From contig JAFDZV010000053.1 in assembly GCA_018266795.1 (NCBI GenBank), positions 1 to 46,306 of the forward strand: a stretch of 46,306 nt of DNA, written 5' to 3'. This stretch comes from Bacteroidota bacterium (GTDB lineage: Bacteria > Bacteroidota > Ignavibacteria > OLB7). The position numbers and the translations under genes are program-made. The notes below the pieces were generated by a model that made no database searches, had not been told where the DNA came from, and saw only the letters and a program-made list of their open reading frames with translations. Of this stretch, positions 1-46,306 are shown one piece after another; position 1 is the stretch's first letter, and every line of letters begins with the position of its first letter.

Positions 1-1
1 A

Positions 2-190
2 CAGGGCAAGATCAAGGATCGCGCGCAAGCGTAGTACAATCGCTTCCGAAAGATCAGGACACGCTACGAAAAGAAAGCGCGTAATTACCTTTGCCTGGTT
101 GATCTCGCTTCGGCCTTGATCGTCTATCGGATCATGTATCGCCTGTCCCCACTGCCCGGATTAACAGGGTGCTGGAGTGGCTTGGTCTAA
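2..190 (+). pseudogene. Degenerate IS5-type transposase, C-terminal remnant
   Basis: In the frame starting at base 2 the translation contains NRFRKIRTRYEKK followed by ARNYLCLVDLASALIVYR. This pattern resembles the extreme C-terminus of IS5-type DDE transposases, where a basic RYEK segment precedes a final hydrophobic helix. A TAG at 32-34 interrupts the frame just before this motif (a TGG to TAG change would explain it), and the frame ends at TAA 188-190. The 5' part lies outside the window. The fragment ends about 35 bp from the stop of the neighbouring minus-strand NTPase gene, so it may mark the edge of the island. Identification rests on motif resemblance only; no terminal inverted repeat was found. 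Confidence 0.5.
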
Positions 191-224
191 AACTCCCTTA
201 CGGAGAGGGCCGGCCAGCCGCCAA

Positions 225-3023
225 TTACAGCGGCGGCGCGGCGGCGCGTGCCTCGCCGACTGCATGCACAAGTTTCGCCAGCAATTGATCGGTCATGCCC
301 TGTCGCATATCAACTGCAACCAGTTCGGCCAGAGCGTCCGGAAGCTCAACCTGTTCGGGAGCATCGGGAAGGAAGACCGGAATAACGGGCCGGTAAGCCT
401 GACGGAGCCGGCCCACGATCGCTTTCGCCAGGCGAGGCTCCCACGCAATGACCCCGCGCTGGCCGATGCACACGATCACCGCTGCCGCTGCCTCAACGGC
501 ATTCAGCTCGGCACGAGGCTTGAGCGCGCCCGGCTCCAGTTCCCACTCATCCAACCATACGCGTACTCCACGCTCAGCCAGTTCTTTCGCCAGCAACCGA
601 ACGGCACGCATATCCCGCATCTGGTAGGACATAAATGCGTCGTATCGTATACGAGCCCGTATACTTTTTGCTTCGCGTGCCTTGTTCTCGGCTCCCTGGG
701 TTTCCAAAGCCGCAACAAGGAGGTTCAGAGTGCTCAACGTGGCTGGGTTATCGCGCCCGGAATGCTTCTCCAGCAATTCCAGAGCTCTCTTGAGAATCAT
801 CTCCGCTTCCGGTGCACGGCGCTGCTCCATAAGCATTTCGCCAAGACGGCTCAGGGTAATCCCCAGCTCCGCCTCGTCAGCGTTCGGCGAACGTTCCAGC
901 ATCAGGATGCATTCCCGATACAATTCCTCCGCCTCTTCCATACGGCCGACGTCATTGAATATGGCTGCGAGGTACCGATACTTTGCGACAAGATCGGTAT
1001 CATCAGTGAGCCGGAGCCCCACAATAGCAGTACGCGCCTGTGTGAGCACAATGTCTGCCGCCGCATCACGGCCAAGTTCGTGCAATGTGGTGCTCAACCG
1101 CTCAAACAGCTCCATCGCGATGTGATCGGGATAAGTGGGAGCAGCCTTGGACCGCACCAGCGTGTTGCGAAATACCGCTACGGCATCGGCGGCACGGCCG
1201 GATTGCCGCAGCATGTCGCCGAATCGGATGTAGGGTGCAAGGAGCGCCGGATCGGCCGCCGGCACCATCGTTTCCACCAGTCGCGCCCCCTCTCTGCTGA
1301 TGTGTTCGAACTCCTTCATGCGCCCGAGACTGTGCAGTGCTGCGGCAAGACCGGTATACAGATCAATCGTTTCTATTCCATCTACCTCCGCGGATATCGC
1401 CATACTCTCCAGCGATTGTCGGTAGGCATCAACGGCAGCGCTGAGACGCCCGGCACCGGCCATCATATCGCCCAACACCTTGTTAACCGTCGTGAGCGCG
1501 GGAGCATTCGGCGCAGCTGCGACGAGCGCGGCAACGGCGCGGCGATAGATGCCCTCTGCATCGGAGATACGGCCGGCGTTGTGGAGCATCGCGGCAAAAT
1601 CCATGTAGGTTTCCACCCATGTCGAATCGGAAAGCAGCGCCGCACGTTCAACCACCGAAAGGCACCGGCGATAGGCATCTTCCGCTTCGGCAGGACGGCC
1701 AATGTCGCGAAGGAGTCGCGACAGGCGTGCATACACCCGTGCGGCACGCTCGCCCAACGGCACTTCGGCCGCTTCAAGAATTTCAAGGCTGCGTCGGTAC
1801 ATCGCTTCTGCATCCAGCGGCCGACCGATAGTCTGCATCAACTCGGCGAGATGATTCAGTATGTCGACGGTCGACGATGTTTCCACGGCCGCACCGAATG
1901 CGGCCTCACGGAAGCAGCGTTCGGCGCCGGTGAAACACCGGCCACGCATCAAGGCAACGCCGGCCGCATCCAGCAACGCCGCTAGCATCGGGCCGTCGCC
2001 GTGGTCGATGCGAATATCCTCCAATGCCTGCAACACAGCATGCTCGACAATCGGCACCTGCGCAAGCAGCATCTGCAATCGGGCAAGACTCTCAGTTCCA
2101 TCATCCTGCCGCTGCTCTACGATCGCGCGCGCCGCGGCAAAATCCGTCTCCAGCAGACGGACTGTATTCAGGAGGTTGAAGCCCGGCATGGCCGTATCCG
2201 TCAGTCCATGTGTAATCACCGGCAGTGGTTCCCCGAAGCTGAACTTCGGCACGTACTGGATTTTCGTGGCCATGAGCATGCTCAACGGTGGAATCCATTC
2301 CGGGAGCCACACGTCGTAGAAGGGCTGCAGCCCTTCGGCAAATCGCTCCAACCATGCCTGAGCGTCATTGGTCTCGACAAGTCCGTCAAAACGTCCGGGG
2401 AGTGGAAGGATTCCGGCAGGCGGCCGATAGATTTCGAGTTTTCGGCGTGCCTGCTGAATACGCTTCACAACTTCTACGCCGCGATCGAAGCTTTGCTCGT
2501 TGGCCGTAAACACGAACACGAGGATATCCGGAAGGAACACCGTACAGACGCCTCCTGAATCGGTAATCCCGGTACGGCTGTCGATCAGAACAAAGTCGTA
2601 CGTATCTCTCCACTCCCGACTCCATCGTTCCAGCACATCGCCGCCCTGATGCTTCGCGAAGAAGTCCGCCCATGAAAGCGATGCAACCTGGCGGGCATAG
2701 TCGGCCGCCGTATCGCCGCTGAAGATGGCGTGCAGTTCCCCTCCCGCATCGTTACCAGGTACATCGATACTCGTCCGATAGTTCTTCCAATCCGTATCAG
2801 AATCACCGGCAGCACAATTCAGCAAATGGACAAGCCCCTCCTGTGTCGGCAAGGCGCCACCCAGTAATTGTTTGAAGTATCGATGCAGGCCTGGTGCCTC
2901 GAGATCCCAGTCCATGAGAAGAACGCGCTTCCCACGCTGCGCCATAAGCACGCCGATATTGGCAAGCGCGAACGTGCGTCCAACACCCCCTTTATACGAG
3001 TAGAATGTTATTATCTGGCTCAT
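225..3023 (-). CDS. KGGVGR P-loop NTPase - TPR - TIR fusion protein
   Basis: 932 aa from the ATG at 3023. An upstream in-frame ATG at 3071 would overlap the preceding TIR gene and add 16 residues; the shorter start fits the family, whose members begin just before the P-loop. Residues 11-17 are KGGVGRT, a deviant Walker A of the MinD/ParA-like (SIMIBI) class, and DWDLEAPG follows at about 38-45. Residues about 340-780 are helical TPR-like repeats (many A-EAMYRRSLE and AEELYRECI type units). The C-terminus (794-932) is a TIR domain: YDAFMSY opens it, WLDEWELEPG is the second box, and E862 (in IAWEP) is the candidate catalytic glutamate. The same N-terminal signature occurs in proteins of the actinobacterial FxSxx-COOH system. 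It is the last gene of the tubulin-like operon, 8 bp after the TIR gene. Inferred role: NTP-dependent sensor or switch with a built-in NAD+-acting effector. Confidence 0.88.
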   Translation of the reverse strand: MSQIITFYSYKGGVGRTFALANIGVLMAQRGKRVLLMDWDLEAPGLHRYFKQLLGGALPTQEGLVHLLNCAAGDSDTDWKNYRTSIDVPGNDAGGELHAIFSGDTAADYARQVASLSWADFFAKHQGGDVLERWSREWRDTYDFVLIDSRTGITDSGGVCTVFLPDILVFVFTANEQSFDRGVEVVKRIQQARRKLEIYRPPAGILPLPGRFDGLVETNDAQAWLERFAEGLQPFYDVWLPEWIPPLSMLMATKIQYVPKFSFGEPLPVITHGLTDTAMPGFNLLNTVRLLETDFAAARAIVEQRQDDGTESLARLQMLLAQVPIVEHAVLQALEDIRIDHGDGPMLAALLDAAGVALMRGRCFTGAERCFREAAFGAAVETSSTVDILNHLAELMQTIGRPLDAEAMYRRSLEILEAAEVPLGERAARVYARLSRLLRDIGRPAEAEDAYRRCLSVVERAALLSDSTWVETYMDFAAMLHNAGRISDAEGIYRRAVAALVAAAPNAPALTTVNKVLGDMMAGAGRLSAAVDAYRQSLESMAISAEVDGIETIDLYTGLAAALHSLGRMKEFEHISREGARLVETMVPAADPALLAPYIRFGDMLRQSGRAADAVAVFRNTLVRSKAAPTYPDHIAMELFERLSTTLHELGRDAAADIVLTQARTAIVGLRLTDDTDLVAKYRYLAAIFNDVGRMEEAEELYRECILMLERSPNADEAELGITLSRLGEMLMEQRRAPEAEMILKRALELLEKHSGRDNPATLSTLNLLVAALETQGAENKAREAKSIRARIRYDAFMSYQMRDMRAVRLLAKELAERGVRVWLDEWELEPGALKPRAELNAVEAAAAVIVCIGQRGVIAWEPRLAKAIVGRLRQAYRPVIPVFLPDAPEQVELPDALAELVAVDMRQGMTDQLLAKLVHAVGEARAAAPPL

Positions 3024-3031
3024 TGATGCCA

Positions 3032-3664
3032 CTAAATGCTGGTATTGATCGATTGCGATCCGTCGCCACATCGGAATCTGGAATCAAATTTCACCCTCGC
3101 CATCTCGACCCATGCAGGATCAAAGTGTGGAGCACCCGTCAACGCTTCCTCGATTGCCGGACACACAACATTCCTCACCTGCGCGCAAAAGTCTCTGTAC
3201 TCCTTCGAGGGGCGCCTCATATTCGGGTCAGCGTGGTCGTGAAACTTGATTTGTTGGATTCTTCGAACTTCCTCGGGAAACGAATCGCCGTCGTGAATAA
3301 CGACAGGAATTACAAGGCGGATCGCGTCACCCTGGCCGCCGGCCCCCTTCATCAGCTCCTGCCGGCGCAGCATCAATTCAAGCTCGAGCTTACACCAGTC
3401 ACTGCGGAAGTAGTCCTTGCTGAGTACGGCAAGCATAACCTTGGATCGAGCCAGACTTGCCGCCAGATGCTCGGGCCAGTCCACGCCACCTTCGGCGCGC
3501 TCATAGTCAACATAGACGGCGCCGGACCCTATACATGGAGCGAGGTAGGTTGTCAGCATCGTGACAAACATCTGCATCCAACCATCCCACTTTTCGATCT
3601 TCCACTTGCGATAGCTGACGAATACCTCGTAATTATAGCCGGCGTTCGTATTCAATTCTGGCAT
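3032..3664 (-). CDS. Stand-alone TIR domain protein
   Basis: 210 aa from the ATG at 3664. The frame is open further upstream, but that extension is Arg/Ser-rich, overlaps the tubulin-like gene and looks non-coding. Residues 11-100 carry a TIR domain: NYEVFVSYRK as box 1, a VYVDYE strand, and then SKDYFRSDWCKLELELM, in which C91 and E94 match the conserved S-x-W-C-x-x-E motif; E94 is the candidate catalytic residue of TIR NADases. The remaining ~100 residues are unassigned (VIPVVIHDGDSFPEE resembles the final TIR strand and helix). It lies 232 bp after the tubulin-like gene and 8 bp before the NTPase-TPR-TIR gene, so co-transcription is likely. No clear Shine-Dalgarno sequence precedes the start. 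Family assignment is strong; the reaction (NAD+ cleavage) is inferred from the family. Confidence 0.88.
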   Translation of the reverse strand: MPELNTNAGYNYEVFVSYRKWKIEKWDGWMQMFVTMLTTYLAPCIGSGAVYVDYERAEGGVDWPEHLAASLARSKVMLAVLSKDYFRSDWCKLELELMLRRQELMKGAGGQGDAIRLVIPVVIHDGDSFPEEVRRIQQIKFHDHADPNMRRPSKEYRDFCAQVRNVVCPAIEEALTGAPHFDPAWVEMARVKFDSRFRCGDGSQSINTSI

Positions 3665-3896
3665 GGCTATTGAATGATCATGGGTTAATCGAGCCAATCG
3701 TCTGCAAGCCATTCTCACCCCGGCAATGCAGAAGTGAACGGCCGCCGGTTTCGGGTTGTCAGGCCCGCTTATGTCGTTCGGGCTACGATCGATCCGGATG
3801 ACAGGTTGGATACCATGTCCCGTAAACTGCGTACGGAACTGCAGCCATCGTACGAGATCGGATCGCCGAGAGGGTTCGGCACAGCAGCTATCGACC

Positions 3897-6869
3897 CTAT
3901 GAGGGGGCGGTTTCGTTGGCATCTCCCGGTGCATCGAACATCGCGTCGAGAATTTGCAGTTTTTTCTCCAGGATTTTTTCCAGAGCCGCGACATTCTCCC
4001 CTTTATTGCGGCGCCTGTTGATCTCGGCATTCGCGATCGCCTGCAGCGGCTCGGGCTGCGCACGATCCGCATTTTCACGAATGCCGAACAACGTGCCGAC
4101 GATGCGGTCAATAACCTTACTGTCGCTATCCTCGTTCACGATCTCCGCGCGATCCGCCGGTTGGTCCACCGGGTAGCTCCGATCGATCCCGCCCTTCCCC
4201 TTGATGACTATCACACGCCGGGGGTTGCGCCGATCACCGGTAAGCATGAAGATCTCCGGACACAACACTTCGGCGGCCAGCAGCCACTCGGAAAGGCAGT
4301 CGATCCGCCTGACGCGATCGTGCTGACGCTCCTTTTCCGCCATCCCGCGCTCCACATCATAGAAGTCCTCCTTCCTGTGTGTCGCATGCCCGAACTGTCC
4401 CGGCCGGCTGGCGAGAATGGCGGCAGCCTTGTTGGCCATCGCCAAGTCGTCGATCGCCAGGGCTCCCTGTTCGCGATAAACCACCACGAGATGATCGGCC
4501 AGCGGCGAGTGCACCACCCTGGCATCGCCGCGAATCAAACGCAATTCGGACATCCTGCGGACCAGCCGTTCCAGCAACGCCTCGTTGCCCCCGCCGATTG
4601 TCATCTCCACCATACGCGTCCCGCGTACCTCCTGTATCCGTCTCAGATCCAGATCCTCGTACGGAACGGCCCGACTGAAGAGGCTCCCCAACGCTTCATT
4701 GCCCAGGTCCACAGTGAGCTTGGTGGCATCGTCGGTGCGAAGTTCATTCAGAATGAGCGCCTGGAAGGCGGACTTCATGCCCGCAAATACGGCGCTCGAG
4801 TCATCCCGGAGAAATCGCAGCAACCCGATGTTGCTGGGCACGATGCGCGCCATGACTTCGGGCATTCTGCCGGTAACCATATTTTCAGCCGCAGCAATGT
4901 CTTTGTCGATCGATCCCGTCCGGAACACGAATCCAACGTTCATCCAGTTCGGAACCGTACGAAGCTCGTCGGCAAGCTCCAGAGCATCGTTCCGGACTTC
5001 CTGCACAACCTTGAGCACTTCGTCCAGTTCGCGCTTTCTCCGGTCGAGCGCCTGGATGAGTTCCTTGAGCGGTCCCCGCATGTAGAACAGCTTCAGCGAT
5101 TCCAGGCGATCCAGCAAATAGCATTCGAATCGCGCAATCGCCGCCGCCTTCTTCTGCTCGGTGGCACGGTCCTTCAGCCCTATCACTGCGGCCCAGACGT
5201 TGCTGTCGCCCCCGAGATTCTGGATACTCCGGAGCAACTGAATGTTCACCGGCGGCGGATCGACGGGGCAGGCGGCTATGCGCCCGCGGATATGATTCTT
5301 GAGCTGCTCGATATAGATCTGGGCGTCGGTAACCGATGTCAGGTCACCATTCGTGAGCCGCTGATCGACCGCCCCAAGAATGGTTCCGGCAAGTTCGCCC
5401 AGAAACACTTCCATCAAGTCCGCCGTGAACGGCGTGGCGAGATTGTTCGCGATGACGGTTGAATATTCGCCGTTCAATTCCAAGCGGCGCACAAGCGGCC
5501 GGCTTATCGTGGGGAATGTCTGCATCGCCGACCAGAGTTCGGCGAACGGGAGCGCCAGAAGCTGATTGCGTTGATCCTGGATCGCGTTCCGAATCTCATC
5601 GCGGATACTCCGCCCGCGATGGCTGTCCACGATGAGCTTGCCCTCGATGCGCGCGATGTTCGCATTCCAATCCTCTTCCGCATAGGCACTGATGGCATTT
5701 CGGTTCGCGCGCGCGGCATCGCCAATCCAACGCTCGCAGAGCTTTGCGGTCTGAAGGCAGGCAGCCGCAGCAGCGATCCGGGTCCGGGGATACAGAACAG
5801 CCGCCAATCCAAAGGAGGAAAGCTGTTGCACGTGGCCGCGCTCGTTGTTCTGGTTGAAGCGCGCGATCTGCCTGTAGTCCGTCCGTATTGCCTCCTTGCC
5901 GTCGTGCACCTCGCCGATGGCCTCCATGAACAGGCTCAAGGCAACCATGTTGTTCAACTGGTCCAGATCGACATAGCCGGTACCATCCACGAAGCGGATG
6001 GTACCGGACGCACTGGGCGACACGAGTTGAACGTAGTCGAACGGCGCATCGTCGATTCCGATTTCGCCAACTGGCGAGACGCGCGCACCCGGGACATCCT
6101 TCGTTTGCGAGTTCAATACGAAGTCCAGTTCGGTCAGCGCGGCCCAGGTATTGGCCACGTGATTGGCGCGCTCGTTCGTCTGCCGAGCGTTGTCCGGATT
6201 CATGCCGATGGCAGTCTGGGCATCCACGGTGCTGAAGATCCCGTAGATGCTTGGAACGCGCTGTACGGCACGCAGATTGTTGGCGATATCAACCGCCATG
6301 CCGCTGCACGTACCGCCGCAGAGTGAACCGACCAGATATACCATCGGCCGATCGTCCACCAGCGGATAGGGGGGCGCCATGTTGTGCTGTTCGTAGAATT
6401 TCAGCAGCAGATCGACAGTCGCATCACGATTGTCCTTGGCGATCACGGTATTCAATGCGCTCTCGATCGCCTGATCGATTTCGCGCCAGTTCATCCACAG
6501 GCACAACCGGCCGGCCGCACGTATGTTGGAGGCGCCGTTGACGAATTGATTCCCCTGAATGTTCAGCAGATCCTCCGGCAGCCAATCCGCGAGTGCCTGG
6601 TCATAATTCTGGTGTTGCCGATCGATGCGGTCACGTACCGCGTTCAAATTCCGGATCACCGCCGGCACGATCTCGATGCGTTCGGAAGGATGCAGCACGG
6701 GGAACCAGGAATCAGTGTCGATGATGCCTTCGCGCGTTTCAATCACGAGCTGCTTGAAAATCGGCAGTTGCGGAATTTCGTAAGTCTCGTATACGAACCG
6801 CCGGAAGGCCCTCAACATCTCAAGCCCCGTGGTTCCGATGCCGATAAATATTGTTGGACGGAGCGCCAT
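3897..6869 (-). CDS. Large FtsZ/tubulin-like GTPase (Tubulin_2 type)
   Basis: 990 aa, ATG at 6869 with GGGAG seven bases upstream. The N-terminus has a nucleotide-binding strand-loop, FIGIGTTGLEML (residues 8-19), and GSLCGGTCSGMAVD (181-194) matches the tubulin/FtsZ signature loop (GGGTGSG-like). This architecture, a tubulin-like GTPase core followed by a long C-terminal region of several hundred residues, is that of the bacterial 'tubulin-like domain-containing' family (Tubulin_2; the FtsZ-like families noted by Makarova and Koonin as linked to membrane proteins). Residues about 350-990 are mostly helical and have no domain I recognise. The flanking small membrane protein (15 bp upstream) and membrane-anchored protein fit a membrane-associated filament. 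Downstream are two TIR-bearing genes. Inferred role: polymerising sensor or scaffold controlling the TIR effectors; GTP binding is predicted from motifs only. Confidence 0.85.
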   Translation of the reverse strand: MALRPTIFIGIGTTGLEMLRAFRRFVYETYEIPQLPIFKQLVIETREGIIDTDSWFPVLHPSERIEIVPAVIRNLNAVRDRIDRQHQNYDQALADWLPEDLLNIQGNQFVNGASNIRAAGRLCLWMNWREIDQAIESALNTVIAKDNRDATVDLLLKFYEQHNMAPPYPLVDDRPMVYLVGSLCGGTCSGMAVDIANNLRAVQRVPSIYGIFSTVDAQTAIGMNPDNARQTNERANHVANTWAALTELDFVLNSQTKDVPGARVSPVGEIGIDDAPFDYVQLVSPSASGTIRFVDGTGYVDLDQLNNMVALSLFMEAIGEVHDGKEAIRTDYRQIARFNQNNERGHVQQLSSFGLAAVLYPRTRIAAAAACLQTAKLCERWIGDAARANRNAISAYAEEDWNANIARIEGKLIVDSHRGRSIRDEIRNAIQDQRNQLLALPFAELWSAMQTFPTISRPLVRRLELNGEYSTVIANNLATPFTADLMEVFLGELAGTILGAVDQRLTNGDLTSVTDAQIYIEQLKNHIRGRIAACPVDPPPVNIQLLRSIQNLGGDSNVWAAVIGLKDRATEQKKAAAIARFECYLLDRLESLKLFYMRGPLKELIQALDRRKRELDEVLKVVQEVRNDALELADELRTVPNWMNVGFVFRTGSIDKDIAAAENMVTGRMPEVMARIVPSNIGLLRFLRDDSSAVFAGMKSAFQALILNELRTDDATKLTVDLGNEALGSLFSRAVPYEDLDLRRIQEVRGTRMVEMTIGGGNEALLERLVRRMSELRLIRGDARVVHSPLADHLVVVYREQGALAIDDLAMANKAAAILASRPGQFGHATHRKEDFYDVERGMAEKERQHDRVRRIDCLSEWLLAAEVLCPEIFMLTGDRRNPRRVIVIKGKGGIDRSYPVDQPADRAEIVNEDSDSKVIDRIVGTLFGIRENADRAQPEPLQAIANAEINRRRNKGENVAALEKILEKKLQILDAMFDAPGDANETAPS

Positions 6870-6884
6870 GGTGTTTACTCCCGT

Positions 6885-7280
6885 TTACGATATCAGGGTA
6901 TGCCATTCCTGCCGGGCTGCAACCCGGTGTTTCCAAGCCATGTATGCAAGGATGAGGTCGATAGTGATGAATAAACTGAAAATGGAGTAGTTCGCCGCGG
7001 GCGTGCTCTCCACGTTTTGGGAGCCCCAAATGAATGCGCACGCCACGGAGAATACGATATGAGCAACAAACGCAGTTGCCCAGGCGGCATAGACGGCTTC
7101 GTCCACATGCATTCCCTGCGCAGAGTCCTCGCGCGACCAGGCCCGTGCAAGCAGAAACGCCATGGCGTATGCAAGCAAGTACCCCACGAGTATCGAATTC
7201 TGCAGGGGGACCTTCCCTTGCGAAATACTCACCAGAACAGGCCCAAGATCCTTGACAATTTCAAGCAGATTATTAAACAT
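6885..7280 (-). CDS. Small three-helix membrane protein
   Basis: 131 aa from the ATG at 7280 (MFNNLLEIVKDLGP), preceded by GCGAGG at proper spacing. An upstream in-frame ATG (7400) exists but would overlap the preceding gene by over 120 bp. Three hydrophobic segments are evident: SILVGYLLAYAMAFLLARAW, AAWATAFVAHIVFSVACAFIW and IFSLFITIDLILAYMAW. There is no known domain. Its start overlaps the end of the membrane-anchored protein gene by 8 bp and its stop is 15 bp before the tubulin-like gene, so it is translationally embedded in the operon. Bacterial tubulin-like proteins of this type have been reported beside predicted membrane proteins; a membrane-anchoring or pore-forming role is inference. 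Confidence 0.75.
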   Translation of the reverse strand: MFNNLLEIVKDLGPVLVSISQGKVPLQNSILVGYLLAYAMAFLLARAWSREDSAQGMHVDEAVYAAWATAFVAHIVFSVACAFIWGSQNVESTPAANYSIFSLFITIDLILAYMAWKHRVAARQEWHTLIS

Positions 7281-8700
7281 GATCGTGCCTCGCAGTGCTC
7301 GCTGAAAGATAGACAATTTCCAACCCAACAATGCCGCCGGCAGTATCCACGGGAAATGTCCGACCAACGGATAACTCCTGCGCCCGGCCTCCACGATCAT
7401 CCATCAGCTTCAACGCACCGGCAGTATTACATATACGCCATGTTGAACCGATATTGAACACCAGATCGGCATGATCGCCGTTCAGATAGACAACCCCGCC
7501 CGGCGGCAGATAGAGTACTTCGCTTGTCGTGCTCCCCGGCACGGCTCTCAGTTGAAACGTGTAGTATTTTTTGCGATTTTTGCTTCGCCGCCACAACCAC
7601 ACACCAATTCCGCCGATCGCGATTGGCAGTACCACAGCAAGAAGTGCCGAATAATCAAACCCGGACACAGAGCCTATCACCAAGTCTCCGCACATCTGCA
7701 CGGCGGCTCCATGAAGCCGGGAGGAAGACTGCGATGTATCATGCGGCGGAGGAGGTTCAGGCGGGTCAGGGTGCCCTCCGTATACGGATGCTCCGCTCGA
7801 AAGAGCAGCGACCGGACTGGCGGGAAAATCGATGGGGGTTACCGGCCTTCGCTTCTCCCGAAATCCCGGCGGAATTTCCATGACCAGCCTCACCAACGAC
7901 TGCCAAACATCCGCGACCGCGAAGGTCGCGTCCCCGCCCCGTCGCCCTATGGCGTTCAAATCCGATATATAGCTCAGTACGCCGGTTTCCTTCAGATCGA
8001 TCAGTGCACGTGGGCGGCCGCCTCGCGCAATCAGCGTGGCATCCTCGAGCAACGCCCGCCAATACAGGGCAACGGTGTAAGGGTTCACCAACCTGTGACC
8101 GCCCATGAGAATCGGCACCGAACGCTTCTCAAAGCCCCACGGCCAGTGATTTCTCCTGGCCCGAACAATCCGTACACCCCAGACTTTCCGGGTGAATCCA
8201 TATTGGTCGGCGTCGGCCTCACGAACATCTATAATCGGGATATCGAGCAACATTATGGTCCAGGCGCCATGACGACGTTCCAGCGTGTACTGCACCGGCC
8301 CATGCGGATTGGCTTTCAGAGCCAAATCAATCAGCCCCAACCCGATCGCGAGCTTGCGCTGTACTTCGCGGGCGCGATCCTCATTCGATGCGTACATCCC
8401 CCTGTCGCGCACAATGATTACGGGAATACTATCAACCAGTACGATGAATCCATCGGATTGGAGCGACATGCGCGGTGCGACGCGATACGTAACGCTGGGG
8501 ATTCCAGAATCGAGCCTGGGAGAACTGCATAGCAACCCGAGAAGCGAAATCACTGCCAACAGAATCCACCGGTGTGTGCGCCGGAACGACGTTGACGGAT
8601 ATCCGGGCAGGCACCGCGGCGAACATTGCCCCACGGGAGGCACTGTTGCGTCCGAATGGAAGTTGCTGCGCGGCTGCAGGAATTCGGCGAAAATCCGCAT
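7273..8700 (-). CDS. Membrane-anchored protein with periplasmic sensor-like domain
   Basis: 475 aa, ATG at 8700 with a weak GGAAG five bases upstream. A hydrophobic segment at about 45-61 (WILLAVISLLGLLCSS) is followed by an exported region whose DGFIVLVDSIPVIIVRDRG and basic helix resemble the extracytoplasmic segment found in front of some mechanosensitive-channel-like proteins. A proline-rich linker (PDPPEPPPPHD, about 310-320) precedes a second helix (YSALLAVVLPIAIGGIGVWLW, about 350-370). The cytoplasmic tail is basic (RRSKNRKKYY) and then beta-rich; it has a loose FHA-like look (LPPGGVVYLNGD...FNIG) but lacks the FHA Gly-Arg and Ser-x-x-His residues. It is the first gene of the tubulin-TIR operon and could sense envelope state and pass it to the cytoplasm. 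Function is unknown. Confidence 0.75.
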   Translation of the reverse strand: MRIFAEFLQPRSNFHSDATVPPVGQCSPRCLPGYPSTSFRRTHRWILLAVISLLGLLCSSPRLDSGIPSVTYRVAPRMSLQSDGFIVLVDSIPVIIVRDRGMYASNEDRAREVQRKLAIGLGLIDLALKANPHGPVQYTLERRHGAWTIMLLDIPIIDVREADADQYGFTRKVWGVRIVRARRNHWPWGFEKRSVPILMGGHRLVNPYTVALYWRALLEDATLIARGGRPRALIDLKETGVLSYISDLNAIGRRGGDATFAVADVWQSLVRLVMEIPPGFREKRRPVTPIDFPASPVAALSSGASVYGGHPDPPEPPPPHDTSQSSSRLHGAAVQMCGDLVIGSVSGFDYSALLAVVLPIAIGGIGVWLWRRSKNRKKYYTFQLRAVPGSTTSEVLYLPPGGVVYLNGDHADLVFNIGSTWRICNTAGALKLMDDRGGRAQELSVGRTFPVDTAGGIVGLEIVYLSASTARHDHV

Positions 8701-9277
8701 GATGCTTCCAGAGAATTACAGTAGGATGTTTCTGTGTTGCAACAATGAGGCAACCGCGCGACAGCTTCCCGGCACATCTCCGTAAACCACCACACACCGG
8801 GATCAACCGCCGCGTCAGCACGATTAACCGAAGCGTGCCGTATCGCGTGTGTACGACCGTATCGGTCAACGAGGGCAAGAGGGGAGTGCGATTCTGCAAT
8901 ATCGGGTCCCGTCGAAATCCCGTCACTACGTATTCATTACGTAGGCAGCCGTGCAACTGTGGGAATTCGCGTAACCTGCGTCATGCTGCAATGCATGGAA
9001 GGGGAAGAGCGGGGTGTACGGAGATATTAAATCCGGCGGCCCATTGTAAAGACAATTTTGCCGATTGGCCAGTACATGATGATGTGCCCCCTGCCCATTA
9101 TGGGCGACAAAAGTTTCGGGGTGGACCACTCAGCGGAAGGTCAGTCCGGGAACACGATTGGGTGCAGAAGCCCGGAATTCCAACGAGTGAGGAATACATG
9201 GTGCGAAATAACACCGTGTATTCCTCACTTGAATCGTCTTTGAACAGCTACGGCGGCACACCTGCTTCACACGTTGC
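8701..9277. promoter_or_regulatory. Intergenic region holding the tubulin-TIR operon promoter
   Basis: 577 bp lie between the stop of the ACT/TIR-like gene and the first gene of the tubulin-TIR operon, both on the minus strand. I see no convincing coding frame; the open frames on both strands are Arg/Cys/His-rich and lack motifs. The operon's promoter must lie here, but no -35/-10 pair stands out. The only clear structure is the hairpin at 9186-9229. Confidence 0.5.
9186..9229. terminator. 18-bp inverted repeat, probable terminator hairpin
   Basis: The arms 9186-9203 and 9212-9229 are complementary at 17 of 18 positions around an 8-nt loop. The element lies about 50 bp past the stop of the minus-strand gene ending at 9278. 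Neither flank has a T-rich run, so a classic Rho-independent terminator is not certain; it could be a mRNA-stabilising hairpin or a protein-binding palindrome. Confidence 0.6.
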
Positions 9278-11179
9278 CTATCCTTCACTTCCACGCCGAA
9301 ACCGCGTATCCAGGGCATCCGCCAGTTCCCCAACAGCCTCGTCGATCGCCTTCTCGAGAGTCTGCGCATCCCACCGCGAATCGAAGGTTCGGATGTAGCG
9401 ATCCTGATCCACACCGAATCGGCTTCTCCATGAAAGGGTATCATCATCCGGATGGCCCGTGTCAGCCATGCGGATGCTGGGAATTCCCTTGCCGCGCGCA
9501 AGTCCATATTCGAAGATCAGCCATGCCAGGCTCTCCCCGGCATTGCCGGCACGCGGAGCAACCATCTGCAGCATGGCGTCACATTCGGAGAGGGTATACA
9601 CCACTGTATCGGTTGCTCCCTCGATGTGCGTTCTCGGCAACACGATGTCGCTGAATCCATGCCGCTTTGCACATTCATCCACCATCTTCTTAACGTCCTC
9701 GAACCGCTCCCACGCGAAATGCGTCGAAAGGAACAGCTTCCACATTTTATGCTTCCCGGCATCGACATGCGATACAACTATCCGGGCATCGTCAAGGCGA
9801 AGCGCGAGCAAACTCTGCCTGATTCTCTCGGTTGTTCTCTTCCGCGCCTCCTCCGTATATGCCCCCTCAATTCTACCAACCATCTTGATCGTACCGATCT
9901 CGGTCTGTGGATGCGATTCACGCGTGAGATCCGTAAGTTGGATAAGATTGACATCATTCTCGCTCAGGACATCGCACACCTTCACCAGCAATCCCTTCGA
10001 GGAGCCTGGAATCCGGCCAATCGCGCCAACATCGGCGGGCGACGCACCATCGCCTCCCTTCGATGCCGAAGGTTCCATGCTGGTCCTCGCCAGATCCGCC
10101 TCGTACGAGATCCGCACATCGATGATGTTCTCGCCTACCCGGGCCTTCTCGAACAGCCGCAGGCGTACATAGTTCTCGCGCGTATCGAAGGAGGCAATGG
10201 CCACCGTGGGCGAACCAAATTCACTCAACCACTGTTTGTAGAGCCGGGGGTCATTCGGTTTCAGCTCGGAATGCCGGGCATCATAGGTAAACTGGTACGG
10301 GGCGCCGCAATTGATGCCGTACATCCAGGCGCGCATCAACTGCGGAAGCAAATGAACACGGACCGCCTGAAATCGTTGCGACTGATAGAGGAGGAAGAGC
10401 TTCTTGGGAACAATGGGCGGTTCCTGCTCATCGGCAATGACTTCCTTGAACGGAGATTTGTCAAGTCCCTTCTCGACATCCTCTTCAACTTTCCAAATGG
10501 GAGAGAGGCGTTCATGAGCCCGCTGGCTATCATGAAGAAATGGTTCGAATGGGCTCTTCTCCGGATCGGCCTCCTTCAGCAAATGCCCTTTCATTCTAAT
10601 AATGTGTCTCAAACGCTCCGCGCGTATCAGCATGCGGGCATAGATACTCCGTATTTGTTCACCCTGAAGCTCGGCGATAGACTTCGAATCGGGCGCATTT
10701 CCACCGCGCATGCTCGAACGGCCAGCCTCAAGCTTTTTTCGGATCAATTCGGTGTGGGGCCGATCCTTCAGCGATTCCGCGATCAGGTTCCAGGTGGCGT
10801 GATGGAATCCCGAGTAGGTACACTCGGCAAAGAGAATATTTGCCTGTACCTCCTGTAGAACAGCGGCCGCGTCTCGCATCGCGCCAATATGATCCAGCAA
10901 TTTCAATTCAACACGCAGCAGCGTAGCCCACGACTCGGGATGAATCGGCGAAATGAACAGATGCTGGCGCGACTCTCCATCAGGCGAACGATAGGTCAGC
11001 CTGTTTCTGCCCTTCCGCCGGCCTGTTTCTCTATGGCTGTTTGGCGCTGAATCGTCCGGCGGGTCGGCAACCAAGACCCCCCAGCATCGCGACTCATGAT
11101 AAATGCCGATGGTTTCCATCAATCCCGGTGGCGCCTTGATTCCGGTTTCCAATACGCGTAATTCTGCTCCATGAAACAT
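9278..11179 (-). CDS. Tandem ACT-like domains fused to a TIR-like effector domain
   Basis: 633 aa, ATG at 11179 with GGAG six bases upstream. Residues about 85-145 (RVELKLLDHIGAMRDAAAVL...ANILFAEC) and about 393-470 (GSSKGLLVKVCDVLSENDVN...) have the beta-alpha-beta pattern of ACT domains, small-molecule-binding regulatory modules best known for amino acids. A charged helical segment (150-260) and a mixed region (260-370) lie between them. The C-terminus (478-630) begins KMWKLFLSTHFAWERFEDV and contains LSECDAMLQMVAP and SLAWLIFEYGLARGKGIP. That layout, a Glu-containing helix then a short basic turn, is typical of TIR-like/nucleoside-deoxyribosyltransferase-fold effectors; E557 is the candidate catalytic residue. 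It lies 89 bp after the methyltransferase gene on the same strand. Inferred role: ligand-gated nucleotide hydrolase. I do not recognise a named family. Confidence 0.7.
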   Translation of the reverse strand: MFHGAELRVLETGIKAPPGLMETIGIYHESRCWGVLVADPPDDSAPNSHRETGRRKGRNRLTYRSPDGESRQHLFISPIHPESWATLLRVELKLLDHIGAMRDAAAVLQEVQANILFAECTYSGFHHATWNLIAESLKDRPHTELIRKKLEAGRSSMRGGNAPDSKSIAELQGEQIRSIYARMLIRAERLRHIIRMKGHLLKEADPEKSPFEPFLHDSQRAHERLSPIWKVEEDVEKGLDKSPFKEVIADEQEPPIVPKKLFLLYQSQRFQAVRVHLLPQLMRAWMYGINCGAPYQFTYDARHSELKPNDPRLYKQWLSEFGSPTVAIASFDTRENYVRLRLFEKARVGENIIDVRISYEADLARTSMEPSASKGGDGASPADVGAIGRIPGSSKGLLVKVCDVLSENDVNLIQLTDLTRESHPQTEIGTIKMVGRIEGAYTEEARKRTTERIRQSLLALRLDDARIVVSHVDAGKHKMWKLFLSTHFAWERFEDVKKMVDECAKRHGFSDIVLPRTHIEGATDTVVYTLSECDAMLQMVAPRAGNAGESLAWLIFEYGLARGKGIPSIRMADTGHPDDDTLSWRSRFGVDQDRYIRTFDSRWDAQTLEKAIDEAVGELADALDTRFRRGSEG

Positions 11180-11268
11180 ACCTGTCTCCTGAAAATAATA
11201 GTGATGAATTTCTGGTGAACGGTAGTCCGACTATCGCCCATGATGCCAACCGCGCGGCGCCAATCGGC

Positions 11269-12603
11269 TCAGGCGTTCCGCCGGTCCTGTACCCGTTGGG
11301 CAATCAGATAGATAACGAACTGGTCGTGCACGTACTTTCCCGGGCCGATCTCCGACTCATGTGCGGCTTTGAACTCGGATCCAATCCGACGCCAGACATC
11401 GTGCCGATGCTTTTCATCGCAATCAGCAAGTGGAGCCATGAGGATCTGGTCACCGTAACTGATGACGTCATTTACATAACCCTCTGTTGAGGAGTAGGTC
11501 ACGGGTTCATAGCGAACAATTGCTTCTACCACCCGCAACCCACTCACTTGAGCGCACCGCACCACGTTGCTCAGGCTCTGCATTCCGATTGGATTTCGCG
11601 TGTATGCGGACCAGACGCCACGCACGCATTCGTTCATGGCCGCATCCGCCTCAACTACTCCAGAGAGAACTTTATGGTAAGCTTCGAAGAAAATGCGTCC
11701 CGTTCCGCTCGACGCAATCGTCATGGCAAGGAGGCCCTGATCGCGCAGCATGTTCCGGCAATTTCTCATCGCTCGCGCAATCGCATCAGGAGTGAAGAGC
11801 CAGTGCAGCACGTCGTTGGCAATAACCAGGTCAACCCACGAAGTCCCCGTCTTCTTCTGCAAGTATCCTGGTTCGATGTTGCGGAGATCTGCACGAAAAA
11901 TGTCGGTGTAGGCTCGCGAATCGTTATTCCGTCTGGCATATGCAACCGTGCGCGGAGAGTAATCGAATCCGGCCCGGATCCTCGCCTTCTGCAGTGGTTC
12001 GTATGATCTGGGGCAATGACTATCGGCCTTGTATTTGATAATGCTGCCAACAAGCCCGCTGCCGCATCCCGCGTCCACCCACCCGTGCAACGTGGCGATA
12101 TCGTTCTCACAGTAATGCTCGCACAGCATATCGAGGAGCCGCGTCGCGTTGTTTCGCTGCATCGAGTTGCCGAACTTCAGCGATGCATCGTATTGCTCGA
12201 TGCCGACATCGAAATTGTAGCGGGCGAAGTCGACAACATCGGATGCCGAATTGATGGCGGGTTTCTGGATTGGATCGGGAAGCCGCTCTGCACGGTATCC
12301 CGTCCGTTTCGAATCGCGTTCACGGATCAGCCTCAGGTGATCGATGAGTACCGATGGTTGCTGGTCCGAAGGCACCGTACGGAGATCGATCGCCTGAGTC
12401 GGATTCAACCGCGCGATCAGCTCGCCGGAATGCCAGACGATCACGAGAGCGGCCGGGTCTCGCTGGCTCACGATAGTCTCCTGGATCCAGTTCAGCTCCG
12501 TGTAGCATGCGCCGCGACGCTCGCGCAGTTGCTCCTCGAAGGACTCCGTATACAATACCACGAGCCAATCATCCTGGGCTGCACGATCGGTCACCCAGTC
12601 CAT
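11269..12603 (-). CDS. TIR (C-terminal part) - SAM methyltransferase, split from its N-terminus by a frameshift
   Basis: The frame shown opens at ATG 12603 (444 aa), but its first ~65 residues are the back half of a TIR domain: DDWLVVLYTESFEEQL, then RRGACYTELNWIQ, where C33 and E36 match C-x-x-E of TIR enzymes. Reading the same frame upstream of the ATG gives ARTDKDQPPGENW, a good second TIR box. The front half (MCTAFISYCRSD) is in another frame at the end of the upstream gene. A -1 shift between 12678 and 12591 would join them. The rest is a class I methyltransferase: VDAGCGSG (176-183, motif I), FDYS with an acidic residue (D214), and IANDVLHWL (261-269). Substrate unknown. It may be expressed from the internal ATG, by frameshifting, or be damaged. 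Confidence 0.75.
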   Translation of the reverse strand: MDWVTDRAAQDDWLVVLYTESFEEQLRERRGACYTELNWIQETIVSQRDPAALVIVWHSGELIARLNPTQAIDLRTVPSDQQPSVLIDHLRLIRERDSKRTGYRAERLPDPIQKPAINSASDVVDFARYNFDVGIEQYDASLKFGNSMQRNNATRLLDMLCEHYCENDIATLHGWVDAGCGSGLVGSIIKYKADSHCPRSYEPLQKARIRAGFDYSPRTVAYARRNNDSRAYTDIFRADLRNIEPGYLQKKTGTSWVDLVIANDVLHWLFTPDAIARAMRNCRNMLRDQGLLAMTIASSGTGRIFFEAYHKVLSGVVEADAAMNECVRGVWSAYTRNPIGMQSLSNVVRCAQVSGLRVVEAIVRYEPVTYSSTEGYVNDVISYGDQILMAPLADCDEKHRHDVWRRIGSEFKAAHESEIGPGKYVHDQFVIYLIAQRVQDRRNA

Positions 12604-13565
12604 CCAGTTTTCGCCGGGAGGCTGATCCTTGTCCGTCCGCGCTGAAACCTCAACCGCGTGCAGCGAGGAAGCAGAAGATTATTCAGCAGTGCCGCATCGC
12701 TACGGCAATACGAGATAAAGGCCGTACACATATCAGCTTGAAAATGATGCGACGTATCGGTGCCGGCTGGTCCGCCACCGATATGTGGTGTGACTTTGGG
12801 GACGGATGGCACGCTCTCATTCTCCGGAACAAACGGCCGCCGGGCGTATCCCACCCGCTCCTCATAGCTGTCCAGACGATTGCGAACATGTTGAAGCTCG
12901 GGGCGGTTACCGGCAACAAATATCCATTGTACGGAGTTCGGTCCGCCAACCTCCGCCTCCTTCCGGCTGGGGGAATTCTCGGCCCCCGGTTCCATGAAAA
13001 TCGAGGGTATCGATTCCAGATCCCCTTCCAGTTCGGCCGGCCCGATCGCGTGACTTCGTATGACAGTAGTAAGCCGTTGCGCGAACGCATCGATGAACTC
13101 CTGATACGCACCTTCGAAGCGCTGGTTCTTGATCAGGCGCCACGCTCCATACTTTGCGTACGGCTCACCATAGTCCTCGTGCAGATACTGAATGTCGGAC
13201 ACGGCCCGCGGAAGCGGCTGCGGCAGCATCTCCGGCGCAATCCAGAGCACGGGATGAATCAGCGGCGGCAATTGGCCCGTGTCCGCCGATGCGGCACGCA
13301 GCCTTCGGTCGAACACATGCCATTGCTTGCCGCAGTACCCGCTGGCGAAATAGGCCGGCGTGAGAATGGGAACAAACGCACCGGCCGTCTGCAAGGCTTC
13401 GACCAGCTCTGGACGCCAGCGCGCGCCTCCCTCCATGGATGTCTTGTCGCGGTAGCCATCAGCGAGCCCGAACAGCCTCAGGCTATTCGACAAGTCCTTG
13501 TAAAAGCGGTCCAGGTATGGATCGTCGTTGGATGATGCATAGCTGACGAAGAATGAGTACTTCAT
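12591..13565 (-). CDS. FxsC-like TIR protein, C-terminus replaced by the start of a second TIR
   Basis: Start ATG at 13565 (MKYSFFVSYASSNDD), 324 aa. Residues 1-~150 are a TIR-like domain close to FxsC of the actinobacterial FxSxx-COOH system, and IFVAGNRPELQHVRNRL begins the FxsC C-terminal domain. It is a near copy of the protein encoded at 17006-18253, but the similarity stops abruptly after PENES; a Pro/Gly-rich linker follows and then MCTAFISYCRSDAALLNN, the first strand and helix of a second TIR, before the frame terminates. The catalytic-position residue of the first TIR is Gln81 (CGKQW) where the paralogue has Glu (CGKEW), so this TIR may be catalytically dead. The stop overlaps the methyltransferase ATG by 13 bp. 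Probably the N-terminal part of a TIR-linker-TIR-methyltransferase fusion. Confidence 0.75.
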   Translation of the reverse strand: MKYSFFVSYASSNDDPYLDRFYKDLSNSLRLFGLADGYRDKTSMEGGARWRPELVEALQTAGAFVPILTPAYFASGYCGKQWHVFDRRLRAASADTGQLPPLIHPVLWIAPEMLPQPLPRAVSDIQYLHEDYGEPYAKYGAWRLIKNQRFEGAYQEFIDAFAQRLTTVIRSHAIGPAELEGDLESIPSIFMEPGAENSPSRKEAEVGGPNSVQWIFVAGNRPELQHVRNRLDSYEERVGYARRPFVPENESVPSVPKVTPHIGGGPAGTDTSHHFQADMCTAFISYCRSDAALLNNLLLPRCTRLRFQRGRTRISLPAKTGWTG

Positions 13566-13880
13566 TATCGGCCTCATTGTATGGAGATATGCAGATAGCT
13601 GCACCGATGAAATACATTCGGCGCATGGCGCAATCGTAACTGGAGGAATAACCGCGATGCGATGGGGTGTTCGCAATCAGGGGACTGGTTGCAGCGGCAC
13701 GGAAGTACAGGGAGCTGTCGTGCCGTATCACAAACAGACCAAAGCTACGTGTTTTTTCATTACGTGTAACGCTCGGGCAGGGCAAGTTCGACTCCTTAAA
13801 ACACGGTCAATATCTCCCGAAGCAGCGTGGGATATATCATGAGTAGATGGAGGCGATATACAGATTATACGGCACGCTCC
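13566..13880 (-). promoter_or_regulatory. Duplicated leader/promoter of FxsC-like gene, copy 1
   Basis: This stretch aligns with 18254-18590 over its whole length with few gaps, including an exactly shared block around GGGGTGTTCGCAATCAGG and another around ATCACAAACAGACCAAAG. Both copies abut an FxsC-like ATG. Retention of non-coding similarity beside diverging coding sequence suggests a shared promoter or leader, or simply a recent duplication. The strand-specific core promoter was not resolved. Confidence 0.6.
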
Positions 13881-13904
13881 ATGGGCACAGGCGCCGTAGC
13901 ATGC

Positions 13905-13993
13905 CGCTCCGAAACCGGGGAACGGTACGCTCAATGGAGCTGAATACCGTGTGACCGGGACGTTCGGCTACAGACGGGTGCGCCTGCGGCGGC
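13905..13993. repeat. Dispersed intergenic repeat, copy 1
   Basis: It shares with 14207-14275 and 18643-18735 the order: CCGGGAACGG-like start, TGCGCTC, an ATGGAGCTGAA(T/C) block, GTGACCGGGACGTT, and (in copies 1 and 3) CTACAGAC followed by CACCTGCGG or CGCCTGCGG. It has no coding potential and an unknown role. Confidence 0.55.
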
Positions 13994-14206
13994 CATGCAC
14001 GTTGCGATGAACGCATGCTACAGACGGGTGCCGCACATGGCAGTAGCATAAACGTGACAGACTCGTGTTGCAGACAGGCATCGCATATGATGGTCCCATG
14101 CATGCGATGACAACGAATCTCGACACCGATCTTCAGCGCCGGAAACGCGCACCGTCTGTAGCAACCAGCCAGCGCACGCCAACCTCAAGCCCAGGCAGGG
14201 GCGCAC

Positions 14207-14275
14207 CGCTCCGGAACCGGGAACGGTGCGCTCCGATGGAGCTGAATTCCTTGTGACCGGGACGTTGGGCTTGAG
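14207..14275. repeat. Dispersed intergenic repeat, copy 2
   Basis: Closest to copy 1: both contain GGAGCTGAAT and TTGTGACCGGGACGTT-like or GTGTGACCGGGACGTT-like blocks. It lies 125 bp beyond the stop of the KGGTGR NTPase gene in the direction of transcription. Confidence 0.55.
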
Positions 14276-14399
14276 GGCCACCAATGCATGGTTATATGTC
14301 AGACGCAGATAGAAACGGCGACGAATTTCGATTGGTGAGTCTCGAATCAACACCTCGGGACTTCTCACGCATCCATCGTATCAGCCAAATGTAGCAGCT

Positions 14400-17009
14400 T
14401 CAATACGCGGCATCCCGATGTGTGATCACCCTTCCACTCGAGGAAGGGGTGTGGCGATTCGGCACCTTGTTCTGTCTGGGAATCTTGGAAATCTGCGGAA
14501 GCCACACATCAATCAAACCGGGATTTACCTGACCCAAATACTCGAACGGGGTCGTCAACATCGTTCCCGGGACCTTAAGTACTCTGTTGAATTGCCAGCA
14601 TATCCATTTTGCCTGCGGCAGATCCTCGGGATGGTAACAACGCACAACGCTGTCTCCCATCTCCACCGAGCGATCGGACAACGAAGTATTTCCTTCCGGT
14701 ACAATGCCCTGGATGCTCCGTTTCCGTACCTGGCCCGAATCCCGTTCCAGAACAACCACTTGCATGCGAGGCAGAATTGCCCGCACACGATTCAACATCT
14801 CCGCGACGTTTGTACCGAACGTGCGAACCTTCACCACCGTTGGAAGAAATCTGAAGGCCTGGAATGGTTGGAGCTGTTTACCTTGCGCCGAATCGAGGCC
14901 GCATAGCAGCCTCTGCGCACGCAACGTAACAATCGTATCCACGGCACTAGACTGCGGCCGCTGACGCAGATCCTCTAGCTCGACTCTGGCGTTGAGCGCA
15001 GAGTCCAACCAGATCTGGCACATTGCATGATAGAGATGGGCCACCCGGCTGCCGGTATCCAGCCGGATCGCAGTAAGCAGATCCAGATTTGCGGATTGCA
15101 GAAGCCGGATGCTGTCATCCTTCATGTACAGAGTGAATCTGGCGATTCCGCGGCCGGCATAGGCACGGGCGGAGTCCGGCATCAGTCTGACTGCCTCGGT
15201 ATACACGACCAGCGCGCTATCGAACATTCCCAAGCCGGCATATGCCCGGCCGCGTAGCAGAAATGCGATTCCAGAATCGGACTCGTTGCGCAGGATCGTG
15301 TCCGAAACCATCAGCGCATCCCGGTATCGCCCATCGTCAATAGCCAAACTTCCTGCTGAGAGCAGAGCGTTCCAGCTACGTACGGTGCGTTCCCCGATCA
15401 GATACACCACCAACACAACCATCACCATGAACAGAACAGTCGCAGCACTCGCGATGGCGATTCTCAATCGCCGCCCATGGGCTTTAACTCGGGCGCGCGA
15501 TATGCATCGCTCGATAAACTGATTTTCCCGGAGAGTCAGATTGTTGCGCAGGCCCTCCATCCTTCCCCCGATCAATCGAATCAGATTGCGGCCGAATAAT
15601 ATCTCATCACCCTCGCCTCCCTCAATCCAGCGACGATGGAGCAGGCGGATCGGCTCCAACAATTCCAGGAACGCGCGATCCTGGGCAATCCATTCCCCCA
15701 GCAGTGCCCAGTCACGCAGAATGCGCTCATCGGTAAATTCAGCCACATCCTGGCCAAGCACACGGTTTGTCTCGAGAGCAATTGCTCCCGAGGCGGAGAG
15801 ATCCGCAAGAACCCGGGCTTCATTCTCCCCAAGCTCGCTCAGCATTATCTGCCCAAGTGTGTCAGCCCCACCCACCACCGCACTCCCCACACGCACCAAC
15901 CGAACGCAGATCTGCCGTGCCACATGCTTGTCCTGCTCCGGGAGGGCGCGATAGATCCGATCCAATTGTACAATTGTGATGGGAAGGGTGGCAACCGGGG
16001 TTGGGGTACCGGAATACAGGGCGCGGACACGGCTACGTACGTCTGTATCCGGAAGAGCAGGATCCGGCAACGAACTGCCCGCGAGGACACTCGCACATTC
16101 AAACATCGATGCAAATACTGAGCGTCCATCGCCCGGAAGGTCCACGAACGCTGCAAGCACTTCCTCGTAGGCGTAGAACGGTACATAGGGAACCGCAACA
16201 TTCCGCCAATATTGCTGGCGCGACAGCGAGCCGATATGCTGCTTCAGTGGGAATTGCCCAAACTGATCCATCGCGTAGGCTATTCTGGAAACCAGCTTGT
16301 CGTTCTCTGCATTTTCGAGCCGCATCGGCACAGGGTAGATGGCTATCGGCCGGTTTATTCGTTGGCGAAAGACGTCCGCCACAACAGCGGCCGTTCCGTC
16401 AACACCTTGATTGTTTACCGTGAAGCATGCCACCAATGCATCCGGCATTTGCACCGTACAGATACCTGCCGTATCGCTTACACCGGTGCGGCTGTCTATG
16501 AGCACGAAGTCGTACTCTGCGCGCATCTGTTCGCACACCTTCTCAAGAAAGGCTCCTCCCCCCAGTCGGTCATAGAAGTTTCGCCAGTCGAACGAATTGA
16601 CATTCGTGGAATACATCGGGCTCTGCTTACCAGCGGGAAAGATGTCGAGCGTCGCACCTTCGGGAAAATCCCACTCCAACGAAACCACGTACCGATACAT
16701 ATCGAAGTGCTGACTGACCCAGTCAACTTCATGTTTGCTGCCGGTCGCGGGAGTCAATGCTTCGATCGCGAAATCGAGCATGCAATCGATAACTCCTTCC
16801 GAAGCGCATAGATCCGGGTCAACGAGAAACGGACGGAAGTAGCGATGCAGACCGGGCGCCTCAAGGTCCCAATCCACCATGAGGACGCGTCTGCCGCTGC
16901 ATGCCAGAATCCAGGCAACGTTGGCGAGCGCCATGGAACGCCCTGTTCCCCCCTTGTATGAGTAGAAGGTGATGATCTTGCCCGGCGCTCGTGTGCGAGG
17001 TTCGTTCAT
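14400..17009 (-). CDS. KGGTGR P-loop NTPase with membrane helix and TPRs (FxsT-like)
   Basis: 869 aa. Residues 19-25 are KGGTGRS, the deviant Walker A, with DWDLEAPG at 46-53; the N-terminus is similar to the other NTPase of this window and to FxSxx-COOH-system TPR proteins. A helical middle part (about 350-510) ending in DRAFLELLEPIRLLHRRW resembles the helical end of nSTAND1-type proteins. One transmembrane helix follows at about 517-539 (IASAATVLFMVMVVLVVYLI), then TPR-like repeats (RALMVSDTIL, AYAGLGMFDSALVVYTEA) and a ~150-residue C-terminal domain I do not recognise. The start overlaps the stop of the FxsC-like gene by ATGA, a strong sign of translational coupling and direct partnership. 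Inferred role: membrane-tethered NTP-driven regulator of the TIR partner. No FxSxx peptide gene or radical SAM gene accompanies it. Confidence 0.85.
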   Translation of the reverse strand: MNEPRTRAPGKIITFYSYKGGTGRSMALANVAWILACSGRRVLMVDWDLEAPGLHRYFRPFLVDPDLCASEGVIDCMLDFAIEALTPATGSKHEVDWVSQHFDMYRYVVSLEWDFPEGATLDIFPAGKQSPMYSTNVNSFDWRNFYDRLGGGAFLEKVCEQMRAEYDFVLIDSRTGVSDTAGICTVQMPDALVACFTVNNQGVDGTAAVVADVFRQRINRPIAIYPVPMRLENAENDKLVSRIAYAMDQFGQFPLKQHIGSLSRQQYWRNVAVPYVPFYAYEEVLAAFVDLPGDGRSVFASMFECASVLAGSSLPDPALPDTDVRSRVRALYSGTPTPVATLPITIVQLDRIYRALPEQDKHVARQICVRLVRVGSAVVGGADTLGQIMLSELGENEARVLADLSASGAIALETNRVLGQDVAEFTDERILRDWALLGEWIAQDRAFLELLEPIRLLHRRWIEGGEGDEILFGRNLIRLIGGRMEGLRNNLTLRENQFIERCISRARVKAHGRRLRIAIASAATVLFMVMVVLVVYLIGERTVRSWNALLSAGSLAIDDGRYRDALMVSDTILRNESDSGIAFLLRGRAYAGLGMFDSALVVYTEAVRLMPDSARAYAGRGIARFTLYMKDDSIRLLQSANLDLLTAIRLDTGSRVAHLYHAMCQIWLDSALNARVELEDLRQRPQSSAVDTIVTLRAQRLLCGLDSAQGKQLQPFQAFRFLPTVVKVRTFGTNVAEMLNRVRAILPRMQVVVLERDSGQVRKRSIQGIVPEGNTSLSDRSVEMGDSVVRCYHPEDLPQAKWICWQFNRVLKVPGTMLTTPFEYLGQVNPGLIDVWLPQISKIPRQNKVPNRHTPSSSGRVITHRDAAY

Positions 17010-18253
17010 GTGCCGCCTCCAACACCGGATATGGTGGGTTTTGCGATGACGATGCCGCTTTCAACGCGCTTCTTCACCTCCGAAATATTTATGATCCGCA
17101 TCCTTGCCTTGGCAATGGCAATGCCCAACTCGCGCTGAAAATCCTGAACGGACGCAATCGCGTCGTGAATACAGTTTGGGTCCTTGGGGTTGAATTTGTT
17201 GAGGAAGGTATAACGCAGGCAATCCTCGAGAGAATCCCTGGCTGTGTTGGTCTCCTCATCCAGCATATTCCATGGAATCACTACAACGCTGTTCCAGAAA
17301 TCACGATCGTCGAATCGCCGCATGGAGGCATGATATGGCTCGAGAAGTAATGTCCATGTGTCGACGACAATCGCCACCACCTTGTTTATCCCGGCGGCTT
17401 CCTCGAGAACGGCAATCAGGTGCTCTTCCGAATCCACGGCGGTGATGTCTGAGAGCATTCCCGCACCTACACACACACCTTGTGCAAGGATGCCCACCAT
17501 GCTCTCATTCTCCGGAAGAAACGGCCGCCAGGCGTATCCCCCTTGCTCCTCATAGCTGTCCAGACGATTGCGAACATGTTGAAGTTCGGGGCGGCTTCCG
17601 GCAACAAATATCAATTGTACTGAATTCGGCCCCCCAACGTCCGCCTCCTTCCGGCAGGGGGAATTCTCGGCCCCCGGTTCCATGAAAATCGAGGGTATCG
17701 ATTCCAGTTCTCCATCCAGCTGAACCGGCCCGATCGCGTGACTTCGTATGACAGTAGTAAGCCGTTGCGCGAACGCATCGATGAACTCCTGATACGCACC
17801 TTCGAAGCGCTGGTTCTTGACCAAGCTTCGCACTCCATACCGTGCATACGGCTCGCCGTAGTCTTCGTGCAGATACTGAATGTCGGACACGGTCCGTGGA
17901 AGCGGCTGCGGCAGCATCCCCGGCGCAATCCAGAGCACAGGATGAATCAGCGGCGGCAATTGGTCCGCGTCCGCCGATGCGGCACGCAACCTCCGGTCAA
18001 ACACGTACCATTCCTTGCCGCAGTATCCGCTGGTGAAATACGCCGGCGTGAGAATGGGAACAAACGCACCGGCCGTCTGCAAGGCTTCGACCAGCTCTGG
18101 ACGCCAGCGGGTCCCCCCTTCCATCGAAACCTTGTCGCGGTAGCCGTCGGAGAGCCCGAACAGTCTCAGGCTATCCGATACGTCCTTGTAGAAGCGGTCC
18201 AGATATGGATCGTCGTTGGATGATGCATAACTGAAGAAGAATGAGTACTTCAT
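17006..18253 (-). CDS. FxsC-like TIR protein, intact paralogue
   Basis: 415 aa from the ATG at 18253 (MKYSFFFSYASSNDD); an upstream in-frame ATG at 18304 lies in the duplicated leader and is less likely. Residues 1-~150 form the TIR-like domain: DDPYLDRFYKD after box 1, and SGYCGKEWYVF, where C78-x-x-E81 matches the TIR catalytic motif. From about 215 the FxsC C-terminal domain begins (LIFVAGSRPELQHVRN) and continues to VVAIVVDTWTLLL and FWNSVVVIPWN, typical of FxsC. The stop overlaps the NTPase start by 4 bp. Compared with the copy at 12591-13565, this one keeps the full C-terminus and the catalytic Glu. Family identification is strong; biochemical activity is inferred. Confidence 0.85.
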   Translation of the reverse strand: MKYSFFFSYASSNDDPYLDRFYKDVSDSLRLFGLSDGYRDKVSMEGGTRWRPELVEALQTAGAFVPILTPAYFTSGYCGKEWYVFDRRLRAASADADQLPPLIHPVLWIAPGMLPQPLPRTVSDIQYLHEDYGEPYARYGVRSLVKNQRFEGAYQEFIDAFAQRLTTVIRSHAIGPVQLDGELESIPSIFMEPGAENSPCRKEADVGGPNSVQLIFVAGSRPELQHVRNRLDSYEEQGGYAWRPFLPENESMVGILAQGVCVGAGMLSDITAVDSEEHLIAVLEEAAGINKVVAIVVDTWTLLLEPYHASMRRFDDRDFWNSVVVIPWNMLDEETNTARDSLEDCLRYTFLNKFNPKDPNCIHDAIASVQDFQRELGIAIAKARMRIINISEVKKRVESGIVIAKPTISGVGGGT

Positions 18254-18804
18254 TGTCAGCCTCACTATATGGAAATATGCCGATGGCACACCGATGAAAT
18301 ACATTCGGCGCAGGGTGCGATCGTAATTGGGGAATGAAAACGATGCGATGGGGTGTTCGCAATCAGGGGGCCGGTTGCAGCGGCACGGAAGTACAGGGAG
18401 CGGTCGTGGCGTGCCGTATCACAAACAGACCAAAGGTACGTGTTTTTCTATTACGTGATAACGCCTGGGGAGTGCCTTCAATTTCGATTCGTTGGAACAC
18501 GTTCACTATCTCCGGAAGCAATGCGATGCGTATCATTAGTAGATAGTTGTGATATACATGCTGTACGGTACGCACCTCCGGGATACGCTCCGTTGCACGG
18601 ACCAATTGTAGGAACCAGTCAACGCCCGCGCGAATCACAAGCCCCTCCGATCCGAATTCTGGGAACGGTGCGCTCCGATGAGCTGAACACCGTATGGTGG
18701 CACTGTTCAACTACAGACAGGAGGCACCTGCGGTAGCCGGGTGTCCCGATCGATTCCTTCTGGATACGGGCACCGCGCCGCCTCGCTGTCAGAGCCTCAC
18801 CACG
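18254..18804. other. 551-bp non-coding region upstream of the intact FxsC-like gene
   Basis: About 18254-18590 is the second copy of the duplicated leader described at 13566-13880, and 18643-18735 is copy 3 of the dispersed repeat. The rest, to the stop of the type III Res gene at 18805, shows no gene. The FxsC-like/NTPase operon promoter should be here; I could not fix its -35/-10 boxes. Confidence 0.55.
18643..18735. repeat. Dispersed intergenic repeat, copy 3
   Basis: It contains GGGAACGGTGCGCTCCGATG, shared almost exactly with copy 2, and CTACAGACAGGAGGCACCTG, which parallels copy 1. It ends about 70 bp from the Res stop codon. Confidence 0.5.
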
Positions 18805-21564
18805 CTACGGCATATCGCCCCGTACCACCTCTCCAAACTCCTTGAACCCGCGTCCGTCGAAATCGGTCTGGTTCACGCGGTGATACCGCCAGGCGGCACC
18901 GCTCTGCTCGGTGATGCGCTCGCACCACTCCTGCATCGCCGCGTCCTTCCGCTCCGTTCCCTCCCAGACACGTCCCTTGGTTTCGATAATCCAGTGCGTC
19001 TCGCCTCCGCCGGCATTTCGTTGCACAACAACCCAGTCCGGATGATAGAGGCCGATGGCGCCGCTCTCCTTCAGATAGTCCACCCGGAACTGCGCGCCGG
19101 AATCCCCCTGCTCCGTGGTGCCCAGCGCGGCAAAGCGGAGCACATCGGGCGCGGCATCCAGCAGCATCGCGAAGCGCCGCTCGAAGCTGTTGTACGTGGC
19201 CACGTAGTTGAACACAGTCTTCGCGGCCACCAGCGGCGGCAGATCGCGCCGCCATGCGAATGGCTTCGTCTCCGAGAGCCGGAAGTTCTCGTGCGCGAAT
19301 TCGATCGGGCGGCGGCTGATAGTCAGCTCCGCGACGATGCGCGCCAGATAGGCCGCTATCCCCTCCTGAATGTCCAGGCGCGCCAGATGGGAACGAATGG
19401 CCTCGCTCTCCAGATCAACCTCGCGCCCGAAGCAGCGGGCGGTTACGTACCGCCGCACCACCGGATAGAGTTCAGCGAACCGGTTCGGGAGCTTTGCCCG
19501 CTCGATGGTCTTCATCGTAATCGAACCCAGCAGTTCCTGCGGGGTAGCGGTGCGGCCGGCGGCAACCTCCGTGCTGTGCACCTCCGTCTCCGTGGTGGCG
19601 AACTCCAGGCGGAGCCGCACGCGAAACACCTCGCCCAGCTCCTCCTGCTCGTAGATCGGATCCAGCATATCCGGATTCAACTCCGCCAGCCTGCGAACAT
19701 CGTGCACCAGGCGCGGCTTGGTGATCGGAATACCGATATCGTATGCCAGGCGCTCCTGCACCGGCGCAATGATCACCGGCTTCGGCGGGTCCGTTCGCGT
19801 GCTCCCGGTCCCCACTCCTTCGGCTTCGAGCTGCTCGCGCAGCACCTTCAGCAGGTTGCGCGTCCCCAGCACCTCCAGCGTCTGCGTGCGGTCCGGGCTG
19901 ATCCCCTGCATCAGGCGCAGGCCGCGCCCTATCACCTGCTCCGGAAGGATCTCCGCCTTCGCAGTGAACGGACGCAGGCCAAGCACCACGGTCACGTTGC
20001 GCACATCCCATCCTTCGCGCAGCATCATCACGCTCACGATCGCCTTGATGCCGTTGGTATCGATATCCCGTGCGGCCTCGCGCGCCTTCTCCAGATCCGC
20101 CTTGGTGATCTCCCCCTCCGCATCGGTATGGATCACCAGCACCTCCCGCTCCTTGAACCCGAACTCCCTCGTACGCCACAGGCACTCCCCCAGCGCATCG
20201 GCATAGGCATTCTTCTCCGTCATCAGAAACAACACCGGCTTCGTCCCCAGCGTGCGATAGGCGGCCCAATGTTCCTTCCAGCGCTCCACCGCCGCACGCA
20301 GCCAGTAGCCATACTTCTCGGCCACGTTGTCGCGCGTAACGCCATCCGGGTCCTCCTTCGGCTGCCGGGGATCGTCCTCCTTGGTGACGATCAACGGCGC
20401 CTTCACGATACGGTCCTCCACCGCCTGCGCGAGCGGGTAGTCGCAGACCGTCCATGGGAAATACATGCCGTTCTGGTCCTTGGGTGTAGCGGAGAAGTCC
20501 AGCCAGAGCGCCAGCCCTGCCGGCAGCGCGCGGTGAGCGGCCAGCAGAGAACGGCTCCAGGCCAGATCCGGATCGTGCACGTGGTGCGCCTCATCGTTCA
20601 GCACCACCAGATCCGGCAGCGACTTCACGCGGTCCAGCATGGAGCGGCCGGCCGCGAGATCCTTGGGAGGCACCGCTCCCAGAAGCAGATCCACCGGATT
20701 CAGCGGCGCGGCGGCCGCACCGCGCGACTCGTACAACTGGTGGATGTTCGTCAGGAAGAGATTGCCGGAGGCATCCGGCTCCGTGGCCTCGCCGCGCAGA
20801 ATGGTCTTCAGCGCAAACATGGAGCGCCACTCCGGCGGGATCAGCGGCAGCTCGTGGAAGATCCGGTTGGCGGCGAAATCCTTCTCCAGCCGCTGGTACA
20901 CGATCACGTTCGGCGCCACGATCAGGAAGTTCGCGGAGAGGTCGCACCCGGGGGTCATGCGCCGGTTGAAATAGCACCAGACCACGGTCATCGCCATCAC
21001 CCAGGTCTTGCCGGAGCCGGTCGCCATCTTGAACGCGTAGCGGCGCAGATTCTCCGGCGGCAGCTCCTGCAGGCCCGGCGCGTTCAACTCCGGCACGTAG
21101 CGGCGGATCTGCCGCCGCCCCTCCATCGTGGTCTGGAAGACGATGTTATCCTGGAAGAGATCGGTCCGGTACACCTCCGCGTAGGAACGGATCAGCTCCA
21201 CCGCGTCGCGCCGGCCCGCCACCTCCACCAGCCACGCAAGCGTCTCGATCGCCTCCCGCTGGCAGAAGTGGAAGCGGAATGGGGAGCCGAATCCCGGCAC
21301 CTCGTGATCCTCATCGAACCAGTGCGCGAAGAGCCGCCGCGTAACCTCGGTGGCGCCCGGATATCCCGCATCGCGCCAGGCATCAACCGCCGCGCGGATC
21401 CTGGGAACCAGCAGCAGCCTGCTCGCGCGGCGGCCGGAGGTATCCTCCCGCCAGCCGGTGGGGTCCGCCGGATCCTTCACCAGGAAGGAGGAGGGGCGTT
21501 CCCACGGGCGGCGGCCCGGGATCTCCGGCAGCGGGTTGTTGTAGTTGATCAGGGCTCTGGCCAT
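18805..21564 (-). CDS. res: Type III restriction enzyme, helicase/nuclease subunit
   Basis: 919 aa. This is the superfamily 2 translocase plus nuclease of a type III restriction-modification system. Motifs seen: ATGSGKT (181-187, Walker A), NDEAHH (323-328, DEAH box), DFSATP (356-361), and the helicase second half with VIGRGLRLM. Near the C-terminus HPDWVVV (841-847) and IETKG (860-864) give a PD-(D/E)XK nuclease site with D843, E861 and K863. The length is usual for Res. It follows the mod gene (gap 206 bp) on the same strand; the operator-like palindromes in that gap suggest separate control of res expression. In known systems Res needs Mod for target recognition and cuts 25-27 bp from one of two inversely oriented sites. 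Confidence 0.93.
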   Translation of the reverse strand: MARALINYNNPLPEIPGRRPWERPSSFLVKDPADPTGWREDTSGRRASRLLLVPRIRAAVDAWRDAGYPGATEVTRRLFAHWFDEDHEVPGFGSPFRFHFCQREAIETLAWLVEVAGRRDAVELIRSYAEVYRTDLFQDNIVFQTTMEGRRQIRRYVPELNAPGLQELPPENLRRYAFKMATGSGKTWVMAMTVVWCYFNRRMTPGCDLSANFLIVAPNVIVYQRLEKDFAANRIFHELPLIPPEWRSMFALKTILRGEATEPDASGNLFLTNIHQLYESRGAAAAPLNPVDLLLGAVPPKDLAAGRSMLDRVKSLPDLVVLNDEAHHVHDPDLAWSRSLLAAHRALPAGLALWLDFSATPKDQNGMYFPWTVCDYPLAQAVEDRIVKAPLIVTKEDDPRQPKEDPDGVTRDNVAEKYGYWLRAAVERWKEHWAAYRTLGTKPVLFLMTEKNAYADALGECLWRTREFGFKEREVLVIHTDAEGEITKADLEKAREAARDIDTNGIKAIVSVMMLREGWDVRNVTVVLGLRPFTAKAEILPEQVIGRGLRLMQGISPDRTQTLEVLGTRNLLKVLREQLEAEGVGTGSTRTDPPKPVIIAPVQERLAYDIGIPITKPRLVHDVRRLAELNPDMLDPIYEQEELGEVFRVRLRLEFATTETEVHSTEVAAGRTATPQELLGSITMKTIERAKLPNRFAELYPVVRRYVTARCFGREVDLESEAIRSHLARLDIQEGIAAYLARIVAELTISRRPIEFAHENFRLSETKPFAWRRDLPPLVAAKTVFNYVATYNSFERRFAMLLDAAPDVLRFAALGTTEQGDSGAQFRVDYLKESGAIGLYHPDWVVVQRNAGGGETHWIIETKGRVWEGTERKDAAMQEWCERITEQSGAAWRYHRVNQTDFDGRGFKEFGEVVRGDMP

Positions 21565-21642
21565 GGCGGGAGGGGATGGGAATTACGAATGAGGAATGAA
21601 TAATTTGGAATTGGAATGCTGCAAAGGGTTCAGCGCGGCGCA

Positions 21643-21719
21643 GTATACTCAAAGGTATACACCATCCTTCGCCATCTCCCGGATACAGGCAGGGAGCGAG
21701 CAGTATACTTCAAGTATAC
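21643..21719. promoter_or_regulatory. Paired GTATAC operator-like palindromes upstream of res
   Basis: GTATAC occurs four times in 77 bp. The second pair forms GTATACTTCAAGTATAC at 21703-21719, a palindrome with one central unpaired base. The first pair (21643-21648 and 21655-21660) has six bases between its GTATAC units. Both pairs are preceded by GCA and begin 60 bp apart. They lie between the mod stop and the res start, where a controller protein or repressor would act. No candidate regulator gene is visible in the window. Confidence 0.55.
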
Positions 21720-21770
21720 CGCCAGCGCGGCGGGCTGCATTCCGCATACGGCACGCAGACGCTGCTCCTC

Positions 21771-24224
21771 TTACCGCACATCCACCTCGTATACCTGCGA
21801 GGTGTCATTGCCAAAGATGTCGATCGCCTTGATCAGCACCCGATAGGTCCCCGGCTTCTCGTAGAGATGCGGGTCCGTTGCCAGCGGCAGCTTCCGGTCG
21901 CGGCGGGTGCGGTAGGCCACCCATCCCTGCATGAAGGTATCATCGCGGAAGTCCCAATCCACCGCCCAGTAGTCGATGTAGTCGGACCAGGCGCGCACTC
22001 TGCCGCGCACCTCCTCCGGGATCAGCTCGGTGTTGGGGATCACGAAGTCGCGGAGCGTGGCCTGCACGGTGAGCCTGCGGATGTTCTTCACCTGCGCCTC
22101 CATGTAGGCCAGCTCGAAGAACTGCACGTCACCCTTCTCCACCGCCTGCTGCTCCATCACCTCGCGGGGGATCTGCAGCAGGAGCAGCTTCACGCCGTGC
22201 CGCTTCGCCGCAACGGTGACGAGATCGTACAGCCCCATCTCCCACTCCCAGCCCAGCACGTGCAGCTCCGGCTGGCGCAGCCCCGCGCACTCCTCCACCG
22301 CCGCCTCGATCTCCGCGATCGTCACCGGCGCATCCACCGCGCCGATATGCACCATCGCCCGCCCCCTGCGGCCGTGGATGCCGGCCATCCCCGGAAGGGG
22401 CGCTGCGCCGTAGAGCTTCAGGATGAAGGCGAGATATTCATAGAGCGCACGCTCGGTGAGGGGCTGCTCGCTGCTCTCCCCGAAGGTGGCCCCCTGCCAG
22501 TACTTGCGCTCATACTTCCCAAGGTTCAGCACCTCGAACGGCCGGGCGTTCTCGATCCCCAGCAGCCGCTTGCGGGTCACATGCACGCCCCAGCGCCCAA
22601 GGTCGCAGCCGATCCAGCGCCGCCCAAGCTTCTCCGCCACCGCCAGTGTGGTTCCGGAGCCGCAGAAGAAGTCGGCGACGAGGTCGCCGGGATTGGAGGC
22701 GAGGTTGATGATGCGTTCTAGCAACGCTTCGGGCTTCTGAGTTGCATAGCCAAGCGACTCGGAATTCGCATGAATCCCACGAATCATTTTAATATCATCC
22801 CAAAGGTCCTGTAATGGAACTCCTTTGCTTTCGTCAAGATATCGCTTCAGATATGGTTGCCCGGATGCGGAATAAACGACTTTACCCTGAGCATCAAGCT
22901 CTTGCATCCGCTGCCTGCTAAATCGCCATGCTCGCGTAATTCCGTTCCATTCGTAAACCGGATTCCCCTTGATCGCCCCTCCCGGGCCTGTAATATCGGC
23001 TTTGTTATATCTACGCCCAGTACCCTCTTCAACGTGCCTGTACCACCGGTCGATTGTCGTTTGCGGAAGAGGGGTAAATTCCATGTTGAGAATCTGCTGG
23101 TCGGAAATCCGGCAATAATAGAGAATGCAATCACATATTCGACCAAGATGTTTAGCTCCTTGCCCGACGTCACTATGTGCATCGGATCTCTGCCATGTAA
23201 TAGAGTTGATGAAATTTTGAGCGCCAAACACCTCATCCATAAGTACTCGAACATACGGCCCCATATTATCATCTAAATGCACAAAAATACTACCAGCATC
23301 ACTTAATAAATTTCGAGCTGATATTAATCGAGAATGAAGCATAGACAAATACGAGTCGAATCCCTGGGCCCATGTATCGCGGTACGCTTTTTCTTCAATG
23401 ATCGATTGTTGCTTCGTCAGACTGATGTCGCCGTCGCCTATGGAAGTCCGGAACGAAAAATCCGCCCCGGTCGCAAATGGCGGATCGATATAGATGAGGT
23501 CGATCTTGCCGGCGAACTTCTCCAGGAGCGAACCCATCACCAACAGGTTATCCCCCCAGATCAGCTTGTTGCGCCACCCCTCCTCGAAGCTCTCCCCCTC
23601 GCGGCCGTCGTAGATATCGAAGAGGCCCAGCCCCTTGGTCTTCTGCGCCTCGCGGGTGGCGCGGCTCTCGTTCACCCGTTCGATTACCTGGAAAGGAAGG
23701 CTGGTGCGGGGGACCTCACGGCGGGTGCCGTCATCGTTGTACTTCCCCGGCCACACCAGCTCCGTGCGGGTTACGCGCATCATTCCCGGCGGCGGCGCGG
23801 GGAGGCGGATCGGCTCCGGGTCCGGCTCGTCGCCGGCATCCCCGGGAGCGGAGGGCGATTCCGCAACAGGCGGGGGAACCGCGCCGGCACGAGGCCGGGA
23901 CGCGGGCGGCGTGGAGGCCGTGCCGCTACCGGCTTGGGCCCGGCGCCGCGGCGCCGGCGGGGGCGCCTCGGCCTGCAGCAGACGGAGGGCAAGCTCGGCG
24001 CGGCGGCCGCTTACGGGGAGGCCCATCATATCACAGACGGCCTTCATCCCCTCCACGGTGAGATACTCCAGCAGCAGCTCCGCGGTGGCGCGCCGGCTGC
24101 GCGATAGCCCGGCGGCCATATCCTCGCGGCTGCGGCGGTCCAGGTCCTCGATCTCCAACTCATCCACCATGGCCTTGAGCGTATCGCGGTCCATGATCTC
24201 CAGAATGGCGTGCTTCAGTTTCAT
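21771..24224 (-). CDS. mod: Type III DNA methyltransferase (modification and specificity subunit)
   Basis: 817 aa from the ATG at 24224 (MKLKHAILEIMD); the frame stays open to 24539 but that extension is low-complexity Arg/Pro-rich. Residues 1-85 are helical and end in a SAP-like segment (MKAVCDMMGLPVSGRRAEL). A Pro/Ala-rich linker (86-147) follows. DPPF at 247-250 (motif IV) precedes ADFFCGSGTT (518-526, motif I), the beta-class order of type III Mod enzymes. Residues about 259-495, between these motifs, should hold the target-recognition domain; their DNA (about 22740-23450) is clearly more AT-rich than the flanks. Role: adenine or cytosine methylation of the recognition site (adenine in known type III systems) and specificity for Res. 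Confidence 0.92.
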   Translation of the reverse strand: MKLKHAILEIMDRDTLKAMVDELEIEDLDRRSREDMAAGLSRSRRATAELLLEYLTVEGMKAVCDMMGLPVSGRRAELALRLLQAEAPPPAPRRRAQAGSGTASTPPASRPRAGAVPPPVAESPSAPGDAGDEPDPEPIRLPAPPPGMMRVTRTELVWPGKYNDDGTRREVPRTSLPFQVIERVNESRATREAQKTKGLGLFDIYDGREGESFEEGWRNKLIWGDNLLVMGSLLEKFAGKIDLIYIDPPFATGADFSFRTSIGDGDISLTKQQSIIEEKAYRDTWAQGFDSYLSMLHSRLISARNLLSDAGSIFVHLDDNMGPYVRVLMDEVFGAQNFINSITWQRSDAHSDVGQGAKHLGRICDCILYYCRISDQQILNMEFTPLPQTTIDRWYRHVEEGTGRRYNKADITGPGGAIKGNPVYEWNGITRAWRFSRQRMQELDAQGKVVYSASGQPYLKRYLDESKGVPLQDLWDDIKMIRGIHANSESLGYATQKPEALLERIINLASNPGDLVADFFCGSGTTLAVAEKLGRRWIGCDLGRWGVHVTRKRLLGIENARPFEVLNLGKYERKYWQGATFGESSEQPLTERALYEYLAFILKLYGAAPLPGMAGIHGRRGRAMVHIGAVDAPVTIAEIEAAVEECAGLRQPELHVLGWEWEMGLYDLVTVAAKRHGVKLLLLQIPREVMEQQAVEKGDVQFFELAYMEAQVKNIRRLTVQATLRDFVIPNTELIPEEVRGRVRAWSDYIDYWAVDWDFRDDTFMQGWVAYRTRRDRKLPLATDPHLYEKPGTYRVLIKAIDIFGNDTSQVYEVDVR

Positions 24225-24599
24225 GCGTGTGCGGTTGGGGAAGCGCGGCGTTGCCGCGCGGGGGCCACGCGTGCGCGCGGGGGAACGATGCATGGGATTG
24301 GAAGAGAGCCGCCGGCGGCGGTCATATGGCGCGGAATATACGGAGCCCGGCGGCATACGGGGCAAGAGCGCGCCGGGCATCCACAGATTTTTCTTGCCGG
24401 TATGCCCTAGCGGAATTACGTTTGCGGCCGTACGATTATCATCCCGCCCGTCCATTCGCTCGCGCACGCAATTCTCCCTGCCACAATCTTCAGCATCCAT
24501 ACCGCGCCACGCGGAATGGCCGCGCCATGCTTCCATCACCCGGCAGCGGCACGGTTCCCAGCCGGGCGTTTATTCATTCATTCTATCCGGAGATGCACA
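24225..24599. other. Divergent intergenic region between mod and exported-protein genes
   Basis: 375 bp. It should carry the mod promoter (minus) and the promoter of the exported-protein operon (plus). Its GC-rich left part is open in several frames but has no protein-like sequence. I see no clear terminator or operator. Confidence 0.4.
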
Positions 24600-25952
24600 A
24601 TGCGCATCGTGTTATTGCTGTTGTTCCTCTGCCTCATGCTTTCGCCGCCGCTTCTCGCGCAACGTCTCTCACCCTTGTTCAACATCCCGGGGGCAAATTC
24701 GCTGATCGACAAGGATCCGGAATTCCGGAAGATGCAGGATGCTATCGCCGATGCATTGAAAAACCAGCCGGCGGGGCTGCGCATTGGTGCAGTGTACGAG
24801 AAGTTCAAGGAGTTTCGCACGGCGGTGATCGGACGGATTCGGGCGATCAAATTGGTGGTTGATGACACGGCCGGGAAGGAAGCGATCAGCATCGTGTTCC
24901 CGAAGCTGGCAAACCTGACAGGCCCAGTCGAAACGGAGTCCAAGGAGCTGTTCGCCGTTACCACACCGGGCGTCACGATAACGTGGAAGAATCTGAAGGA
25001 AGCGATTCGCACCGAGATCAAATCACGTACCACTGAACTGCTGAACAAAGCCGTATCGAGTAAATCATTTTCCGATGTCGCCAATGCAGATGTTCAGAAT
25101 TGGTTCTTCGCCAGCCTCAGAACTGCTATGAATGGTGTCGGGCTGGTGCCGGATCGCGACCCGGAGGGCGCCACGGAGGCCGAGAAATTTGCGGACATGT
25201 TCGCCTCCATTGTGGTGGAACGCTTCAGCAGCAGGCTTGCCGAAGCCCTCTCCGACCAGGCGGGGCTCTCGCTGGCCGACGGCATGACCATCTCCAACGC
25301 GTTGATCTCAACGAAGACCCGATTCAAGCAGTACTGCGAGGAACAGTTCAGCAGCCGAGTGGAGGTGGTGGCACAGGCGGCCATCGACCAGTTCGACAAA
25401 CTGGAGAGCACCATCGCGAGCGCATCGGAGAAACTCAACAAGGCTCTCGTGGCCGGCCATGCGGGCCTTGCGGTCAGCGATTCCGGCGGCGATACGCAGG
25501 CGGGGATCACGTTCACCTGGCGCCCGAGCGATCTGTTCCAGGCCGGCGTGTTCACCAATCTGCAGCTGGACGCCCCCACGAAGAAACAAACGGGTCCGTT
25601 GATGCTCGGGGTGCAATTCCGATTCACTGCATCGAAAGGCCAACTGGATCTGATGGGCGGCATCACATTTCGCGACTCGGCCAATGCCGGCGTGGCAAAC
25701 AGCTATGAAGGGGGTGCCGGCATTTCATACAACACCGGCTCGGCCATCATCGCCGGCGTTGTAACCGCTCTCGAGCGCCACCCGCTCGGCACCAATGCAA
25801 CGCAGATGTGGATATCGGCCGGCCTGCAAATCCGGCTGCCTGGTGCCGGCCTCCCCGCGTTCACGTTCGCCTGGAACTGGAACGACGGACTGCTGCAGAA
25901 CAACGGACTGCCGATCGTGCAGGTGGCCTTCCCCATTCAATCGAACCCGTAA
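24600..25952 (+). CDS. Exported protein with beta-rich, probably outer-membrane, C-terminus
   Basis: 450 aa from the ATG at 24600, with CGGAG upstream; the frame extends further 5' but the signal peptide fixes the start. MRIVLLLLFLCLMLSPPLLAQ is a signal peptide with cleavage likely after LLAQ. Residues 25-310 are helical, charged and repeat-free. From about 325 onward alternating strands appear (AGITFTWRPSD, LMLGVQFRFTA, GISYNTGSAIIAGVV, MWISAGLQIRLP, FTFAWNW), which resembles a small beta-barrel or beta-sandwich. It is followed after 12 bp by another exported protein, so the two form an operon. I do not recognise the family. Its position directly before a TIR-beta-propeller gene could be functional or incidental. 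Confidence 0.7.
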   Translation: MRIVLLLLFLCLMLSPPLLAQRLSPLFNIPGANSLIDKDPEFRKMQDAIADALKNQPAGLRIGAVYEKFKEFRTAVIGRIRAIKLVVDDTAGKEAISIVFPKLANLTGPVETESKELFAVTTPGVTITWKNLKEAIRTEIKSRTTELLNKAVSSKSFSDVANADVQNWFFASLRTAMNGVGLVPDRDPEGATEAEKFADMFASIVVERFSSRLAEALSDQAGLSLADGMTISNALISTKTRFKQYCEEQFSSRVEVVAQAAIDQFDKLESTIASASEKLNKALVAGHAGLAVSDSGGDTQAGITFTWRPSDLFQAGVFTNLQLDAPTKKQTGPLMLGVQFRFTASKGQLDLMGGITFRDSANAGVANSYEGGAGISYNTGSAIIAGVVTALERHPLGTNATQMWISAGLQIRLPGAGLPAFTFAWNWNDGLLQNNGLPIVQVAFPIQSNP

Positions 25953-25964
25953 GGAACGTACGCC

Positions 25965-27377
25965 ATGAAACCATTCCTATGTGGGCTTGCGCTCCTTGCC
26001 CTTTCCTGTACGGTCGGGCTTGCACAGGCGGAGAACGACGTGAACGTGTTGAGCTACTACGCCGTCGGTAATTCGCTGGATGGGCAACCGATGATCGACA
26101 AGGTGAACGTGCTCCGCTTCTACCCGGTGTTCGCGTTTCGCAACAGCGTGACAAGCGTGAAGGTGACGGTCTACTACGGCCCGCACGTCTACACGCGGCT
26201 GGCCGACAGCATGGAGGGGAAGCAGTACTGGCAGGTGCTGCTGCCGAAGTTCGAACTTGGTGAGGCGATTCAGCGGCTTGAGGTGGAGGTGGGGTTTCGT
26301 GTGAATGGGATTTATTCGGCCCAGTATGCCAGCGCCGTCGCCGAGGTGGAGAATGCAGGCAGAACCTACGCCGCCGACGCGACAAATCTCAACAGTCAAT
26401 TGCTCGCGTCCGTATCGTCGTTCACCTCGATAGTGTCCCCCAGGCACCCGATAACTCCGTCCGAGGCATCACGGGAAAGCTCGGACCCTGAATTTCAGGC
26501 ACGGCAACAACAGTTGATTGCATTACCGAACCGCCTAAAACAGAGCGCGGCGTTACTCAATCAGTACAGCAGCAGCTACGCACAACACGTTGAGGAGTCG
26601 CCAGCGGTTGTCCACGCAAACGGCAAGCTCCTCGAACACCAGAACCTGCTGCTGAATGAATTACGCGGTGGGGTGGACACCGTGGTAACGACTGCGAAGA
26701 CCGTGGCGCCAGGCACCCCGGAGGAAAAGATTGCCACGCACATCGATGATCTTGCATCCAAAGCATCGATTTCGTTCGCCAAACTTCAAACTGCCGAACT
26801 GAAACGAAAAGCACTGGTGGATTCATTGCGCGACGCACAACGCACGCGGCTGGAGCATGAGTTGATCGACTCGAACTATACAGGGTTGAGCGTTCGTCGC
26901 TCGGATATCTCCGTCAACGATTCCCTGACAGCGGCCCGCATCCTCTACCGCAACTACAAGACGTCACTCCGGCGCATCCCGGCATTGGACCCGGCGGAGC
27001 AGCTCGGCATCTTCCGCGCGCGTTTCGTGCCCTTCGCGGTGGTGGGGGGGCATCTGTATACTCCGTTCGACTCCAACGCCAAGATTGTGTTCGAGGTGGG
27101 CCTGACGTTCGGCAACGCCGTGGTTGCCGGCGATGACTTCGTGGTGCCAACCTTCGCCCCGGAGCGCCTGGGCGTGGCGTTCGTAATCACCAACGATCTG
27201 TTCTCGGACTCCGCAAGGATCCGCGCGCTTGCGCTGACGTACGATTTCAACTCCTACGGCAGCCTGGGAGTGGGCGCAAACTTCGCCGGCGGCACCGTGA
27301 AGCCCTACGTCAGTTTCGGCATCAACAAGAAGGCGTTCGAGGATGTGGTTGGGGAGTTGGGAAAGCTCTTCAATTGA
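25965..27377 (+). CDS. Exported protein with coiled-coil middle and beta-rich C-terminus
   Basis: 470 aa. MKPFLCGLALLALSCTVGLAQA is a signal peptide. The N-terminal region (30-125) is beta-rich (VKVTVYYGPHVYTRL, IQRLEVEVGFRVNG). Residues 135-325 are helical with long Gln/Ser/Leu stretches that could form coiled coils. The last 120 residues are strand-like (VPFAVVGGHLYTPF, KIVFEVGLTFGN, LGVAFVITND, VKPYVSFGINKK), again suggestive of an outer-membrane domain. It lies 12 bp downstream of the previous exported protein and is followed by a hairpin at 27385. Unknown family. Together the pair indicates an envelope-located function separate from the restriction genes. Confidence 0.7.
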   Translation: MKPFLCGLALLALSCTVGLAQAENDVNVLSYYAVGNSLDGQPMIDKVNVLRFYPVFAFRNSVTSVKVTVYYGPHVYTRLADSMEGKQYWQVLLPKFELGEAIQRLEVEVGFRVNGIYSAQYASAVAEVENAGRTYAADATNLNSQLLASVSSFTSIVSPRHPITPSEASRESSDPEFQARQQQLIALPNRLKQSAALLNQYSSSYAQHVEESPAVVHANGKLLEHQNLLLNELRGGVDTVVTTAKTVAPGTPEEKIATHIDDLASKASISFAKLQTAELKRKALVDSLRDAQRTRLEHELIDSNYTGLSVRRSDISVNDSLTAARILYRNYKTSLRRIPALDPAEQLGIFRARFVPFAVVGGHLYTPFDSNAKIVFEVGLTFGNAVVAGDDFVVPTFAPERLGVAFVITNDLFSDSARIRALALTYDFNSYGSLGVGANFAGGTVKPYVSFGINKKAFEDVVGELGKLFN

Positions 27378-27384
27378 GAAACGC

Positions 27385-27419
27385 ATCCCGCCCAGCGGCG
27401 AGAAACTGCCGGGCGGGAT
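27385..27419 (+). terminator. GC-rich hairpin after the exported-protein operon
   Basis: ATCCCGCCC (27385-27393) pairs perfectly with GGGCGGGAT (27411-27419), and an inner CGGC/GCCG pair can extend the structure. It begins 7 bp after the stop codon. No T-run follows, so strength is uncertain. Confidence 0.6.
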
Positions 27420-27579
27420 TGTGCTCGGGCCTGCCCCATCGCCACCCCCTTGCGCCGCTCGCCGGGGCGCCTCTATCTTGCAACACACCCCGGCGTTCTT
27501 CTCCCCTGTATTCACATTCACAACGGTATCGTCATGCCGGCACGCATTGCATTCGCCGGCGATTCCAGAGGGAGCATTC

Positions 27580-30500
27580 ATGATTGCATCACAGACAGCA
27601 TCGCCCGGCCCATACGGCACAGAAACACCCAACAATTCCCCCTCCGGTCCAGGCACCGGTGCCCGCTTCCTGCGCCGCATGCAGTTGCTCCGCGACGCAC
27701 CCTTCCGCTTCCTCTTCGGCCGCGACGTCTTCATCTCCTACTCCCGCCGCGAGGCCGCGCGTTATGCCCCCAACCTGGCGAACGCAGTGATCGAGCAGCT
27801 GCCGAAGGCATCGTTCTACCTGGATCGCTGGCTGGCACCCCCCGGCGGCAGGCTGCCGCGCTCGCTGAAGCGCCACGCGCGTTGGAGCAGCGTATTGGTG
27901 ATCATCGGCGATGAACATGCCGTGAAGTCCGGATCCGTGAAGGAGGAGATCGAAATCTTCTCGCGCACGGGGCGGCATGTGATACCGATCGATGTGGCGG
28001 GAACGCTCCATGCACTGGACTGGAACACCGAGCCGTGGCACAGCATCCGAGGCGCGGCGCGTGAGGATGAGGAGCGCACCGCCGTAACGGCCGGGACCCC
28101 CTCCGAAGCCGTGGTGAAGCGCGTGGTGGACTCGTTGAAGTTCACCCGCCAGCGGGAGCGGTTGCTGCTGGCGGTGTGGGGAACGGTGGCGTTGATGCTC
28201 GTGGCAGCCCTTTCCGGATCGGTTATCGTGCTGGAAGCCAATGCAAAGGCTGACGTTGCAGAAGGCCGCATGCACGTTGCCGAGGCAAAGGAACAGCAGG
28301 CCAACCAGCGCGCGCAGGCAGCGGACGGGCGAGCGATGCACGCCGATTCCAATGCACAGCGTTCCGAGGCCGGTGCGCGCCGCTCCGATTCCAACGCGCG
28401 ACAGAGCGACCGGAAGGCCGCCGCGGCAACGAGGCGAGAGAACGCGGCAAACGCCAGAGCAGCCGAGGCGGGTGAGCGAGAGAAGGCGGCCAGTGCGGAG
28501 GCAAGGAAGCAGGGGCTGCTGGCGCTGTCGAATCGGTTGGCGAGTGAGTCGATTGCGATGATGCAGCAGTCGCCGGATAGTATCGAGAAAGCGTCATTGC
28601 TGGCGATTGAGTCGATGCGGTATGCGGCACAGCTGGATACGGCCATCGAATCCGCCGATAATGCAATGCGTAACGTTACCTCAATGCTTGCGAAGCCCAT
28701 CTATGAGGTACGGGGCGTAGACGGAGATAGAGTTCTCGCCTCCGATATTTCCATCGACGGACGAACCACGGCAATTGCAACGCGAGACAGCATCGTCATC
28801 CTTCGATGTGATTCATTAGCCAGAGGGGTGGTGCTGCCAACTGACCGTAACATGAAGATCTCTACCGTACGTCTCTCCGACGACGGCTTACGACTTACCA
28901 TTCTCGCTCGAAGCCATATGCGCACAACGATTTCGGTCGTGAACACACGAAACTGCCAGCGAATCGGCCGCATCGTGTCGATTGATCATGAAATATCCGA
29001 CAAGTATTCAAATAACTGGGCGGTGGACGACTCGGGACGAATCGTGGCAATATTCCAGAAAGAATCTCACATCATCACCATCCATTCTACCTCGGACAGT
29101 ATATCACCTCAATCGATACGCATCCCAGCGAATCAAGTCGCCATGAGCTTCATTTCGATGCGATCGAGTCTATTCCTTGTCGTCGTAACAGACTCTGCCG
29201 AGATACTACTGCTGGATGTGGCAACGCATTCGATCTACAAGCGCATTAGGTTCCGGAACAATACAGACATCTCGTATGTTCGATTCGTCAAGCACGTGCA
29301 GGATATTGGAACCGATTTCATATTGTTCGCAGTCGACAATCGGGTCGTTTCATTGGGCTTGGGCAAGGCCGACACAACATCATGGTTTGATACCAGCCCA
29401 TCGACATCAACGATAATCACATCCATGGCCGCCGAGAAACACGGCAACAGTGCAATAATTGGAACACAGGGTGGAGAGATTGTAAACTGGTGGACGTCAA
29501 GGTTTGGTGCAATGGGAACCACCTACAGGTTACCTGGGAGCGTTCGAGCTATCGCCCTGAACCCCAGCAATAGTTTGTTCTTTGCTGGCGGCGACGGCTC
29601 GATTGCAGGCGTTTGGGGGCTCTATGACAAGCAACAGTACGCACGCATGGCGGTGAAATCCAGAGTCATATGCGCCGCATTCACACCCGATGGCGACACG
29701 CTTGCCGTACTTTGCTCCGATGGCGCGCTGTCCAAATACGAAGCACCGGGAATTGAAGAACAACTATTGAGATCCTTGGCCGACAAGCAAACGACGCTCA
29801 TCGGTCGGCAAGGCGACGCGGTTGGAACACTCTACAATCCGCAAGACTCGGTCGGGGCGTTCCAGATATTGCAACCTGCACACAATCTTGGACAGGTATG
29901 GACGATGACTGACTCGACAGGAGTCTATCGCGACATCGCCATCGATAGCACCGGCTCATATATCGTTCTTGCGGGGCAACACGGTCTCGACATCTTGCAG
30001 TACGCAACTCCTGTCGAGCGCACAACGGTCCGACACTTCACCGGTCCGCCTACGTGCGCACTGGCGTTTGGCCGTACGCGAGGCATACTATTCTGCGCTA
30101 GCGACTGCATGTTGATTGTGGTCGGCAACTGGCAATTGTCCACTGCGATTAGATTCGATCGAGTACTCCATCGATTCTTGTCTCCAATCGCCCGGATTAT
30201 TTCGTCTTCGGATGGATCTCGCCTTGCCGTCCAGTGCCGCAACGGGTACGTGTATCTCTGCGCCTACGATGGCGTCGATCAGATCAAAGTTCTCGATTCG
30301 ACAGCGATATCTCCTGCAGCATCACCTCCGATGATGAGCCCCGACGGCAGCTCCATGGTGTGTGTGGATACGGCCGGCAATGTATGTGCCTTTGACGTCA
30401 GGAACCACAGACTTCACTGTACATACACGTATCCAGTGGTAAGCATAGCGGCAGCATTTGCACTCGATCCCACAGGTCGATTTCTGGCGCTCACATCGGA

Positions 30501-30747
30501 ACCCAGCGGAAAGCAAATCACCATCGTCAGCAATTGGAACACCCCCCGCTCTCGTGTTTGCGGTCAGATGCGTGTTGACGCACCGGTACGCCAAATTCTG
30601 TTTTCCAGCGACAGTCGAACGATCGGGTTGGTGCCCATTAATGGACACAGTCTAAAGAGATGGTATTGGCGCCCTACGGACATGATTGCCGACGTGGAAT
30701 CGCGCCTCTCCCGTCGCGTGACACTGGAAGAGCGAAGGTCCTGGTAA
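27580..30747 (+). CDS. TIR - transmembrane - coiled coil - WD40 beta-propeller protein, copy 1
   Basis: 1055 aa from the ATG at 27580, with GAGGGAG six bases upstream; the longer open frame reads back into the preceding gene. TIR domain at 48-160: RDVFISYSRRE (box 1), SFYLDRWLAPPGG, VLVIIGDEHAVKS and VKEEIEIF, in which E122/E123 are candidate catalytic residues. A transmembrane helix follows at about 195-217 (LLLAVWGTVALMLVAALSG). Residues 220-320 are an Ala/Glu/Arg coiled coil with repeated AxxxAxxRSDxNA units. After a helical segment (LLAIESMRYAAQLDTAIESA, about 342-361) the rest is a long beta-propeller with WD40-like blades (LSDDGLRLTILA, FTPDGDTLAVLCSDG, LDPTGRFLALTS). The propeller would be on the opposite side of the membrane unless the single helix re-enters; topology is undetermined. 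Inferred role: propeller senses a ligand, TIR executes. Confidence 0.88.
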   Translation: MIASQTASPGPYGTETPNNSPSGPGTGARFLRRMQLLRDAPFRFLFGRDVFISYSRREAARYAPNLANAVIEQLPKASFYLDRWLAPPGGRLPRSLKRHARWSSVLVIIGDEHAVKSGSVKEEIEIFSRTGRHVIPIDVAGTLHALDWNTEPWHSIRGAAREDEERTAVTAGTPSEAVVKRVVDSLKFTRQRERLLLAVWGTVALMLVAALSGSVIVLEANAKADVAEGRMHVAEAKEQQANQRAQAADGRAMHADSNAQRSEAGARRSDSNARQSDRKAAAATRRENAANARAAEAGEREKAASAEARKQGLLALSNRLASESIAMMQQSPDSIEKASLLAIESMRYAAQLDTAIESADNAMRNVTSMLAKPIYEVRGVDGDRVLASDISIDGRTTAIATRDSIVILRCDSLARGVVLPTDRNMKISTVRLSDDGLRLTILARSHMRTTISVVNTRNCQRIGRIVSIDHEISDKYSNNWAVDDSGRIVAIFQKESHIITIHSTSDSISPQSIRIPANQVAMSFISMRSSLFLVVVTDSAEILLLDVATHSIYKRIRFRNNTDISYVRFVKHVQDIGTDFILFAVDNRVVSLGLGKADTTSWFDTSPSTSTIITSMAAEKHGNSAIIGTQGGEIVNWWTSRFGAMGTTYRLPGSVRAIALNPSNSLFFAGGDGSIAGVWGLYDKQQYARMAVKSRVICAAFTPDGDTLAVLCSDGALSKYEAPGIEEQLLRSLADKQTTLIGRQGDAVGTLYNPQDSVGAFQILQPAHNLGQVWTMTDSTGVYRDIAIDSTGSYIVLAGQHGLDILQYATPVERTTVRHFTGPPTCALAFGRTRGILFCASDCMLIVVGNWQLSTAIRFDRVLHRFLSPIARIISSSDGSRLAVQCRNGYVYLCAYDGVDQIKVLDSTAISPAASPPMMSPDGSSMVCVDTAGNVCAFDVRNHRLHCTYTYPVVSIAAAFALDPTGRFLALTSEPSGKQITIVSNWNTPRSRVCGQMRVDAPVRQILFSSDSRTIGLVPINGHSLKRWYWRPTDMIADVESRLSRRVTLEERRSW

Positions 30748-30853
30748 GCTCCCGAGTAGAATACACTGATCACCATGCCATCGCTCAACCCCGCAGATAG
30801 GCAGCCGCACTCGATTGTCGAGCTCACAATCAACCGCGTACAAATCACCCCCC

Positions 30854-32401
30854 TCACTCCCTGAACCCCCTGATCACCCCCTCCGCGGCGCACAAGCCCT
30901 TCAGGTCGCACTCCTTGCAGACCTTTCGTTCCGGCGACCGTTCAACGGCGAAGTGGCCGCTCTGGATTCGCGCCACCACGGCATCGAACCGCCGGCCCGC
31001 CGCTTCAACATGTTCCGGCGTATACGGGATTTCCATCAGGGCATCGGCGCGATCGGCTTCCGCGGTCCAGTAAATGTACAGGCGCTCCGGACGTTTGCCG
31101 TGGCGCCGTTCCAGGATGTGCGCGTAGGTACAGAGCTGGTCGCGGCAGGACTCCAGCAGCCGTGGGTCCGTGCTCCGCTCTGAGGTCTTGAAGTCCATCA
31201 GCTCCAGGCGGCCGTCCGCGCCGAGGAGCAGGTCCACCCGTCCGGTAAGGATGTAGCCCTCCTTCTCGAAGGAGACGTCCACCTCAGTCTGGATCACCCG
31301 CCGCATCTGCTCCATGTTCTGCCGGAAGTAGTTCATCACCTGGCGGAATGCGGACTCACGCGCGGCATCGCCGATCGGGCGCACATCGCTGAGGCTGAGA
31401 AAGCGGAAGGTGCGGTCGAACAGCTCGCGAATGCGGAATTCCGTAAGCGCATCGAGCGCCCCGTCCAGCACGATGCGATGGATCTCCTCGATCGCCTGAT
31501 GCACCAGCAGCCCGAAGAAGATCACGGCCGATCGCGAGGGGGTAAAATCGTACTCGCGGAAGAACTGGAACTGGCGCGGGCAGGTTTCATACACGTTCAC
31601 GTCGCCGGTGAAGGAGAAGCTCTTCTTCGCCGGCATGCGCGGACGCGAGATGAAGCGCTGCCGTGCCAGTTGCTCCCGCCCGGCATACGGCCACTGCGGC
31701 AATCCCTGCCATACCGGCGCGAAGTGATCCTTCGGCGGCTCGTGCGCGGTGAGTACCAGAAGGTTCTGCGGCCGAGAGAACGCCACGTAGTGCAGGCGCA
31801 TGCGGTCGAACGCGGTGATGCGTTTCTCCGGCTCGAACGGAGGGCGATGGTAGAACGCTCCCAGTTCGCGGTCGATCTGCTTCTGGGTCGCAATCCGCAC
31901 GCTCAAGCTCCCCACAACCACCACGGGAAACTCCAGCCCCTTCGCCTGATGGATGGTCATCACCTGCACATGCCCCCGTGGGAACGGCTGGTCCGGATCC
32001 TCGTACTCGTTGATGCCGCCATCATGCAGCAATCGCAGGAAGCTGTTGAACAGATGCCGCCGCAGGGCCTCGTGGTTGGCACCGGTGACGACGGTATAGT
32101 GATAATAGTTCTGGAAGACGTTGAGCAATTGCGAGAAGATGGCGAGGTTCCGCGCCGGGGCCTCGCTGCGCGCGGCATCGGAGAATGGCTCCAACGCCAG
32201 CAGGCGGTAGAAGTAGTCGGCCGGGCGCATGTCCAGGGTTTCGTCCTCGGCGAGCGCGGCGATGCGCTCCACCCAACCCCGCAATGCAAGCGCCAACGGA
32301 TGCGGCGGGGCGTACCCGCGGGCCAGCTCCACGAGCCCGGCATCCACATAGGCTGCAAGGTCCGCGGCCGCACCGGAAAGTTCACCACGCCCCCCCACCA
32401 T
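30854..32401 (-). CDS. UvrD-like helicase C-terminal half with RecB-family nuclease (frameshifted part)
   Basis: 515 aa as an open frame. It continues the helicase begun at 33713: VQVMTIHQAKGLEFPVVVV is UvrD motif V and MRLHYVAFSRPQNLLVLT is motif VI. From about 255 a PD-(D/E)XK (RecB-like) nuclease follows, with GRVDLLLG...LELMDFKT (D then D-x-K). ETCP and CKECDLKGLC supply four cysteines in the arrangement of AddB-type iron-sulphur nucleases. The ATG at 32401 lies inside the overlap with the N-terminal part and is probably not a true start; removing one G from the G7 run at 32390-32396 joins both parts into one ~952-aa protein. Its stop converges on the TIR-propeller gene 106 bp away. Likely DNA unwinding and degradation, or repair. 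Confidence 0.82.
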   Translation of the reverse strand: MVGGRGELSGAAADLAAYVDAGLVELARGYAPPHPLALALRGWVERIAALAEDETLDMRPADYFYRLLALEPFSDAARSEAPARNLAIFSQLLNVFQNYYHYTVVTGANHEALRRHLFNSFLRLLHDGGINEYEDPDQPFPRGHVQVMTIHQAKGLEFPVVVVGSLSVRIATQKQIDRELGAFYHRPPFEPEKRITAFDRMRLHYVAFSRPQNLLVLTAHEPPKDHFAPVWQGLPQWPYAGREQLARQRFISRPRMPAKKSFSFTGDVNVYETCPRQFQFFREYDFTPSRSAVIFFGLLVHQAIEEIHRIVLDGALDALTEFRIRELFDRTFRFLSLSDVRPIGDAARESAFRQVMNYFRQNMEQMRRVIQTEVDVSFEKEGYILTGRVDLLLGADGRLELMDFKTSERSTDPRLLESCRDQLCTYAHILERRHGKRPERLYIYWTAEADRADALMEIPYTPEHVEAAGRRFDAVVARIQSGHFAVERSPERKVCKECDLKGLCAAEGVIRGFRE

Positions 32402-33713
32402 GCCATCCGAAGATCACGGCGAAGCAGGCAACCAAGAGGCGTATCTCGGTATTCTCGAAGTAGGCACGCGCACGCGGGCAGAATGCAGGAATACCATGCT
32501 CGCGGAGCGCGGCAATGTAGCGGCCGCTATGCTCATCGCGCACGCTGCGCAGCAGCAATGCAACCTGGCTGTAGTCCTCGATCACGCTGTTCGATTTCAG
32601 GAACGCCACAAGATCCGCGAAACGCTCCGCCTCATCGCGCTCGCCGCGCCCCCAGACGGCGATCACTGCCGGGTACTCGGGGTGCTCCGCCGCGGGATCG
32701 GGCGTGATGGTCTTCCCGAAACGGAAGGGCGTGCCGCCGGGGTTGGACCAGTCCGCCGAGGCCATCCAGCGATCGTATCGCGCCACGATATCACGATGCG
32801 ATCGGTAGTTCGTGGTAAGGTGAATCACACGGCATGCGGTGAAGCGCTGCGGGAACTCCAGGATATTGCGAACGGTAGCGCCTCGAAAGCGATACAGGCT
32901 CTGGTCCTCATCCCCCACCACACAGAGGTTGCCGGCCGCGCCGGCCAGCCTCAGCAGAAGTTGTTCCTGCACGTAGTTGGTGTCCTGGTATTCGTCCACC
33001 AGAAGATATCGAACGGTGCCCGCAAGCGTGGGGAGCGAATCCGGACCGGCAAGGAGCGCATGCACATGGCTTTGCAGATGCGCGAAGTCCGTACGGTTGG
33101 CCACCGCCAGCGCCTGCTCGTAGGCAACGTATGCGCGGGCAAGCGCGCAGAGGAACGGATCGGCCGAAGCGGCAAGGCGCGCGGGAGCCACCAACTCCTC
33201 CGTGATCTTGTCGAAGTAGGCGCGCAGACTCTCGATGGCTGACCAACGCGTTTTCCAACGGCCGCAATAGAGCCCTGCTCCATCCTCCGGACCCACGATC
33301 TCCTCGAAATGCTCCAGGATGAAGAGCAATTGGGTCAGGTCATCCAGCGTCTCGAAGCCGTTGCCGAGCGTGGTGCGATGGCGTTGCTGCGTGAGGATAC
33401 GATTGCACAGCCCGTGAATGGTGGATACCCGAAGCTCCGAGAGATCGCCCGTGTACCGGAGGATGCGCGCGGCGGCGGCGATGCGATCGCGCATCTCGAA
33501 CGCAGCCTTTTCGGTGAAGGTGCAGAGCACCACTTCCGCCGGCGGTGCCTTTCCAAGCAACAGAAGGTTGAGCGCTCGCAGCACGATGCAATAGGTCTTG
33601 CCCGATCCGGGCCCGGCCACCACGAGCAACGGCCCTTCGGTATGAGCAACGATATCGCGCTGCGCGCTGTTCAGATCGGGATAGGCATCGAGAATGGCAG
33701 GAGCGATGTTCAT
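32382..33713 (-). CDS. UvrD-like helicase, N-terminal half (frameshifted part)
   Basis: 443 aa. Superfamily 1 helicase motifs: GPGSGKT (34-40, Walker A), VVLCTFTEKAAFEMRDRI (motif Ia), LLVDEYQDTN (motif II), VVGDEDQSLYRFRGA (motif III) and HLTTNYRSH (motif IV). The frame ends in GWHGGGAW, whereas loss of one G gives GWHGGGRGELSGAAADL and runs on into the next frame. The start ATG overlaps the radC stop by 4 bp, implying translational coupling. An intact version would be a single-chain helicase-nuclease like those found in many defence islands. The break may be a sequencing error, a recent mutation, or homopolymer slippage that still makes some full-length product. Confidence 0.85.
   Translation of the reverse strand: MNIAPAILDAYPDLNSAQRDIVAHTEGPLLVVAGPGSGKTYCIVLRALNLLLLGKAPPAEVVLCTFTEKAAFEMRDRIAAAARILRYTGDLSELRVSTIHGLCNRILTQQRHRTTLGNGFETLDDLTQLLFILEHFEEIVGPEDGAGLYCGRWKTRWSAIESLRAYFDKITEELVAPARLAASADPFLCALARAYVAYEQALAVANRTDFAHLQSHVHALLAGPDSLPTLAGTVRYLLVDEYQDTNYVQEQLLLRLAGAAGNLCVVGDEDQSLYRFRGATVRNILEFPQRFTACRVIHLTTNYRSHRDIVARYDRWMASADWSNPGGTPFRFGKTITPDPAAEHPEYPAVIAVWGRGERDEAERFADLVAFLKSNSVIEDYSQVALLLRSVRDEHSGRYIAALREHGIPAFCPRARAYFENTEIRLLVACFAVIFGWHGGGAW
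32390..32396 (-). other. G7 homopolymer tract at the helicase frameshift
   Basis: Seven consecutive C on the plus strand (G on the coding strand) lie exactly where the reading frame is lost. Six G restores one continuous frame. The overlap of the two frames (32382-32401) includes the tract. Confidence 0.8.
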
Positions 33714-34402
33714 AGAAGGCCCGCCGCGCGAAAGCTGAATGCGGCATCGGATGAGACGATCAGGTGATCCACGATCTTCAGATGCACGGTCTCCGCCGCC
33801 AGCACCAGAGCGCGGGTCAGCAGCTTGTCGTGTTCGCTGGGCACAACGTCGCCGGCCGGATGGTTGTGCGCCACCACCAACGCCGCCGCTCCGCGTTTCA
33901 ACGCCGCCTCCACCACGCGGCGCGGGTAGACCGCCGCGCGATCCACCGTCCCCTCCTCCAGGCGTTCCACACCGTCGCGCAGAAGGCGCAGCGTGGAGTC
34001 CAGATAGGCCACCTCGAAGACTTCATCGCGCAGCGCGCCGATGCGCATGCGCCAGAATGCAGCAAGCGCATCGGGATCGGCCAACGACTCCTGCGCTTCG
34101 GCCCTCCCCTGCAGGTAGAGCGCCGCTGCTTCGCGCACTATACGCAGCGCAACCGGAGCAACCGTGCCCAGCCCCTTCACCGCGGCAAGGTCCTCGAGTG
34201 GAGCGTCCAGGATGCCGCGCAGGTTGCCGAACCGAGCGATCAGCGCCTTGGCCGGCCCCTTCACGTCGCCGCGCGGAATCGCCAGCGTAAGCAGCAGTTC
34301 CACCAACTCATAGTCCGCAAGCCCCTGCGCGCCCGCCTTCAGGAAGCGCGCCCGCAGCCTGGAGCGATGGCCGTGGGAGTTATGGAGTTCGGAGGTTTTC
34401 AT
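33710..34402 (-). CDS. radC: RadC-family JAMM/MPN protein
   Basis: 230 aa from the ATG at 34402 (MKTSELHNSHGHRSRLRARF, a typical RadC opening); the frame reaches 34549 but that extension is Cys/His/Arg-rich and unlike the family. Helix-hairpin-helix DNA-binding-like region at about 60-85 (LEDLAAVKGLGTVAPVALRI). The MPN metal site is VVAHNHPAGDVVPSEHD, matching the RadC H-x-H-P-x-G-D pattern with a distal Asp. The length matches RadC. Despite its name, RadC has no proven repair role, and copies are common on mobile and defence islands. It is coupled to the helicase-nuclease by a 4-bp overlap, so they probably act together. Confidence 0.92.
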   Translation of the reverse strand: MKTSELHNSHGHRSRLRARFLKAGAQGLADYELVELLLTLAIPRGDVKGPAKALIARFGNLRGILDAPLEDLAAVKGLGTVAPVALRIVREAAALYLQGRAEAQESLADPDALAAFWRMRIGALRDEVFEVAYLDSTLRLLRDGVERLEEGTVDRAAVYPRRVVEAALKRGAAALVVAHNHPAGDVVPSEHDKLLTRALVLAAETVHLKIVDHLIVSSDAAFSFRAAGLL

Positions 34403-34702
34403 CGCATGCAAAGCCAAGGCTGGAATGAAGAATGCTGTTGAATGACGCGAAGAAAAGAGAGTACTCGAACGGTCATGCGGGCGGCACAACATACGCAACC
34501 CATGCGATGAGGAACAACGATAGTGACGTGGGGCCGTGGCAGTTTGCACCCGGCAGATTCGGATTTGGTTCGGTGAACCGTATCGGCTAAGTTCAGCGCA
34601 CTCCCCAAAACACCTACACGATCATTGCTCGTGCCGCTCATGCTCTCTTTCACGGCCGGCACCATGTATTAAACCGAATATTATGTAAGAAGGGGCACAA
34701 CC
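34403..34702. other. Divergent intergenic region between radC and TIR-propeller copy 2
   Basis: 300 bp with outward-facing genes on both sides, so it must carry two promoters. An A-rich tract (ATGTATTAAACCGAATATTATG, about 34665-34686) just upstream of the plus-strand gene is a plausible promoter or leader. I see no repeats and no small gene. Confidence 0.4.
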
Positions 34703-37700
34703 ATGGCAGTTAGCCAAGAGCCATCCCACCAGCCGCCAGCCCGGCATCCTGCGGAACCACGGCTCCATGAACGCATCTCGAACCGGCTGCTGCTGCTCTG
34801 GGACTGGCCGTTCCGGTATCTGTTCGGGCGGGATGTGTTCATCTCATACCGGCGGGACGATGCGCAGGAGTACGCCCGCAACCTCGCCGATGAGCTCCTG
34901 AAGCAGGCGCCTCCGAAAACATCCTGCTACCTCGACCAATGGCTGGCATCGCCCACACGCAAGCCACCGGGTGCACTGCTCCGCCTTGCGCGACGCAGCG
35001 GTGTGTTCGTTCTTGTGGGTACGCAAGGCGCGACGACATCGGAATCGGTAGAAAAAGAAATCCGGGAGTTCTCCAGATCCAGGCGACACGCGGTTCTCAT
35101 CAACGTTGCCGGCTCGCTCGACCGTGTAGATTGGGACAAACGCCCGTGGTACGATATCAGCGGCGCCAACCGTGAATTGCGGGAACCGGCGGAGGCAGTT
35201 GCGGCGGCAAGTCCTTCGCCGATAGTGATGGATCAGATACTCAAGTCGCTGACATTTACGCGGCAGGATGAGCGGCTGAAGCGGTCGGTTCGGAGAACGG
35301 CGGGGGCGGTTTTGCTGCTGATAGCCGCAGCTGTCGGTATCACTTCGGTCGTGGTTGCCAACGCTCAGAAAGAAGTCGCCGAAGCTGCATCTCGGTTAGC
35401 CGATGCAACGCGCAAGACAAACCAAGCTGAAGCAAGAACGCAGGATGCGGAGAAGCAGTTGAGGTGGGCCGAAAGGCGATCGAGGGATGCTGATTCCATA
35501 GCTAAACGGTCAGATGCAGTGGCAAGACGAAACGAACTAACCGCAAAAGCGGCAAAGCAACGCGAGAAGGAGGCAAACGTTGAGGCGCAAGGTGCTAGTG
35601 ATCGAGAACTGCTAGCGATCACGAGGGCAGATAGCGCCTCCGAGCAACAACGGATTGCAGCTGCAGCAATGGATCGGCAGGAGCAGATCACTGCAGCAGC
35701 AATGTTAGCAAATGAAGCAATCTCGATTTTCAATGAAAGTCCCAATAACGTGGAACGTAGTGTTTTCTTCGGAATTCAATCGATGGCGCGGTACGACTCT
35801 TTGGGCGTTTCAAATGTAACAGCGTACACAGCATTGAGGAATAGCCTTGCAACCATGCCTCTTCGATATGACAGTCTCGCTCGCCCCAGGGCGTGGTTAG
35901 CCTCATCCCACGATATTGCGGATCATGGCAATGTGATTGCTCTGTCAGGAGACGACACCGTTCTCATCATCAACCGACAAAAGAAGATCACTACAAAAAT
36001 AACCGTCAGAACACGGATCAAAGGCATTCGGCTGAGCTCAGACGGTGGGCGTATACTCGTAACGCACAGCTCAGGCTTTTCAGTATTCGACTCTAGAAAC
36101 GGCACTCTCCTCGATAGCGTTAACCGGTCCAGCTCATTCGGCACTGCCGACATATCCACAACAGGTGACACCGTCGCCTATTCCTTCGGCACATATCCTA
36201 AATATTTTCTGCATGCACGGAATATTCGGCAGCATATGGACATCGACAGCCTCCCGGCGCCTGTAGGATGCATTCAATTTCCTCCCAGTCCATCACGCCG
36301 GGGAGTAGCAATCAGCCTGCTCAACGGTTATGTAATCCTGTGGCATCCGGGAGAAACGCAAGCATACGAGATTCTCCTAAAGTCACCAGATGAGACGTTC
36401 CATTCTCTTCAGTTCGATACCAGTGGCCGACACTTGGCCGCTCGCACTGACACCCGCGTTTACGTGTGGGACCTAGACTCAGTGGAGAACCAATCCACAC
36501 CGGCCATATTTCAACAGGGGGACCAGATCAGATCGATGGCGTTTAAGAATACGTCAAGATTTATAAACGGATTCGAATTGGCAACCTCGGGAGATGATCG
36601 AATTGTGCGAATATGGCGAAACGGGAGAAGTCAGCCGGTGAAGGAAATTCGAACTGAGGAGGCAATCACAAGCATGGCATTCAGCGACAACAACAACCTG
36701 TTAGCAATGGCAAGCAATTCGTCTCACGTTGCATGGATGCTGGATCTTACAACCGAAACGATCTCCACAGTTTTCGAGAGATTGTCTTCGCCGGAAACAA
36801 TTCAGTTCGCAGACAATGGCAATACAGTTGTTATTGCGGACTATTACGGAGCTACATCCTGGAGTGCACAAGGGGCCTTGCCGATTACTCGACTTTTCTG
36901 CCCAGGTTTCCAATCACTGGCATACAGCCAGAACGGCTCACACGTTGCATTGCTTACAAACAGCATATTGGGGACGGCGCTGATCATTGTCGATACAGCC
37001 GGCACCCGCTCGCAACAGTTAATGCTCCCGGAGCTCGGTCGCGCGCTCAGCATATCTGCGAATCGAAGAACCGGCGCACTAGTCGTTACGGGTGTCAACG
37101 GCGTTGCGGCAATTTCGGGTTTGTATAACTATCCATTAACTGTTCAGCGACTCATTTCGGACTCAAACATTACTACTGCGGATCTTGACCTGCACGGCCA
37201 TTTTCTTGCGACCGGATATGTCGGGAGTGTCAAGCTTTGGTCTGAATCACAATCTGGCGGCATGGAATTGCAAGAGACAATTTGCCTAGACCCGGGTGAA
37301 CGAGTTACCGCACTCGCGTTCAGTAAGCAAGGAGGAATGCTTGCAATTGGATCGAGCGCCAACCGAATCCTCGTGTATCGCATTATCGACAATATGCCCG
37401 TGCATTGCTGCTCGATACCACACAGCGCGGCGCCGACTTCGATGCTATTCAGCAATGACGGACATCACCTTGTTATCGGCGGCCGCGGAGATGGCATTCG
37501 GGTATGGCATATCGGCGCAGAATCAGCGGACTCCGTTGTGACGATCCCGATTGCATGTAGCGATGGAGATCTGAAGCTAGACCCAGACGGAATATACTTG
37601 GCAACAACGAGTGGTTATGGTGATCACATTGTTCGTATCTGGGACAAATGGAGAACTGCGAAGCCGGTTGAAATAGCCCGCATCAATGATGGTGAGTTTG

Positions 37701-37903
37701 GGAGTCTGACCGCGATAGCATTCAGCCCAGATGGACGTTACATTGCGGCGGGTGGCATGGAATCGGCGTTCCTGGCGCAGTGGCCTTGGCGACCCAACGA
37801 TTTGATGCTTACGGCCTGCCAGCGTCTGAGGTACGGCATCTCCATAGCAGAATGGGCACTCTCAGGTGTGGGCAATATACGCCCAATGAATGTTTGTCAT
37901 TGA
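34703..37903 (+). CDS. TIR - transmembrane - coiled coil - WD40 beta-propeller protein, copy 2
   Basis: 1066 aa, ATG at 34703 preceded by AAGAAGGGG. Same architecture as copy 1: TIR at 43-165 (RDVFISYRRDDAQEYARNLA, SCYLDQWLASP, VFVLVGTQGA, SVEKEIREF with E117/E119 as catalytic candidates), membrane helix at about 199-219 (TAGAVLLLIAAAVGITSVVV), then an Ala/Arg/Lys coiled coil (220-335). A helical segment (VERSVFFGIQSMARYDSL) and a beta-propeller to the end follow, with blades such as FSKQGGMLAIGSSANRILVY and FSPDGRYIAAGGMES. The TIR-membrane part is clearly related to copy 1 and is GC-rich, while the propeller DNA is visibly more AT-rich and less similar. This suggests that the sensor part diverged or was replaced. 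Function inferred as for copy 1. Confidence 0.88.
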   Translation: MAVSQEPSHQPPARHPAEPRLHERISNRLLLLWDWPFRYLFGRDVFISYRRDDAQEYARNLADELLKQAPPKTSCYLDQWLASPTRKPPGALLRLARRSGVFVLVGTQGATTSESVEKEIREFSRSRRHAVLINVAGSLDRVDWDKRPWYDISGANRELREPAEAVAAASPSPIVMDQILKSLTFTRQDERLKRSVRRTAGAVLLLIAAAVGITSVVVANAQKEVAEAASRLADATRKTNQAEARTQDAEKQLRWAERRSRDADSIAKRSDAVARRNELTAKAAKQREKEANVEAQGASDRELLAITRADSASEQQRIAAAAMDRQEQITAAAMLANEAISIFNESPNNVERSVFFGIQSMARYDSLGVSNVTAYTALRNSLATMPLRYDSLARPRAWLASSHDIADHGNVIALSGDDTVLIINRQKKITTKITVRTRIKGIRLSSDGGRILVTHSSGFSVFDSRNGTLLDSVNRSSSFGTADISTTGDTVAYSFGTYPKYFLHARNIRQHMDIDSLPAPVGCIQFPPSPSRRGVAISLLNGYVILWHPGETQAYEILLKSPDETFHSLQFDTSGRHLAARTDTRVYVWDLDSVENQSTPAIFQQGDQIRSMAFKNTSRFINGFELATSGDDRIVRIWRNGRSQPVKEIRTEEAITSMAFSDNNNLLAMASNSSHVAWMLDLTTETISTVFERLSSPETIQFADNGNTVVIADYYGATSWSAQGALPITRLFCPGFQSLAYSQNGSHVALLTNSILGTALIIVDTAGTRSQQLMLPELGRALSISANRRTGALVVTGVNGVAAISGLYNYPLTVQRLISDSNITTADLDLHGHFLATGYVGSVKLWSESQSGGMELQETICLDPGERVTALAFSKQGGMLAIGSSANRILVYRIIDNMPVHCCSIPHSAAPTSMLFSNDGHHLVIGGRGDGIRVWHIGAESADSVVTIPIACSDGDLKLDPDGIYLATTSGYGDHIVRIWDKWRTAKPVEIARINDGEFGSLTAIAFSPDGRYIAAGGMESAFLAQWPWRPNDLMLTACQRLRYGISIAEWALSGVGNIRPMNVCH

Positions 37904-38124
37904 CCTACGCACGCTCATCCGCTCGCCAGCCATGTAGGCGAGAAACTCCCGGCACGACACTGCTGTTTTATACGGATGCCTGATCCCGATGAAACAGACT
38001 CTCCAATCAAGGTGACGCCTCCTACCGACCATGGTCTCTATCATCGGTCTAACACGAACGACATAGTAATCTTACAATAGCCGTGCTGCCTCAAACCGTC
38101 GATCAATTGGAGATTTGATTCATC

Positions 38125-39141
38125 ATGAAACCCCGCCTCTTCATCGGCTCGAGCTCCGAAGCACTCCCCATTGCCGGGAAGATTCGGGAGCTGCTCGGCA
38201 ACGACGTTGAATGCCATATCTGGAACCGGACATTCAACCTCGGCGACAGCACGCTGGACTCGCTGCGCCGCCAGGTGCTCCTCGCCGACTTCGCGCTCCT
38301 GATCGTCACGCCCGATGACCCCATATCGAAACGTGGCGAGCAGGGGTACAGCCCGCGCGACAATGTCCTGTTTGAACTGGGATTGTTCATGGGCGCGCTC
38401 GGCCCAAAGAAGTGCTTCTATCTGGTGGTTACCGACAAGCGGAAGGGTGATTCACGCGAGGTGCTGATACTGTCGGATCTCGACGGTATCACCCGTTTGG
38501 GCCTGGAGATCAGGGAGGGCAACCATGATGCCGAACTCCAGGCACAATGCGCGGCGCTGAAGGCCGCAATCGAGCGCAAATCGAGGAACCTGGAGTTGAG
38601 CGTGCTGCCGTCGACATCGCTCGCAATCGGCTATTTCAGGAACTTCGTCATGCAAGTGTGCAAGGCGTTCGCCCGCACGTCACGATTCACGGTGGGCAAT
38701 CAGGAGTTCGACCTGACCACGGGCGCGTACGATTTCTGGATCGTCCTGCCTGATGCCGTGAACAAGGCCTCTCATGCCGGCTATCATGAGTTCGCGAGGT
38801 CGCGCGGCCTGGTGGAGGTTGCGATTGTGGGGGACGATCAGGCACGGCCATTCCCCTTCTTCGTGAGCACGATTGTTGAGGAGGGGCGGCTTCAGATGTT
38901 CGATTATCCCACAACGCTCAGGGCCGCATACGACGCGGTTGCAATTGCAGGGGGGAACAACCTCAGCGATGAGGAACAGGCCATGCTCGAAGAGCGCGAG
39001 ACCCGGAATTTTGAGTCGACGTTGCTGACGTTGCTGGAGAATGCTGATGCAGCAGGCTTCAAGAGGAGGGTTCATATCATATCGGAATCGGAGCTGCCGG
39101 CCGAGAAGAAACAGGCAGCCGGTACACGCAACCGGAAATGA
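38125..39141 (+). CDS. TIR-STING effector
   Basis: 338 aa, GGAG nine bases upstream of the ATG. Residues 2-~130 are the CAP12-type TIR domain (RLFIGSSSEALPIAGKI, ECHIWN, DFALLIVTPDD, RDNVLFELGLFMG), with E84 as the catalytic residue in this family. Residues about 163-320 match bacterial STING: SLAIGYFRNFV (the Gly-Tyr helix that lines the ligand pocket), FWIVLPD, and RPFPFFVSTIVEEGRLQMFDYPTTLRA split over two strands. Known TIR-STING proteins bind c-di-GMP made by a neighbouring CdnE synthase, form filaments and destroy NAD+, causing growth arrest during phage infection (type I CBASS). No cyclase gene is visible anywhere in this window. It is followed by a membrane-protein gene on the same strand. 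Confidence 0.93.
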   Translation: MKPRLFIGSSSEALPIAGKIRELLGNDVECHIWNRTFNLGDSTLDSLRRQVLLADFALLIVTPDDPISKRGEQGYSPRDNVLFELGLFMGALGPKKCFYLVVTDKRKGDSREVLILSDLDGITRLGLEIREGNHDAELQAQCAALKAAIERKSRNLELSVLPSTSLAIGYFRNFVMQVCKAFARTSRFTVGNQEFDLTTGAYDFWIVLPDAVNKASHAGYHEFARSRGLVEVAIVGDDQARPFPFFVSTIVEEGRLQMFDYPTTLRAAYDAVAIAGGNNLSDEEQAMLEERETRNFESTLLTLLENADAAGFKRRVHIISESELPAEKKQAAGTRNRK

Positions 39142-39367
39142 TGCGAGCCACAGAATACTTCACGAACGCCGGCAGGTCCTCCGCCCGAACTTTCCGCGGC
39201 TGATTTCAATATCAGGCATGCTGAATCCAGGCAAACTGTTCTTTGAAAGCTTCCGGATTCAGCCGATGTTAGGCGTTCACCGGCGCTCGTATCCACTACC
39301 TTCGCGCGTGGCATCATGCCACCGGGGGCTCCGGAAGCACCTCATATCCAGCCAGGTTGCCAACATC

Positions 39368-39937
39368 ATGCAGGATGAACACATGGACGAGCAGGAAGAG
39401 CTTATTCAGAAAAAGTTGATGGGTGTTCCCGCTTGGAAATACAACAACGCTTCACAAGAGACGGCGTTGTACCAGGCCCATCTTCTGGAGCAGTACAAGA
39501 CCTATCTGGCGATGGCGGACAAGATCAGCGACCGGCGTTCTACGGCGAACACGTTCTTCCTGACGGTAAACTCCGGACTGCTCGGGGCGCTCGGGTTCGC
39601 CAAGTTCACGGCGCATGAGGTATCGAGCGCGTTCATCATTCTGGCCTGCCTGGCCGCATTGCCGGTGTGTTACACGTGGTACCGGCTGATCCGCTCCTAT
39701 CGCGACCTGAATTCTGCAAAGTTCAAGGTGGTACACCAGATCGAGCGGCTGCTGCCGCTCCGCCCGTTCGATGCCGAATGGGAGGCGGTTGGCGGTGGGC
39801 TGAATCCGCATTTGTACAAGCCGTTCACGGAGGTGGAGAAGGTGGTGCCGTGGATATACATGGCGCTATACATCGGGCTGATGCTGTATGTGATATATAC
39901 CACGCAGCACACTGGGCCCCTGGCCATTCCTCACTAA
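39368..39937 (+). CDS. RipA-like octameric-type membrane protein
   Basis: 189 aa from the ATG at 39368 (MQDEHMDEQEELI); ATG 39383 is an alternative and the longer 5' frame overlaps the TIR-STING end without family character. After a charged N-terminus, EQYKTYLAMADKISDRRSTANTFFLTVNSG (split: EQYKTYLAMADKISDRR then the first membrane helix) matches the RipA/8xMP family. Three hydrophobic segments are seen: FFLTVNSGLLGALGF, FIILACLAALPVCYTWY and WIYMALYIGLMLYVIYT. The conserved middle YRDLNSAKFKVVHQIERLLP is also typical. It lies 226 bp after the TIR-STING stop on the same strand. Family members occur near defence genes; a role as a membrane effector or anchor with TIR-STING is inference. Confidence 0.75.
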   Translation: MQDEHMDEQEELIQKKLMGVPAWKYNNASQETALYQAHLLEQYKTYLAMADKISDRRSTANTFFLTVNSGLLGALGFAKFTAHEVSSAFIILACLAALPVCYTWYRLIRSYRDLNSAKFKVVHQIERLLPLRPFDAEWEAVGGGLNPHLYKPFTEVEKVVPWIYMALYIGLMLYVIYTTQHTGPLAIPH

Positions 39938-39995
39938 CCGGCCGTATGCGCAACGGAGGCGGTACTACACGGAAGGCGCCGGCATGCCAGGCATG

Positions 39996-40012
39996 GCCCC
40001 GCGTGGCGGGGC
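39996..40012 (+). terminator. Perfect 7-bp GC hairpin after the membrane-protein gene
   Basis: GCCCCGCGTGGCGGGGC forms a perfect 7-bp stem with a 3-nt loop, 58 bp after the stop at 39937. No T-run follows. The remaining 39938-40254 is GC-rich, with no gene I can support. Confidence 0.5.
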
Positions 40013-40254
40013 ACCGGCCGGCCGGAGAGCATACCCTGGCGGAGGGGTTCGCTGCTACGCGGCCTGGCGTCCCGAAGAAGACGGTGCGGCCACGGACAGC
40101 ACGCGGCCTGGCTGGGGGTGATTCCGCCAGATGCCGGCCGTGATGATGATGCGGCAGCGGTCCGGTGCGCGGCGGAAACCGCTCCGTTGTTCCACGCCCG
40201 GCGCACGTACCGGCTGCCGGCGCATGCGCTTCCGCCGGAAGAGTTCACTATACA

Positions 40255-41133
40255 TCATACCACACTCCGCTCTCCTATTGGCCCATACCCTCTATTATTC
40301 GGAAACCATACCTGTTCATCAGCTATGCCCGTGAGGATGGCGCCGTTGCCGCGGTTCTGCACGACACCCTGCAGCGTCGTGGGTTCATCGTCGGCAAAGC
40401 TCATGTCGGCAGAGTCGTTGCGCACCGGTGCGATCCGAGGAAAATCCATCCCATAGCGATACAGATCGTTCAACGCCACCAGCTTGCTGTACAACGCCGC
40501 CAGCCGTGCGGTCTCCGGCTGGTGCCGTTCCTGATACTCTCCCATCTGCCAGCGCGCCACAATACCCAGCGCCTGCTGATAGGCCTTGCTTGATTCGAGC
40601 TGATTGATAAACACGTACACACTGGTGAACACAATACAGAACGCCGTTGCAGTGACCTTCGGCGTCACCGTGCGCGGATGGGCAGCCGCAATCGGGCCGC
40701 AGAAGTAGTCGTAGCCGGGACGCGGGTCCCAATGCGGGGATTTGCTTGCAGGCTCTTTTGGCGGAGACGACGGGATATACTGCGGAGGAGATGGCGTGAC
40801 GTACGGTTCCGGAGCGCGTGGCCGGCGGAGCTCAAGATCATCCGGCGCAGGTTCGCGCATCAAGGCAGCGGTTGGTGCCGCCGTCAATGCGCCCGTGTCC
40901 GAAGTATGCATAAGGCCACGGTTCTTCCTGCTGGATTCACGGACGTAGGCAATGGCCTCGTCGACGCGTGCGAACTCCTCCCGCTTCTCATCCGATTCAA
41001 ATTCTCCGCCTGTATGGTCCGGATGAAGTCTGGCTCGTAGCTATGCAAGCGCCTCCATGATACCCACAAGGTCGGAGGTATCGTATTCAAGCTCGTACGT
41101 ATTGATGATCTCATCGATCGATGTCCATGCCAC
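40255..41133 (-). pseudogene. J-domain membrane protein interrupted by an in-frame TAG
   Basis: The frame starts at GTG 41133, preceded five bases upstream by GAGGAGG, and reads VAWTSIDEIINTYELEYD then LVGIMEALA, TAG (41043-41041), LRARLHPDHTGGEFESDE, and EEFARVDEAIAYVRE. The HPD with following GGEF and the flanking helices identify a J domain (Hsp70 cochaperone). The stop falls in helix II, so the gene is either inactivated or rescued by suppression. Downstream the frame stays open for a Pro-rich linker (PPKEPASKSP), one membrane helix (TATAFCIVFTSVYVFINQ) and a helical tail. The last ~45 codons overlap an opposing TIR relic and may be foreign sequence. A shorter product from the Met at 40911 would lack the J domain. 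The DUF4760-like gene lies 58 bp upstream on the same strand. Confidence 0.7.
40303..40395 (+). pseudogene. TIR-domain relic
   Basis: This frame encodes KPYLFISYAREDGAVA followed by AVLHDTLQRRGFIVG: strand A, helix A and strand B of a TIR domain in order. The expected WLD after strand B is absent and the next codons (KAHVGRVV) are unlike TIR. No ATG or ribosome-binding site precedes it. It overlaps, antisense, the 3' end of the J-domain gene. It is best read as the 5' stub of a former TIR gene left after a deletion or recombination near 40395. Confidence 0.6.
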
Positions 41134-41191
41134 GGCTGCCTCCTCGAATATGATGGCGATGGGTACGGTATTTCACGAAAATACGGCAAGG

Positions 41192-41710
41192 CTATATCGC
41201 CGTCTGCTCTGTTGTTCCAGGCTCTGAGCGGGGCCGGGTGGTGCGGGTTCTCCGCCATTTGCGGGCGTGGTGCCCAGCTTGCACAGCCTCGACATATGCC
41301 ACGAACTCATTATTGTATGATTGATATTCGTTCCTGAGATGCGGCCAAAGCGTTCGGTACAGAGGCCGGCGCAACGCGCGTATGATATCGGGTTCCCAGG
41401 CGCGCCAAATCTTCTTCGCAAGGTATCCGGCCGAACACAGGAAATATTCCTCGCAGCAAAGGTTGAGATACCGACCCGCCACGTTGCGCAGTTCGGATGG
41501 AATTTCCCCGGCCGGCGCCACGGTGTCCAAGTGTGCCTGAAATTCCTCCTCGCGAAAATCGCTCATGATCTCATCGAACCGTTTCGTATATGCAAGAAAG
41601 ATCTGCGCGTTCGCCTGCCTTCGTTGTGCGTGCAACGAGTTCAGAAGACTTGCAAAGCCGATCACAACGCTGAGAAGCGTAGCAAATTGCAGAATGATGT
41701 GGAGGTTCAT
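41192..41710 (-). CDS. DUF4760-like membrane-anchored protein
   Basis: 172 aa. The N-terminus MNLHIILQFATLLSVVIGFASLL is a single membrane helix, followed by RRQANAQIFLAYTKRFDEIM, acidic helices and CCEEYFLCSAGYLAKKIW. This pattern, an N-terminal helix then a conserved YxxRFDEI-like segment, resembles DUF4760 family proteins, whose role is unknown. The C-terminal 30 residues are basic and low-complexity. It is upstream of the J-domain gene on the same strand with a 58-bp gap, so the two may have formed an operon. Family assignment is tentative. Confidence 0.6.
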   Translation of the reverse strand: MNLHIILQFATLLSVVIGFASLLNSLHAQRRQANAQIFLAYTKRFDEIMSDFREEEFQAHLDTVAPAGEIPSELRNVAGRYLNLCCEEYFLCSAGYLAKKIWRAWEPDIIRALRRPLYRTLWPHLRNEYQSYNNEFVAYVEAVQAGHHARKWRRTRTTRPRSEPGTTEQTAI

Positions 41711-42175
41711 GATGTTCAGATAATTGTGATGTCAGGAACAATTGCTCTGTAGCGGCAAACGCATCAGTGATGCGCCGGGCGACCTCAGTATCGCCAGATA
41801 ACCGCGGATACCGTGCCGGCTTTCGATGACACTATCGACTGCCATTTGCATACCGAGAGGTATTGCCCCCCGATATTTCCCCCGGACGGAGATTGCGGAG
41901 AGGACTTCGGAGTATCCACCCGGAGAACGGAGACTGAGTACAACTCAGGCACAACTGGCCGATGTCATTCCGATGCCGAGCCCTTCGTCGAACTCAGGGT
42001 AGACTCCGCGAAGCGGAAAACCCGAAGGTGCTGCGAAGTGCAGTTCGCAATACCAACTGGTACTGCGAGATCCTTCGCCTTCGGCTCAGGATGACCCGCC
42101 GGGGATCGCTGCGGCCGCCGTCACCAATGCAACCTGGCCCGCTCCTCACGGACCGGAAGGTTACCCGCCGCAGCG
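41711..42175. other. 465-bp non-coding region with a palindromic repeat
   Basis: It lies between the metallopeptidase stop and the DUF4760-like start. Apart from the repeat at 41963-42095 I see no gene or clear regulatory site. The DUF4760-like gene's promoter should be near 41711-41800. Confidence 0.5.
41963..42095. repeat. Palindromic intergenic repeat (GTCATTCC...GGATGAC type)
   Basis: About 133 bp. It begins GTCATTCCGATGCCGAGCCC and ends CTTCGGCTCAGGATGAC, imperfect inverted ends. Internal CTTCGTCGAACTCAGGGT and TTCGCAATACCAACTGGTAC (which folds as TCGCAATACC/GGTACTGCGA with one mismatch) show nested palindromes. Elements with GTCATCCTGAGC-like ends are common, multi-copy intergenic repeats in several bacterial phyla. 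Only one copy is in this window. Confidence 0.65.
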
Positions 42176-42892
42176 CTAATACCCCCACGTCTCATGCCGC
42201 ACGGGGAGCCGGTTCAGCGCCTCGCGGGCGCGGCGCCAGGTGGGAAGGTAGAGGTCCATCAACGCCGTGAACCGGGCGTTGTGCCGGGGCTCCAGGAGGT
42301 GCGCCATCTCGTGCACCACGATATACTCCAGGCACTCGAGCGGCTTCCGGGCCAGCTCCGTGTTCAGGCGGATGCTTCGCGCGGCCGGGTTGCAGCTTCC
42401 CCAGCGGGTCTTCATGCGCTGCACGTAGAGGCGCTCCACGCGCACCCCCATCTGCGGCTCCCGGCGGGCGATCACTTCCAGCACGGCGGCGCGCAGCAGC
42501 CCGCGGTACCACGTTTCCATGACATCCTCCCGCTGCTCGCGCCCTGCGCCGGGCCGAACGTTCAGCACAAGGGTGCTGTGTTCCTCCTGCACGCCGGGGG
42601 GCGCGCCGGACTCCACAATCCGGAGCAGATAGCGCCGGCCCCACAGGTAGTGGCTCTCGCGGAAAAGGAAGTCGCGCGGGGTCTCGCGCTCCTGCGCTCC
42701 CAGCCGGCGCCGCTGCAGGCGTATCCACGGCAGGCGCGCAACGGCGAAGGCGCGGATGGTCTCCAGGCTCATGCGCACCGGGGCGGCGATGCGCACGGCC
42801 CCCGTGGGTGGATGCACGCTCAGGTGCACGCGGCGCACATCCTTGCGAACCACGTCCACGGCGATCTCCCCCACCTGTACCCGCTCCGCCAT
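42176..42892 (-). CDS. YgjP-type (DUF45) M48-like metallopeptidase
   Basis: 238 aa. The zinc site is VVHEMAHLLEPRHNARF (HExxH plus a downstream His), preceded by the family signature MKTRWGSCNPAARSIRLN. Length and motif order match the YgjP/DUF45 family, often encoded beside type I restriction genes. The start ATG shares one base with the hsdR stop (TGATG), so the two are translationally coupled. Role: a predicted zinc peptidase whose substrate is unknown; it may process or regulate the restriction complex, which is inference. Confidence 0.92.
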   Translation of the reverse strand: MAERVQVGEIAVDVVRKDVRRVHLSVHPPTGAVRIAAPVRMSLETIRAFAVARLPWIRLQRRRLGAQERETPRDFLFRESHYLWGRRYLLRIVESGAPPGVQEEHSTLVLNVRPGAGREQREDVMETWYRGLLRAAVLEVIARREPQMGVRVERLYVQRMKTRWGSCNPAARSIRLNTELARKPLECLEYIVVHEMAHLLEPRHNARFTALMDLYLPTWRRAREALNRLPVRHETWGY

Positions 42893-45800
42893 CAGTATTC
42901 CCCCTGCGCGAAGATGATCGGAAACAGCCTCTCCACACCGGCGGCATCCTTCAGGATCTCGTACACAATACTCTTCACCACGCGCTCCTTCGCGATGGAG
43001 CCGCGCCAGGAGTCGGGCCGCCCCTTCTTTACGGCCCCGTCGATGCGGAGCGCAAGCTCCACGGCCGCGCCCGATGCGGCGTTGGAGGCCGCGCCGGAAT
43101 CCGCATCGGACTCCTCATCCTCCGCCGCACCGGCGGCATAAGGGGATGGCGGTTCGGAAACCATCCGGCCGGTGCCGGCTTCACCGGCGCTGGCTTCACC
43201 GGCGCCGGCCTCACCGCTCTCCAGTTCGCGCAGGATATGATTGTAGATCGCCCGCCGGCCGGGTGTATCCAGGGCCGCGGGGGCATCGCCGGCGTGGCCG
43301 CGCAGCACGTCGCCGGCCAGATCCGCCATGCGCCTGAGGAAGTCCTGGTAGTCGATGCGCCGCGCGCGCAGATCCTCCAGGATCTCCTTCAGCAGCGCTG
43401 ACATGCGGTCGAAATAGGCGGGGTCGTTCAGGTGCTCCCGGCTTATCCTGCTGCTCACGTTGTTGGCCATCACCTCGGCAACGGCGTCCGGGTTGGAGCG
43501 GATCGATTCCGGCATTCCGGCCACCGCAGCATCCACGCCGCTCCGCCGGATCAGCTCCAGCAGCCCCGTCTCGCCGAACCCGGAGATCGCCTGCGGGTGC
43601 TTCGCCTCGATGTAGGTATCGATCAGGTAGCGCATATCCGCCTCGTAGGCCTTCAGGTCGATCGTCTCCCCGCTCGCGCCGCGGATCATCTCCCGCACCT
43701 TCGCGTACTCGGCAACCTGGCGCCGGATATCCGCGGCCTGCGCGGCGGTGTAGCCGGCGGCGGCAAGGTCATCGGCAATGTTGGCGTAGGCACGCACCAC
43801 GGCGGCTATCGCCTTGTACAACGCAGCGCGCAGCGGCTCGCGCTCCGCAAGGTGGCCCGGCAGCTCCGTGTTGCCGCAGAAGTACCGGATGAACTGCAGG
43901 TCATCGCGCGGGGGCGGCACCGGCTCGCAGAGATGCGCCGCGGCCTCCAGCGCCTCATCCAGACGCGCGCGCCCCTTCGCCAGACGGTCCTGCATCAGCA
44001 CATCCGGCGAGCTTCCGCCGGCGGAGGTGTCAAGCTCGGAGGTGTACACCTGGAGAGCACCGGTGCCGCGCTCGTTCACCAGCTTCCGGAACAGGTCCTT
44101 GTAATCCACGATGAAGCCGAAGAGCTTGCTCTCGCCATCCAGCCGGTTGGTGCGGCAGATGGCCTGGAACAGGCCGTGATCCTGCATGCTCTTGTCGATG
44201 TAGAGATAGGTGCAGCCCGGAGCGTCGAAGCCGGTGAGAAGCTTGTCCACCACGATCAGCAGCTTCATCGTGGCGGGTTGGGTGACGAAGAGATCCCGGG
44301 CGTTGTCCTCGTAGGTTTCGGCGGCGGACTTCCCCGGCGCCGGAGTCACGCCGCGCAGCAGTTCGGTGTACGTGTTGTAGACCGCCTGGCGGTCCGTCTC
44401 GGTGTTGGCGCCCGTCTCCTCCAGCGTCAGGTTCTGCGCGGCCGGGTTGTAGGAGGTGACGAGCCCGCAGTGCCCCTTCAGTTCGGTCTTCCCGAAGAGC
44501 TCGTAGTAGCGGCAGGCCTCGTAGATGCTGGAGGCCACCAGCATCGCGTTGCCGGTCCCCTGGTCCAGCCGGGGCCGGCTGGCGAAGTCCAGAACGATAT
44601 CCTCCACCACGCGCTCCATGCGGGAGCGGGAGCTGAGCACGTTCTGCATGGTTCCCCACTTCTCGCGGAGCGCCGCCTTCTGCCAGCTGTTCAGGCCGCG
44701 GGTCTTGGCGTCGAACCAGGCGTCGATCCGCTCCGGGGAGCCCAGGCTCTGCTCCACGTCGCGCGCCTCGTACACGAGGTCCAGCACCACCCTGTCCGCG
44801 ACGGCCTCGTTGAACTTGTAGGTGTGGATGTAGGCGCCGAACGTCTCGCTGCTGGTGGCGCGGTCCGCCTTCAGGAGAGGGGTACCGGTGAATCCGATGA
44901 AGACGGCACCCGGCAGGAGCGCCTTCATGGTGCGATGCAGTTTGCCGGCCTGGGTGCGGTGGCATTCATCCACGAAGACGAAGAGCTCCCCAACGGCCGG
45001 GGAGGGGCGCGTCCCAAGCTCGGCGATGAAGGCCTCGAAATCCTTCACGCCCCGCTGCCCGAACTTGTGCACCAGGGAGCAGAGCAGCCGCGGCTTCGCC
45101 TGCGCAAGCTGCGCCATCAGGTCCGCGCCGCTGCCGGTGCGGTGGATCTCCGTGCCGCCGGCGGTGAACACCCGCTCGATCTGCTTGTCCAGCTCGTCGC
45201 GGTCCGTCACGATCAGCACGCGCGCGTTGGGCCGGTTCTCCAGGATCCACCGGGCCAGCAGCACCATCACGATGCTCTTGCCGCTCCCCTGGGTGTGCCA
45301 GATAATCCCGCCGCGATACTCCCGTACGAACCGCTGCGCCTCCTTCACGCCGAAGTACTGGTGCGGGCGCGGCAGTTTCTTCACGCCGCCGTCGAACACC
45401 ACGAAGTCGTGCATCAGCTCCAGCAGGCGCTCGCGGGCGCAGAGCTTCAGGAGGTACTTGTCCACCTTCAGGCGCGCGTTCTCCGCCTCATCCTCCTTCC
45501 AGTTCAGGAAGTATTTCTCCGGCGTGTTGATCGCGGCGTAGCGCAGCCCCTCCGCATCGTTGCCGGCGAACACCACCTGCACGGTGCTGAAGAACCAGGC
45601 GTTGTACTCCGGCTGCTGGTTGGAGAGAAGCTGGCGGATGGCGGCGCGCACATCCGTGCGGCCGTTCTTCAGCTCGATCACCCCAACGGCGATCCCGTTC
45701 AGGTAGAGCACCAGGTCCGGCCGGCGCTCCCGCAGCCCGCGCAGGGTTACCTCCTCCGCCACCGCCAGATCGTTCCGCTCCGGGTGCTCCCAGTCTATCA

Positions 45801-46116
45801 GGTGCACCGGCTCCGTGTTGGCGCCGGCCTCCAGCTTCACGGGAACGCCGTAGCGGAGCAGATTGTACACCGCGTGGTTGTTGTCGTACAGGGAGCGGGC
45901 GGGGTTATCGGCCTCCGTGCGGAGCAGATGCAGCGCGCGGCCGATGGCATCCTCCGTGTAGCCCGCACGGCGCAGATACGCCGCGAGGAGTTCCGGCTCG
46001 ATGTTGCTGTTGTCCGGGCGGTCCGTCCAGTTCCCCAGATAGCGGTAGCCCAGCTCCGTGGTAAGGAGCGCGATGATCCGTTGCTGTGTTTCCCGTTCCG
46101 GTCCGGCAAGGCTCAC
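42892..46116 (-). CDS. hsdR: Type I restriction enzyme, HsdR motor/nuclease subunit
   Basis: 1074 aa with a GTG start at 46116 (no clear Shine-Dalgarno). The nuclease domain has PDLVLYLN (D134) and VGVIELKNGR (E148, K150), the PD-(D/E)XK site of HsdR. Walker A is TQGSGKS (275-281), DECH is at 383-386 and SATP-like motif III is FTGTP. The C-terminal third is the helical HsdM-docking region. Residues about 990-1010 have an imperfect EAGAGEASAGEAGTG repeat encoded by tandem GC-rich units. Length is usual. HsdM and HsdS are not in the window; since hsdR is transcribed leftward, they may lie upstream beyond 46306. Role: ATP-driven translocation and cleavage of DNA lacking host methylation. Confidence 0.94.
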   Translation of the reverse strand: MSLAGPERETQQRIIALLTTELGYRYLGNWTDRPDNSNIEPELLAAYLRRAGYTEDAIGRALHLLRTEADNPARSLYDNNHAVYNLLRYGVPVKLEAGANTEPVHLIDWEHPERNDLAVAEEVTLRGLRERRPDLVLYLNGIAVGVIELKNGRTDVRAAIRQLLSNQQPEYNAWFFSTVQVVFAGNDAEGLRYAAINTPEKYFLNWKEDEAENARLKVDKYLLKLCARERLLELMHDFVVFDGGVKKLPRPHQYFGVKEAQRFVREYRGGIIWHTQGSGKSIVMVLLARWILENRPNARVLIVTDRDELDKQIERVFTAGGTEIHRTGSGADLMAQLAQAKPRLLCSLVHKFGQRGVKDFEAFIAELGTRPSPAVGELFVFVDECHRTQAGKLHRTMKALLPGAVFIGFTGTPLLKADRATSSETFGAYIHTYKFNEAVADRVVLDLVYEARDVEQSLGSPERIDAWFDAKTRGLNSWQKAALREKWGTMQNVLSSRSRMERVVEDIVLDFASRPRLDQGTGNAMLVASSIYEACRYYELFGKTELKGHCGLVTSYNPAAQNLTLEETGANTETDRQAVYNTYTELLRGVTPAPGKSAAETYEDNARDLFVTQPATMKLLIVVDKLLTGFDAPGCTYLYIDKSMQDHGLFQAICRTNRLDGESKLFGFIVDYKDLFRKLVNERGTGALQVYTSELDTSAGGSSPDVLMQDRLAKGRARLDEALEAAAHLCEPVPPPRDDLQFIRYFCGNTELPGHLAEREPLRAALYKAIAAVVRAYANIADDLAAAGYTAAQAADIRRQVAEYAKVREMIRGASGETIDLKAYEADMRYLIDTYIEAKHPQAISGFGETGLLELIRRSGVDAAVAGMPESIRSNPDAVAEVMANNVSSRISREHLNDPAYFDRMSALLKEILEDLRARRIDYQDFLRRMADLAGDVLRGHAGDAPAALDTPGRRAIYNHILRELESGEAGAGEASAGEAGTGRMVSEPPSPYAAGAAEDEESDADSGAASNAASGAAVELALRIDGAVKKGRPDSWRGSIAKERVVKSIVYEILKDAAGVERLFPIIFAQGEY

Positions 46117-46306
46117 GGCGGTTGTGGGTTATGTGTGTGGATGGGGGCCGCCCGGCATCGGCTCATGCCGGGGAGCGATTGCATACCGGCGGTATGCCGC
46201 CGGCCGCCGGGGCGCTCGCGGGGGCGCACGCACGGCAACGGCGAATGTACATGAATTCCGGCTCCTGTCGCGGTTTTCGACAGCTTCGCCGTCTCCGGCC
46301 GGGGAA
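46117..46306. promoter_or_regulatory. Upstream region of hsdR with a 17-bp palindrome
   Basis: 190 bp to the window edge without a visible gene. GCATACCGGCGGTATGC at 46181-46197 is a perfect 7-bp inverted repeat with a 3-bp centre, about 65 bp upstream of the hsdR start, and could be an operator. A GCCGGC-rich stretch follows it. Confidence 0.45.

What the first reader, a model, noticed from the sequence alone, without database searches (positions are those of the whole stretch)
11269..12740. TIR-methyltransferase fusion split by a -1 frameshift
The first TIR strand and helix (MCTAFISYCRSD) end the upstream frame; the rest of the same TIR (PPGENW, C-x-x-E) continues in the -1 frame and leads into a class I methyltransferase. 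The shift window is 12678-12591. A TIR-SAM methyltransferase protein would be an unusual enzyme pair. The break may be a mutation, an error, or programmed frameshifting, although I see no X-XXY-YYZ slippery site.
Basis: seen in the sequence. Interest (0 to 1): 0.65.

Follow-up and report, generated by a model that had tools for sequence, protein, structure and literature searches.

The report
Frame-broken TIR–methyltransferase gene
A bacterial immune-type gene that joins a TIR domain to a methyltransferase is present here with its reading frame broken inside the TIR domain; most likely it is a recently damaged (or mis-assembled) gene behind a truncated copy of a neighbouring TIR gene, and nothing points to programmed frameshifting.

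Summary
On the minus strand one TIR_2 domain is split between two frames: βA/αA (MCTAFISYCRSDAALLNNLL) from ATG 12731 in the upstream frame, and the rest, then a class I methyltransferase, in the -1 frame to 11269. Joining the halves raises the TIR_2 score from 22.7 to 31.7–36.4 bits (cut-off 28); shuffled N-halves give 21.9–22.6. In relatives FxsC is followed by a KGGVGR ATPase (76 of 80 loci); here the copy is followed by the TIR–methyltransferase. No slippery heptamer lies in the shift window. No homologue of the methyltransferase ORF was found in the sampled genomes, plasmids, phages or viral contigs, so the homologue test could not be made. Best reading: an orphan TIR–methyltransferase gene in a defence-rich island, broken by a frameshifting indel that is either a recent mutation or an assembly error. 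The window holds a second split gene, a helicase broken at a G7 run. The pairing is unusual; the break is probably ordinary.

The parts
12810..13565 (-). truncated duplicate of the FxsC-like TIR gene (N-terminal TIR plus part of the second half); reads on in frame past 12810
   Evidence: 87% nt identity of 12810-13901 to 17498-18597; 88% protein identity; NF040588 FxsC_Nterm E=3.9e-35
12732..12809 (-). junction between the FxsC remnant and the second TIR; low coding score; weak similarity to the 3' end of intact FxsC
   Evidence: local score 19.5 against a maximum of 17 in 300 shuffles
12672..12731 (-). N-terminal piece of the second TIR (strand A and helix A: MCTAFISYCRSDAALLNNLL), upstream frame
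   Evidence: raises the TIR_2 score by about 10 bits when joined
12591..12678 (-). overlap of the two open frames in which the frame change must lie; the TIR fit places it near 12660-12680; no slippery heptamer
12262..12678 (-). C-terminal part of the second TIR in the -1 frame, with PPGENW and C-x-x-E (catalytic Glu candidate)
   Evidence: PF13676 22.7 bits alone; residues read directly
11269..12603 (-). ORF of 444 aa from internal ATG: TIR remainder plus class I SAM methyltransferase (DAGCGSG motif)
   Evidence: PF08242 2.8e-10, PF08241 2.2e-7, BioC-like TIGR02072 7.2e-8 below its cut-off
17006..18253 (-). intact FxsC-like TIR gene, source of or sister to the truncated copy
14400..17009 (-). 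KGGVGR-motif ATPase, overlapping partner of the intact FxsC
   Evidence: NF047398 150 bits over cut-off; the same gene order in Rhizobium L042 and in 76 of 80 Streptomyces loci

Best explanation
The locus carries a gene for a two-domain protein, an N-terminal TIR domain (NAD-cleaving or scaffold type) followed by a class I SAM-dependent methyltransferase, whose frame has been broken inside TIR helix A by a frameshifting indel. The break is a recent mutation or an assembly error. Shown: one TIR domain lies in two frames, the methyltransferase frame is open and coding-like, and the gene sits behind a truncated duplicate of FxsC in a defence-rich island. Inferred: in the intact form the TIR would consume NAD+ or oligomerise on sensing infection, and the methyltransferase would modify a small molecule or protein. 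If the sequence is right, the present product is a methyltransferase with a beheaded, inactive TIR, or nothing.
For: Domain-join test with shuffled controls. Frame switch in codon score at the same place. The methyltransferase frame stays open for 469 codons with codon usage like its neighbours, so decay is recent or absent. No slippery site. Neighbouring truncation of the FxsC duplicate shows rearrangement at this spot. A second gene of the window, a UvrD/PDDEXK helicase, is split at a G7 run, so indels, real or technical, occur in this contig.
Against: No intact TIR-methyltransferase homologue was found anywhere searched, so the ancestral fusion is inferred from the TIR halves alone. The break does not lie in a homopolymer, which argues somewhat against a technical error. 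The open, coding-like methyltransferase frame fits continued use of that part.
Confidence: 0.72

Rival explanations
1. Programmed -1 frameshifting makes a full TIR-methyltransferase (or FxsC-TIR-TIR-methyltransferase) as a minor product.
For: The frames overlap by about 88 nt and the downstream frame is well kept.
Against: No X-XXY-YYZ heptamer; the best in-frame heptamers allow little re-pairing. No Rfam element in 11000-19000. No homologue conserves the arrangement.
Confidence: 0.05
2. The methyltransferase is a separate working gene translated from ATG 12603 or later, and the TIR halves are an unused relic.
For: 444-aa ORF with neighbour-like codon usage; intact DAGCGSG motif.
Against: No ribosome-binding site seen before ATG 12603, though the organism's use of such sites is unknown. 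A start at 12603 cuts the TIR in its middle, so it is not an original start.
Confidence: 0.13
3. Two proteins work as a pair: the FxsC remnant with a short tail, and the methyltransferase with partial TIR, a split system after rearrangement.
For: FxsC copies show dN 0.058-0.066 against dS 0.19-0.25, so the kept part was under constraint for at least some of the time.
Against: The truncated copy lacks its conserved second half, and its last 25 or so residues, after the shift point, are out-of-frame TIR sequence.
Confidence: 0.07

Closest known systems
TIR_2 (PF13676) bacterial TIR domain proteins
   Same: joined halves score over the curated cut-off; C-x-x-E kept
   Different: broken across two frames; followed by a methyltransferase rather than the usual STAND, WD40 or STING partners
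Class I SAM methyltransferases of the Methyltransf_12/11, BioC-like kind
   Same: domain match over gathering score and glycine-rich motif
   Different: under the BioC equivalog cut-off; no homologue found for the full ORF
FxsC TIR-like protein with KGGVGR ATPase
   Same: the gene upstream is a truncated duplicate of an FxsC-like gene whose intact copy precedes a KGGVGR ATPase
   Different: slightly under NCBI's FxsC cut-off (121-123 against 130 bits); the duplicate lost its second half and its ATPase partner

Membership tests
TIR domain (PF13676) | profile score over the curated cut-off in one continuous frame | tested here: not met
   no continuous frame; each half is below cut-off
TIR domain (PF13676) | profile score over cut-off once the two frames are read together | tested here: met
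   31.7-36.4 bits for joins within helix A against cut-off 28; shuffled controls 21.9-22.6
TIR NADase | NAD+ cleavage by the catalytic Glu | not testable with these tools
   Glu of C-x-x-E is present in the -1 frame; activity needs an assay
Class I SAM methyltransferase | Rossmann methyltransferase profile and glycine-rich motif I | tested here: met
   PF08242 41.2 bits (cut-off 30), DAGCGSG
FxsC (NF040588) | score over equivalog cut-off 130 bits | tested here: not met
   121-123 bits for both copies: FxsC-like
Programmed -1 frameshift gene | slippery heptamer X-XXY-YYZ in the overlap | tested here: not met
   every in-frame heptamer checked
Programmed -1 frameshift gene | arrangement conserved in homologues | tested here: inconclusive
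   no homologue found

The most novel reading that the evidence does not exclude
A TIR-methyltransferase fusion, otherwise unseen in the collections searched, in which signalling through NAD and SAM-dependent modification are coupled in one immune protein, made here at a low level by frameshifting.
Probability: 0.05. Interest if true: 0.7.

Novelty: new variant of a known kind. Interest (0 to 1): 0.27.

Why it matters
If intact relatives exist, a TIR joined to a small-molecule or protein methyltransferase would be a new effector pairing for bacterial immunity. As it stands, the case mainly warns that defence islands contain broken and duplicated modules that can look like novel fusions.

Tried and rejected
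Homologues of the methyltransferase ORF: 99 relatives, 395 of the phylum, 391 of the class, 15 Streptomyces genomes and 296 from the phylum of one of them, plasmids and phages by tblastn, viral contigs and one scan of genome contigs: only generic methyltransferases at 23-33% identity or chance matches. Two were opened and rejected: L124 overlies a purB-like gene and L014 a TonB-receptor-like protein. Single-sequence fold of the ORF failed (mean pLDDT 36.7), so no fold search was made. No PDB relative of the ORF or of the joined TIR. Gene neighbourhoods of two distant relatives of the next gene downstream (L128, L129) show no TIR-methyltransferase. Papers on TIR-methyltransferase fusions: none found in the held library (the three papers listed were not opened). 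The eLife 2020 survey of NTP-dependent conflict systems (PMC7159879) discusses TIR effectors but has no mention of methyltransferases.

Full report
The finding was checked on the minus strand of the window, which lies at G000:C48 of a 5.97-Mb, 71-contig genome. The upstream frame reads MCTAFISYCRSDAALLNNLLLPRC... from ATG 12731 to TGA 12593-12591; the -1 frame is open from 12678 through ATG 12603 to 11269.

Are the halves one domain? Against Pfam the N half gives no TIR hit and the C half gives 22.7 bits, below the cut-off of 28. Joining them within helix A gives 31.7-36.4 bits; a later join (about 12645) gives 27.7; four shuffled N halves give 21.9-22.6. Codon score changes from the upstream to the -1 frame at about 12670. 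This is strong evidence that one TIR domain is split, with the frame change in or just after helix A.

What follows the TIR is a class I methyltransferase (PF08242 E=2.8e-10; BioC-like below the equivalog cut-off). It keeps DAGCGSG. The ORF has GC3 0.66 and a codon score of 0.125 per codon, at the low end of its neighbours (0.13-0.42), with no further stop.

The 361-aa ORF that carries the first TIR piece is mostly an FxsC-like TIR protein (NF040588 E=3.9e-35, 121 bits against a cut-off of 130). Positions 12810-13901 are 87% identical to 17498-18597, which holds an intact FxsC-like gene (17006-18253) overlapping a KGGVGR ATPase (14400-17009). The similarity stops at 12810, the copy lacks the conserved second half of FxsC, and the 78-nt junction to ATG 12731 scores as non-coding, with a faint trace of the FxsC 3' end. 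The kept part shows dN 0.058-0.066 against dS 0.19-0.25. FxsC followed by a KGGVGR ATPase is a conserved pair: 76 of 80 Streptomyces loci and a Rhizobium plasmid. In the duplicate, the TIR-methyltransferase stands where the ATPase would be.

Is the shift programmed? Every in-frame heptamer from 12729 to 12600 was checked; none is X-XXY-YYZ, and no Rfam element lies nearby. The decisive test, homologues, could not be made: no relative of the ORF was found in 99 relatives, 395 genomes of the phylum, 391 of the class, 296 of another phylum, plasmids, phages or viral contigs, and the one scan of genome contigs with this ORF found none. Those searches reach only fairly close relatives, so absence is not proof of uniqueness.

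Is the break real? The reads are not available. The break is not at a homopolymer, but a second gene of the window, a UvrD-type helicase with a PDDEXK nuclease domain, is split within UvrD_C at a G7 run, 32390-32396. Indels, real or technical, therefore occur in this contig. Recent mutation and assembly error remain open.

Conclusion: a TIR-methyltransferase gene broken in its TIR, sitting behind a truncated FxsC duplicate in a region with several TIR proteins (two TIR-WD40 proteins, a TIR-STING) and restriction genes. The pairing TIR plus methyltransferase is unusual and was not found in the literature searched. The break itself is most likely ordinary.

Noticed in passing
30854-33713 (-), break at 32390-32396: A UvrD-type helicase with C-terminal PDDEXK nuclease is split into two ORFs within UvrD_C at a run of seven G: phase variation, mutation or assembly error.
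   Followed up: partly
12810-13901 and 17498-18597: 87% identical duplication of an FxsC-like TIR gene with its leader; one copy is truncated.
   Followed up: yes
38125-39937 (+): TIR-STING (PF10137 + PF20300) followed by an 8xMP membrane protein; whether a CD-NTase is nearby was not checked.
   Followed up: no
27343-30747 and 34703-37903 (+): Two paralogous TIR-WD40 proteins flank the helicase and a RadC gene; a similar TIR-propeller gene lies near FxsC in Rhizobium beringeri plasmid L042.
   Followed up: partly
9278-11179 (-): 633-aa protein with weak ACT match; stand-alone full-length relatives at about 21% identity in two genomes of the phylum (L128, L129).
   Followed up: partly
225-6869 (-): Another cluster: KGGVGR ATPase with TPRs and what reads like a C-terminal TIR, a TIR protein and a tubulin-like (PF13809) protein.
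   Followed up: no
L043:1599-6173: In a Streptomyces plasmid the FxsC homologue is the C-terminal part of a 1,524-codon CDS.
   Followed up: no
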